This document shows, piece after piece, positions 1-64,000 of a stretch of 64,000 bases of DNA. The first letter of the stretch is position 1, and each line of letters starts with the position of its first letter. The stretch spans positions 6,219,501 to 6,283,500 of the forward strand of contig CM057146.1 in the NCBI GenBank assembly GCA_029964075.1, read 5' to 3'. The notes under the pieces were generated by a model that saw only the letters and a program-made list of their open reading frames with translations, was not told the origin of the DNA and searched no databases. This DNA comes from Patiria pectinifera. Lineage: Eukaryota > Echinodermata > Asteroidea > Valvatida > Asterinidae. The position numbers and the translations under genes are program-made.

Positions 1-2391
1 CAAGCAATGTTTGTTAAGATGGTAAAAGGCAAAACCTAATATTGAGGTTTACACGTTTTGGGACATTACTTGTTTCTAAAATCCCAGTGGGAGCAACTCC
101 CTTTAAAGGCATATAGGATCATTTGCTATTCATGTACCGGGTATTTTGTTGGTTTTCAATCATAACACTGTTCAAAATCCAAAAACGAATTTGTTGGGAA
201 AAAAACAAAAAAAAAACTTGTTGAAGTTTCAGCTGAGTGGATATTTCACTTTTCGAGAAAACCATGCACAACTTTTTGATCACGAACACGACTTCGTCGA
301 TAGTACTCTTAAATTTCCAAAAATCGGTCAATTGACTGATCGTTGGAAATCTTCCCTATACGTTTTTATATTTCTTCTTATTTACAGCAAGCCAGACAAA
401 ATAATTTCATGGGGTGTTTATAACAGGCCGATCTGAATGCAAATAAGCTTTTTTTGATAATAATTTGGTAGGTTACTTTTGAGATAAATGCAAACGATCC
501 TTATGCCTTTAAAGAAATAGCTACAGGGCAAACTTTCCTCAAGCTTGCAGAGGATTGACTTACATAGCTAGAACTACATGAAGTCGTCAACCTTATGCAT
601 CTGCCCCGTGAACTCTCATGTACACAGTGTGTACACTCTCACATATGTGATGCAATCAGCTAAGTGAGTTGTTTGTCGACCCTGGTCAAGAAATGTTTAT
701 TACAGATTTGAAAAGAGCACAATCTCAGCATTACTGCTGTGAAAACCGCATGCTTGTACCATCTTTAGTTCAAAAATTATGTGATGAAGCGATGTGATGC
801 AGTGGCCCTATTTTGGCCTGTTTCTCCTAATGAAAATTCCGACAAACGACTCATGTAGCTTGATCGCATCACATATACTTCACCCTTGTCAAGAAGACCT
901 CTCAAAGGAATGGAATTTACAGAATCAAGTGACCAATATATTTTAAGCCGCAGAGAAAAATCTTGTTGGATAGAGCCTTGGTGACTATACTAACACAAAC
1001 CCGACTTATCTCCCGAAACATGTGGATATGACTTTAGACCGCGATATTAGCACACTTCCTTTCTGAGAACGTTGAAGGTGGACTGTTCCATTGCATCCCC
1101 AGGTGTGGCACTGTTTGCCAAACGACAGGAAACTGGCTCTGTGTGGTATAAAAATAAAGATGGCAATAGCTGTTGTCCCTTAACTTGATGAAGGGTTAAA
1201 GATAAAAATTTGCTTGCCACCTTTCAATCTGGTTAACTACAAAACTGATGGAAATCAGTCAGTTTTAGAAAAACTATAAGCTGTTTTGAAGAAGTCGCCC
1301 ACCCTCTTTCAAAAGTCTTCAACATCTTACTCCCAGAATAGCCTTTTGCACCAACTTCCTCAAGATTCAGTTTCAGGTTGTTTTTTTACATTAGCTGCTG
1401 CACAAAGGGTTGTAGCCGTTGAAATCAGTACTATGAGCACTGGTGCTTTCTTGTTCTGAGGAAAATGGAAATTTACTGGAGAACCTGTTTTGGAATCTAA
1501 TGTTCGTCACATTTGTAAGAGGAATTACAAATGTTCAACAGGAAACGATAATTGCTGGGGATTTATCCTGATGTTCAGAGATACATTTGAAAGATAATCT
1601 GCCAGAACAAACTTGGAGATATAGAGTTTGTGCAGTTGTTTGATGTGACTTTCTGAAAGTACATTCGTGGATGGATCAGCTTTAGAAGATCCGCCGTGGA
1701 TTTCTATAAATCAGTGTAATGTGCAATTGAGAAGAGTTGTCGAAAGAGTTGTTGAAACGAAGGAAAAGGAAGGAGGCTTTATTGTCTTTAAAATAAGCTG
1801 ATGATGACTTGGTGATGTTCAAGTATTTCCTGGAGTACTATTGTTATTTTTAGAAATTGCTACTCGCCCCAAATACCACGGACCAGTTCAAGTCAGGAAC
1901 AGTTATCGTCACTGCAACTTTGTCAAGTCGGCAAGAAGGAAACTTATAGGCCATTTTGCCCAAGGGCCCGCCCTTGGCTTGAAATTAATCTGCCATCAGT
2001 AATCTCTTCAAAAGGTTTTGATGGAACCACGTCCACTTTGAAAACTTTCATGGGTTCACTTAAAGGAGCACTCGCAGTCACAGACCGCTCTTCGACTCTT
2101 GGACTGGGCAAGAGTTCCGCGACCAACTTTGCATGGAAGAAATCCCCGTCGGCGATCGCGCATTCACGGTGACTGCATGCGATGGCCATTTCTGCTTAAC
2201 CATATCGGAGACTGATGACGAGAGCATGCCGAAAAAATCCTGCGGGCCCCACTGCGACCGCGAATCCTGCCGGCTGTGCAAGGGGGCCTCACGCTGCACA
2301 CGCAGCGGCGTTCCCTTACGCAGCATCCACCGACGGCTTGAGTTTAACACAGGTAGTCTAACCGCTCATTTCTTTACCCTCATCGATGCAG
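1..2391. other. WASHC2 upstream intron: MITE, dispersed repeat, coding-like block
   Basis: Holds a TTAA-flanked MITE (107-508), a dispersed repeat at about 700-870 that recurs at 32465-32670, and an unassigned GC-rich block at 1944-2350 that stays open in more than one frame. The FAM21 head exons are not here. The stretch at 1090-1135 can be read GVALFAKRQ, which looks like the tail module, but it has no convincing splice sites. Confidence 0.6.
107..508. mobile_element. piggyBac-like MITE, copy 1
   Basis: Terminal inverted repeats AGGCATATAGGATCATTTGC (left) and the complement of AGGCATAAGGATCGTTTGC (right), flanked on both sides by TTAA (103-106 and 509-512), the target duplication of piggyBac elements. 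It has no transposase. A second copy is at 18258-18620. Confidence 0.8.
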
Positions 2392-2517
2392 AGACCAAGC
2401 GGGATCGGACGATCTCAGAGGTCAGCGGAACGTCGACCTCTAGTAAGGGCAAGAAGAGGAAGAAGGGAACAGACAAAGACAAGGCCGGAAAGAGGAGGTC
2501 TGCATCCAAGGCGAGCG
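2392..2517 (+). CDS. WASHC2: WASHC2 exon 1 of window (basic linker)
   Basis: A pyrimidine tract and GATGCAG acceptor lead into 42 codons rich in Lys, Arg and Ser (KGKKRKKGTDKDKAGKRR), ending at a strong GTGAGTG donor in phase 1. The phase matches the next exon, and a basic linker sits at the equivalent place in human FAM21 (KPRKTLKEKKERRTPS) just before DNLF. The residues themselves are not conserved, so this exon is the least certain of the set. Confidence 0.6.
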
Positions 2518-5500
2518 GTGAGTGAGGATCTTGTACATGTCGGCCCAACCCTTAGGCTTGCTGCTAATTTTAGCTGTGGGATAGCAGCTTAGTTAGTTAA
2601 TAGTAACAAACGTTGACATTGTCTATTGCTCCTACATATTTTGACTGATTTCAACCCAAACTTTGTCAAAAGTATCAGTAGCCCAGCCCCAACGTGTTGC
2701 ATGATCAAACTGGGGTCAAAGGTCAGCGTGGGGTCACTGGAGTCAAACACCCTGGTTTTTTTTGCTCAAATTACTACTCCTTCCAGAAATCACATGGCAC
2801 AATCACGTGACTCATGCATGAACACAAATTTGTTGAACGCAGCTTTCGAGATATTTCCGATGCAGCTTGTTTAAAGAAGATCCAGCTTTTGTTGTTTTGT
2901 TCTGTATTTTTACTCAGTCCAGATGAAAGTTACCTTTAATTAAAATCTGAGTTGGGTTTACACTGGGAAATATAGGGTTAGAAAAGACTTTCAGGGGCCT
3001 GATGGCTGATAATAGACTGAATCAAAAGTCTTAAACTTGAAGCTTAGAACCCACTTGTAATAAACACATGCAGGTTAAAATGAAACGAACCATCAAATTA
3101 AAGTACACTGCTGAAAGTGCACATTTAGTTATTCAGATTCAATGGCCACAGTTAAGACTTGAAGGGTTCAAATAATTTTTGCCTAGTCTGGAACAGCATT
3201 GCAGGTGAGGTACTCTATCGTAAGAACATCACAGGTCTGTTCATAGGTATAAATTACAAGTCCGTTTATCAGTCCAATCGCAAGTAAGGCGAGCCAACAG
3301 ATAACAGAAAGTCTTTGTCACAGTTAATTTGAACAGCTTGTGAGTTGACTTGGGACTGGAGGACTTGTGATAGACTTGTGATAGGCTTATGATAGGCTTA
3401 CGATGGACTTGTGATGGACTTGTGATAGACTGGTTAGGACTTGTGATAGACTTGTGATGGACTTGTGATAGATTGTGATAGATTTGTGATGGACTTGTGA
3501 TGGACTTGTGATGGACTTGTGATAGACTTGTGATAGACTTGTGATGGACTTATAAAGGAAAGTCTTTGTCACAGTTCAATTGAACAGCTTGTGAGTTGAC
3601 TTGGGACCTTAGGTCTTGTGATAGACTTGTGATAGGCTTATGATAGGCTTACGTTGGACTTGTGATGGACTTGTGATAGACTTGTGATGGACTTGTGATA
3701 GACTTGTGATGGACTTGTGATTGACTTGTGATAGGCTTGAGATAGACTTGAGATAGGCTTGTGATGGACTTATGATAGACTTGAAATAGGCTTATGATGG
3801 ACTTGCGATGACTTGTGACCCATGACAAATACCCTGACAATAACACGGTTCTGACACAACTGGTCATGTTCCCCATGTCACCTGACTTGCTGTAGTCAGA
3901 TGGTTTAAATTCTCCCAAGTATATTTATGAATATTCATAATTGGCTCTCCCCAGCTGCCTCTCATGATGACAATTTGTTTGCCGAGCCGACCGCAGTTGC
4001 AGATGAGGATGAAGATTCACCGTTTAGCAAGAAGGGAGGCCTGTTCAGCAGCTCAGGAGGAGGACTGTTTGGAGATGATGACGACGACAAAGAAGAGGTG
4101 TGTTACAAGGGGGAACTTGTAAAGTGCTTTGAGATTGTTGATACGACGGAAAGCGCTATATAGGCATTAATTTCCTTTGTGGAGTGTCGTGGCCTCGTGG
4201 TCTGGAGTATTGAATTCGTGGTCTGTGGGTAATTCTGTAGGTTGTGGGTTTGAGTCCAGCCTGGGGTTGTGGTGCGTGTGCCCTGGGGCAAGGCACTTTG
4301 TCACTCATTGCTTCTCCCCACCCAGGAGTAAATGGGTACCTGTGAGGGCAGAGATGGTTATTGTGATTAATTTTCCTGGCACTAGTGTGAAGATAATAGT
4401 TTGTGCTAGTGATGGTATTTACATCCGAATTTTTTTAAATTTGGTTTAAATTCCACTATTGGTTTCAATTTTGGAAACCGGATATTCGTAACCAACCTGA
4501 AAAATATTTAGTCTTCCTTTTGGTGAAACACAGGCTACAGAAAACAACTTGAACATCCCCCAATTCGCTGTATGGTCTCTGATTGTAACTGCATTCACTT
4601 GCTAGTGGTCTTCTTGGTATATGAATAGCCTTACCAGAGAGTTCCCATCCATTTGTTCAACATTACAGCTCTCTGGAGTGTTTCTGTAAAGGCCCAGTGG
4701 TCACTGATCCTGCAAACTATACCCAGTCAATTAGGAAAGCAATGCATGCAGCGCCTCACACGTCACTTAATGTTGGTGTGGCTGTGAGCTGGATGGGAAC
4801 TTACGGTGAAATCAGATAACCGTTTTTTGGTTTGAAAAAAAAATTAGGATAACCTGATTTTCCAATCTCTGCTCTGGTTTCTCCCTCCGCTATTTTGTGC
4901 ATGTTAGTGTGTTCTTCGAGCAATTTGCAAGCTAACCAGGATTTACAAGTAGAGTCTCCTGCACAAGGAATTCGCACAAATGGTCACAAAGTCTACAATC
5001 TACAGTATCATTCACAGAGTTTATATTCTTAGGTCTTGACTATGTAGGATTATTATTTTTTTTTTTGAATTATTTATTTAATTTACATTGTAATTTATTT
5101 GTTTATTTTATTAAGTAAATTGAAGATACTTTTTTGGGACTTGAGTTACAGAGCTTGTATCAGGAGCTTGCAACACCATCACGGTGTCTGTATCAACTGT
5201 CGTTGTTGAGGCCCTCATGTGACCTGTCACGTGACCAAGCTTGATCACACGACAGGAGGCAGGAGTTGATAAAGACACCGTGATGGTGTCGCAAGCTCCT
5301 GATACGAGCTCTGTAACTCAAGTCCCAAAAAGGTATCTTCTATTTAGTAGATGTAATAATGGAACGGGAAACGAACTTTCATGCTCGATATTTATTTATT
5401 GTTTGTTTGTTTCAGGGGGGATTATTTGACGAAGCCCCCAAGCCACGATCAGGCAGCCACAGATCCAAAGATGATCACATATATGAAGATATTAACCGTA

Positions 5501-8500
5501 AGTACACCCAAGCAGTCATGCCAGTAACGAAAATCATTTTCCTTTGTACTGTACTTTAAGATTACGCTGTCAACTGTAAAAAATATTAATTGGATGCAAG
5601 ACTTATGTCTGATATGTTTTTCCCATTGCTTTTGTTCCGGAGATTGTCAGGGTTTTTACAATTGAAATTGAACACCAATTATGCATCGCAACCGGGTACC
5701 GGGGTTCCTGACTGCTGATGTCGGGAACCGGTTCCAGATTATGGGATCGGGTACCTGTAACCAACTTTACAAATTACTAGGTCACTTCTCAGACAATGAA
5801 AAAGAAAAGTTTTGAATGCCATTTGTGGGGAATTTTCAAAGTGAAAACCAGGCTCCATGGAAAAACAAAACCATGGTTAACCAGTCTTATGATGCTCGCC
5901 AAAGTTGCATTTTCACCATAATGCTATAAAGCTCACCATACACACATGGATTGCTGCACTGTCGCACCGTCCACATTGCGTGGACCTTTATGAACAATCT
6001 GAACCAAAAATTCTGACATCTGAATTTTTGGGGTTGAGTTTCTTTAATGGGTACCTTAACGGGTACACATGGGTGTCCAGGTACCCGGGTACCTGTGTTT
6101 TTGTTAATTGGATACCCAGTTCCTGTACACCCCTAACACCAATCAACACGTAACATCGGGCTCTTCAAGCGACCGCAGGGTTAACTGAATTTAAATTTGT
6201 CACCCACCCCACAAAAAAGGGTATTAAGTCGCGCCGTGCATTATCATATAATGGCCTGCTCATAGAGCTATATTAAATTACTAGAGCGCTAACTCCTCAT
6301 TCTGCGCGCGGAGACGCTTTGAAGCCATCCTGGGGGCAGACATTTTGAATTCATGTGCGTGTTTGTAGTACATAATGAAATTAGATAGATTGAATTTTGA
6401 AAGTGTACTCTACATGCAACGCGCAAGTAGAACATACGCAAACAACTTAAGCGCGTCATTGACGGTTCAAAAAACGTTACGGCAAAAAGCATCTGCAGCG
6501 GATACGCACACGCGCTGCGCTGTTTGCATAGAGCAAAATGACACGCTCATTTGCTGATCGTGCGTTTCAGTTTTGGGCGTATTGGCTTCGATAATGCACC
6601 GGTTTGGAATACAAACGCAGATATGCAAATAGCCGTACAAAAGCCGTACATAATTTCTAGGTCTCCGTAGGTTTGTGCACAAACATGGATGTGCCCAGCA
6701 GGCATTACTTTGTACACGAAGTTAGCGCTCTAGTAATTTAATATAGCTCTATGGGCCTGCTCTACTTTGAGAGGGTAAACATTTCGTCAAAAATGTGATT
6801 TTCATTTTTTGTCATGAATGGCATCTTCAATACCTACAGTTTCTGGGTTCATTCGCAGAAATGTTGTTTTGGATGAATAAATTGGGGACAAAAATGACAA
6901 TTTCCTATTGTTTTTGTGTGTGGAGCGGGTCACATTTTACCTTTGTCTTTTGTGTCTGTTAATAGCTGAAGAGGAGGAGAAACCAACAACGCAGAGCGGC
7001 AAGAAGATCCCCGCTGGTGGCGTGCCACTGTTTGCGGAACCGTCCGCCGAGGACAACTTATTTGGCAGCTCGCCAAAGTCCAACGAGGCAGGGGTAAGCG
7101 CAGAGACGATTTTATCCACTTCCTTTTACAGCCAGCTTTCATTTTCTATTTCCGATTTCGTGGTTAATTACAAGTAACATCAATGGTTTTAGAGATCCTT
7201 TGATGTCATGAATTGACGCAACAGATCCAATTGTTTTTGAGGAAATGACGCACACGTTAATTAAGTTTGAACATAGTTTAACCTCACAACTCCACATTTT
7301 GTCTGTAGCGACAGTTTCAATATTCATACAGTTATCATAAGTGAATTGAATGCTTTACCTGAAATCCATGACTTCTGCATGTGTGTACATTCCCAGTACC
7401 TCATACAACATGTACATGTACCTGTACACTTTGCACGCAGCAAACCCCCTCTCCCCCCCAAAAAACCTCTTTATGCACGTGTAACTCATTGATACCCATA
7501 ATACATGTACATACATGAAGGTGTACCATATTATAGTACTACAACGGTAGCTTTCTCTAGCATGCATCCTTAATGCACATGTATAGAATGAACCTCGCTA
7601 TAAAACCCTCTTCATATACATACATGTACCTCATAAATCTAATGCATAGAAGTACACTTTATGTTTATTTTACACATTAACATGTACCTGCATCTACATG
7701 TACAGTACATGTCCCTACCAGAAAGTCTTGATAAGTATCTCATGCATGTACGTGCCTGACTTGAGTTCCTGATACAGGAATGTTCTTCAAGAGAAAGCCC
7801 TTATCAAAAATATGTCATTGAACCTCGTTCATGTAACTACTTCCCTTTACTACCTCACTCGATATAAACCATCATATGCTATAGTTGCATGTATGTACCG
7901 GTACCTCACTCATAAAAGTCAAATGCCCAATTCATGTTTGTACCTCACTAGAAAACCCTCTTCATATACATAACCTCATTCATATACCTGCTACCTTTAT
8001 GTACAGTATGTACATTGTACCTCACTAGAAAGCCCTTTTCATGAGGGCAACCTCTGCTGCCAAGGAGAGGCACATCAGAAAACCCTCTTCATATATTATC
8101 ATACATAACCTCAATCATGTGCCTGTTACCTTTATGTACATGCACCTCACTAGAAAGCCCTTTTCATGAGGGCAACCTCGGCTGCCAAGGAGAGGCGCAT
8201 TAGAAACCCTCTTCATATACATTGTATCATTTACATAACCTCATTCATATGCCTGCTACCTATGTACCTCACTAGAAAGCCCTTTTCATGAGGGCAACCT
8301 CTGCTGCCAAGGAGAGGCGCATTAGAAAACCCCCTTCATATATCATGTACATAACCTCATTCATATACCTGCAACCTATATGTACATGTACCTCACTAGA
8401 AAGCCCTTTTCATGAGGGCAACCTCGGCTGCCAAGGAGAGGCGCATTATAAAACCCCCTTCATATATCATGTACATAACCTCATTCATATGCCTGCTACC

Positions 8501-11500
8501 TATGTACCTCACTAGAAAGCCCTATTCATGAGGGCAACCTCTGCTGCCAAGGAGAGGCGTAGCAGTATGGTGAGTCCCCTCGCAATCATGCATGCAGCAT
8601 CTGGCATGGTTTGATGAGGCCCAATGAACTGCACAAGCCAGCCTGTTTTTCATCAATTAATACTAACAAGTTTCTTTTGTTGCATGTTGAAAATGCTGCA
8701 AGTTAGATCAATGGCCACGATGGCTCAGTTTTAGATAACATGCACAAGTTGCCATTTTACATGTTTTAGAAAGTTTTGTATTCTCATGTGACTCATCGGT
8801 TTGAGCCACGCCGACTTTGACGTCAAATGAGGGACAGTCTAAACAAACAGCCTTCGGAAATTGTAAATCTTCGTTTCATTTGAAAGAGACCTAAAATCTT
8901 CTATATTGTCTATATTTGCGGATTTTCCTTGATACAAAGCAGCGCCTCATATTTTTTCCAATTTTATTTTACAATGGCAACTTTGTGCATGTATACTGAA
9001 TGGCTAAACTCTGATATAGGCTATATAACAACCTTCAGCAGTGGAGGTACATATAACTGACTTTTCAATCAGTTTATGAAAAAATTTTGTGGAAAGGAAA
9101 TGCTGAATTTGGAATAAGCAAGATCACACACCCATGGGTCGACTCGTTGAGCCTAACCTTACCAACTCCATCAAAATCCATCCCCCATTTGAGGGGATTT
9201 GGGCAGATAAGCCATGTGTACCAAGTCCATCAAAATCCATCAGCACTAGTGGTGGATTTTAATGGATTCAATTCAAGAAGAAGAATCAATTCAAGAAGAC
9301 ATTTATTCCACACTCCTTTAGAGAATACATCCATAAATAAAAGAAAGACTGGTCAATAGCAAAATAACAAAATCAATAAATTTGTCTCAAAAATAATAAA
9401 AGTCAAATGCGCTTTGAAGAAATGATAAACTTATTTCAATATATGTACAAGAGAAATGGTCTATATGTACAAGGATTTGGTCGTGAAGTATTATGTGAAG
9501 TAGAGGGGGTGATAGATTTTTATGGACATGGTTTCCACTTAGAAAAGCTAATTTAGGAGTTAGGGTTAACATTAAAAAAATAAAAAGAAAAAAATCCATG
9601 ATGGTGTTTAATCCTGCAAATCGTGCAACTTTGGCATGTTTAATCCAGCTCCCCAGCCTATATTATTGCACACATAACCTTGACATTTGTGACACGGAAT
9701 GACAAATCTTGCCGCGTAACGTGAGTCACCGAGTCAATCCCATCATTTGTAGTCCATCCCTAATGAACGGAAGTGCTTCCACTGGCTTTCGTTAAAAAAA
9801 ATTGTAGTACTTGTTCATCAGCAGTTGATCTAGACTGCACGGAAACTGAGAATTGTGTTCTAAATGATGCTTGGAAAACGAGGATCTTCACATGGTATCA
9901 TGTACATTCTGTTTGTGAGCATGTTTGCAAAATTAATGACAATCTTTCCGGTTATAAATGCATCCAAATATATGACTTGTTTTGTATATTTTACTTTTTG
10001 TTTTGCATGAAGCAAATTTTGTTTGAAGATGGTAATGTACATAAATAAATACATTTTTGGGAGCTAATCATCCTTACTCACAGCTGAGAAGCTGAATTGC
10101 AAAGAAGGCAGCTACAACGTGGTCGAGCCGAAGGCATGTAAAGGCGTCTTAGGCTGCCGCCATACGACCCATGTCTGACCACAGAGCACAGCCAGATCGC
10201 AGGTGTTGATTTTTGCATGTAGTTTACCACGACATGAAGGTTTCAGACATTAGTTTGTTGTAGAACTATCAATGTGCATCGTTCATATCAGAAAAATAAA
10301 TGCAAAAATTAATGTCAGTGATGAACTTTTCATTTGATTTTTCCTTCCACCAAGGAATCGTCCAGAAAGAAGAAACAGGAAGCCTCCAAGAAGGCGACCA
10401 AGGCATCCGAAGCGGCTGGAGGCGGCGGGGGATTGTTTGACGACGACGATTATAGTGGTCTGTTCGCTGAACCTGCAAGTAAACCTGCAAAGAAAGGTAT
10501 CGTGAAGTCAAAATCTTCCTTTTTAAAATTCTTTGCAATAATCACCAGATTCTATACACAAATAACTGATGGTTGAAAGATTGGCATCATCAGAATAAAA
10601 ACGGCGTGTTTTGTCATGATTGTTGACGTAGGATTCATCTCAGAAAATCTATTTGGGAAATGTGAAACAGAAATGTAGCGTAGGTTTAGCATAATTAAAA
10701 AAGGACAAAATTGTAACATTTTATTTTTGATTATACTTAATTTTTTAGGATAGAAAGTCTGGATGACACTTTTGTAAGAATTTTTCACATCGAGAAATCT
10801 ATTGAGAAACATAAATTGAAGTTTGAGGTTTCATTTTTAGCTGAAGTTATTTAAGCCCTGTACAGTCTGTGGTCCAAAAGCCTATGGCAAAATAGCATCT
10901 GTACTTGTAAGCAACAGGTCCTAGGTTCATGACCCACCCAAGGAAGATTGTGAGTGTTTCTCAAAAACGCTCAGATAGCATGGAATATATAGTGTTAAAC
11001 ATATTTGGTCAGTGGCCAGAATAATTGAAATTGGCATGTTCTCAGACTTCAAGAAGTAGACAGAAATTAAATTGAAGTCCAGCACAAAACAGTCACTTGG
11101 ACTAATTATTGAAAACTGGGATATTTGGCTCATTGGAAAGGCTATCGAGTAAGCTTTCCAGTGATATATAGAGTATGGGAATCGGACAAAATCTGACGGA
11201 GTAATCGTATAATCAGTTCCCATTTTTCATCAATATTCTATGTATTACAAGCTGTGTTATAGGCTGTATCTCAAAGCACAGTGGTAAGACCTCCCACTGG
11301 TTTTGTGCAGGAGGCTCACAAAGGTATGTCATTTATTGATTTGTAGAAGTAGCCAAGAAGTCAGTGGAACTGTTTGATGATGAAGATGATGGTGATCTGT
11401 TTGGAGGAGGCGCCACTGAGAAACCTGCAGCCGCCGAGGCTCCGAGACAGAGAGCAGATTCCAAGAAGAAGGTCAGTTCAACATTTCACAATCTAATGAT

Positions 11501-14500
11501 GATTGGTTAAACCCATTTCCTTCCACTAATAGGGAAGAATATAAACTAAATACGCAGTAATTAAGGGTTGAATGCCAAGGTACCCTGCAAAAATCCTGGT
11601 AAACTTTGTAAGCCTCGGGTAATCCTCAACTTTCCGCCCGTTTAATTTTGCATTTTCCCCTTTTATTCCGCCATGCATAGTAATTCTAGAGGAGATTTCA
11701 CATTGACTAAAATGCATTAGCACAAAGAATTCTTGGTACTTCTCTTTTATATTGTACTTCGCAGAATTAAGATATTTAAAATAATGGGTATATGAAAAGA
11801 ATTGATTGAAAAAAAATAGTTGATATCTACCTTGCAGTGTTGTATAACTCATACTCGCAGTTCAGATCTGTTTCAGTTCAGATTATATCTGTAATGTTTC
11901 GGATCGGTTTGGCCTTGTCAACCCAACCTGTTCAACAACATCACTCTGCATCTACATGGCAGATTGTTTATCCATCTAACCCTGCCAGATCCTTCAAATT
12001 TCACAAGGAGGATTTTGCAGGATTGAGGAAGCAAGAGCCCCTACACAATAACTGCACCGAGAGCTTGATTCCTTGAAAGTGAACAGACAAAGAAAGTACC
12101 ATTTGGCGGTGATGCGCACAGTGAATTTGGAGGATTTAAGAAGGTTGTTTGAAAATGCCGGAGTTTGTAGGGTTAACGAAAAAAAATAACACCACTCGGT
12201 ATTGTTGAACCCCACAGCGTCCAGCCGGTGCTGTGTCCATGTTTGGCACCCTGGATCCGCTAGCCGCCAAGCGAGCATCTGGGCACCATGATGATGATGA
12301 AGAGGAGGAAGCACATTACGATAAACCAACCCCTCCACCAGTAGCCAAGAAAGAACCCAAGCCTGCACCGCAGAAGACGGGAGGGATGTTTGATGAGGAA
12401 GATGGAGACCTGTTTGCTGAGAATGCCAAGAGGTATGGAACCCCAAACCTGATTTCACTGCTTTGTGGAATCATGGGTTTTGCATGTTTTCCTTTTAAAA
12501 AATGGAAAACATAACGTGTTAATCTAAAGATTAATACGTCCGTTACAAACTTGTGTTCTAGAGTTTAGTCAAACCGAAAAATATTATGAGTGACTCTGTT
12601 CAATCTAAGTAGGTTTTGGGTTTCAGACTGTCTACGGTCAATCTTTTGGCAAACTTGCTCCTGTTTCATATGACAACCTAATACGGCTCAAACTCTGGAG
12701 TGCCTTCAATTAGTTTGTGGTTAAGCTGTGAGCGCACAATATTAGTTAACGACCAGTCCATGTGCTCTATCACTTCTATCACGAAGGCCCTCTTCAATGG
12801 GGAAAGCATTGTGCTAGCTATTGTTCAGATAATCCGTCATGGGGCAGTTGCTTTGCACAATAGTGTGCACATTGCTTTCGCCATTGAAGGGGGCCTCCAT
12901 AGTGTACAGTAATCATGTGCTCGGATTCATCTATAGGATGTGCGAATGTGCAAAAGAGCCAATCTTCCATGCTAATCAATTAATATGCTGTCTGTTTCGG
13001 CTAAATTGTACCAACTAAAATGTTAACGACACTTCCAATTTACAAGACCCTAAGATAAATATTTACGAAGATTAATATGGTATTGGGCAAATTGATTTCG
13101 TTCCTTTCCATTTCAATTGAAAGTATGCTTTCAAACGTCTCAAATGAACAATTCAAGTTAAATTATAAATGTACTTGAGTATTTTGTTTCATACTCTGTT
13201 CTGTGATAATCCCTGTGTTGTTGTAATTTTCCCCCATCCCTTTCCGTGCAGTCAACCTGCCCCCAGCAAGTCTAAACCTCCCCTGTTTGGCGATTCAGAA
13301 GGTGAGGAGGACTCACTGTTTGCTGACAAGGAGAACATCAAAGTCCCCCCAGCCGCAAAGACCGCGCCTGCGAGCAAGGTGATTTTTTTTTCGTAAACAA
13401 TATTGAGCAGTTGTTTTACTGAGTAACTAAAGTTATAATCGAGTCAAACACAGCTCAATCACAACTAACCTATCGCGGTAGAGTCTCGTCAACGCAGCTT
13501 GTGAAATATCCAGTTTCATGACTATACAAATGGACGCGGAACGCGCAAAATCTGAGACAAACAAAACTTAATGTACAATATTCCATAGGGTTGTATGAGC
13601 TCTGTGCGCAAGTACCCCCTCAGTGGTAAGAAAGGGAGAGTTGGGGGAGACATTTGGGAGGGACATTCAAGCACAGATATGACGACGACGTCTGATGATC
13701 ACTGAAAGACGCTGTGACTTTGTGCACATTCAGAAAAAAAATGAGTTCTTACTCCGCGAGATACATGTGCAAATCAGTAGGCGCACATAGTGTATCCCGT
13801 CCACTGGGTTTGCAAAATTGTACAATAAACGCTCCCTCTATGGCACAGATCATTTGAATAGCTTTTTACTTGACTTGAGACTGGAGACTTGTGAGTTTTC
13901 TTGTAATTTGCTTGTGATACACTTGAGATTATGAGTGTACAACTCTGATGGTTCCCATGTTTTGATCTCTCAGGCAACCTCTGTATCGAGAAATCAGTTC
14001 TTTCTTCATGCAGTTGTCCTTTTGGAGTTTGAAATTTGGATATTTGAATATTTACATGTTGTTCAACCAATCGCAGCCTGACATCTCTTAGGCAACCTTT
14101 GTATCAAGATATCAATTCTTTCTTTATGCGGTTGTCCTTTTGGAGTTGTTTGAATATTTGAATATTTGAAATTTGAATATTTGAATATTTACATGTTGTT
14201 CAACCAATCGCAGCCTGACATGAAGAAGAAGGCGTCCGGTGGTCTGTTTGACGACATCGAGGGTGACGGGGACGACGATCTGTTTGGAGCGACCTCTAAA
14301 CCAAAAGAAACGTAAGCTAATTGTTTGAGGTCCATTTTTGTTTCCTGTCCCTGTTACATCTGACAGCTATGATTTTATAAATCTGATGCACTCCTTAATG
14401 CAGTCATCCTCCAAGAGTGATTATGAATAGCAAACAACCTATAACAGTACCCGACCAATAAAAAAAAATGTTTGAAATCTACTGATACTTGAATGGCAAA

Positions 14501-17500
14501 TTACAAAGTGCCAAGGTATCGGGGACATGCTTTGGATCCTGAGTGTATCAAATGACCCTTTTGTAAATGTGTTTTCTTTGCTAGGACTAAGAAGAAGCCA
14601 GCAGGAGGTGTAGCATTGTTTGGAGATGCAGACATGTTCAGCACGTCACCCAAGGCAGAAGAGCCAGAACCAGCTCCTGTCAAGGTCTGATTTCTAATCA
14701 CTATATTTTGGGTTTTTTTTTGGGGGGGGGGGTTTGCTGATGTAAAAAAAAATCTGTGATGAAAATGGAACAAGCCTAGGCTTGTCAAGTCAAAAGTCTC
14801 AGTTTGAAGTCTTTGGCGATATTGTCAAGCTGGACCTGACAATCTAAGTTTATGGAGTTATTTATACTGGTGGGGTCATGGTGCGTGTGCCCTCGAGCAA
14901 GGCACTTTGTCACTCATTGCTTCTCTCCACCCAGGAGTAAATGGGTACCTGTGAGGGCAGAGATGGTTATTGTGATTGAATTAGCTTCCTTGCGCCTAAC
15001 AGGCAGCATCGAGCTGTATACTCCCAGGGAGCTGAGATGGTATATGGAATGTTTAATTGGCCCAATGATTAGGGGTAATAATAATAATGTAAAGCGCTTT
15101 GATCTTAGTTAAAAGCGCTATATAAGAACCTGTTATTATTATTATTATTATTATTACTCAGTGAGTCGGTCACTCTATCAGTCAGTCAGTGACTCGGTCA
15201 GTCAGAGTACAGTAGACTGAAGGTCCAACAAAAAATGAAAATTCAAAGGCAATGAAAATATGTATAGCAGTCTTTCCATTTTGAAGCTCTCTTTGGGATT
15301 TTCTGTTGTTCGTGAATGGGCTTGTTCTCAACTCGGCATGCTCACATGTAGAGAGAGTCATTCTTGCCCGATAACATGTAGCATTACATGCTATTGACTT
15401 GAACTGGAAGTAATCCCATTGGAACATAACACAATGTTCAGAATCGTGTAACGCTCATGTTTTGTTATGGATTTCTCCAGAAGCGAGACAAGACTCCCAA
15501 ATCCAGAACGACCCTGAGTCTGTTTGACGATGAGGAGCAGGACGATCAGCTCTTTGGTGGTGCAGCACAGGCCAACGGCGATGGACCGGTAAGAACACAA
15601 CCCATTACAATAATTCACATTATAAGTTAACTATCACTTTCTTTTTTAGTAGTTTTTGTAGACTTTGTCCATAGTGACAGCGCATTTTTCAGACTACTTA
15701 TCCCACTACTGATTCAGCAAACTTGGAAAAAGAGGTTTTTGGCCTTTGTTTTGAAATTATTTTTTTATTATTATTATTATTAATCATTTCTGGTAATGAA
15801 ACCAAGGATTTCTCAAAAGCGCCCTAGGCACCGTAGCTCGCAAGCCTGAAGAAACCTGTAGTGAGAAGACAGTGAGAAGAAGTTACAGTTTTAGAGGTGG
15901 GAGGAAAAGCCCAGAAGAATATTCTGGGGAAAACCCACGGAATCAGGCAGGGACTGAAAACCCAATCCACATATTGGCCCAGGTGGGATTCAAACGCGGG
16001 TTACAGCGGTGGAAGGCCAGGAAAGTACCGCTACGCCAACCTGACTCCCCTCCCCAATCAATGGTGCTTGGTCATGCGTGACTGCAGAGATGCAAATAAG
16101 GTATCAATGGCTTGTTAATGAATCATCCTTTAAGATGAAACCACTTTAAAAGTGTTTAAGTTCATAACTTTCACAATTTAACCCGTTATTTTTGAAATAC
16201 TTTTTTTTCTAATACGTCCTGTATAGGACCCTTCTTTGCTACGTACTTTTTGTCAACAACAGCTTGTGCCCAGAGTCCATAGGCCGAAGAATTATCCTGA
16301 TTTAAGAATCTGATATGATTACAATATTTCTGAAGTTCCTTCATGTCGTTGTTTTTATCAGGTGACAAGGCACCGGACTAAGAGCAAGAGTGTGTTTGAT
16401 GATGAGGACGTTCTCTTCAACATCAAAGAAGAAGCGCCCCCTGTTGACTTGTTTGGGTCAACCAGCCCTGTCTCGGCTACCAAGGTAAGAAAGAAACCAA
16501 ATTTCTTTTTTTCCCAGAAACTTCTCCTTTTCTGTCTGTCTTCCTTTCTGAAAAAAATCACACCATTTTTTTTCAACTTTTAGTCTAAATTGACAATATT
16601 TTGTCAGATTTTTTGTGTGCGGAGGCAAAGTTTTGGGAAGAGCCAAAGTCTCAATGGTAGAAGATTTCCATGATTGCTCAGTCAAAGAGAGAATGATTGA
16701 TAATTCCCATGAACTTCAATTTGTTAACTTCATCAGCTAGGCAGTGCTATTGTAGTTTGAAAAGTTGAATAAAATTAAACCAAACTCACAACGATAATTC
16801 AGATTCCTTTTATTTGGTTATTGATACAGGGAAGTGTAATCACAAGGGGACTTGCCATAAACTAGCTCTGCCACGTACTGATTTTAACGGATTTTATTAT
16901 TTTCAAATTATGGATCAAGTAATTAGTATCAATTTAATTATGGCTTGGTGTTTGTAGATTTTCGTGCACATGTTATTAACCACACAATGTGACTTTGCCA
17001 CTGGCAATTGGTGCAGACATGCAGAAGTTGCATTTGTCATGATTTTTTCTGCGAGACAAAATCTAAGTAATCTTCAAGAAACAATGTTGTTCTTCATCCA
17101 AAACAAGTCAAATACACTTATGTCACAAAATGACAAGGTTTTCAAAATTGTCACATGACTTGGTTAGATTATGACAAGTTCTCTTAACTTAATTTGCATC
17201 TTAAAGTGGAAAAATTGTTGAACTTAAGTAGTCAAAGAGCTGTCCGAGGTTCATCACAGCTTTATGAATAGGGATATTAAACTTCTCTTGTGCCCACTAA
17301 AACATCAGCCCGATTCAAACCTCGATAAGCCGCGCTCAGCCTCCGGGGCCTCCAAGAGCCTCTTCAGCGACGAGGACGAGGACGATCTCTTTGCCAAGGC
17401 CACGCCCAAGCCGGCCTCCAAGGCCCCGCCCGCCAAGAAGGCGGAGCCGGCAACCAAGCCAAGGGCCAGTTCCAAGGTGGATCTGTTTGGCGACGACGAT

Positions 17501-20500
17501 GATGATGATGAAGATTTATTCGGGGGAGGCAGGACCAAACCCCCGCCCCTTGAGGTCAAGGCCAAACTGGCCACGCCCGAGGTCAAAGCAAAACCGGCCA
17601 CGCCCGAGGTCAAAGCCAAACCAGCCACGCCCGAGGTCATAGCAAAACCGGCCACGCCCGAGGTCAAGGCAAAACCAGCCACGCCCGAAGTCAAAGCAAA
17701 GCCGGCGAAGAACAAGGAGGCTGTGGATACCGGTGATGTCCCTGCCCACAGTGACCCCTTGTTAGGGGATCAAGTAAGTCGTTCACTTCCAGCAGTAAGA
17801 ATGTTTTTCCCAGATGCATGGCTTGAGGTTATTGGTCTATATTTGTTTATTTTGTTCTTGTCCTTGTTTATCATATAAGTCTGTTTTCCCTATCTGCGTC
17901 TCTGTCTGTTTGTTATTAATCGCTTGTTTCCCGCCTTTCTAATGTACAAGCTGTCCGTTGACAGAAGGTAAGATGAGAAAAACAGCCATTTCTAAAACAA
18001 ACTTTTACTTTTAATATGTTTGGCATTCTGTGTCAGTGGTTGCCAATCCGTATTGGCAATGTGTTAAATAGCCATTTGTTAACCCACTAGTCGCTGCATT
18101 GCCCTAAACCACCTTGTTTAGTGACACTAGTCACAACTCCCCCAACACTTTCTGATTTTGAGGTTCATCAGGATATAAATACAATGTAGTACAATGTAAT
18201 ACCAGTGCTAATGGGTTACGTCGTGCTGACTTCATTTTGATGGAATTTTGCATGCTAAGGGCACATAGGATCATTTGCTTTTCATACATTTTCTTTGTAT
18301 CCAATAATAATAGCTCTCAAAATCCAAAGAAGAATGTTCAAAACGTAACGGTTTCTGCCCAGTGGTTATTACACTTTTCAAGAAATCAGTGAAAAACAAT
18401 TTTGTCTACATGTATATCTGTTTCATTAAAAAAAAAAACCAGTCAGTTTACTGCTTGTTGGAAATCACCTACATTTCTCGATTTCTTCCAAATGACAGCA
18501 AGCCATATGGAATTATTTCACGGGGTGTTTAGTACCAATACAATCTTTAATCCAAGTAAGCTTTTTGATAATAATTTTGTAGGTTACTTTTGGAATAATT
18601 GCAATTGATCCTATACGCCTTGAAGGCCCACACTACTCCACTGCAAAACCAAATGTATTGGACTCCTCCAGATTTGGGGAAGTAATAACAGACTGAGCCA
18701 TTAAACTCCTGGCCCTGCGCGGCACTAGGAAACACAACATGCACACCTCGTCAATGCACTGTAGTATGCAATGATGTGCATCATCAACTCAGACAGACCT
18801 TTGTGCACGTATGTCTGACATCAATCAAGGCTGTGATTGGTCAACATCATTGGAGGGGGGGGGGCCCTAAATGGATCGGTCTGTTATCTGGAAACAATTA
18901 TATATTGTTGTTTATACTCACATCATCATCAGTTGTTTAATAGCATGCCCTTCGTTCTGTTTCAGTCGCCTCCCCCCGCTGCCACTAAACCCAAGAAGCC
19001 GGCCGGCGCGGTCTCCATGTTTGGGGGCTCTGACCCCTCGGCAATCACTAGACAGATCTCCTCCGAGTACAGCAAGGAGGAAAAGAAGGAGGAAGAAGAG
19101 CCCAAGACGCAGGATAAGGTAGGCCTGGAAGAACCGGAGGATCAAGGCTCGGAAGAAACAAGTATCTGGTTATAAATACAGTGATTTGCGACTCCCTCTG
19201 GCCTCAAATTACCTTAAATTTTGGATTGTGCGTAAGGTAAAAGATAACGTAGGCCTGGAAAAATCAGAAGACCAAGGTTACAAACAAACTGTTAGCTGCG
19301 TACAAAACGATTAAAATAAATACTTTTTGACTCCAACGCTGACGTAAAATGGCAGTGAAATATTGTCGGTTGACATCTTCAGAATTCAAGACGCACCTTC
19401 TGTGGAACATACTTATTTGGCTACTAACTGTTCAAGCATCGTTTTTCAGTAATTTGTACATTTGCGTGTACATCACTGTGGAAGACCCTGCCAAAGTGTA
19501 TGGTTTTGAATTGCATGGAACAATCTGTATGTACAACAAGTGTACCCATAGTTTCACTCATTTAGTCGTGTACCCAGAATGTCCCTGGCCATGTCACATA
19601 ACTAAACAAAAATCTGTGTACGGAATGAGGTGTCAATTCAGTATTTTTCAGTTTTTTGAAATATTTGTTTTAAACCCAAAAGATCTGAAATTGCATCAAA
19701 AAGCTTTCATTGAAAACCCTGTCATCTTTAGTAATTAGCCCATAACACTCTTTGATGTGAAAAGAAGCACAAAAACATTTCATGGTCATTCTGGGAAGAA
19801 TCTTAAAATAGGAAAAAAAGAAAGTAGCGAATTGTAGATGTGGTAATCTAGATGCATGACTGTAGCTATGTGTAGTAACACCAGTTGAAAGTAGTCATTG
19901 TTACCATTTTAAAATTTCCTTGTACAGGGTGAGTAAAAAAAAACCGAAACCCAAATGTCGGGACCATTGTTTTAGTGAAGTTCTGCATGTAGCACTTTCG
20001 AAATCTAGGATATGAAAGCCCAATTCATAAGCTTTCTTTTAGTGCAAGACTTATTCAAATTACTCATGTACTTTTCAAGTTACGGAGTTTTAAACACAAC
20101 CACCGTTTTAAGGTTCTGTCCACGGATCACAAAAAAGTTCAGTTTTCTTTCAGCTAAACGAAAACAAATCACATAAGAATGTGTGTGAATTCTGTTCGTT
20201 TTGCTGAAAGAACACACACCTTTTTTGTGATCTGTGGACAGAACTTGGATCTGTGGACAGAACGTGGACAGAAATGGTGTTTTCCTGGATATCTAGCTAC
20301 TTGTTCATTCGTGATTTTACCCAAGATAAGATAATGCATGTGTGTATGATTGCCTCCCACTTCCAAAAACAAACAGCGCAACCGTACGCCAAGTGCGAGT
20401 TCCATGTCGGAGAACATCAGCCCCAAGCCGTTTTCGGCAGCGTCTTCCAATAAGCCAGCCTCTGTCATCCGCTCAGTCAAACCCCCCTTGGCTAAGGCTG

Positions 20501-23500
20501 GGGGAAAGCGAATTAGCATGTTACAGGTTGGACCATTTTCATTTTCAATATTATCCTTTTATTTCCGCTTTCATTTTTCACAGCTAGTAGCAGTTCCTAT
20601 TCTTTACTTTCTCTCATTTCATGAGATTCCTCTTTCTTAAAACGCAGCTTAATTACAATTTGTCTTTCATGTGCCGTTCTTGGTGTAACATTGCTAATGC
20701 TAGGTTCACACATTTCTGAATTATTGCCACAAACACCCTGATCTGTCCCGAATAAAAATTCTTGATGGCAGCGGAAGAAATTAGCATCGATTCCCTGTTT
20801 GTAAGAATAACTTAAGAGTGAAACGAAAATAATCAAGAACTAGGTACGAATTGGAAGCTGAATCAGAACGAACCAAGCCGAACGATTGCGAATTAGTACA
20901 GAATAATACCGAATTGTAGCGATGTTGTCAAGAATAACATATGAATATTACTCAAGAATTATCCAGAATTATCCAGAAATGACCCAGAATTAGGCCGATT
21001 TGGTGTATTCTTAAGTCATTCTTATAATATTCTTACATTTGTAATGATTCGGCAGGATTCTGGACTGTAAACACCAAAAATAACTCCATGGATGAAACTT
21101 GTAAGAATGCTGTAAGAATATCCAGAATCAGTTATGAATACAGCAAGAATGAATCAAGAATTGAGATTGTTTCCCGAATCACCCTGACAGCTTTGAACAT
21201 GTCCAAAATTGTTGGGGCGATTCCTGATCTTCAACAGTCTTTCACCGAACTAACAGAATCATCCCGAGGCAGCCAAGAACCATTCCCCGATTATACTCAA
21301 GAGTTGCTATTTGCGGTGATTTGGCTTAAAATGTGTGAACCTAGCATAAATAGTTGCTCTTTTTATTGAAGTACTGTTTTGCTAATGCATTCCCTTCCAG
21401 TTTCCGTTCTTTGTTGAGTCATGAAATTGAAGGTTCCTCTCTCTCTCTCTTGAGTCACAAAATTCAAGTAAACTCAGTGTTGCCAAGTTCAAGATTTGTT
21501 ATTCGCGGGAGTCTTCATGGTTCACTAATGGGTACAGAAGTTGAATAAGGATTGTTGTCCTTTTGATAGATGACCCCAAGCCATTTCAACTTATTCCAGT
21601 TTACCACTGGTTTACTTTATTACTAGCAGATCTCATGCTAGTTGACCTATTGCTAACCCCAAGCCATTTCAATTTATTCCAGTTTACCACTGGTTTACTT
21701 CATTACTAGCAGATCTCATGCTAGTTGACCTATTGCTAACCCCAAGCCATTTCAACTTACTCCAGTTTACCACTGGTTTATTTCATTACTAGCAGATCTC
21801 ATGCTAGTTGACCTATTGCTAACCCCAAGCCATTTCAACTTGTTCCAGTTTACCACTGGTTTATTTTATTACTAGCAGATCTCATGCTAGTTGACCTATT
21901 GCTAACCCCAAGCCATTTCAACTTACTCCAGTTTACCACTGGTTTACTTCATTACTAGCAGATCTCATGCTAGTTGACCTATTGCTAGTTGAAGTTTATT
22001 CTAGTTGACCTTTAGTTGTATAAACTGCTTACTAGAAGCCATTGTGCTAAGTGTGAGGTGTTCTGGCAGAATGGGACAGAACTGGGCAGAGGTCGAAAAG
22101 AGGGTTTGCGGGTATTCAAAATCAATATTTCAAAAAAGTAAAAAAGTTTTGAGTTTTGTAGTCGTGAAAATGAAGGTATCCTATTTTTTTCCCCCTTAAA
22201 AACACTTATATTCCACGACTTTTGTAAATTGCTTTAAAATATGTATAGTAAAAAATCCCAATCAGCCCCATACGTTTTTTTTTGCATTTTCTACACCACA
22301 GCCTGTGCCTGGTTCTGTCTCATTTTGCAAAAGTGCCTCACAATTAAACTCATGCTTGTATAAACGGTTCTCACATGTATTACCACTTTACATTGCTTTG
22401 GTAGTTTTTCTTCTCCCGTTTAGCACATCTTTGCTTGTTTCGTTGTAACCCCAAATCATGTGTATGCACCTTTGCAATGCTTATCGACCATATCACCATG
22501 CACAGTTAGCTGATGGTTGTAGCATGGAGAAATTATTTCTCCATGGTTGTAGCAACATGAAATTCATTGTTTTTGTATCATCTGTTTTGATAAAGTTTTT
22601 GCAATATTGCATCCCATGTTTTGTAAAGGACCATTCTATTTACAAGCAATATTGGGGCTTTGATTGTGAAATTGTTTGTTAAATTGTTTGTTACAACTTT
22701 GTTATAAAAAAATATTACTGTCATTCTGATTGTTCAGTTAACCCGCAATGGGTTGCTAGTGCGCAAAGCGCTCGCCTCTAGATATATGGCTCGGGTTTGA
22801 TTCCTGGCTCGAACCATGTGGGAGTAGGGTTGTTCAATGATTCTCTCCTGTGCCAAGTGGGGTTTGGGGGGGGGGGCTCTCCAGTGTTCCTCCCTCTGCC
22901 AAAAAATCAGTACTTCGATCTCTGGCTGTGCTTCTTGGTCAGACATGGGTCGTATGGCGGCAGCCTAAGGCGTCTTTACATGCCAGCGGCCCGACCACGT
23001 TGATTAACTCCACAAATTAAAAGTCATAAAAAAGGACCCATTTGTTTTGTATTTTGTTTTTGTGGCTTGAAACTGGAATGATCCTTCATATCTGCTGACA
23101 TATTTGATCCATTAAACCTGCTATCATATTACATTCTGTGATTTCAGGGGCAAAAGTCATGATGCGAACATTTCAATTTCCAAAATATACCATCGGTCAT
23201 TTTGATTCCGTGCAAAAGAGGGGTCTACAGAGTTTACCTATATTGTTACCATGGCGATTACAAGTATAGGCTGCAAACATTGCAAAATGCTCCAGGCAAA
23301 TAATACACATTTTGTACACGTACTTGTGAGATGAAAGTGCACATAGTAACGTTTGCTATGACATATGCCTCTGAACGTTTATTTAAAACTTTGCACCGTA
23401 CTGTTGCTTGTTAAATTTTGAAAACAGTCAAAAAGCTTGCTGAAATCTGGTTGATTATGTTCAGGGTAACCTCCATTCTTACACTTCAACCATCTTGTAG

Positions 23501-26500
23501 CTATTGGTTTCTCACTGCACATCTCTGCACTGCTAGATAACTTTGACTGTTTATCGTCCAAACTTTGTACTCTTACCTTTTTTTGCAGCTAAGCTAAGCT
23601 AATTCTTTAGATGACTAGTCAGTGTGGTTGGTTCAATTTCAAGTAGACTGTAATGCAGTAGACTGAAGAATTCAGCCCCTGCCCACGACGGTGTTACCAA
23701 TCACAACCTTGAGTAGTGTCCAACATGCGCGCATGCTCACATGATGCGCGCATGCCCACATGATGCGCGCATGCCCACATGATGCGCGCATGCTCACATG
23801 ATGCGTGTGGCTTGAATACACAGTGTGGCACTGAAGAGACATAGTATCGTTGCCCTAAGTGTGCAGTGGGCAGTGTGCAGTAGGTGGGGCTTACTGAATC
23901 AGTCTTTTAATGCTTCCTTAAGTATTTTTTGTATATTTTAAAGCTCTAAGCAATGTATAGAACAGGTAGTTAAGTTAAGAATCAATGTATGTACTTGATT
24001 TAAATCACATTTTCTTGTCTTAGTTAACCCGTGTAATTATTGCAACTTGTGGTTCATGGGATTATCTGTCACTTTCTCATATTTTCGCCTGAATAGGTAA
24101 CTCTTCTCACTCACAAGCACTCCACGGGCAAATTCTTACTCTTGGGTCATCTTACTCTCTGTACTGCATGCCTAATCTCCGTGTAAAAGTTTTGGTGAAA
24201 ACTTTTTCACTTTTTTCTGTTTCATCCTGTAACAGTTTTCTTACTTCCATGACACATTAATGTACCATTGATCATTGTGCATGCTTTTTAAAAACTTTGT
24301 AGAACGTAATGTGCGATAAAGTTGAATGTGTTGTGCTTAACCCAAAGTCATCTCTTTGTTGGATTCCCGTACGTTTAGGTTTTTTTCTTGTTGTGTACAT
24401 TTTTTTGTCTACACCCAGTTACTGCCGTCCACCATTCAAGTGCAAGCCCTGATGCCGATGGGGAGGGCCCCCTCTTCGCACCCCGCCCTTAAACCCAAAC
24501 TATCCAGCACAGCCACCCAGACACCCCCACCTAGGCCCCGTGTGCCTCCTGTCAGATCTCTGTCGCCTCGTGCTCGGCCCCTGTCACCGCCACCCAAGCA
24601 TTTATATCCAAAGGCTACATATAGACCCCATTCCCCTCCCACCAGGCCTTTGTCACCTGCAACCAGACCCTTGTCCCCGTCAACTAGACCCCTGTCACCC
24701 CCCAGCAGGCCTCTTTCTCCCACTGCTAGACCACTCTCGCCACCCACTCGCTCATTGTCACCCCCAACACGGCCTCTGTCACCCCCTCCTAGGCTCGTAT
24801 CCCCAGTAGACAAACCCCCATCTCTTCCTCTAAGATCCCTATCTCCACAATCCAGACCTCTGTCACCTCTTCACTCTGTCTCTCCACTCCACCGACCTGG
24901 GTCAATACTGCGACCAATATCCCCACCTCCTCCTCAAACCAGTCATGGGAAGTTGGAAATAATCCTGCCCAGGGCAGTAAAAAAATGTCTCAAAATCATC
25001 GACCACAGAGGTGCAAAGAAAGCAAAACATGCTCAGGGAAAACACAAAGGAGTCTCTAATGAGAGCAGTGATATAGAAAAGGCCTCCAAAGCACCTAGTG
25101 ATTGTTGTGAACAGGTACTCAAACAGCACAGAATCAACAGGAACAACAACAGCCCAACAAGCCCAGACAAGATGCGTAGCAGACATCCATCCGATCCCAG
25201 CAGCATTAAGAAGAAGCAGCACTCAAGATTGAAATTCAGTCCCAGTGACGCCCTATTCACAGTCAGCTCAAAGGCAATGTCAATGACACCAAGACTGTTT
25301 CACAGAGAAGGGGACAAACCCAAATGCCTTCCCCTGACCCCAGAAGAAGCACGACCTCCACCACAACGACCCTCAGCACCCCCACCAAGGGCTCCCCCAC
25401 CTCCCCTTATTCCTGATTCGTGTGATTCAGCATCTGACTCGGCCTCGGCACATGACAGCAGTAGCCAGCTTAGCCAAGACGATTATGACTTACGCACCTC
25501 AGTACTACCTGATCTACCAATTCCCACCTGGTCACCCAGAAGGGCCCCTCCTATTCCTCTTCAGAGGCTTGAAGCTGTCAATGGCCAGTGCTTTGACCCT
25601 CCGCACAAACCTGACAAGCCTCCCTTGAGCCCCCTTCTGGTATTTTCTACCAATCTGTCTGTCAAAACGTCAAGGATCAGCCCTTGTTCCTCCCCCTCAC
25701 CTCCTCGGTCTCCCGTTCGGTTTCCCTATAATGCCTCTCCAAGACTTCCAGGACGAAGGCATATCCATCCTCCTCCTGGAGACTCTCCTCCCGAGTTGCC
25801 AAGAAGACATAATCATCACCCTTTACCCAATCCTCCCTTGACTGATTACCAGGAGAGACCAGTTCACCCAAGCTCATCCGTTTCTGAACTATCCAATGGA
25901 ACGAATGGACTCATGCCATCATTGCCACTGTGTAGAAGGATGCTGCCACCAATACCATCCGATGAGCCATACCACTGTAGAGAAACTTCAGCAGACTTTG
26001 CCTTGTCCCTGTATGAGCAAAGAACCAATCAAAACCCGTTACCAGGTATGAATGGCATAAGGGACCAATCACCAAAGCGACAAATCGATTCAGCATTCAG
26101 AAACAAATCAAGACACGTCAGGTTCACACCTGGTCAAGGAGACGTGAATCATGCTGACTGCCTGAGAGCCTCTCCTAAACCTGGCTTTGCTTCCATGCAC
26201 AAATCTTCCTCACCATTTCTGGCTACAAAGCCCCTGCCACCAATCCCACCTTCTGATGTCTCCCATCGTCCAAATCGAAAAAATATCCATCATTCTACCA
26301 AACCTCTCCCACCGATCCCTTCTTCCACTCAGAGTCATAACACTGGGCATCCTGTCCGTGACTCATCATCCCCAACGCCTCACCTTAATAAGGTTAAGCC
26401 ATTACCTGCCATCCCACAGAGTGACTCAAGCATGGCAAAGGCATCCTCATCAAAATCCAGAATGGCCTCAGACTGTGCCCCATTGAAGTCTCAAGAAACC

Positions 26501-29500
26501 TCGCACCAGCGGCACAAACCATTACCTGACATACCTCACTGTGTATCACTCAGGTCAAAGAACTTAAACGAGGACTCCGATGTAAAACCTGTGGCATCTG
26601 TACCGAGACTTCCTCCTAAAACCCAATTGTTTGCATCAAAGTCACAACAGGTGACTTCCGGATTTCACAAGAAGGACAACATCCGGCATCCATTGGATGA
26701 ATTGGACAGCTGTCCTGTTGAATCCAAATACACCCTGGATAATCATGACCCTCAACGAGGGCCCAGGCTCAGAAAACATTCCAGAAACAGCTCAAGGTTT
26801 GTCCGACCACCTTCTGGGGATTCAGAGCTTTTGCGGAAGATGGAGAAACGGAAAGCAGCTATCGAATTGTCCATCTCAAAGGCATCCATGGAGAAGAAGA
26901 ACCGCCTTAAATTGAAAGCACTAAGTGAAAACAGTCAGACTTGTTCTCAGATGGAAAGTAAAATTGATCTAAGCAGAAAACAAAGGCAGAAAGATGATCC
27001 AGAACTGCCCCCTAAAAGGCACATTCAAAATACTGCATATTTTCAGTACCCAGACACAAATTGTGGCTCCCAGAAGCCTTTCAAACCAGTGGTTGATGAA
27101 AATGATCATTTCTTGCCTATACAGCATTCTCCTGATTCAGACGCCATGAAGGACACAGATTCAGAACCAGATACCTCCTTATGTTTGGACTCTTCAATCC
27201 CTCGGGCTCCACCTCCTCCCCCTCCACCAGAGCCTCCACCTCTTCCACCTAGAGAGACCACCCGACCTCCGACACTTCCTCCAAGGAAATCCCAAGAAGT
27301 TTTTGCCAAAAATAGAATGCAAAGTACAGACACAGATTCTATTCAGACCAGTCGCACCACAAGTGGTAGCAGGATTCGGACAAAAACCCCTCCATCACCG
27401 CTACCGAGACCTGACATTATTTCCCAGAGAAAGAGAAGTGACCAGAGAATCACGTCACCATTGCTCAGAAACTTTTCCTCTGGCATTCACTGTCAAAGAT
27501 TCGGCTCTACCGATTCAAGTCCATGTCAAAGTCCTTCCCGAGTGGAGCCTTCATCAGGTCAATCTGAACTGATGGCATTGTTGGAGAAGAAGAGGGCAGA
27601 GATTGAATCTGATGGCTCTCGGCATTCCTCCATCTCCTCCATTCACTCCAACAGCAGCAGATCAAGATTTTCTCCACCAGTAAGATCCCCAAACAGTTAC
27701 AAATTTGGTATTAACCAGTCAGCGCCAGCAGGTGAGTCGGAGCTTATGTCCAAGCTAGCAAGGAAAAGAGAAGCTATCGAGAGAGCACCTTCCTCTGATC
27801 CCTGCCCTTCTTTAGCTCGAGAGAATCAAACCTCTGGGCCAAGGCGAACTCCAAGTCATGGGCAGGAGGCTTCTAAAGATCAATCGGAGTTGATGCAAAA
27901 GCTAGCGAGGAAAAGGATACAAGCTGAATCTAAACCTGTACTGACAGCTGACTCTAACTGTGCGCCACAGGGAAGGCACATCCAAAAAGAAAGGTCAACG
28001 AACCCCAGCTATTCACAGGAACCTTCCAGTGAACAATCCGAGTTGATGCAAAAGCTGGCCAGGAAAAAGGTGGAAGCCGAATCAAGTGGATCAGTAAACA
28101 GACATTTAGAAGCAGGAAGTCCAAGGGAAAACTGTTTGCTTTTGGTGAAAAATCCTGAGCATAGGAGAAACCCAAGCAGTTCTCATCAACCCTCCAGTGA
28201 TCAATCTGAACTGATGGCAAAGCTGGAACGGAAAAGAAAACAAGTAGAATCAATTCCCTCACCATCGAGACCTAACAGGAAGGAAAGTGACACTTTCAAG
28301 GATCGCCAGAAAGAGAGGGAGCCATTTCCACCAATCAAAAGTCCAGAGCAGACGAGAAATCCACGCTACACCCAGGAAAATTTGAACGATCAGTCAGAGT
28401 TGATGAAGAAGCTGGAAAGAAAACGTGCAGAAGCAGACACGGGGATTGTGTCATCGAGGCAAGAACACAACAGCTCTCCAACAACAAAGCTGCCGCAACT
28501 TGTACCTCCTAAGGGTTCAAGAAATAAAAAGAACCATCCCCTTTGTCTTTCCCCCACAGAAATGCCGGCAGATATTTTCCCGAGGCAAGGGGCTGTCGCG
28601 TCTACAAAAACCAGTGTTCAAAATGATTCCCTTAATGGACCAAGACATTTCACCAAAGGTAGCCTAAAGGATACATTATTAGGAACCGATGACTTGTCCA
28701 AGTTTGAGGATGGGAAATCAGAAATTGACCAGGACTTCCAGCGGAACAAACCCATTCAAAAAAGTTCAAGTATACCTTTCCCAGAGATGTCCTCATTGTC
28801 TACCCTGCCCTGGAGGCCCTCCAAAAAAGTACAACGTGTGAACTTCTCGCCACAAAACTCCTTCGACAAACAACGGAAGAGAGACTCAGGTAGTGGAGGT
28901 AAGGAGAGTGAAATCCCCAAGGTGCCCTTCAGACCTAAAAATGTTCGCAGGGAGATGTCGAGGGGATCCCAGGAATTCCAGAAACTCAAACGCTGTTCTT
29001 CCGGAAAACAAACTAATTGCAAGCGGATGAGTGAGTCTCTAGATCAGGTACAGACTAATGATGTCTCTTGCCGTGGGAACGCAGAAAATGAAGCTCCTAA
29101 AGTGCCAAGGAGAACCAAAAAAGTAAAGAAGGTGCCATCCAAGGGAGCTCAGGATGTCCAGAAGTACAGGCACTCCCCTTCAGTGCCAGGCTCCAAAATT
29201 GTTAATCCAGGAACCCTGAGAAATAGCAAGCTGATGAACCGATCGCAGGATTCTTGTTCTGGTGAAAGCACTGAATATGATGTCCCCAAGGTACCCAGGA
29301 AAACAAGGAACTTGCGGAAGGCACCCTCCAGGGGATCTTACGATTTCCAGAAACTCAAAGCCTCCCCCTCTGCTCCAGCATCCAAAGTGGCCAGTCCCAG
29401 GACCCTCACCAGCAGCAAGCTGATGAACCGATCCGCCGACAAAATAGTTTACAAGGCTGACCAGAGTAAGCCTGGTCCGGCAGTCCTGAGGTCAAAGGTG

Positions 29501-32500
29501 AGGCGGAAACCAAGCGAGAAGCGTGAGAAGCCCCCGGGTGGTGTCCACCTTAGGAGGAGACCCTCAGTGAAAAAGTTGGCCTCAAAGAGGGTTTCTCTCA
29601 AAGTCAAGCGGAATTCCAAAACCCTGTCACCCTCTCTGCCCCAGGACAGCCACTCCAGGGCCCCCTGTGCACCCAAGACTCTCCCCAAACCGAGCTGCGC
29701 CAAGAGAATCCAGGCAGCGTGGTTGCTGGGCTCGGCAGTTAGTGGTGGCAACAACACTTCCTCCTCACCGCCAAGGGTGCACAAAGGTCCAAATGAAAGC
29801 ACGGTCCGCAAACTTCAGGTGTGGTTGATGCACGTTCAGCAAAATGTTGGCATGGGAATGGTGAATGCTGCACTTGGATTCCTGGATAATAAACTCAAAG
29901 AAGTCACTTCATCAGTGTTGACAAGCTATGTCTCAAAATGGGGCTGGGTGTTAGATTACCTAACTTTTGAAGAATTTTCTGAACACGTCCTCGTGGAGGT
30001 GAAGTTTGAGTTTTAAAATGTGCGTCGATCTGCATGACCTGTGTGTTTCATTGCAAAGGGTTGAGGACAGAAGGAGAGTAGCTTTTACTTTGTGCAAGTG
30101 CATGCGTTTTTGTTTTGTGCATGTAGAAAATTATTTATAACACAGTTGTATGTAAAGAAAAATTTAGATCTGTTTCCAAATGCCATTTTACAAATCAAGT
30201 ATTTGAATTTGTAATTTGGAATTAAAATAACAAAATGCAAGATATTACACAGGAAAAATTCGGTGTAGGTTGCAGGTTCGACAGGCTTGTAGTTTCAGTA
30301 TAAAGGGTCAACATGATGGTGAATGAAAGATTCTCAGATGCCTTTTTTTCACATTAGTTTCACTTCGTTCAGCGAGTTGTGACAGGCATAAAACAGTTTG
30401 TATTTTGCTGCTATGGCATAGTGCCGTGCTAGATAGCACAAACAGACAAAATGTATGGTGACTCGACCAGCGAGTGTACGTCTTCAAAGCTAGTTTGTAC
30501 TATGTTTAGGACCAAATGTTTGTATTTTATTTATTTTTCGTAATAACATTGTATCCATTTTAACAATGCCTAGTAGGCACTGTATGTTGGCTTTATGGCC
30601 AACAAGTAAACTAAAGGGATGTCAATGGATTTTTCTTATAATTGTCAAACTACAAAGGAAAGTTTTGGTTAACATTTTTTATCAAAGTGCAACATAAAAG
30701 CTAGCATTTGATTTTAAAGGTGAAAGTTTTATCAAAATGTCCTTTATATATGCTCAAGGTGTTAGTATGATTATATATACATGCATTCATGGCATTTGAA
30801 TAATAAATTAATGTATGCTTCTTTTTTCATGTTTTTTTTCATTCTTGCATGTTCTTTGGATATCTTGGATTTTTCGTTCTTCATTCTCACTTGAATCTTG
30901 TTTCCTGCACGCACCCTCAGCATTTTGCCCATAATAACAGCATAACACTTTTACACCTTGCACATATTTTTGCATATCTCAAATGTATTCTAACCAACGA
31001 TGTCATCTTTTCTCAAATTCCAGTCCAACATAGTGATAGACCCCACAGCAATGAGGCCAGGGGCATCCCCACCCTCCCGGGAGGTTGAGCCCGAGGGAGT
31101 GTCGTTCGACGAGCCGCCGAAACTCCAGACCCTCAGCAGTCTCAACAAGGTAAGGCATTCACTCTGGACTTACAAGACAACAAAAAGCACATATCTGAAG
31201 TGACCAAAATGATTCTACAGTAAACTCCAGCTAAACCGGCACTCTCGGGACCTGAGAATTTGTGACGACTTACGCGAATGCCGATATATGCTATAAGTCG
31301 TCATTTTGCCGACTTACATGAATGGTCTTTTGCACACATGATTCATTGCACTAATTGGCTTCGATTTACCCTGGATTATCTCCTTAATGCTTGAGTTGAA
31401 TCCAGCAAATTAATCCTCGAATTGTATCATCACGTTTGGGGTATTGATAGTGGAGACCACGATACATAACAGTAACGAATTAAATGCGTGCGTGGTCCGG
31501 TATATACCACCCGGGTCACAGTGGCGGAAGGCAAGGAAAGTACCGCTACGCCAACCTGACTCCCCAATTGACTACGCCAACCTTGTCTGTCTAAACAGTA
31601 TTTGTCTTGTTTCAACGTCTGTTTTCAGATCATTTTTATAGCCATTTTAGATACCAACATTGTTAAAATTTGTCCCTTTCTTCAAAATGTTCCCTTACTG
31701 AGGAAAATCCCCCCAAAATGTCCTCAATCACCTATTCTCATCCATCCTGTTCAACAAAATTTCCAGGGACGTGCCAAGGTTTCCACCAAGCGTCGTGCCC
31801 CCTCGCGCCGTCTCCGCACAGAGGGGGCGACCACGGCAATCCCTGAAGCCCTCGGCAGCAGTCCTGCCGGCTTGCTCAGTACCTCCCCTGAACCGCTACC
31901 CAAGGAGAGGTCACCGCCTTCTGGCCTCCCAGACGTCACTTCCAACCCTCCAGTCTCGTCCAGTAAACCCAAAGGTATGAAATCGGTTTTTGGGATTACT
32001 GTAAGGCAAGCCTTCTTTTTTTTTTTGGTTAACCCAACAATAAGCAATCAAATGAAAGATTTCTCAAAATCTGCATACTTTTAGTACAGGTTTTTAAATT
32101 ATCTTCATTATAAGTTTAACAAATAATAAAAAGGAATAGGGCCTAACATGTCAGTCCTAGCAGGCAAAACTCCAACAGTCCATGAATGAGCACTTCTTTT
32201 TAGACAAGTTCATTGAAACAATGGACCGATCCAGTAAGCACCGCCCCTTGGTGTTCTGACCAATCACAGCCGTGATTTATGTCCGACGTGCGTGCACTAA
32301 AGTCCGACATGCGTTCATGCGCGTATGATGCGCGCGTAAGGAAAATGCAGCGTGGCATTGGAGAGGAGCACGTGTTAATTTGCCCACGTGCGCACTGGGC
32401 GGAGCTTACTGGATCGGTCCATTGTGATGCGATCAAGCTACATGAGTCGTTTGTCGACCTTGGTCAAATTTTTAATTACAGATTTGAAAAGAGCACAATC

Positions 32501-35500
32501 TCGGCATTACTGCTATGAAAACCGCATGCTGGTACCATCTTTAGTTAAAAAATTATGGAAGTTGGAACACCAAGAGATGTGATGAAGTGATGTGATGAAG
32601 TGGCCCTATTTTGGCCTGTATCTCCAAACAAAAATTCCCGATAAACGACTGATTTAGCTTGATCGCATCACAATTAACATTGACAAAATCCGTCGGTGCA
32701 AGATTTGGCAACTTGCAAAATGGTTATATTCGACCCAAATGTACAAAAAGAATTTGAGTCGGAAGTTGCCCATGGTACTTCCTGCCAAGTTCCGCTGCAC
32801 GGATTGAATCCGCCATCTTGAAACCTCAATCAAATTCGTAATTTGGCATCAAGCGTAAGTTGGCAACAGTGGTTCATACGTTCATGTCTCAGTTAACCCA
32901 GTTATCAAGGCTTGAAAATACGTAATATAGGTCAGACATGCGCATGAGACCAAATGTCATACAGGGTGAGTCAGAATGATTTGGCCACAAATTAATGAAA
33001 CTATTAACAATAAGTAGCAGTTATCAAAACAAGTGCAATTGTTATAGATATTTTATATGCTGGTATTTTGGACATATTTGGTGAAAGTTTCATGTATATC
33101 CATTGTACCATTTTGAAGAAAAACGCTAGCAAAGGTTCCATGGTTCAACAAATTTATAGAAATCGCGTACTGATATGACTTAATTGTTTGAAATGCAGTT
33201 ACATCAGTACGCCAGCCTATAACATATCTCAAATGCACTTGTTTTGATAATTGCTACATATTTTTAATATTTTCTTTAATTTGGGTCCAGATCACTCTGA
33301 CTCGCCCTGTACAGGCATGTGGCATAACTCATGTTTTACATGTATGACACGATGCTGAACATCTTAAAACATTACTTCAAACAGCGTAACTTGTCCAGAT
33401 GTTGGCAGATACCTGACTGGGTACAACTATTCTGTGCTTATAAAACATCTTCAATGTCTGGTTTCCACAGAGAAAGACATTCCCTCGTCAGATGTGACTG
33501 ACTTTAGTAGTCCGCTGGACTTCACGCCGAGCGGGATAACGCTTCCTCCGACACCGTTGGATGACGACAAGCCCAAGCCCAAGCCCAAATCCAAGACCTC
33601 GGACATGTTTGGGAATGACGACCTCTTTGGTGATGTTCCCAAGGCAACCGTCTCAGCAAAAGCTGATGACGACGACCTCTTCGCCTCAGTACCCAAAAAA
33701 AGTGAAAAGACCAAATCGCCGCTGGACATTGACGAGGATTTGTTTGGCTCCAAGCCCCAGACGACGGAGAAGAAGGCCCCCTCGGATCCATTCGGGGAGG
33801 ATCTTTTAGGAGAAGGCCCAGGGAGCAAGAAACAAGGGAAGAAGTCGGGAAAGACGAAAGTGCCGGCCCTGGACGATGATGATCTGTTCGGAACCGATAC
33901 AACCAAAAAGAAAGGTGTGAGACACTTTAGACAAGACATAGAGATGGCTATAGTCAGAGTTAGAGTCAAGTCCTGACACGTCCTGACAAGTCCTCACAAG
34001 CCAATCACAGTGGCAAGCTACTCAAAGATGTGTGACCAAGGCATTCCTTTGTCATTGTTCATCTCCCGTTACTTGTGACCACCTGTAATAGACTCTTGAT
34101 TTGACCAGTGATGGACTTATGATTTGACTTGTGGCAGGCTTGGCTTCAGCGCTTTCAAAATGTTATGAGCTGGATCAATGCCGGTACTTGGGAGTTGACT
34201 TTGTTCACACTTTGACAAATTTCTGGCAGGTAAAGCTTCTTCTACCAGATTGAAATTGAACCAAGGCCAAATTGCGTGGAGCTAGTGGTCAGAAAATATT
34301 GCTTAGCAAATGTATGTACTAAAGCACAAATCTAAAGACAACCAGTCAGTAGTAATGCACATCAAATTAAATTTTATTTTGTCTGTTACCCTTTTTCGCT
34401 AACCGAAACTTTACTGTGTTCAGTACAGAGCAGCACAGTGACATTATACAAATAATGAATGCTTGTGAGTGCAATGGTAAGAATAATTTCATGAGGTGAC
34501 AGATGAAATGTTCCATTCCACGAGGCGAAGCCGAGTTGAATGGAACATTCCATCTTTCAACGAATGAAAATATTCTCACCATTGCCTGAATGCAAAACAC
34601 TCATTATTTGTTTTATATAACGTCCAAGTAGATCTTTGTCATTCGATTGGGGGATAAAACTTTAAGAACAAACAAAACTCACAAAATTGTATCATATCCA
34701 CTACTTTTTTTCAGCTTGTTCAAGGGTAACAAAGTTTAAATGTCAAATCATTGACAATAATGAAAATTAACGTTGTAAGTTTGTAAAACAATGCATAAAA
34801 AAATCAAGGCAACTGCATCCACTTCAAAGGCAAGTCTTGTACTGCTATAACGCATACTATTGGTCTAAATAGCTCAAAGATTGTATAGCGCCAGGCTGCT
34901 TCGCATCTAAGCATGCGCACGGCGTGCAATAGATCAAAAGGGATGGGACAAAAATGCATGGTGAATGGAACCAAAAATGCACGGTTATGACGTAGGCCGT
35001 GCAATGGTTCGATTAATGAATGCCGTGTGACCTACAATCCTCCAATCAAATGTGATTCGGCAACATGTGCAGTGACAGTACAATGGTACTTCTAATCACA
35101 GTGCAATAGTACTTCCATTGCACTGTGCCCTGCGCGCCATGCGCGCGCCGTGCGTTGGTACGAGTAATTCAATGACATGTGATCAACGATCCACCAATCA
35201 GATGACGGGGATTTATTCAGGTGTTGTATAAATACAAATAATGAATGCTTATGAGTGCAATGGTAAGAATAATTTCATGAGGTGACAAATGGAATGGTCC
35301 ATTCCATGAGGTGAAGCTAGGTGGCATGGAACATTCCATCTGGCACGAAATGAAATTATTCTTTCCATTGCACGAAGGTGAAACATTCATTATTTGTTTT
35401 ATACAACGCCTGAATAAATCCACGTCATCTGATTGGCAACTCGTAAACCGGTACTATGAATGTACAACATCAGAGCCATCACTGCTGTGTTATACGTGTA

Positions 35501-37944
35501 TTGCACCACCAGTAGTGTGACCGTGCAATGGAAGTTATATTTACCACGGATTGGAACTTCTATTTTTGCCATGCGGCTGCGCCGTGTATTGAGACGAATA
35601 CAAAAATGACGTGATTAACAACTCACCAATCAGATGACGGGGATTTATTACGGCATTGTAAAGTTAACCCTAGCCAGTGACCAGATGGATTCAACAATTT
35701 GATTTGGGTCCGGAATAACATAAATGCATTTGATCCATGTCAAGTATTTGTCTTTCTTTCAGAAACCAAAGCGTCATCTGCTCCCCTCCTTGATGAGGAC
35801 GACAGTCTGTTTGCAACGGCGTCCCCTGCCAAGACGAAAAAGAAGAAAGACACCAAGAAAGCCCAGGTTAGTATTCGGCTGGTATATATTTTTCAGTGGC
35901 ATCAATAAATATTTGGTGATGACAATTTAGTACCCTCATCGAATGCAAAAGAGCTTTATATTGTTGAGACATTGTTGTTGTGTCAGTGAATATGTATGCT
36001 TGGTCCAATATGGGAACTGTGGACTCTCCACTGCATGTGGCGCTCTGGAGCTTACTAATGAGAACCAATGTTGGACTTCTCAAGATTGGTATAGCTCAAC
36101 CACTGTTAATTTACATTGGGCTAGACGGTGCCCTTTGTCAGGCAAACGACAAGGAATGTGTCGTAGGATTCCTGAAAAGAAGTCTATTTTGGAGGATTCA
36201 GTCAGATTCTTTGCAAAACAATTGGCACTTACAAGGTTAAGGAGTACAGTCAGTGAAAGTTTGAATGTTGAAAAACATTGTATCGCCAGAATATGTTACA
36301 AACATGCTGTAAACCAAAAAATTTGCTAAATTTGCCTAAATTTGCTGCCAATGATAATTATGTGATGGAACTACAAATGGATATTGACATTGAAGTATTA
36401 GCATTTTTCAACAAGTGTGTAATTGATTACAACTGTATTTTGGTTTTTTTTGCTTTACTTTCACTCAGGTGGACAACGATGAAGATGATCTTTTCGCCAC
36501 CAAAAAGCCAGCCGCCAAAAAGACCAAATCCAAGAAGCCCGATTCGGACCTGTTCAGCGACAGCACCAACATCTTTGACGACATTCCCAGCTCCAAGCCC
36601 AAGGAGAAGAAGAAAAAGAAGGAGTCGGCGCTCTTCACTGATGCAGCAGAAGGTAAACTAAGATCAAGTGCAGCAAGATTGTTAACACCGATGCGAGTAT
36701 AATGCAGCGTCGAGACGCCATTTTGCATTGGTCCCAGGGGGCAGCCTGTCGTCCTCTATGTACTTATCTCACTGACTGACCGTCACGTGTGACGTAGACC
36801 AGGATTCGACCCTAGTGGTAGTTTGCTCGCCAAACAGCGGCGGACTAGTCAAAACCATTCCCTAAGTAGTCCGTCTGGCGAGTCAAGTTTATTGCAAATA
36901 ACATTGTCAAAAATTATGTTTCGGACTAGTGGACCCGTGGACTAGATAAGAGTCTGTTTCACTAGCATTTTCCCTGTGGTAGGCATGGGCATAGGCTATT
37001 ATAATTCAACACATTTTAACTGCACATCGTCGTGTCAATGCAACAAGGTCGTATCTCCTAAAATGGCATGAACGCAAAACGCGAGTTTCAGAACGTCAAA
37101 AGGTCGTATCTCGCTTAAAATAACCCGGATGTACACGTAAAGTCAATGGACGTCGAGATACGACCTTGTTGCACGGAGCGTATTCGCGCCAGATACGACT
37201 TTGTTGCAGAATGGAGTTACGACCTTATTGCACTGACGCGACGACATGTAGTCAATGGAATATCGCATGCACAGCAAGGGTCTGTGATAAGCGAGCAGAT
37301 TCTGCAATTAACTATGCAAAACAAGACTGCGTCCTGACCTCGAGATTCTGACCTTACAGCAGGCGCGCTTTCTATCTGGTCTCCCACAACCGTTGTTGTA
37401 TTACAAAAAAAACGGTATCCAAATTGACGAATCCACAGCTTAGTCCACATTTCTGATCGAAAAGATGTCACCGTCTCTTAAGACATATCTGACTGGTTGG
37501 CGTGCGGGGTCCTTAAAATTTACATTCTACGATATATCAGACATTCAACCTTGGTTCTGCCCACGTGAATGTGTGATCCTCAGACTACTGCACATGTTGC
37601 AACTCCCCAAAGCTTGGTACCAACAAGCACAGTAAACCATCCTACACAGGAACACATACAATTACTGACACGTCAACATCTGCATAGGATAAAAGTTCCA
37701 AGATCTAGAGTAACCAAAAACCAACAGTTTAACTCTGTAACTATTTCCTGTCATAGAAGTCACAATTACTTTACTTCTCATCTCTCTGTCAGGCGATATC
37801 TTCGCTTCTCCAACAAGCTCCAAGCCAAAGAAGGCTAAAGGGAAGAAGAAGACAACGGAAAAGAAGCCCGTGACTGGAGACTCCATTTTCGACGAGTCGG
37901 CTCCCAGCATATTTGACGACCCCCTGAATGCCATGGGGAAGTAA
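2392..37944 (+). CDS. WASHC2: WASHC2 (FAM21), tail region, 22 exons; head exons upstream of window
   Basis: WASH complex subunit 2 links the WASH Arp2/3 activator to retromer on endosomes; its long disordered tail binds VPS35 through repeated LFa motifs and also binds capping protein CapZ. Seen here: 22 phase-consistent exons giving 2,967 codons including stop, or 1,167 without the giant exon. Conserved landmarks appear in the order known for the human protein: acidic LF repeats, GKKIPAG, NIVIDPTAM (human NLAINPAAL), GVSFD, NK-x-R-x-K...KRR (capping-protein motif), then SIFDDPLNAMGK before the stop. Exons: 2392-2517, 3955-4097, 5416-5497, 6966-7093, 10355-10496, 11347-11471, 12218-12432, 13252-13378, 14214-14311, 14585-14684, 15481-15588, 16362-16484, 17309-17773, 18966-19118, 20377-20526, 24419-29818, 31024-31149, 31767-31974, 33471-33914, 35763-35866, 36469-36652, 37793-37944. 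The globular head (about 300 residues in family members) is missing from the window. Family assignment is firm; single splice borders are read by eye. Confidence 0.93.
3360..3835. repeat. 11-base minisatellite TTGTGATRGAC in two blocks
   Basis: Tandem 10-12-base units (TTGTGATAGAC, TTGTGATGGAC and relatives) fill 3360-3555 and 3615-3820. The blocks are separated by a repeat of the leader AAAGTCTTTGTCACAGTT ... GAGTTGACTTGGGAC, so leader plus array was duplicated as a unit. Related leaders and short arrays occur at 13870-13930, 34085-34145, 40150-40345, 41890-42085 and 54140-54230. It makes up most of the intron before exon 2. Confidence 0.9.
3955..4097 (+). CDS. WASHC2: WASHC2 exon 2 (first LF motifs)
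   Basis: Acceptor CTCTCCCCAG; reads AASHDDNLFAEP, DEDEDSPF, then GGLF...GGGLFGDDDDDKEE. Human FAM21 has EEDNLFAPP, DEDFSPF and GGGLF at the same point, so homology is clear. The donor is GAGGTGTGT, phase 0. Phase 1 in, phase 0 out. Confidence 0.88.
4178..4376 (+). mobile_element. tRNA-derived SINE, family 1, copy A
   Basis: Internal RNA polymerase III promoter: A box TGGCCTCGTGG and B box GGTTTGAGTCC, then a shared body (GGCAAGGCACTTTGTCACTC, CACCCAGGAGTAAATGGGTA). The tail typical of the family (AAAGCGCT...GCGCTATATA) lies just in front at 4115-4165 and belongs to another, broken copy. Confidence 0.85.
5122..5340. repeat. Long inverted repeat (foldback element) in intron before exon 3
   Basis: Arms 5122-5198 and 5264-5340 (77 bases each, few mismatches; shared cores GGGACTTGAGTTACAGAGCT and AGGAGCTTGC) around a 65-base loop. 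Probably a foldback DNA transposon. In the transcript it would form a stable hairpin 75 bases before an acceptor. Confidence 0.85.
5416..5497 (+). CDS. WASHC2: WASHC2 exon 3
   Basis: Acceptor TGTTTGTTTCAG, then GGLFDEAPKPRSGSHRSKDD and IYEDIN, with donor CGTAAGT in phase 1. It completes the glycine/LF stretch begun in exon 2, as in human GKGLFDDEDEESDLF. It starts 75 bases after the end of a large inverted repeat in the preceding intron. Confidence 0.82.
6261..6753. mobile_element. hAT-like MITE with perfect 34-base inverted ends
   Basis: Ends CATAGAGCTATATTAAATTA ... and its exact complement, 34 of 34 bases (6261-6294, 6720-6753). A perfect 8-base target duplication GGCCTGCT (6253-6260, 6754-6761) points to the hAT superfamily. 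No transposase frame. Perfect ends and duplication suggest recent insertion. Confidence 0.93.
6966..7093 (+). CDS. WASHC2: WASHC2 exon 4 (GKKIPAG block)
   Basis: Reads EEEEKPTTQSGKKIPAGGVP, then LFAEPSAEDNLFGSSP. The GKKIPAG-V block is one of the best conserved short stretches of the FAM21 tail and anchors the alignment. It enters in phase 1 and leaves at GGG|GTAAGC in phase 0. Confidence 0.92.
7900..8565. repeat. Tandem repeat, about 122-base unit, five copies
   Basis: CTCACTAGAAAGCCC starts at 8021, 8146, 8268, 8392 and 8508 (periods 125, 122, 124, 116). Each unit holds ATGAGGGCAACCTC(T/G)G and CTGCCAAGGAGAGGC, then a TACAT-rich spacer. The wider region from 7380 is rich in TACATGTA. It sits in the intron before exon 5. 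Confidence 0.9.
10110..10202 (-). mobile_element. SINE family 3, 3' fragment
   Basis: Reverse complement of the 3' end of the element at 22738-23003 (GGCGTCTTAGGCTGCCGCCA, ACGACCCATGTCTGACCA). Confidence 0.75.
10355..10496 (+). CDS. WASHC2: WASHC2 exon 5 (LFa motif)
   Basis: Acceptor TTTTTCCTTCCACCAAG; ESSRKKKQEASKKATKASEA, glycine run, then LFDDDDYSGLFAEP, a full LFa motif of the type that binds VPS35. It ends in phase 1 at AAAG|GTATCG. Confidence 0.92.
11347..11471 (+). CDS. WASHC2: WASHC2 exon 6 (LFa motif)
   Basis: Follows GATTTGTAG. Reads VAKKSVELFDDEDDGDLFGG and a basic end ADSKKK. One full LFa motif. Phase 1 in, phase 0 out (AAG|GTCAGT). Confidence 0.92.
12218..12432 (+). CDS. WASHC2: WASHC2 exon 7 (LFa motif)
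   Basis: Reads RPAGAVSMFGTLDP, an Asp/Glu run after two His (HHDDDEEEEAHYD), a proline-rich linker, and MFDEEDGDLFAENAKR. The R/KPAGAVSMFG opening recurs in exon 14 (KKPAGAVSMFGG), so the tail seems to have grown by repeating an exon-sized module. Ends in phase 2. Confidence 0.92.
13252..13378 (+). CDS. WASHC2: WASHC2 exon 8 (LFa motif)
   Basis: After acceptor CCGTGCAG: QPAPSKSKPPLFGDSEGEED, then SLFADKEN and an Ala/Lys linker. Phase 2 in, phase 0 out at AAG|GTGATT. Confidence 0.91.
13957..14221. repeat. Tandem duplication covering exon 9 acceptor
   Basis: Two copies (about 13960-14084 and 14085-14221) share CTTTTGGAGTTTGAAAT-like blocks and end CAACCAATCGCAGCCTGACA. The last 8 or so bases are the first bases of exon 9, so the splice acceptor itself is duplicated. 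The second copy has expanded a TTGAATA run. Confidence 0.88.
14214..14311 (+). CDS. WASHC2: WASHC2 exon 9 (LFa motif)
   Basis: Reads PDMKKKASGGLFDDIEGDG, then DDDLFGATSKPKE. Its acceptor and first bases lie inside a tandem duplication: a near-identical upstream copy ends at about 14081, so a decoy acceptor exists. Ends in phase 2 before GTAAGC. Confidence 0.9.
14585..14684 (+). CDS. WASHC2: WASHC2 exon 10
   Basis: After TTCTTTGCTAG: TKKKPAGGVALFGDADMF, followed by an acidic/proline linker PKAEEPEPAPVK. The KKPAGGVALFG start again echoes the recurrent module. Human FAM21 has KIPAGAVSVFLGDTDVFG in a similar register. Phase 2 in, phase 0 out. Confidence 0.9.
14870..15157 (+). mobile_element. 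tRNA-derived SINE, family 1, copy B (5' truncated)
   Basis: Shares the family body (GCAAGGCACTTTGTCACTCA) and shows the full tail: AAAGCGCTTTGATCTTAG, AAAAGCGCTATATAAG and a (TTA)n end at 15131-15157. The tRNA-like head is missing. Confidence 0.85.
15481..15588 (+). CDS. WASHC2: WASHC2 exon 11 (LFa motif)
   Basis: Reads KRDKTPKSRTTLSLFDDEEQ, then DDQLFGGAAQANGDGP. Human FAM21 repeats KTVLSLFDEEED several times. Clean acceptor TTTCTCCAG and donor CCG|GTAAGA, phase 0/0, so it could be skipped without a frame change. Confidence 0.91.
15835..16056 (-). mobile_element. tRNA-derived SINE, family 2
   Basis: On the minus strand: A box TGGCGTAGCGG followed by B box GTTTGAATCCC, then a body ending near the Lys/Ser-rich frame at 15870. 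A head-only fragment recurs at 31516-31567. Confidence 0.75.
16362..16484 (+). CDS. WASHC2: WASHC2 exon 12 (LFa-like)
   Basis: Reads VTRHRTKSKSVFDDEDVLFN, then IKEEAPPVDLFGSTSPVSAT. The motif begins VF rather than LF, and a second LF follows an acidic-proline spacer. Phase 0/0. Confidence 0.88.
17309..17773 (+). CDS. WASHC2: WASHC2 exon 13 (two LFa motifs and a coding minisatellite)
   Basis: 155 codons. Two full LFa motifs (SLFSDEDEDDLFAK and DLFGDDDDDDEDLFGG) are followed by about six 9-residue repeats of EVKAKPATP and a short tail. The repeats are Lys/Pro-rich spacer with no acidic-LF content. Local GC is higher than in the flanking introns. The antisense frame also stays open across the repeat, which is an effect of the 27-base period rather than a gene. 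Phase 0/0 with donor CAA|GTAAGT. Confidence 0.92.
18258..18620. mobile_element. piggyBac-like MITE, copy 2
   Basis: Same family as 107-508: similar ends (AGGGCACATAGGATCATTTG; complement of AGGCGTATAGGATCAATTGC) and matching interior blocks such as CTTTTTGATAATAATTTTGT. The flanking TTAA has decayed. It lies in the intron between exons 13 and 14. Confidence 0.75.
18966..19118 (+). CDS. WASHC2: WASHC2 exon 14 (KKPAGAVSMFGG module)
   Basis: Reads SPPPAATKPKKPAGAVSMFG, SDPSAITRQISSEYS, and a charged Lys/Glu end. Same module start as exon 7. The exon end and following intron bases (GTAGGCCTGGAA) are repeated about 115 bases downstream. Phase 0/0. Confidence 0.88.
19112..19345. repeat. Diverged tandem duplication covering exon 14 donor
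   Basis: GATAAGGTAGGCCTGGAA at 19113 and GATAACGTAGGCCTGGAA at 19241 begin two similar stretches of roughly 110-125 bases, both ending near TTTGCGACTCC / TTTTGACTCC. The first holds the exon 14 donor. In the second copy the G before GT became C. Confidence 0.7.
20109..20245. repeat. Inverted repeat hairpin in intron before exon 15
   Basis: Arms of about 60 bases: AAGGTTCTGTCCACGGATCA at the left pairs with TGATCTGTGGACAGAACTT at the right, with pairing continuing through TTCTTTCAGC / GCTGAAAGAA. Short loop. It ends about 130 bases before exon 15. Confidence 0.8.
20377..20526 (+). CDS. WASHC2: WASHC2 exon 15 (Ser/Pro/Lys, ends MLQ)
   Basis: 50 codons: RNRTPSASSMSENISPKPFS, KPASVIRSVKPPLAKAGG, KRISMLQ. 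There is no LF motif. The end RISMLQ fits human RIGKIQ, which directly precedes ANLAINP. If exon 16 is skipped, this exon joins straight to SNIVIDPTAM. The acceptor tract is weak (purine-rich), so the 5' border is less sure. Confidence 0.75.
20698..21346. mobile_element. Harbinger-like MITE
   Basis: Inverted ends TGCTAGGTTCACACATTT (left) and AAATGTGTGAACCTAGCA (right), perfect over 18 bases, flanked by TAA on both sides (20695-20697, 21347-21349). A 3-base TAA duplication fits PIF/Harbinger. The interior is a series of AAGAATNNNCAGAATT-like units. Confidence 0.82.
21570..21988. repeat. 83-base satellite, five copies
   Basis: Unit starts ACCCCAAGCCATTTCAA at 21573, 21656, 21739, 21822 and 21905; period exactly 83. 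Copies differ by only a few bases, so the array is young or homogenised. It lies in the 3.9-kb intron before giant exon 16. Confidence 0.95.
22738..23003 (+). mobile_element. tRNA-derived SINE, family 3
   Basis: Head reads CGCAATGGGTTGCTAGTGCG ... CTCGGGTTTGATTCCTGG, with a B box GGTTTGATTCC. The 3' half (GACATGGGTCGTATGGCGGC) matches a minus-strand fragment at 10110-10202. Confidence 0.75.
23726..23810. repeat. Alternating purine-pyrimidine repeat
   Basis: Four copies of about 20 bases, ATGCGCGCATGCNCACATG. Alternating purine-pyrimidine and self-complementary (GCGCGCATGCGC type), so prone to Z-DNA or cruciform structure. About 0.6 kb upstream of exon 16. Confidence 0.85.
24419..29818 (+). 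CDS. WASHC2: WASHC2 exon 16, giant 1,800-codon exon
   Basis: An open frame of 1,886 codons spans here. Composition marks the true borders: a pyrimidine tract ending ACACCCAG before residue LLPSTIQ, and CTTCAG|GTGTGG after STVRKLQ, beyond which the frame turns hydrophobic and intron-like. Between them are exactly 5,400 bases, phase 0/0. In order it encodes a PLSP proline heptad array, a short Lys-rich patch, several PLPPIP motifs, a polyproline run (27203-27253), seven SELM-type helical motifs, a triplicated VP(F/R)(R/K)xK block, and a very basic end. It is disordered and low in acidic LF motifs, so unlike its neighbours. The end ST-x-RKLQ|SNIVIDP resembles human STRIGKIQANLAINP, which supports splicing to exon 17. 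Inferred roles: SH3, profilin or actin contacts. A nested separate gene is the alternative. Confidence 0.8.
24554..24935 (+). repeat. WASHC2: PLSP proline heptad array inside exon 16
   Basis: About ten seven-residue units of the form (P/S)-x-RPLSP, 21 bases each, with slightly diverged copies at both ends (RSLSPRARPLSP ... RPISPPPP). Every unit carries Ser-Pro, so many proline-directed kinase sites, and R-x-L-x-P cores that could suit SH3 domains. The array is plainly built by tandem duplication. Confidence 0.85.
26822..28438 (+). repeat. WASHC2: Seven SELM-x-KL-x-RKR helical motifs in exon 16
   Basis: Fifteen-residue motifs start at 26822 (SELLRKMEKRKAAIE), 27563, 27737, 27884, 28037, 28205 and 28394 (SELMKKLERKRAEAD). 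The last six are spaced 147-189 bases apart, each preceded by a Ser/Pro/Gln linker of the type PSSxQ. The pattern S-E-L-M-x-K-L-x-R-K-R-x-x-x-E predicts a short amphipathic basic helix. The front half resembles the helix of a WH2 actin-binding motif, but the LKKV part is absent. Function is unknown. Confidence 0.85.
28919..29436 (+). repeat. WASHC2: Triplicated basic block near exon 16 end
   Basis: Three copies starting near 28919, 29099 and 29288 share PKVP(F/R)R-x-K/R, a basic run, (S/K)RGS-x-(E/D)FQK and Ser-Pro pieces; copies two and three also share NSKLMNRS / SSKLMNRS. Spacing is 180-189 bases, similar to the SELM repeats. The region is strongly positively charged and may bind acidic membranes or actin filaments (inference). 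Confidence 0.75.
30802..30807 (+). promoter_or_regulatory. WASHC2: Candidate polyadenylation signal after exon 16 read-through
   Basis: AATAAA about 790 bases after the stop (30014-30016) that the giant exon reaches if its donor at 29819 is not used. The AT-rich, T-run-rich sequence between them would suit a 3' untranslated region. This would give a truncated isoform lacking the capping-protein motif and later LF motifs. Confidence 0.3.
31024..31149 (+). CDS. WASHC2: WASHC2 exon 17 (NIVIDP block, first half of CPI motif)
   Basis: Reads SNIVIDPTAMRPGASPPSR, EVEPEGVSFDEPPKLQTLSS, LNK. Human FAM21 has [33 protein letters not shown], so this is a strong anchor. LNK opens the capping-protein interaction motif, completed in the next exon. 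Phase 0/0. Confidence 0.94.
31510..31568 (-). mobile_element. SINE family 2 head fragment
   Basis: Shares AAGTACCGCTACGCCAACCT and GACTCCCCAA with the copy at 15835-16056, over roughly 55 bases. It lies in the intron between exons 17 and 18. Confidence 0.7.
31767..31974 (+). CDS. WASHC2: WASHC2 exon 18 (CapZ-binding motif, second half)
   Basis: Begins GRAKVSTKRRAPSRRLRTE, matching human SRVKMRGKRRPQTRAARR. This is the CPI motif through which FAM21 binds CapZ and keeps WASH-driven actin branches short. The Arg, Lys and KRR positions are kept, but the His of the human motif is Ser here. A Pro/Ser linker follows. Phase 0 in, 1 out. Confidence 0.94.
32962..33309. mobile_element. Mariner-like MITE
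   Basis: Left end CAGGGTGAGTCAGAATGATT and right end complement CAGGGCGAGTCAGAGTGATC, about 25 bases with few mismatches, each flanked by TA (32960-32961, 33310-33311). TA duplication fits the Tc1/mariner superfamily. No transposase. In the intron before exon 19. Confidence 0.85.
33471..33914 (+). CDS. WASHC2: WASHC2 exon 19 (cluster of LF motifs)
   Basis: 148 codons. SSPLDFTPSGITLPPTPLDD, a KPKPKPK run, then SDMFGNDDLFGDV, ADDDDLFASV, DIDEDLFGSK, DPFGEDLLG and LDDDDLFGTD. Five acidic-LF units in one exon make it the densest retromer-binding stretch of the tail. Phase 1/1, so it could be skipped in frame. Confidence 0.93.
34442..34622. repeat. Palindromic element, copy 1
   Basis: ACAAATAATGAATGCTTGTG at left and CACTCATTATTTGTTTTATA at right pair across a 180-base palindrome, with inner pairing of GGAATGTTCCATTC type. 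Same family as 35193-35436. Confidence 0.8.
35193..35436. repeat. Palindromic element, copy 2 with longer arms
   Basis: CCAATCAGATGACGGGGATT at left pairs with the right end AAATCCACGTCATCTGATTG, then inwards through AATAATGAATG / CATTCATTATT. Arms of roughly 100 bases. A third, partial left end lies at 35628-35665. Both palindromes lie in the intron between exons 19 and 20. Confidence 0.82.
35763..35866 (+). CDS. WASHC2: WASHC2 exon 20 (LFa-like)
   Basis: Reads TKASSAPLLDEDDSLFATAS and a Lys-rich end. The human equivalent is KTNPFPLLEDEDDLFTDQ, so orthology of this exon is clear (PLL-DEDD-LF). Phase 1 in, 0 out. Confidence 0.92.
36469..36652 (+). CDS. WASHC2: WASHC2 exon 21 (DLFAT, NIFDDI)
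   Basis: Reads VDNDEDDLFATKKPAAKKTK, PDSDLFSDSTNIFDDIPSSK, PKEKKKKKESALFTDAAE. Human has DDIFAT..., NLFDDNIDIFADL, KPKEKSKKK, so order and spacing are conserved. Phase 0 in, 1 out. Confidence 0.93.
37028..37243. mobile_element. 216-base MITE with nested inverted repeats
   Basis: Inverted ends match 26 of 30 bases (CGTCGTGTCAATGCAACAAG vs complement CGTCGCGTCAGTGCAATAAG), flanked by ACAT on both sides. The block GGTCGTATCTC occurs again inside in both orientations, so the element can fold more than one way. In the last WASHC2 intron. Confidence 0.75.
37250..37590. repeat. Dispersed repeat, copy 1 (partner 52640-52950)
   Basis: Shares CGTCCTGA, AGATTCTGACC, CAGCTTAGT-CACATTTCTG and GGTTGGCG-GCGGG blocks, in the same order and strand, with 52640-52950. 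About 75% alike by eye. No open frame, so probably a non-autonomous element. Confidence 0.65.
37793..37944 (+). CDS. WASHC2: WASHC2 last coding exon
   Basis: After TCTCTGTCAG: GDIFASPTSSKPKKAKGKKK, GDSIFDESAPSIFDDPLNAM, GK, stop TAA at 37942-37944. The human protein ends NIFDDPLNAFGGQ. This fixes the reading frame and strand of the whole gene. Confidence 0.96.
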
Positions 37945-37984
37945 GAAATGTAGAAACTTTATCATTTAAGGAAGTGGAAAATGA

Positions 37985-37990
37985 AATAAA
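37985..37990 (+). promoter_or_regulatory. WASHC2: Candidate polyadenylation signal of WASHC2
   Basis: AATAAA 41 bases after the stop codon. It is the first canonical signal downstream; if used, the 3' untranslated region is very short. Read-through to later signals cannot be excluded. Confidence 0.45.
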
Positions 37991-39103
37991 CAATTAGAAA
38001 TCCTAATTTAACCCCTGACCTCCACTTGGATAATCAGCAGCATAACTTGAAGGAGAGGGCAAGTTTCTCCTAACAGGAGTCGCTTAGCGGAAAATACCGC
38101 TTGCTAAATTTTCTTGGTGAGCAGAAATTAGCCGGGCACCAGCAATAAACAGTATACATCACATGGCGTTTTAGCTGGTAACCCATTTTGGTTAAGCGTG
38201 TATTTTCTGTGCTAAGCATTTTTGCGTGCCTAGCAGCTAGGTGAAATTTGCCCCTGAAGCCTTCACACCCCTCATTTTGAATTTACATTTTTACAAAAGT
38301 TTAAAAACTCGAAACTCAGCCAATCATTGTTATACTTTTGGAGAACCTGAATTGTTCCTAAATTTCCCTTGTTAACCATATTAACCCCACTGGCATTTGC
38401 GTATGATTTTTTTATGCTCAAAAATTATGTTTCTTAGTGAATTGGCCTTAATTGTAAAGGTCTGGTATCTGCCACTGAAAGATAATTCGGAAACAAAACA
38501 TAGAATCTTGTAAATGTATTTTTTACTTTTTCCACAAACATTTGGCAGTCAATGTATTTTTGAACACATGGTCATCATATGACCAACAAGCAAAGGACGA
38601 AACCAATATTGGTTTGAATTGATGCAGTCATTAATGCAGTTATTTTGGCTTTGCATATCGTATTTTTGATTTAGCGAAAACACTGCTGATCTTGTTATCC
38701 ATTGTGTCATTGTTATGCGACACAAAACACATGACGATGTGATTTAGCAAAAAAATGTGACCAATGGCTGGTGTTTGGTCTTCTTAAAATTTCTGTCTTC
38801 TGTTGTTCGTATATGGGCAAACTGTTTTATTTTATTATTGGAGCGAGATATGCAAAACATTTTCGACACAGGTCAGTAGTGCGAATACAGACCCGTTCAC
38901 GTAATGGTGTCAGGGAAAGTTGATTGGGTTTTGCTTGGGCAATGATATGCGCAGTTTAGTTTCTAGATTATGAGGCCAGCATGATTTTTTCCCCCCCCCC
39001 ATTTTGAGCGAGAAATGTAACTTGCACATGGCATTCGACATGATTCGTTGGCGTCTGTCACATAAGTATGTTCAAGGCTTTCGTACGGTTGGCTAAACTA
39101 GGG

Positions 39104-39523
39104 TTATTTTTGTAATCGCTTGTTACATATCGAGTGAGACAGTAGTACAAAACATCTGGTAGTGTCTTGCTGGGTGATGGACCCTCTCCAATGTCTGACA
39201 TTCCAACCTCTCATGACATACATGTTCAGTGCTGGTTGACTGGCGGATGTCTGCGTGGCAACTTCATGCACAGTCAGTTTTCTGGGGCAGATTATGTCGG
39301 GAATGAGCAAGAAGTGTATCCATTGCATCATCAAGCCCCATAGACCCTTTGCAAGCGGTGCCCTCACGGAGGGCAGATTCAATGACAATGAAAACACAAA
39401 CTGTCTCCTCAGGTGGTTCGCAGACGGAGGAACAAAGTCATGTTCTTTAAGGTGTCTAATGAATTGATTGTAGGCTATGCGCAGCAATACTGCAATCACC
39501 ATAACTCCATAAATGAGACCCAA
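39104..39523 (-). other. Unrecognised open frame within duplication, copy 1
   Basis: 139 codons with a core shared with 40853-41161: IHFLLIPDIICPRKLTVHEV, ATQTSAS and NVRHWRGSITQQDTTRCFVL. I do not recognise a family. No splice or promoter context was found. The frame stays open in both copies, but the copies are too alike for that to prove selection. Confidence 0.25.
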
Positions 39524-39607
39524 ATACTGGACTACCTCAGTGTATTAGGTAGTCCAGTATTTGGGTCTCATGGGGCTATGATTACCTCAGCTACATGTAT
39601 GTACATA

Positions 39608-40128
39608 TAGGTTGTCCCACCCAAAAAAAACCTAACAATCGAAAACTAATTAATAAAGGTATAGTGCATGTGAGTTTTGGAATATTTTCAAATTACCTCT
39701 TAAAGTCAGATAACCAGTCTACCATACAAAGTTTATTTCATTCAAATCGATACATTGGAACAAACGCTATGCTTCATCAAACTCAAGGGTTGAAAATCGT
39801 CTTGGGCCACTTTCCTTGAAAGTGAGAAAGCGCAGTTAGAGAAACACACAAAGGATGTATTTCCTTTGTTCAAGAGTAACGTGTGACTTACTCTACCGGC
39901 TTCGATCTGTAAACTTGATAAATGACAAAGTGCCCAGGTGTTTTTGAAGTCCCTGTATCAAGTGCTGTATCTTTTGAACAAGACATCTTAATGAAACCAT
40001 CTAAAAAGCATTTGGAAGACCAATTATTCTACTCATCAGCAATACAGTAAGACACGATTTTGAATACTACCCCCACTCTTCTGAAAACATGCCCGATTCG
40101 ATTGTTAATTTTTTTGTGGGACAACCTG
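39608..40128. mobile_element. Mariner-like MITE in duplication copy 1
   Basis: Left end TAGGTTGTCCCACCC and right end GTGGGACAACCTG are inverted (core GTTGTCCCAC, with CTAACAATCG / CGATTGTTAA further in), with TA next to both ends. The partner copy is at 41353-41868. Confidence 0.75.
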
Positions 40129-40852
40129 TATGGGTGTCTGCAATGAACAGCAGGCTGATGTAGTCGAGTCCAACGCAAGTCCAGTCACAAGTAAATCCCA
40201 ATTCCAGTCAACAAGTCCAGTCTCAAGTAACAATGGCTTAACAACAACACAGGAATGCCTTTGTCAAAGCTCATTTGAATAGCTTGTGAGTTGAATTGGG
40301 ACTGGATGATATGACTTTTGTGATGGACTTGCAGGCCAAATCGGTCCGAATATTGGTTTGAATTAATACAGTCATTGTAAAAGTGTTGTTATTTTGGCTT
40401 TGCATATCGTGTTTTTGATTTAGCGAAAACACTGCTGATCTTGTTATCCATTGTGTCATTGTTATGCGACACAAAACACATGACGATGTGATTTAGCAAA
40501 AAAAATGTGACCAAATGGGCTGGTTTTTGGTCTTTTTCAAATGTCTGTCTTCTGTTGTTCATATATGGGCAAACTGTTATAAATTTTATTATTGGAGCGA
40601 GATATGCAAAACATTATGGACACAGGTCAGTAGTGCGAATACAGACCCGTTCACGTAATGGTGTCAGGGAAAGTTGATTGGGTCTTGCTTGGGCAATGAT
40701 ATGCGCAGTTTAGTTTCTAGATTATGAGGCCAGCATGATTTTTTTTCCCCATTTTGAGCGAGAAATGTAACTTGCACATGGCATTCGACATGATTCGTTG
40801 GCGTCTGTCTCATAAGTATGTTCAAGGATTTCGTAGGGTTGGCTAACTAGGG

Positions 40853-41161
40853 TTATTTTTGTAATCGCTTGTTACATATCGAGTGAGACAGTAGTACAAA
40901 ACATCTGGTAGTGTCTTGCTGGGTGATGGACCCTCTCCAATGTCTGACATTCCAACCTCTCATGACATACATGTTCAGTGATAGCTGACTGGCTGATGTC
41001 TGCGTGGCAACTTCACGCACAGTCAGTTTTCTGGGGCAGATTATGTCGGGAATGAGCAAGAAGTGTATCCATTGCATCATCCAGCCGCATAGACACTTTG
41101 CAAGCGGTGCCCTCACGGAGGGCAGATTCAGTGACAATGAAAACACACACTGTCTCCTCAA
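40853..41161 (-). other. Unrecognised open frame within duplication, copy 2
   Basis: Second copy of the frame at 39104-39523, shorter at its start (102 codons, from MRRQCVFSLSLNLPS). Differences from copy 1 include CLCGWMM for GLWGLMM and VREVAT for VHEVAT. Confidence 0.25.
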
Positions 41162-41352
41162 GTGGTTCGCAGACAGAGGAACAAAGTCATGTTCTTTAAG
41201 GTGTCTAATGAATTGACTATAGGCTATTCACAGCAATACTGCGATCACCATAACCCCATTAATGAGACCCAAATACTGGACTAGTATATTAGGCAGTCCA
41301 GTATTTGGGCCCATGAGGCTATGATTACCTCAGACACATGTACATGTACATG

Positions 41353-41868
41353 TAGGTTGTCCCACAAAAAACTAACAATCGAAAACCAATTAATAAAGGT
41401 ATAGTGCGTGTGAGTTTTGGAATATTTTCAAATTACCTCTTAAAGTCAGATAACCAATCTACCATACAAAGTTTATTTCATTCAAATCGATGCATTGGAA
41501 CAAACGCTATGCTTCATCGAACTCAAGGGTTGAAAATCGTCTTGGGCCACTTTCCTTGAAAGTGAGAAAGCGCAGTTAGAGAAACACACAAAGGATTTAT
41601 TTCCTTTGTTCAAGAGTAACGTGTGACTTATTCTACCGGCTTCGATCTGTAAACTTGATAAATGAAAAAGTGGCCCAAGTGGTTTTTCAAGTCCCTGTAT
41701 CAAGTGCTGTATCTTTTGAACGAAACATCTTAACGAAACTGTCTGAAAAGCATTTGGAAGACCAATTATTCTACTCATCAGCAATACAGTAAGACACGAT
41801 TTTGAATACTACCCCCACTTTTCTGAAAACATGCCCGATTCGACTGGATTTTTTTGTGGGGCAACCTG
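41353..41868. mobile_element. Mariner-like MITE in duplication copy 2
   Basis: Same element as 39608-40128, carried by the larger duplication (TAGGTTGTCCCACAAAAAAC at left, TTTTTGTGGGGCAACCTG at right). Confidence 0.75.
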
Positions 41869-43350
41869 TATGGGTTTCTGCAATGAACAGCAGGCTGATG
41901 TAGTCGAGTCCAACGCAAGTCCAGTCACAAGTAAATCCCAATTCCAGTCAACAAGTCCAGTCACAAGTAACAATGGCTTAACAACAACACAGGAATGCCT
42001 TTTGTCAAAGCTCAGTTGAATAGCTTGTGATTTGAATTGGGACTGGATGATATGACTTTTGTGATGGACTTGCAGGCCAGTAAATCGGTCCGAAATCGCC
42101 TACGCCGGCCAAATCACAATTTGCATACCCTCTAATTCTTCGCCTATTTTATTTGAGCATATTGTGGGCCGTGAACTTGAGGGTTTGTAAAAAATATGGG
42201 TGGAAGCCGTGCCCAGGACTGTGAGCTTGTAGTTCTGTGCAGTTTGGATGAAATTGGAGCCCTAAAAGCGCTCTATTTTGCAATGGAGTGTAGGCGTCGT
42301 TTTCGCGATGGGTTTTAGGACCATTTTAAGGGGTGATCATCTTCGGATGTAAATTTCTCCTAAAAGTCATCAGTTAACCCCCCGAAAATTGAAAAGAAAA
42401 TGAAAGATGATGAAAGTAGCTTTAATTTGATGTGTGTCTGGAATACCTTGGAGAGTTGTGAGTATTTTCCATCTATTTTTGAAGTGGGGGCATTTATCAT
42501 TTGGGTCTATGGCAGTCTATTTACTGGTCTGCAACCTGCAGCTAGGGACTTGTGATGGACTCGACCACATCCGTCATGAACAGCGCCACCGTGTGTTCTG
42601 TGGTGCCCAGTTCAAAATCTGTCCCTGGCCACCATGGCCATACATAATATTGAAAATCATGTAATGCACATTAATTTGCACTGATTAATTGCACAACAGC
42701 CTGTATGCATCGGGAAGTTACGTGATCTGGCAGTCTTCCAAAATTAAACAAACCTAATGGATGCACTCGGATCATTTTTGTGAACCGTCATCTTCATGTT
42801 CTTGCATTTATATTTCCATCTCATGCAAGCAAGTACATTTTTTTGTTCATGGCTATTTGCAACATGTATTTCTGGCTTACGCTTACTATACAATGTACCA
42901 GTTCTGTATTGTCATTAATGTTTATTGTGTTTGCTGCAAAAGAAATTGCAACTCCTCAATTCTGGTATGTTATATTTGCCAGCAGACCGTATTTTAAAAG
43001 ATAAATCAGTTGTATACGACATGTATATGATTATCTGAAATTTTCAACCAAACTGTAACCTCTCAATTTTGTTTCTGTAATAACATCTCGGCGATTTCAG
43101 TTTCATGTGAAGAAATGGTTACCACAAAATTTGAAGAAAAAAAACCACATCATAATGTATTTTTGGGTACAATTTTGTAGTGTGCTTTTCTGAAATACTT
43201 GTGGCTTTTGGGGGACATTATTTCATTGATTTTAACCCATTCTAGGATCAACATGCATTCCTTTTTGTACAGATTTACAAGGTAAACTTTTGATACATTT
43301 CGAATTATTCAACCAAACACATACGTTGTTGGTCCCCCAAAAGTGGAATT

Positions 43351-43411
43351 ACTGTATTGGTAGAGCACTGTTGGTGTTCAAAAGGTCGCCGGTTCGAATC
43401 CCTGCTACAGT
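43351..43411 (+). other. tRNA-like remnant
   Basis: ACTGTA and TACAGT could pair as an acceptor stem; TTGGTAGAGCAC and GGTTCGAATCC are good tRNA A- and B-box parts. The span is only 61 bases and the 5' half of the D stem is missing, so it is a tRNA pseudogene or SINE head, not a working tRNA. Confidence 0.6.
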
Positions 43412-45185
43412 CAATTTGAATGTCTCTGTTAACCATATATATTTTTTTTCATTTACCAGAATGAACACTGAGACATAGATGATTAAACTTATATGTTGGA
43501 AATCCAGAAAGTCTGAAGAAAAGAAAATTAATTGAAAACTGAGAGATTCTTTTTTAATTATCTTTTTGCTTCTTCGAAATCATGATTTTATAATGGTTAT
43601 TTTCCGGATATGATAGATTTATTAGCCCGTTCAGTTTTCGTAATATATACGGATGGACATGTTGAGTATATGGAAAACCGATTCTCTAATATGTCAACAT
43701 TTTTTTGTACAAATAATTATGAAAAATGTACATAATGGTAGATATGCTATATAATTATTAAAGCAAAATTCTGCATATAATGAACTATCAATGGAGTGGT
43801 CGTGGTGTGTTATTGAATTCGCATTTTTTGTTGTATTTCACAGCCGCAACAGTGACGACAGTTAGTTTATTTGATAACTGAATTGTGTGGTTTTAATGTC
43901 ATTTTTAATAGCCAAACCATTCAAATGATTATGAACCCAATAAAGCATCTTCGAATGCCGAACAAAGCTGGCGCTTTAATTGATGCTTGTAGTACCCCCT
44001 ACGGTCACGCGAATTAGAAAACAAAAGCAAGCCTGTTTGTAGTAAAAACATTCATTCCAATTTTCTCTTCAACTCCATCAACTGATCTGAAATCTCGCAA
44101 TTTCCCACTGCGCTCGCGTGACCTTCACTGCGATATGGATTGCTTGCTGCCATGACGGTGCAATTATGCGGCAATTTCCTGCCGCGCAATGAGAATAAGC
44201 AGAATTGAGATGCGACCGTGTCTGACAGCTCTGCAGAAGATGGACAATGAAAATATTACGGACCTAATTTTTTTTTGGTCTGTGACAACAAGGTATGTTG
44301 ATTGCTACCGGATGAAATGCTGGAGGACCGTGTTGTTGATTGTACTCCGCGTTTCCTTGCCGTACCTAGCTAGCATATGTGCTAATCTCATGAAGCCGAG
44401 CAGAAATGTTTGCTTAGCAGTTTCAGGTGCTAAGCATGAAAACGGCTGAGAACCAGTCGTAAGCAATAGACATTGTATGACGTTTTAGCTGGTAACCTGG
44501 GTTTTTTTTGGCTAGCAACTTTTTGTGCTATAGGCGGCTCTGTAAAATAAGCCATTTGCGAGTTAAATTTGAATAAAATCTGGAACGCTGACTTAATCCA
44601 ATGCTTTGCACGTTTTAACTTTGCATTCTCCCGACCAAAGAGAATGTTACTATATCACGTGATTCAGGGCAAGCCTTATGCTAGCAACCCCCAGCTCTGG
44701 CATGGCATGGTCTGGTGTCTTTGTGCCATGCTCACCCATTGTGAACAATGTGCTGATCTCTTACGTAACTATGAAAGAACTTGCCCCGAATCATGTGATT
44801 AACAACAGTATATTTGGTATGGAGAATTCAAATTTAAAAAGTGCCAAGCATTCTGAGTAAGTCAGTGTACCAGATGTTTTTCAAATTTAAATCTCAAAGG
44901 GGATAGGTCACTCGCAATTGGCTTCGTTGAGGTGGTAACAACAAGCCAAAATGCCATAGGCCTAGCTACCACAACAATGCTCATGGCTGGTTGTCAGCGG
45001 TTTTTTTCTGAACACGGTTACCAAATTGGTAAGCAACAGTTTCTGCTTGACAGCTACAATTAAATTGGTCCCTCTGTCTAATACATGTACGTGCCTGTAT
45101 ACGGTTTGGTTGACGATGAGGATGCTGTCGGCTTCTTGAGAGGGCTCTTACGTATTAAACCATTGCTATGACGTCACACTATTGT

Positions 45186-45754
45186 TAAAAGTGTGGATTC
45201 GGAACGACGAATCTTTAGTAAAGTGTGGATTCGGAATTACGAATCCACACTTTGAACATGTCGGACAATTGTTCTCCATAATGAGCCTGAATAGGACCGT
45301 CTGCGTGTCCGAATATTACCAATGCATCTTCACTGTCAGATTCTCCGCCGTCACTGCAAAATCTACTTTAAGTCGGAAAGAAATCGTTGTCTGAACTATC
45401 CATTTTGACGTATGGAGCCTATGACTTGGTTGTACGGTGTGGCAATACACATGCTAAACACGCCAGGAAACAATGTTGCAACCTGCCGCCACTTCCGCGC
45501 TTGTGTACAATTTCCTAACAAAATTGGAAACATTTCTCAGTCCCAGATTCATGTCTTATCGTCATTTTTGCAACGAGTGACCTTCATTGAGATGATAATT
45601 ATATGAAGAAAAAAGTGGCGTCAGGTTGCAACATTCTTTCCAATGCTTCTGTTGACGCAATGGTTTAAGTCGAAGAATATACACTTGTAAGTGTGGATTC
45701 TTAATTTACGAATTCTTCGCGCCTCGTGAATTCTTAAATTACGAATCCACACTT
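45186..45754. mobile_element. Unclassified inverted-repeat element (GTGTGGATTC ends)
   Basis: AAAGTGTGGATTCGGAACGA at left and TACGAATCCACACTTT at right form inverted ends. Inner copies of the same end at 45220-45253 and 45690-45710 form extra hairpins. No clear target duplication seen. Confidence 0.5.
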
Positions 45755-47984
45755 TCTCGCGTATTCTCCTTAACAAAGTTTTAAGCGACAAACACAAAAG
45801 AGATACGTAAAAGTGCTGTCTCAGATCTCGTTATTGTTCCTATTATGAAGACTCTTTGCAAAGAGTGAATGGGGCGCGGTTTCACACGGATACCGTACAT
45901 GAATTATTTTCGAAAGGGGCGAACCTGCCTATGTTCTTTGCCAAGCTTTTAGAGAGGAAATCAAGCTTTCATTGAATGTGTGTCGATACCTGTGAGAGTT
46001 ATGAGTATTTTACTTGGTTTTGTTTTTTAAATGAGAGTATTTATCATTGGTGCCTATGGAACTTTGATTTGGTCTGCATCTGCACTTCTATCGACCTCTC
46101 CCCGTGAAGATGGAGTTATTTTCTCGATTTTTGTCTGCGTCTGAGCCACGGAGTTTCTGCTATCGCCTATCCCTATCCGTTTTATCTCGCATCTGCTCTG
46201 CTCTGCATCTCTTACCTACAAAACAGGTCATCATCAATCTCCTGGCTTTACCCTTCCACACCAATGTACAGTAGTAGAAATCCAGGGACGAACCGAGGTA
46301 CCCCCTTTCCCCTGACTGTAAACAACCCACGGAATGGCTCTGCAAATACAGACTGTTTTCCTCCCGAACTTGACGAATCTTTCCTTATTTACTGGAGATT
46401 CAATTTGGGGCAAGGTTTGCAAAGTGATCCCTTGAAATTGAAAGACGACATACTTCCGTAAACCACAGCGTGTTTTCGAAGCCCGCTTATCTCCTGCTTG
46501 TGCGCCCCACATAATGTTGCTGTCGGGAAATGGATCTAGGGACTAGAACATTTAAACTATCTGAGAAATTCAAGGTAGGCCCTATTTGATGATGAGAAAG
46601 TAAAAACCGATTGTGAGGTTTTCTTGTAACTTTCCAACAATTCATATTATGAAATAGTTTTGAAAAAGAGAGAACAAGCCGTACAAAATGTTTCAATGCA
46701 CTGTTTTTTTTAATGTAAAATTAGCCCGGAAATTTGCATTACATGAACATTGTTTTGCATCATGAACAGCGCCCCTAGTGTCACGCGGTGCCCCCTCCGC
46801 TTTTCGAATTTCCACCCCCTCCCCTTCCCACTTACCGACACGGATTTGCGCCACTGGTTTACGGCATGTGGTGAATATATATTGTATTCTGCTCAGTGTT
46901 ACTCAGCACCTAAATTCGCTTAGCATTATTTTCTGTTTAGAACCTCCACGAACAGTGGACAGGCAGCGGCCCGATACTTTATTGGTCGGAATTCAATAAT
47001 GGGTGCACACCTGCGCAAAAGGTGTAACGAAACAATTAGACTGCATGCGATAGACTTGTTTGTCCGCACGGCAAGTTCTTCCTCCGGCATGTTGGCCAAT
47101 TTGGCAGGGGTTCGTATTTGCAGTTCTTCTTGCCTACGTCAATGTTGTTGTTAACTTCGCCGGCGAACCATGGAACGCCGATTAGCCACCTGCGACCACG
47201 CAGATTGCGTTGTAAAATAGATTGGACACAAACATATACCTGTGGTTTTAAAGGCGAAGTCTACTGAAGAATTTTGCTCGTAAAAAGCCTCTACAAAAAA
47301 ACCTCACAGGATTCCATAGCCTCCTTACTGGCTTTCATCATCTCCTTCAAGTACCACCAGTACGCTTATTAATATTGGCCTACTTTAGCCTTCTCCTGGT
47401 GCATATTACACCTATTGGTATACACATTAGGACCACCTACTATAGATTTCATGCCTGTTTGCTTATAGTCTGCTGAAATATACTTGCAAAGACCTTCCAG
47501 ATCACATTATGATACCATGGATGCCTACTGCTTGTAGATTTTTCCTTTAAGATACTATAATGATCTTTTAAACCATCCATAAAATACTATGGGATACCAT
47601 TAAACTAATATTGTCTTCTAAAAAGACAACAAGGCCTTTAGGACCACCTACTGGATAGGATGCCCATTTCCATGAAAGATATGTACTTATCATCACCTAT
47701 ATGATCCTATGCGTGCCTATAAGCCTGTGATCTCTCCTGTGAAAAACTAAATAAGACATGGAGGACCACTTATAGGCGTCTCTGGGATGCCTCTTAGCAT
47801 ATAGTTTTCGCCTTCGGGACAACTTTTGCAGGATCCGATGGATTCCTATTGGCCTAGTGATGCTTTTCTGTTAGACGCAAATTAGGACCTTTATACTGTA
47901 GGATCCTATAGGAGGCGTATGCGTTATCTTCTTGACCTTTCTGTCTTTCTTTTCTTTCTAGCCTATTTTATTTGACTGCAGAAG

Positions 47985-48180
47985 GAATTAAGGCCTCTTC
48001 ATCAATGTTCCATCTCACTCTGTCCTGTGCTGTTATCTGCCACATTCTCTGATGTCATCTGTCCACCTTCTGTTTTGTCTGCCTCTCCTTCTGGTGTATG
48101 CCCTAAGGATCCAGTCTATCAGCTTACGGGTCCACCTGTCATCTGTCTCCTAGCTAGATGACCAGCCCGCCTCCACTTCT
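47985..48180 (-). mobile_element. LINE 3' fragment (end of reverse transcriptase ORF)
   Basis: Minus-strand translation gives RRGRQNRRWTDDIRECG and, one frame away, ITAQDRVRWNIDEEAL. This is the usual end of RTE/CR1-type pol proteins (G-R-x-x-x-RW-DDI ... AQDR-x-W). A stop or frameshift lies between the two pieces and the rest of the element is gone, so it is a dead 5'-truncated copy. Confidence 0.7.
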
Positions 48181-51100
48181 TTGATTTTATTTCCTCTATT
48201 AAACTTTCACTTTTGTTTTCTTCCTCATGTCATTATGTGGAGCCGATTCTCGGCTTTGGATTTCGTGCACAGAAACAAGGTAATTTAATCTGGAACCGAT
48301 TCTTTTGGGCCCGGAACCGACGATAGCGGGTACCCGGTTCTTGAAAATATTGGACTCGCGGTTCCGGTTCCCATATTGGAACCGGTTAGAACCGGGGAAC
48401 CGCCGGAACCGCGCAAGCCTACTGTCCTTCTTTCTTGTAACACCAATAAGATCCTTTCCATATCTCTCTCTCTTTCTGAGACTCTAAGCTTTTTCTCCAG
48501 TCTCATGGTTGTTGTCCAATTTCAGCACCGTAATAGAGCACCGGCCGGAACATTACGCTGATATTCTTGACCTATATACGAGTTAATTAAAGACAATAAA
48601 GGCGAACTCGTCGCTGGGATTTTGTTCTGTGGGATGCAAAGCACAAAACGGCTGCGGAAAATTCAAAATGAATACAACAGTACCGTACATTTGCGATGGC
48701 CTCGTTTTGTCCGCATATAAACCGTATTTTTCCGCAGTGCTTAATATCCTTATACGCACGTTGAGTTTGTTTTCGTTATCCTACTGATTGAGCCATATGC
48801 ACTGAGAATCTGATAATAAAAACAAAATCGACAATAACACGAAAAGAAGAACAAAGAATGATAGAGAACTCATTGTAAATGAAATCCCGCGGATCAAATC
48901 AGTTTCAGGTCAATTTCTTTGGCTCGACCTAAAAAAAATAAAACAAAAATAGAATTTTGCTGTTTTTTCCTTCGTCGTTATCTCAAGAATTCATTCTATG
49001 TGTTTTTCGACATTGAAATACACTTGTTGTGTTTTCCTCCCTGTACATTAAAGCCAGATAATGGGCACCTCTCGACCTTGCTGTTCAGCCAGGTCTGAAT
49101 TCCGAAAACAGCGGAGAAAAAAATGACCAGGTCTAAATATGGATTTTGAAGACGCGGTCACGTCTTGGGAAGCCTCACGATTCATCTCTGGCAGACTGTT
49201 GTGAGGAGGATATCTTATTTGAGCCGAGAGCGGTCACCTCGCTGTATTATTTTAGTGAATTTCGGTCCTACAGGCCACCTGGGCTTTACGTGTGTGGATC
49301 GACAAATACAAAGGCTGGATCATTAGGGATCATGGGACCAATTATGCGAAGCGTTAGCATAGAAAAAAAACATGATGCCCGAGGTATCATAAGGGCCAAG
49401 GAGAACAAGATTGTGATCAAATCAAAAATAACACACAGACCTAGCTTGGTCTGACTATTTTTGTTGTTGTAAATTGTACATTTTAAAACAAATATGCACG
49501 AATAATTTACGAGCGGAATAAACAAAAACAAATAGTTCAGTTTCCTATTAGGAAAATAGGGTAGTTAGGTAGGGAAAAACATTTTTGGGCCAATTTTTTG
49601 TGTACGATCATATGGAGACGTCTGTGTGTAGTCAAGGGTAAAAGGTAGAAATTGATGGTTTTGGGTGTTGTTACTCATTTTCCCCATAAAATAAAATAGG
49701 GTAGGGGCTGTCAGAATAGGGTAGGTATAGAGAAACCGGAAGCACAACTATATTTTTGGCCAAATGTATGCATACAGTTGCTAGTGAATGGTTTTTAAAA
49801 ATCACGGAAATTATTTTTTTTCTGAGCAGATCCACAATATTGGGTTTTTGAACCCAATAAGTCGTAGACCTAGGGTGCCTAAAGCAAAACATATTTATTA
49901 AGTTGGCACGTGGTCAGAGAAGCAGACAGTAAAGGCTTCGTTGAATTCTCGCTAGAATAACTTATGTCTGCTAAGGACTTTACTTGGGTATTTTTGCGAG
50001 TTGTACCCAGTGTTGCCACTGCTTCAAAAAAAAATTCAAGATCTTGAAAAAGTTTAGACCCATCTTGAAAACTTGAACAAAAAAATCTGAAAAAGCGAAA
50101 AATCTAGAAAAATGTAACAAAAGTGCAAAAACATTCAATTTCATGTGGATTTTTTTTTGGAAAAAAAATAATCTAGCAGAAAATCTAGCAGAATGAAAAT
50201 TGTAGCAGATTCTAGCTGAATTCCTTAAAATCGGTGATCTTACCAGAAAAATATAGCAGATTTGTTTTTTCTTTAGGTTTACATTCGGTTTTCCCCACGT
50301 TGTGTAATGATTTGCATAGGCTTGAAAAATCTTGAAAAAATTCGGATGCTGATCTTGAAAAAAAAAGAAAAAGGAGTAGTCACACTGATTGTACCCAGCT
50401 GGCACACCTCTGTGTCTGTCTCTATTGTTGATAGCGTAACCTGGTAACCATTCACATTTTTTGGCAATTTTCCCAATTGGCGACTCGTTTATTAGTCTTT
50501 CACAATACCCACGGGCGGAATTGTGTCACCGTCCTGTCTTTTAACTCCTCCAAATTGCACACCTTGGCTTTATTGCCCTCCCGAGACTAATTGGCATTGA
50601 CCGAGCTAATCAGCCGGCTGCTTCGGTAAAATATCATCCATCCATTCTGTCCTTGAGCGGGAGCTGCTACCGTAAAAAAACCAAGGGTTTTCGCTGGTGC
50701 CCACCGTCTTATTCAATGGCGCTGTTGATCGATTATCTCCTTTCGAGACTAATGTTGTGCAGAACTGCGCGTTACTCGTAGCCTTGTTGCCTCGTCTGGT
50801 TCCGCGCTTACATTTTCGTTGTGATGTTGTATTCAGGGGGCGGGAATCAGACCTAATGAAATTTCGGACTTTGCTTCCCTTTAAAAAAAAAATCCTCTGG
50901 AGCCGCGAACTACAATGGCAACTAGGCTACGGCTATTGGGCAGTTTGTGCAGAAATCGCAGACTTCGTATAATTCTTGGTAGCACCCTCGTACCCAAGGC
51001 GTTGGGCAGTACGCCCCACAAGCTGCTCTCTCGCTCCTGGTAGGCCTACTGGTGATTACATGTCCAAAAATCTTAGGAATAGTCGGGTGCCTTCTTAACG

Positions 51101-53754
51101 CTGCGAGTCCATATTCAATTTTTGTATGTGGTGTCCAAGGTAAGCACATGATTGTTTTTCTTCAAAGCTCCAAATGTATAATTTTACCCAATCCATCAAC
51201 AATTCAATATAACACAAAATATGATGATACCCAAATTGAAAATGAGAAAATAGTTTTTTGCAAAAGATTTGAAATAGTAGTTCTGTTATTTGACAATAAA
51301 CGTTAAAGCACGTAATACACGGTAAAATAAATTACGTTAGCCCACTGGATTATAAATACATTTCTTGTTATTGCGGTATCGAAATACAATGCAAGAAGCA
51401 AGTACCTAACCCTGCCAGGGTCTACCATTATCTCGAGGTTGGAAGTAGACGACTCTGGGAACGAGATTGCAAACTTATCTTCTTAGTTTAAATCAACAAG
51501 CAAAAACCTAACAAGGTTTTAACAAACAAAAACCTAAATAAGGTTTACCCAAAGTACAGTTTCCTTTGCGATTTAAGATTGCGTGTATCATCATGCTACA
51601 GAAACTGCTGAACTTATACACACCGGCTGATAACGCCATTAAAACTTTAAATAATTAAACATCCCATCTTGGGAAGGTGTGACAAATACCGCCCGCCCGC
51701 CCATAACAAATTTGCCGCTTTAATTGGTATTCACGCTATCGACTGAGAGCAGGCGTTGCGCCGTTTTAAAATATGGTTCTCCCGGGCTTGGCTTTGTGTG
51801 TGCGTTCATGTAAAATGGACGACTGTGCACACAAGGAATTAGGTCGCACAGCTGAGATCTTTGAACATTTTTGTTTTCTTCAAATCGAGGCAAGGCGTGC
51901 AATGTATTATTTATTTATGGATTTCATTATTACGGATGGGGACGTGTCAATGTCAGTTTATACATTATTGCACAATGCAGATGATCCAACACCGATTTTT
52001 TGGTATAAGTTTGCATTTAAAGGTGCACTCTACGTGCTTGTTTTGAGCTGCACCCCATTTTTTTTTAAATTTCTCGTTTTCGGCGATTCAAAAGTTATTC
52101 CTTTTGAATAAGACATTGAACAAAAATCGGACCACGTTTAGTTGTGGACTAATTAGTTTAAACAGTTCTCAAATTATTGAATAATTCAGTTCTCAGTTCC
52201 CACAGGCTAGACTGGTTCCCAAGGCCTATCGGAATCGACATGACAGGGAACCAGTCCACTCGCAGGGCGGATGTGTGTAATTTGCAAAAGCAACCAAAAA
52301 AAGGAGCTGTTTTCTTCGGAAAAAAAGAGCTTGTTCGTTAAAGTAAAATAGCGAAGTTGAAAATTCGTTAGGAAAACGAATGGAATTGTCGAAGAGCTGT
52401 ACATCTTCAGAGAGCTTGAGCCTTCCTTATGGAATTACAGGACAAAAATCCGGCTGTTTTGAAGACTGGATTTTCAAAACAAAAGGTATATAGGAGTTAT
52501 AGGCGTCAGTTTCAGATATATGGGAACTTTATGATTTTTTTTTATTGATTTGACCGCCATCTGAGATAAAACGGTCTAGAGTCATCCCGTGAAGTTCAAA
52601 CTTCGAAGTTTTCACGTGCATTTCGGTGCCACTCTAGTAGTGTATGGAATATCCGCTTGCACGGTATGCGTCTATGATACAGTATGCGCGGGATCTCGGC
52701 GAGTGATTACGCAAAACAACACCTCGTCCTGATACCTCCAGATTCTGACCATTCAGCGAGCGCCTATATCGGGTCTCCGGTAACCCGTTGTGCATTAAGA
52801 AACATGGCAGCAAATTGACCAATCAACAGCTTAGTTCACATTTCTGCATGATATGATTGGTTGGCGCGCGGGATCGCATAAAGTTTGCATTGCACACATA
52901 TCAGACGTTTGTAGTGTGTCTCTGCACACGTGTATGTCTAATCCGCAGACTACAACTATAGGGGCGTACTCGAAACCCTGTTTCGGAGTGAACAGTGTTC
53001 TCGGCTTGCCGATTACGAACACCTAAGTGCGTGTGGAGTGCAGCTGGGCACAAATTGAAGATGGCAGCTGCCATATTAAAAAGCCAAATGAAAAGAAGGA
53101 AAAACTAACGATCTTTCAACAATAATTTAAATCCCAGAACAGCTATAAACAAAAATTGGCAAAGACAAGCCCATTCTTATTCTATGATTGTGTACAATTC
53201 CATTTTTTGTTTCATTACTGCTCCCTGCTGAGTGATTGCTGTCAATTTAAAATTAACACAAGTTGCGGTAGACGCCTAGGTCCGCCTTTTTGTTCTTGAC
53301 GTTCTTCATCTACTCTCCAATAAGTGGGAAGTGGAAGTCCTGTCCGTGAACTGCATAGAAGCCAGTGGAAGAAACTTAAGATATCCAGGACATTGTTGAA
53401 ATTCCCTTTTGGATAACGTAGACCGTAGTTTGAGGTGTAACAATGTCTTAGACAATGATCTCTGGAATTCAAACCGCACGAAAAAAAAGCTACTCAGCTC
53501 AATGTATAGCATAGCTCTTTGTGTTGCACGTGGGAATAGCTTGGGTATCGTGGGCGTGAAGAGTCCGCAAGTCAACTCTCCTCACAAACACCTGAGCAAG
53601 GAACCCTATAGAAAAGACTTGGCAGATAGGATGGATCTACTAGCCTCTGGACCGTATTGAGTGAAGGTGAGTAGGTGACAGGCAGAGGCTTCAGCCCCAA
53701 TTACGTGAGGGGTTGTGCGAACGTTATGCAAATGAAGAAAAGTATAACGGGACA
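48181..53754. other. Intergenic, no gene seen
   Basis: Notable items: GGAACCG-rich patch 48290-48415; AGGGTAGGTA-type low-complexity repeats 49550-49730; A-rich stretch with repeated ATCTAGCAGAA and CTTGAAAAA units 50020-50350; the dispersed repeat at 52640-52950. Open frames near 49146 and 51773 (about 100 codons) match nothing I know. Confidence 0.55.
52640..52950. repeat. Dispersed repeat, copy 2 (partner 37250-37590)
   Basis: Second copy of the unit in the last WASHC2 intron. It is the main recognisable item between the poly-A-rich stretch near 50 kb and the SINE at 53755. Confidence 0.65.
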
Positions 53755-54072
53755 ATGTGATGGAGTGCTGTGGCCTCGTGGTCCGGAGCATTGAACTCGT
53801 GGTCTGCGGGTAATTCTGCAGGTTCAAGGTGGGTTGGTTCGAGTCCAACCTGGGGGGGGGGGTGCGTGCGTGTGTTCTTGGGCAAGGCACTTTGTCACTC
53901 ATTGCTTCTCCCCACCCAGGAGTAGGCTAAATAGATAGCTGCGAGAGTAGAGCTGCTTTGCGCCGAAATGGCAGCATGGAGCTGAGACTGTATTTGGAAT
54001 GTTTCATGAGCCCAATGATCAGGGGATACATGTAGAGCGCTTTGGTCTTAATTAAAAGTGATGTATACGTGG
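53755..54072 (+). mobile_element. tRNA-derived SINE, family 1, copy C (nearly full length)
   Basis: A box TGGCCTCGTGG, perfect B box GGTTCGAGTCC, the shared body, and a tail GTAGAGCGCTTTGGTCTTA. This is the best-preserved promoter of the three copies. Confidence 0.87.
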
Positions 54073-57000
54073 ATACGTTTTTCGTTGTCTTGATAATTAT
54101 GTGCATTCTTGTAGTGTTGTGGTCAAGTAAATCAGTCCATCATTTTGCTGAGCCGTGATCAGACTTGTAAAAAGTACTTGTGATTTACTTTTGCCCGGAC
54201 TTTTGATGGACTTGCGATGGCGCGACTACCGTCTTGTAGGTGTATCCGTAAATCATGAGTTTGTACGTTAACAATTTGAACTTAAATATCGTTAGGCTGG
54301 TTGCAACATACAAGAGTTATTTTCAAGCTTTCAATGTTATGCACCAACGGCTTTTCTTTACTTGGCGTGACTGATTTCAAAACAAAGGCTGAAAAGATCT
54401 TCCCAAGAGGAATCAAAATCCATGATGCAACCACACCGACACTGTTCAAGTTCATGACCTTGTAACATACTAACCCATTATTACATTTATTACACCCTTT
54501 ACATGTCGGACAATTTGGTATTTTAGGGCGATTAAGTTACCAATGGTAAACCCATTGGTTGCGGCCCGTTTCTCAAGCGAATCAAAGACGTTAGCCCGGG
54601 CAGCGCGCACCAGCCAATGCCGGACATTTTCTATTCGTCTTGATTGCATTAACTCCTGGGAAGAGAAGGAAAAAACATCATGCTCCAGAAAGTCCTCAAC
54701 TTTTACCACCTCATTTCGCGGCGGCTAACAAACCATATCTCATGAAAACTGCAGGATTGCAAGGAACTGAAGGGTGTCCGCTAATGTATTTTAGTTTTTT
54801 GGGGTGAGAACTAGGCACGCTCAGTGCGTCACATGCTTGCTATATATTTAGGCAAATGATTTTATCTTTCGTTTTCATGAGTGCAGTAAGCATATGCATC
54901 ATGATGTCTGAATTGAACACCATTACATGTTGCTTGGCAGAATGTCATAACATTAACTAATAAGTATTATGCAATCTTTAAGGCCATGACATGAATTTTA
55001 CTTGGGAACATATTTTTTTGTGCAAATTTCTACTCCTCTTCAAATGTATGAAAACTATTGCCATTCTCTTTTTGTTAATTGTATTGAAAAGTGCACTTCT
55101 GTAAACATTTAAAACTTCCCAGGCTTTTCATGACGATGAGGGTGCTGTTGTTGTTATGTCATGTCAGGAAGACGCTGTTCAGTTTAGGGGTTTTTCTGTT
55201 CAAATTGTGAACTCAAAATTTGCTCGTTGAAAACATTTGTGGAGAAAATTTTGCTCATTGGCTTGCTGTCATGTACTGAAACAACAACAAATCGCCAAAG
55301 AAAAGAAAATTTACGACAACAAAATATACAAAATTCTGGCAATTTTTTTGGGTGCTGAAATAGCTTTAACATTGAGGTTTCTGCCCGAAATGTCATCACA
55401 CTTTTATACATGAATATGCAAAATCTCATTAGCATAAAAATAGAAATGGCAAAATGAAATTTGAAATACGGTTGAATTTGACACAAAGGTGCTTTTACAA
55501 AGACTGCATTTAAAAAAAGAATACATTTATGGGGCCCTTTAAAAAGGCCATGAAATGTAATGTAAGGTCCACGCATGTGATCCGTAGATATGGGGACCAT
55601 TAGCATACCCAGCACGATTTCAGACGAAGGGGTACCCCCCCCCCTCATCTCGCTATACCCTATGCAAACCCTAGACTATTGTTACCTAACACATCCCCCC
55701 CCCCCCCCCCCCCCAGATATTTCAAAAGAATTCCTGAGATTCTGGTAACACCAGGGGCGGAGCCAGGATTTTTCGCGGGGGGTTGGGGGGTTTCACCAGC
55801 AAAACAATTTGAAATATTGACAGGTTTTTTGCTCTGGACACTTTCTCTCCGAAAATCAATGGGTGGTGGTAGGGGGAGGGGGGGGGCTCGTACCATACTT
55901 CCAATGGGGGCGCTGTTCAAATCCGACGATGATTAACACTATAATTTATTACAGAATAGTGTACAAATAGCACATAACAAAGCTGTCTCTGTCCGTATTT
56001 TGTGCACAGGCGGACATTAGTACCAGTATAATTTTTTGGGGTGTCAGAGCAGGGGGGGGGGGTTGGATTATTTTTAAGGAATTGCTATGAATCTTTTTTT
56101 TTTACAGAGTTGCTTCCCCCCCGATCCGCGCCTGAACACAATGACCAATACAAAAGAGGGGGCGGGTGGTTCTCTCCGTCCTATTATCGTGCTACAAATG
56201 TTTCTTTTACCAGATTCATATTATATACATGTACACCTTAACCTGTTTACTGTGTAATATACATTGCCCATAGTGTGCCAGATGGCCCAGATGAAATAAC
56301 CATACAAAATGGTGAATTAAAAAGCAAGCTCTTTTGCAAGCCGCATGTATCCCGTAAAACTGGTACTATTGTTAATGGTCCCTAATGGTACTTGCAACTT
56401 ACATAAGTGCACTTTTAACCATAAAAAATGTCAACAAATTTGACAAACTATTTTGATCCATAATCACCAGTGAATTCATACCACATCATGATGTCGGCCG
56501 ACTCACATGAAAAAAAATACGACGAGCCAGGCCTTAGGTTTAATGTTTCATGAATGTGACAATATCTGCATTTTGCAAAAGGCGTTTCTATGGAAACAAA
56601 GTGCCAGCAGAAAAAAAACGAAGACTCCAGGTGAAACAAAAGCGTTGTTTGCTCCGATTACACCTTTTCCCGTCAACAACGGTGCGTGTTGAAGATTAGG
56701 TTCAGAGAGCAACAAAATATGCCATTAGTTTACGCGCACATGTATATCGGTATTATCAGCACTTAGCGACCATCTGGTCCTGTGCAGCAGCGTATGGGTA
56801 TAGGCATCCCATTACAGCAACAAAAAGATCGCAATATATGAGACAAGACACACAGGAACTACGAGTCTGGGACAATTTCCTCCGGATTTCAAGCCCGTTT
56901 CCTTTGCCCGTCTTTTCCCCATTTTCTTAATGCAGAATTGATTAAAATCGCCGGGGTCGGGTAATTCACGTTTAAAAGGGAGAGCATGAAGCTTGTGTTT

Positions 57001-59830
57001 CGCGCTGCACCGCGGGCACAATGATGTATTGTTATGTCTGCCCACACGCAGTCATTAGGGGCATGCACTGCGCGCAACTTAAGGTACCATGGGGATACAT
57101 GGAAAAGATGACTCTATGGGAAGATACACAGCGGGCAATACAACAAGGGCAGGCCAGCTGAGCCCATTTTGATGGAGCCCCTAGACAGGAAAAAAAGATC
57201 ACGGAGGAAATTTATTTGCTAAGCAAAGAACATCTGAGAACCACTCATAATCAATGTACACATTAAAACCATCAATTTCATAGCAGGTGTCTTGAGCCTT
57301 AACACAAACAGCGCCATGCAGATCAAGTAGACAGGGGAAAAAACAACAGCAGTCTCTATCAATTAATAATGTTTCTAGCTGTTAAGGCCCAGATATGCCT
57401 TGTTTAAAAAATAAAAAATAAAAAAATAAAAAATAAAACAGTGCTCACTGGATGTAAAAGCCGAGCTTTCGGTGCGATGCGCCTTCATCAGGGCAGTTAT
57501 TATGCACCGCTGGTGGAACTAACGCGGTAAACGCCACGTTCATCCTGACGTCACGGGACGGATATATCGCTATACGCAAAGTCAATTGTCGATTTACACC
57601 CTCTTTTGCGGATTTTTTTGTTTTATCATGTATGATTTGATTGAAAGAGAATAAAATTGCTGAACATAATATCCGCCATTTTTCTTCGTTTCAAAGCAGG
57701 ATTAGGCGCAAAAACGAGGCTTTCATCAGAGACTGTCTTTCTAAATTACTTTTTATTGGTAACGATTCCGATAACTTAGTGTATGCGTAAGTTTACACGA
57801 TGCGAAAAACGGAATGGCCGAGAATGGTTACGGATGCGTACACGTATCCGTTTGGATAAAAAAAACAACATGTCTACGCCACCAAGCGCCTCAGTAAAAG
57901 ATATATCCCCTCTGCACTTTCCCGTTTCATTTTACAAGGGAAATAGAAGGGGACGGTTTGAAATTCTGAAAGCTCAGACCAGCATCCATGTCGCTACAGG
58001 GACTGATCAATGTCTTTTTCAAAGCGAAGACATTTGCCTCAAGAGGTATAAAAATATACTCAATGCCCAAGGCTCAACTGCCCATGATGCAAAGAGTAAA
58101 ATGAGAAAAGAAGTTGTTTTCCCCCGAGGGAAGAGCAACAGAAACGAAAACAAACATCACTAGCTGACAGTATACTAAATATATCCTCAAGCACAGTCGT
58201 GTAAGCCTTGGGACAATATTGATAATCTCCCTCAGGACGTATATTCTTAAGTGCTGGATACACACCGTGCTTAGTGCACGTTGCTCGTTGCAAATACACC
58301 GTCATCATATTTTAAAAGAGCCCTGTGTTGTTTTTACCACAGCGGGCACTCCATAATAATCAATATTCACGCCAACATGGCGTCTAATTAGTGTGAATTG
58401 ATAGGACTAACAGTGGCACATTGCACGTTTATTATGAACCCAGCGAAAAACTCAATTAATGTCGAGGTCGTTAGACTCGCGCTGCATTGATCTAGCGGGA
58501 TTAATGGTGAACGCTTGAAAACAAAATGTCACACGCGGCTCGTTTGGTCGTGAAAAGTCTGATACCTTTAAACCTTATGCGACATCCAGAAATGATCCAG
58601 TCTAGCCATATTTTGAGCATCGTTCCTGGGAGATGTTAAAATTGTGAAATTCAATGCATCGTTAATAATTGAAACCGTTAGGCCTATAAGTGGATTGTAC
58701 ATCACCCACTTCAACGATAAAATCATCATGATAAGAGATTTTAATATTTCACAGGCATGGCGCTATGTGGAATTTTGATACGAGGAAAGTAGCAGACGCA
58801 GACATTTTACGTATCGAAATAGACTCGACCGATGCTTGGCACGACGGGGTTTATCTAATAAGAAATTAAAGCCAAAATTGTTGTAGAAACGTGTGTTCAC
58901 ACTGTTTTATGTCCTCTTCTTGCATTAGATATTATCATAAGCTGCTTGCTACAAGCTTGTCGTGTGCCGGTTATCATGTGTGCACATCATTCAACCTAGC
59001 ATAATGTGCGCTTGGCAACCAAAACATGATGCAATCGCCGCATCACTGAATTATTCGCACTCATCGAACGGTCGTCGAACGCAGGTAAAACGTCGTAAAG
59101 TCGACGTGTAGGTGATGCTGAAGTACATTGGTTTCTCAGCATGCAACCGCGGTGCGCGCTGTAGTGGTTTTACCTGGCATTTTCATAATCGATCTCCAAG
59201 GCATTTAGTGGATGAGGGGGAAAAGTGTAGTCGCTTTGAGCCACTATGTTCAAAAGATGTATTCATGTTGCAAGCCAGGCGGTACTGCTACACTGTTCAG
59301 GCACTGCGAAGGGAGCTTTTGGCGTTACGGAGAGGGGATCTGACTATTAAACGGTGGGCAGGTCGGTGGGTGATGGTTGAGCACTATGTGGGGTTATGCA
59401 ACACTGCTCGCGCGTTGTCAGTGTAGCGCGCGTGGCCGCCCGTGCCTGACGGAATGAGGAGACAGTGCCGTGGCATCGACTGACGCGCTACTGCGACATG
59501 GTATACGAGCCAGGCTGTTGGCCTTAATTCTCCCGGTGTGTGATGTTCAAACATGTACCTTCCCTTGCGCTGCCGTCCCCGTCGTGGTATAATAACTGTT
59601 AGTTGGACGGCCTGCCATAGTCTAATTCCCCTGACCTCGCCTTGACATTGTTATCCGGTGATCCTTTTTACAGAAGAAGATGAGCCTTCAAGTTCGGCTG
59701 GCTGACGATGGATGGGTTGGAGTTTACTTTGTCAAGATCGGGAGGATGTTTACACCGTGGCCGTGAGTTTACTCTCGTGGGGATTGCCTAAAATGTTTAC
59801 AGCGAGTCGCTTCATTCGATAAGACCGTTT
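54073..59830. other. Intergenic, no gene seen
   Basis: Poly-C run at 55696-55715; a lone transposon-like end CAGGGGCGGAGCCAGGATTT at 55752 with no matching right end; G-rich runs at 55865 and 56055; A-rich spacer and Penelope-like end at 57400-57500. From about 59000 the sequence becomes richer in CG towards the claudin-like gene and may hold its promoter. Confidence 0.55.
57437..57500 (-). mobile_element. Penelope-like element remnant (fossil)
   Basis: Minus strand reads CTGATGA (57485-57491), a short stem-loop, then GAAA (57467-57470) and AGCTCGGCT. This is the core layout of the hammerhead-like motif found at ends of Penelope-like elements. An A-rich AAAAAATAAA run adjoins at 57404-57440. 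Only this end is visible, so it is a fragment. Confidence 0.4.
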
Positions 59831-59847
59831 CAATGTAACAGGAAACG

Positions 59848-59854
59848 TATAAAT
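59848..59854 (+). promoter_or_regulatory. Possible TATA box upstream of claudin-like gene
   Basis: TATAAAT about 295 bases upstream of the start codon, in a region that becomes GC-rich towards the coding exon. A donor-like CAAGTAAGT at 59978 might reflect a spliced 5' leader. Weak evidence only. Confidence 0.25.
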
Positions 59855-60144
59855 CTTGAGTTTGTTGCGCCTAGGAGACCAAACCTGTGCCTTTTATACT
59901 TTGTACGACTACCCACCTGGTCACAGAAATCGGCTTGTCGGTTCTCGAGCCCGGTTGAACCGCTTTTCTTGTGCAACTTCAAGTAAGTTTTGTGAGTTGT
60001 GGTGGAGCTCTTTGCCGTGGTTCAAAGAAAGTGGCGTCGACAAACTCCAATCACGTTTCTTCGCCGCCCCCCTCAGGCGGCCCGCCGACGCAGCCGCAGC
60101 CGAGGCGGCCGCTGAGGAAACGGTTGAAGCCCCCGGCCTTAACC

Positions 60145-60595
60145 ATGGTCATCCTGCGCTACTTCCGCCTCATCTGCATCAGTGGGGTCGTGGTCAGCGC
60201 TATCTCTTTCGTCCTGGGCACCCTGGCCATATCCACCGGCTCCTGGCTGCTGGCCCAGGGGAAGGTGCCCCCCGTGCAGTTCCCGGACAACCCGGTGCCG
60301 TCAGACCCGGTCATCACCACTCCGGGAAACTTATCCGATGTTGGCACGAACAGCACGGACAACGCAACCACCACACCCACCGTCGCCACCAGTGCTTCAA
60401 TGACAGAACTGACCGCGACGACGGGCCGACCCACGGCCGACGCAGCGACGCGATCGACGGGGACGACGCCTCAGACGGATGCCGGTGAAAATGCAACCAC
60501 CGCGAATCCGGAACTTGAAATGAACACAGTATTAGCAACTAGTGGCCTTTGGCATATATGTCAAGCAAACCTAGAGAACGGGGTCGTCGTAGGTG
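60145..60595 (+). CDS. Claudin/PMP22/CACNG-superfamily protein, first coding exon (partial)
   Basis: The start ATG lies in ACCATGG, a strong initiation context, and is followed at once by a membrane segment (residues about 9-30), as expected for this superfamily. Upstream in-frame codons exist but would put a basic disordered stretch before it. Trp34 (STGSW) and G134-L-W-H-I-C139 fit the W...GLW-x-x-C signature of the first extracellular loop. Between them lie about 100 residues rich in Thr, Ser and Pro with four N-glycosylation sites (NLS, NST, NAT, NAT), much longer than in claudins and more like GSG1L, TMEM114 or stargazin-type proteins. The exon ends GGTG|GTAAGT in phase 1. Segments 2-4 must lie beyond the window. 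Whether it forms junctions or is a channel/receptor auxiliary subunit cannot be told. Confidence 0.8.
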
Positions 60596-61449
60596 GTAAG
60601 TAAACTTCACCGACTTTTTAATAGACGCATTAATAATGATACAATGTATTTTAGTACAACTATCACTTTTTCAGTTTTGTGTATTTTTTTCGTGAAATAA
60701 TGGTCTGTTTGGAAAAAGGTACATTCATGTTCCTGTATATCTCCAAATAATTATGTAAGTTCCATTCCCATATCTCGTGTTATCTTAACTTGTGCTTGAA
60801 TTTTTTGAGCATTTTACCTTTTTTTTAAATCGCGATTTTCACCTTTCGTTTTTGTAGTCAAAGTATATCAGATGAGATAACCTTATCATATCAAGAACGT
60901 TGTCTGTCCGTGGATTGCGACACAATAGGTCAAACAGGTCTTCAGCATGCCACAGGGCTGTTTTACTAAATGCGTAAAACTGCTGAAGTTTCTATCGCCG
61001 GGCTACACAAAATGATATAAAAAACTACACATAACACCATGCATACATAGGCCTGTATAAAACGTTATTATTCAGTTAGTTTACACAAATTAGCAGATAA
61101 CAAAACCAAGTCAATTGACTGTTTTGTAGTCGAGCACAGTTTCTTAGAGTGAAGGGCGATCCTTACCCGGGTAAGCCTTTTTCGCTGGTCCCATAGTAGC
61201 CAACCTGACTCACTGACTGACTCACTGGCTCTCTCTTGTGAATTAGACTTGTTTAAGTCTCATGTTCTTTTCCCAGAATGTTTGAAATTGCATTACCCCG
61301 TAACGCCAACGAAAGGGCAAAATCCAGCCCGATTTGAAGGCGTACCGTTCACACTAACTACGGCACCGCGGTACCGCTGTGTCCGCGGGTCGGCTGTAGA
61401 TTTTCGCTTTTATTCCCGGATAGATCGCCTCTCAATCCTGGTCCCATAC

Positions 61450-61820
61450 CAGTGGCGTAAATCTGTGCCGGCGAGTGGGGGGTGGAGGATGACCAAAATC
61501 AAAAAATTGCCCGGCCCAAAAACTGTGGGGTGGGGAGGGGGGGGGGGCCTGGGGCTGGACACCTCATTACACTAGGGGGCTCTTTAGGATATAGATGTAT
61601 ATCAACATGTATACTCGCGCTTACATCAAAGCAGCGGATTTTAAAAGCTTTTTACCTTTGTTTCTCCACTTTTCAGTGCTATTGAATGCATTTTGGTTGT
61701 TCGAGAAATACCTCAAAATCCGCATTTTTTCTCTCATCACGAAAAAGTGGGGGGATTATTCAATAGCCCATCCCCTCCTGGTGTAAAAATGGGGGGATAT
61801 ACCCCGGATTTACGCCCCTG
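61450..61820. mobile_element. hAT-like MITE in claudin-like gene intron
   Basis: Ends CAGTGGCGTAAATC and complement CAGGGGCGTAAATC, flanked by a perfect 8-base duplication TCCCATAC (61442-61449, 61821-61828). GC-rich subterminal runs (GGGGTGGGGAGG). The 8-base duplication points to hAT. Confidence 0.92.
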
Positions 61821-63417
61821 TCCCATACAACCATGTTTGGATTTTACCCTGCACATAGTGCGCCTGCGCCGGGCGTGAAGAAGCCGTGTTGGATTACTAT
61901 AGTGTGAAAGGCGTTTCTGAAATATCTGTGTTGGATCGACCCTGGTCCCACACGGAGATTGTAGACAGTGTGAAAGGGCCTGATATGAACTGCATTATTT
62001 ACCAGCAGAGCTTGGAACATGATTCCCCCTACGGGAAAACCGTACATGCGTTTTAGCATGCAACGAAGAAGAACCGTTTTTGTATGTGTGTTTCCCCGTG
62101 AAAAGAATCTCAAAAATCGATTCTCCTGCCCCATAAGGAAAGCCCTTTTTATACGGTACACTGCAGATAGCGATGAAAGCAAAGAAACGAACTTGAACCT
62201 CTAAAATGTTGCCGTGCAACGCCAGTGGAAACCATTCAAGTCTTATTCAATTAAAAACACAACGGACTTTTGTTAATTGATTTGTTACTTCGCCGCAGAA
62301 TAACAACAAAAATGCTTGTCGAGGGTAGAGTGCCTATACGTGGCATTGTATCTTCCCTAGACGTCATTGAACATTTTTCCCCCCAATTATTTGTTCAGTT
62401 TATCAAGTTGTTTTAGATATAGACCTTAACATTTTCTGTAGCGTTTGTTTCTCTATTTACGTCAACCGTCGGTCGGATTTTTTTTCTATCTTACAATACT
62501 TTCTTTCTACCGTTCCACTGTTAAACGATTATGAGACATTTGAGTTTACGAATAGGACCTGCTAAAAGAACTGCAATTATACGTTTCTCAAAATTGCATA
62601 TTTCATCCAAGGCACTGGAGATGTAATTTTGTTTTGCGAAAGGTAAATAATTGATAAATGATTTCTTCATGTTTAACATTGCATTTGCATTGTCCATTTT
62701 CAATAGAGGAGAGTTTAACTTGGTAGGTACAAAATCCGCGCCCGTATCACGTATCGTGATCGATTGTACGTGTGACGTCACCAGTTTGTGCGTTGCTCTC
62801 GTACTTGATACGGGAAAGTGATACGGAAATTACGTGTGATTATCAGCCACCTGATACGCACGCATATAGTTAGTCTGTGAATTTACTCCAACTTTAGTCC
62901 AACAATGATAATTTGATCATTCCCATATTCTTTGATATCTCAGACAGCACGTAACCTTTATGGAACGTTTATATTGTGATGTTTTTACATTTTTAGTAAC
63001 AACATTAGTGACCGGCCATTCATGCATATCGCATGAACGCGCTATACGTGTACTAGGAGGAGCACGTGTGGGTAGAGCGTATAGAGGCGCGAGCCAAAAG
63101 TGCAACCTAAGCTCAATACATGTATTACGCATGCAATATACGTATCAGGTGTAACTCATACTAGTACGCGACGTTATTCTCCGGCTATCGAAAGTAGGCC
63201 CTTCTGGTGTTATTTCATAGCTTGATTTACAGTAAATTGTATATTTTTTTTTGTCCATGCATTTACTAGGAATAACAGTGATTGGGGTTTTTAATATACA
63301 AATGAAGTTTTTACAGTATTTTTATGGTATTTTAACTATGTGCGGTACTGCGGTATTTATCAGTTTACAATATTTTACATTATTCCGGATCTTTTTATTT
63401 TACTGTTTCTTGTTCTA

Positions 63418-63500
63418 TTGTAAAGCGCGTTGAGGAATCTTTGATTCATATTGCGCTATATAAATGCTGTTTTATTATTATCATTATTATTATTATTAAC
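63418..63500 (+). mobile_element. SINE tail fragment
   Basis: TAAAGCGCGTTGAGGAATCT, ATTGCGCTATATAAATGC and a (TTA)n run: the tail structure of family-1 SINEs, with no head or body. Confidence 0.7.
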
Positions 63501-64000
63501 TGCCCGAACCATCTCACAAAGAGTCCGGCCTGCCACGAATTGAGCTGTTTGTCCCTTAAAATGAACGGCGGCTTCCCTTAGTGTCACAATGTTAACATTT
63601 CCTCTAATCAAGTGAAACCAGCGAGCTTTTTGCAGACATCTTCACAATGGGTCCAGAACATCGAAACGTGATATAAAAATGCACCCCATTTTTGTCCCCG
63701 TAAATTTAACCTCTTTACAGTAACGATATTATACCGGTACATTATACCTATACCGCAGTGATACATTGCGGTCAAAATACCATGTACTGCGGTACCATAA
63801 TGTCACATTTAAGTCTAATGGCAGGGCCCATCCACCTCACAATGGTTTTCCAGTGTCGCTTTTAATATCTGCTAAAATTATACTAAAAAAATGTCTATAG
63901 TCATATACCAATATAGCTTGGCACTTACAAGCCGTTACCATTAGGCTTGTCATTGTAAACCCATCATGATGAAGTCTTACACTATAGTGGTGCAGAACGG

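Follow-up and report, generated by a model that had tools for sequence, protein, structure and literature searches.

On endosomes, WASHC2 (FAM21) is the link between retromer, WASH and capping protein. The Pfam family CAP-ZIP_m covers both FAM21 and CapZIP (RCSD1). Giant exons have been described in another family of scaffold genes: PMC5135030 and PMC5422562 present those of ANK2, ANK3 and Drosophila Ank2 as very long, in-frame and compositionally biased exons within otherwise ordinary scaffold genes.

The 64-kb window (the whole stretch of DNA that was analysed) contains the tail of a WASHC2 gene with one exon of 1,800 codons. On the evidence of the sequence, this giant exon is likely to be a real WASHC2 coding exon that some transcripts include in frame and others probably skip.

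The WASHC2 host gene

The model of the WASHC2/FAM21 tail comprises 21 exons, including the giant exon, and 20 agreeing junctions (Table 1); the weak acceptors at 17309, 20377 and 31767 were picked because they keep the frame. The other 20 exons are 82-465 bases long, as a preliminary description of this DNA had stated. The N-terminal head that binds WASH would lie upstream of the window. Outside the giant exon there are 32 LF pairs in 1,125 residues, 14 of them directly preceded by D or E, so that the host gene carries the acidic LF-repeat tail of WASHC2/FAM21. The placement of the exon in the FAM21 tail, also proposed in that description, is backed by its flanks, which exceed the Pfam CAP-ZIP_m cut-off of 28.2 bits: exon p and all those after it (405 aa) score 36.0 bits and exons n, p and q together (161 aa) 49.3 bits. 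The C-terminal end of the gene resembles that of vertebrate WASHC2. A PDB search with the downstream WASHC2 exons gave no matches.

The CPI motif consensus, as given in a passage of PMC4598739, is LxHxTxxRPK(6x)P. Compared with it, L, R and K are correctly spaced in LSSLNKGRAKVSTKRRAP of exons p and q, a P comes one residue late, and the H, the T and the P of RPK are missing; the CAP-ZIP_m profile covers LSSLNKGRAKVSTKRRAP.

Table 1. Features of the WASHC2 tail and of its giant exon (aa, residues of the giant exon).
Feature	Position	Strand	Remarks
Twelve upstream tail exons	3955..17773 (3955-4097 ... 17309-17773)	+	Acidic LF repeats
Exon m	18966..19118	+	Phase 0 at its end; may instead be the upstream partner
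Exon n	20377..20526	+	Ends ISMLQ; other exon completing the CAP-ZIP_m motif
Giant exon	24419..29818	+	Phase 0-0; 1,800 codons, rich in S, P, R and K; net charge +143
Nine SPxxRPL-type heptads within aa 49-148	24563..24862	+	In shuffles 0.2 on average, at most 2
Five [KRM]xLPxIP repeats, aa 507-706, SH3 class I type	25937..26536	+	In shuffles 0.0 on average, at most 1
First SEL[LM] repeat, aa 802-819	26822..26875	+	Not folded
Seven-proline run with PxLPPR sites, aa 926-956	27194..27286	+	
Six more SELMxKLxRKR-type repeats, aa 1049-1343	27563..28447	+	Each a predicted isolated helix, disordered linkers between
Three copies of the PKVP repeat, starting at aa 1500, 1560 and 1623	28916..29377	+	Predicted disordered
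Giant exon end ESTVRKLQ	29795..29818	+	Together with 31024, completes the N-terminal motif of CAP-ZIP_m
Exon p	31024..31149	+	SNIVIDPTAMRPGASP and first half of CPI region
Exon q	31767..31974	+	GRAKVSTKRRAPSRR, second half of CPI region
Four downstream exons	33471..37944	+	LF repeats; end IFDDPLNAMGK, stop TAA 37942-37944

An open and selected reading frame

The giant exon had been proposed as an in-phase open exon with acceptor and donor, and this is what is found: exactly 5,400 stop-free bases, preceded by AG and followed by GT, within a stop-to-stop frame of 1,891 codons (24341-30013). In 200 first-order Markov simulations of 64 kb read in six frames, the longest stop-free run had a mean of 169 and a maximum of 248 codons; against the 1,800 codons observed, a chance origin of the open frame is therefore excluded. 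A further 1,000 simulated sequences of the same composition as the exon, read in one frame, contained no run longer than 315 codons. Three-base periodicity is patchy across the exon (0.5 to 8.0 times mean power).

The repeats of the exon carry an excess of synonymous differences in this frame. For all 21 pairs of the seven SEL[LM] copies, pS is 0.795 and pN 0.328 in frame, versus pS/pN of 0.42/0.46 and 0.45/0.43 in the other two frames. The five copies detected at the DNA level give 0.78/0.26 in frame and 0.28/0.38 and 0.36/0.34 out of frame. When the four codons by which the SEL[LM] copies had been found are removed, 0.775/0.396 is left. The pooled SPxxRPL heptads behave likewise (pS/pN of 0.80/0.17 in frame, against 0.38/0.37 and 0.07/0.49 out of frame). 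Since the excess is absent from the other two frames, these substitution patterns establish that the giant exon is translated and under selection, and the earlier claim that it is coding is sustained.

The junction with exon p

The Pfam CAP-ZIP_m match spans the join 20526|31024 (ISMLQ|SNIVIDPTA). Exons p and q alone (65 aa) score 43.3 bits, rising to 52.2 when the giant exon's end (STVRKLQ) is added and to 52.7 or 51.9 when the last 19 or 34 residues of exon n are, whereas three other giant-exon pieces give 42.1, 43.9 and 41.9. The junction adds about 9 bits, and the score of the short fragment, 16.5 bits, stays under Pfam's 28.2. Longer pieces with exon n score lower (the 49.3 bits of n, p and q fall to 45.1 when exon m is added), and bit scores therefore depend on piece length. 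When 60 giant-exon windows were fused to exon p, the true end was the only one to match CAP-ZIP_m at E<=0.05; at E<=1, another of the 60 control windows also matches. Exon n and the giant exon are the only two of 20 exons whose ends read LQ. The Chisel (SMPX) profile also matches the junction motif, with E 0.0014 for the giant end and 0.021-0.15 for exon n's end.

The giant exon is demonstrably phase-compatible with both sides, and its last residues, as judged by these profile matches, rebuild the conserved motif at the 31024 junction. Therefore, the exon looks built for splicing onto the WASHC2 exon at 31024, in agreement with the preliminary description, which had it join WASHC2. The join of exon n to the giant exon gave no Pfam match, and Pfam likewise returned nothing for a suspected duplicate of the start of exon p in the 5' end of the giant exon.

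Composition and motifs of the module

The module is basic (net +143) and, by prediction, mostly disordered; disorder was modelled, from single sequences, for aa 1041-1344 and 1430-1800. No acidic LF repeats occur in it. The six modelled SEL[LM] repeats are all predicted to be helical, with block pLDDT peaks of 82-93, and their amphipathicity is moderate (68th-97th percentile of the giant exon). Four of the [KRM]xLPxIP repeats read KPLPxIP and one RMLPPIP.

SH3, profilin and actin-type motifs had been claimed for this exon, and only the first stood up. SH3 class I motifs are enriched (7 vs a shuffle mean of 1.0, max 4). EVH1-like sites number 7 (mean 2.2, max 6), five of the seven being the LPxIP repeats already counted. 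The profilin reading depends on one seven-proline run, whose three overlapping matches (mean 0.5, max 4) are not beyond shuffles. The same holds for SH3 class II (16; mean 6.5, max 16), EB-type SxIP (3; mean 1.5), CD2AP/CIN85 Px[PA]xxR (4; mean 5.5), SP/TP (55; mean 51.7) and 14-3-3-like sites (16; mean 9.3, max 19). WH2-type actin binding found no support, and the SEL[LM] repeats were rejected as WH2 motifs: Pfam WH2 matched none of five overlapping pieces of the exon at E<=10, and LKKV is absent from the repeats. The PKVP repeats were rejected as extra capping-protein (CPI) motifs, their alignment score of 29 against the CPI of this same gene being reached by 448/500 and 340/1,000 shuffles. 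R[PVAKR][KT]x6P occurs twice (mean 1.14, reached by 319/1,000 shuffles), as does [KR][KR]xPS[RK] (mean 0.18, reached by 17/1,000), a pattern chosen after seeing the sequence.

The whole giant exon had no Pfam match at E<=1; pieces of it gave sub-threshold matches to CAMSAP_CC1 (E 0.07) and RBM39linker (E 4.8). PDB searches returned six chains at E<=1 for the exon (best 0.33, ribosomal S11) and five at E<=10 for the SEL[LM] profile (best 0.14), all judged to be chance. No relatives were confirmed in viral_contigs (1 pattern stretch) or genome_contigs (9 stretches), collections of viral and prokaryote sequence and therefore uninformative on animals.

Alternative readings of the locus

Splice sites were scored with a generic, hand-entered matrix, in which the giant exon's acceptor ranks ninth of 21 and its donor fourth of 20. 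Exon n has the weakest acceptor of the 21 and the 18th donor of 20, and the upstream join to the giant exon is therefore uncertain. This favours an alternative promoter, with a private first exon or the in-frame ATGs at codons 12 and 14 (24452 and 24458) leading into the giant exon and on to 31024, which would yield a CapZIP-like capping-protein regulator lacking the WASH head. The completion of the CAP-ZIP_m motif without exon n also fits such a start. However, the acceptor at 24419 is good and in phase with WASHC2, and both early ATGs have C at -3; we regard this reading as possible but unlikely. Because the motif can be completed by the LQ of exon n as well as by that of the giant exon, the two would be alternatives. 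The locus might then encode both an ordinary WASH subunit, with n spliced to p, and a giant regulator of capping protein, with the giant exon spliced to p and either replacing exon n or starting the head-less form, an arrangement that we consider rather doubtful. If it were true, vertebrate CapZIP could be its duplicated, specialised descendant.

An independent nested gene with its own first and last exons would explain why the composition differs from that of the host (the +143 charge, and 3 LF pairs vs 32 in the other exons), and AATAAA occurs at 29888 and 30802. It is nevertheless very improbable: the CAP-ZIP_m motif forms with 31024, phase 0-0 fits the phase-0 intron (1 in 9 if phases are random), and the coding composition stops at the splice donor and not at a stop codon, the 65 open codons past the donor containing no P and no R, for which the composition of the exon gives a probability of about 4e-8. 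Donors at 27731, 28898 and 29497 outscore the terminal donor, and 19 internal acceptors, all above 8, outscore the terminal acceptor, so that shorter versions could exist; one ankyrin-G isoform, according to a passage of PMC5422562, uses just part of its giant exon. Yet the frame is open throughout, in-frame repeats are spread over most of the exon, and internal removal would delete selected repeats, which makes several shorter exons, or internal splicing, a most unlikely substitute for one 5.4-kb exon.

A possible giant form of WASHC2

If the giant exon is an optional WASHC2 exon, regulated inclusion would generate two forms: the ordinary WASHC2, with 20526 spliced to 31024, and a giant WASHC2, in which an upstream exon is followed by the giant exon and this by 31024. 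The giant form would retain both the acidic repeats that bind retromer and the site for capping protein, with a basic flexible arm inserted directly before the latter. The putative SH3 ligands and predicted short helices of this arm might gather SH3-domain actin regulators, together with filaments or acidic membrane, close to the site at which capping protein is handled by FAM21. Such a protein could act as an endosomal actin scaffold for particular cell types, much as the giant ankyrins serve the axon. This role is inferred from motifs and single-sequence models. If a giant form is made, some animals would be adding an entire SH3-docking, basic module beside the capping-protein site.

Comparison with known systems

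Nothing treating FAM21, CapZIP and SMPX together, nothing on CapZIP-FAM21 paralogy and no relevant work on WASHC2 splicing was found among the papers listed in the CC-licensed PMC literature. The locus shares with WASHC2 (FAM21) the acidic LF-repeat tail and the CAP-ZIP_m/CPI region, but differs in the 1,800-residue segment within that region. Vertebrate FAM21 may lack such a segment, as the preliminary description held, and CapZIP (RCSD1) and SMPX are not known to have a comparable giant one. SMPX (Chisel) shares the junction motif, yet under its profile's own cut-off (19.2 vs 27 bits). The junction motif provides a sequence-only test that could be applied to other animal genomes.

WH2 and Ena-VASP actin-binding helices combine a helical LMxxL pattern with a basic end. 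The SEL[LM] repeats share both, but differ in having no LKKV, no WH2 match and no credible PDB match.

By analogy, the closest counterpart of the WASHC2 giant exon is the giant ankyrin exon. In both cases there is one long, symmetric, in-frame and biased exon in a conserved scaffold gene, that of WASHC2 being also predicted to be disordered. However, the giant ankyrin exons are S- and E-rich and the WASHC2 exon is basic and P/S-rich, and the gene and machinery are different. If the preferred reading is correct, giant exons would be a recurrent route from housekeeping to specialised scaffold, beyond the ankyrins.

The giant exon and its host gene

The segment at 24419-29818, lying within WASHC2, is real: a giant coding exon under selection, with a 3' end that fits this gene. 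As the preliminary description stated, it is exactly 5,400 bases of one open frame, and the remaining WASHC2 exons span 82-465 bases; its borders are AG/GT, in phase 0 at both ends. The longest open run reached at most 248 codons in simulated windows (200 trials) and at most 315 codons when the exon's own composition was simulated (1,000 trials).

Features of the WASHC2 tail and other parts of the window
Feature	Position	Strand	Observation
WASHC2 tail model	3955-37944	+	21 exons; frame kept at 20/20 junctions
Repeat in 465-base WASHC2 exon	17552-17706		in-frame 27-base unit, about 5.7 copies, EVKAKPATP
Exon m	18966-19118		WASHC2, upstream
Exon n	20377-20526		WASHC2, upstream; generic matrix: acceptor weakest of 21, donor 18th of 20
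Repeat in intron preceding giant exon	21573-21987		five copies of 83-base unit, 96% matching
Stop-to-stop frame	24341-30013	+	1,891 codons open
Giant exon	24419-29818	+	1,800 codons
Open run past donor 29818	29819-30013		65 codons without P or R
Exon p	31024-31149		WASHC2, downstream; CPI region
Exon q	31767-31974		WASHC2, downstream; CPI region
Duplication right after WASHC2 stop	38605-42094		about 1,745 bases, head-to-tail, 94% identical
Possible claudin/PMP22-type membrane protein start, judged by eye	59959-60600	+	long S/T-rich loop; weak in Pfam (Mucin E 0.0045, TMEM37 E 0.073)

The model ends in IFDDPLNAMGK and a stop; the weak acceptors 17309, 20377 and 31767 were picked because they keep the frame. 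The WASH-binding head lies beyond the window, and the model represents the tail only. Placement within the FAM21 tail was borne out by the Pfam profile CAP-ZIP_m (WASH complex subunit, CapZ-interacting), which exceeds its cut-off (28.2 bits) in the flanking exons: 36.0 bits for the exons from 31024 to the end and 49.3 for n+p+q. Leu-Phe pairs number 32 in the 1,125 modelled residues outside the giant exon. The weak splice sites of exon n hint at regulated use.

Observed/expected CpG, in 4-kb steps, is 0.41-0.79 across 1-40 kb (WASHC2) and up to 1.05 at 60-64 kb; it is 0.41 in the giant exon versus 0.74 in other WASHC2 exons. This pattern suggests gene-body methylation.

Repeats and selection

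Repeats in the giant exon comprise seven SEL[LM] copies (mean 0.063, maximum 2 in 2,000 shuffles), nine heptads of SPxxRPL type and three copies of PKVP. Over 21 SEL[LM] pairs (20 codons per copy), pooled pS/pN was 0.795/0.328 in frame, and 0.42/0.46 and 0.45/0.43 in the other frames (stop codons skipped). Synonymous sites were saturated in 14 of the 21 pairs, with dN/dS of 0.21-0.49 in the other seven. Picking copies by protein motif lowers pN, a bias answered by two controls: removal of the four anchor codons (0.775/0.396), and five copies detected at the DNA level (0.78/0.26 in frame; 0.28/0.38 and 0.36/0.34 out of frame). PKVP repeats gave 0.64/0.30 in frame (0.17/0.44 and 0.46/0.37 in other frames), and heptads 0.80/0.17 (0.38/0.37 and 0.07/0.49). 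Since the synonymous excess is specific to this frame, the codon comparison shows the repeats to be translated and under purifying selection.

Junctions of the giant exon

The join of exons n and p (...ISMLQ followed by SNIVIDPTAMRPGASP...) is spanned by CAP-ZIP_m positions 5-32; when the giant exon (...ESTVRKLQ) precedes p, positions 9-32 match. Exons p+q alone (65 aa) score 43.3 bits, rising to 52.7 and 51.9 with 19 and 34 residues from the end of exon n and to 52.2 with the final 29 residues of the giant exon; three other pieces of it gave 42.1, 43.9 and 41.9. When 60 windows from the entire giant exon (30-residue steps) were each fused to p, two matched at E<=1 and one, the true end, at E<=0.05; the Chisel profile (SMPX family) likewise picked out the true end, its single match among the 60 at E<=1. 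LQ closes 2/20 exons, n and the giant exon, which has only two LQ pairs throughout. The absence of P and R from the 65 open codons past the donor has a probability of about 4e-8 under giant-exon composition; these codons are probably intron, and could also be a C-terminus from a retained intron. We take the profile matches, the rarity of LQ and this break in composition as evidence, at the protein level, for a join of 29818 to 31024. Upstream of 24419, the partner would be exon n, exon m (which also ends in phase 0) or a first exon private to this form.

LQ-SNIVIDPTAMRPGASP, formed with 20526 or 29818, is matched by both profiles, Chisel under its cut-off, and is possibly an unrecognised motif common to FAM21, CapZIP and SMPX.

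Protein module and proposed mechanism

The segment encoded by the giant exon (about 199 kDa; S 14.9%, P 14.2%, R 8.8%, K 8.2%) carries a net charge of +143, while the flanking parts of the modelled tail stand at -30 and +3. None of its three Leu-Phe pairs follows an acidic residue, and it has one seven-proline run. The SH3-type motifs claimed earlier are indeed enriched by motif count: class I motifs number seven (shuffle mean 1.0, maximum 4), five being KPLPxIP-type repeats (shuffle 0.0). Enrichment of class II is moderate only, because its 16 motifs (shuffle mean 6.5) equal the shuffle maximum of 16. An AlphaFold2 single-sequence model of residues 1041-1344 (mean pLDDT 62.6, pTM 0.19) places one long helix on each of the six SEL[LM] repeats in that stretch (ten-residue block peaks 82-93) and two further short ones outside them; confidence between the helices is low. 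The final 371 residues are predicted without structure (mean pLDDT 43.6). No credible relatives were found in Pfam, PDB, or viral and prokaryote sequence collections.

FAM21 is described as recruiting capping protein via its CPI motif and binding retromer along its tail, the WASH complex taking capping protein from dynactin (PMC8047104); CPI motifs are assigned a role in placing capping protein at membranes (PMC4598739). The giant form would retain these capping-protein and retromer-binding parts and add a flexible arm adjoining the CPI region (mean reach about 45 nm by a generic chain formula). The arm may dock SH3 proteins and bind filaments or acidic membrane through its charge and helices; these are candidate partners and roles.

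Comparison with known systems

The giant exon probably extends a known protein into a giant isoform. The host gene is already known; none of the papers listed by the literature searches concerned a giant WASHC2 exon, and the variant is new as far as these searches show. Giant ankyrins, from scaffold genes that likewise hold a single exon of great length, are the nearest kind. Such ankyrin exons are reported from all major bilaterian phyla (PMC5135030); according to a review, their insertion site is common to three species, without significant homology there beyond composition, and one ankyrin-G isoform takes only part of its giant exon (PMC5422562). By analogy, the donors at 27731, 28898 and 29497, strong by a generic matrix, would allow partial use of the WASHC2 giant exon.
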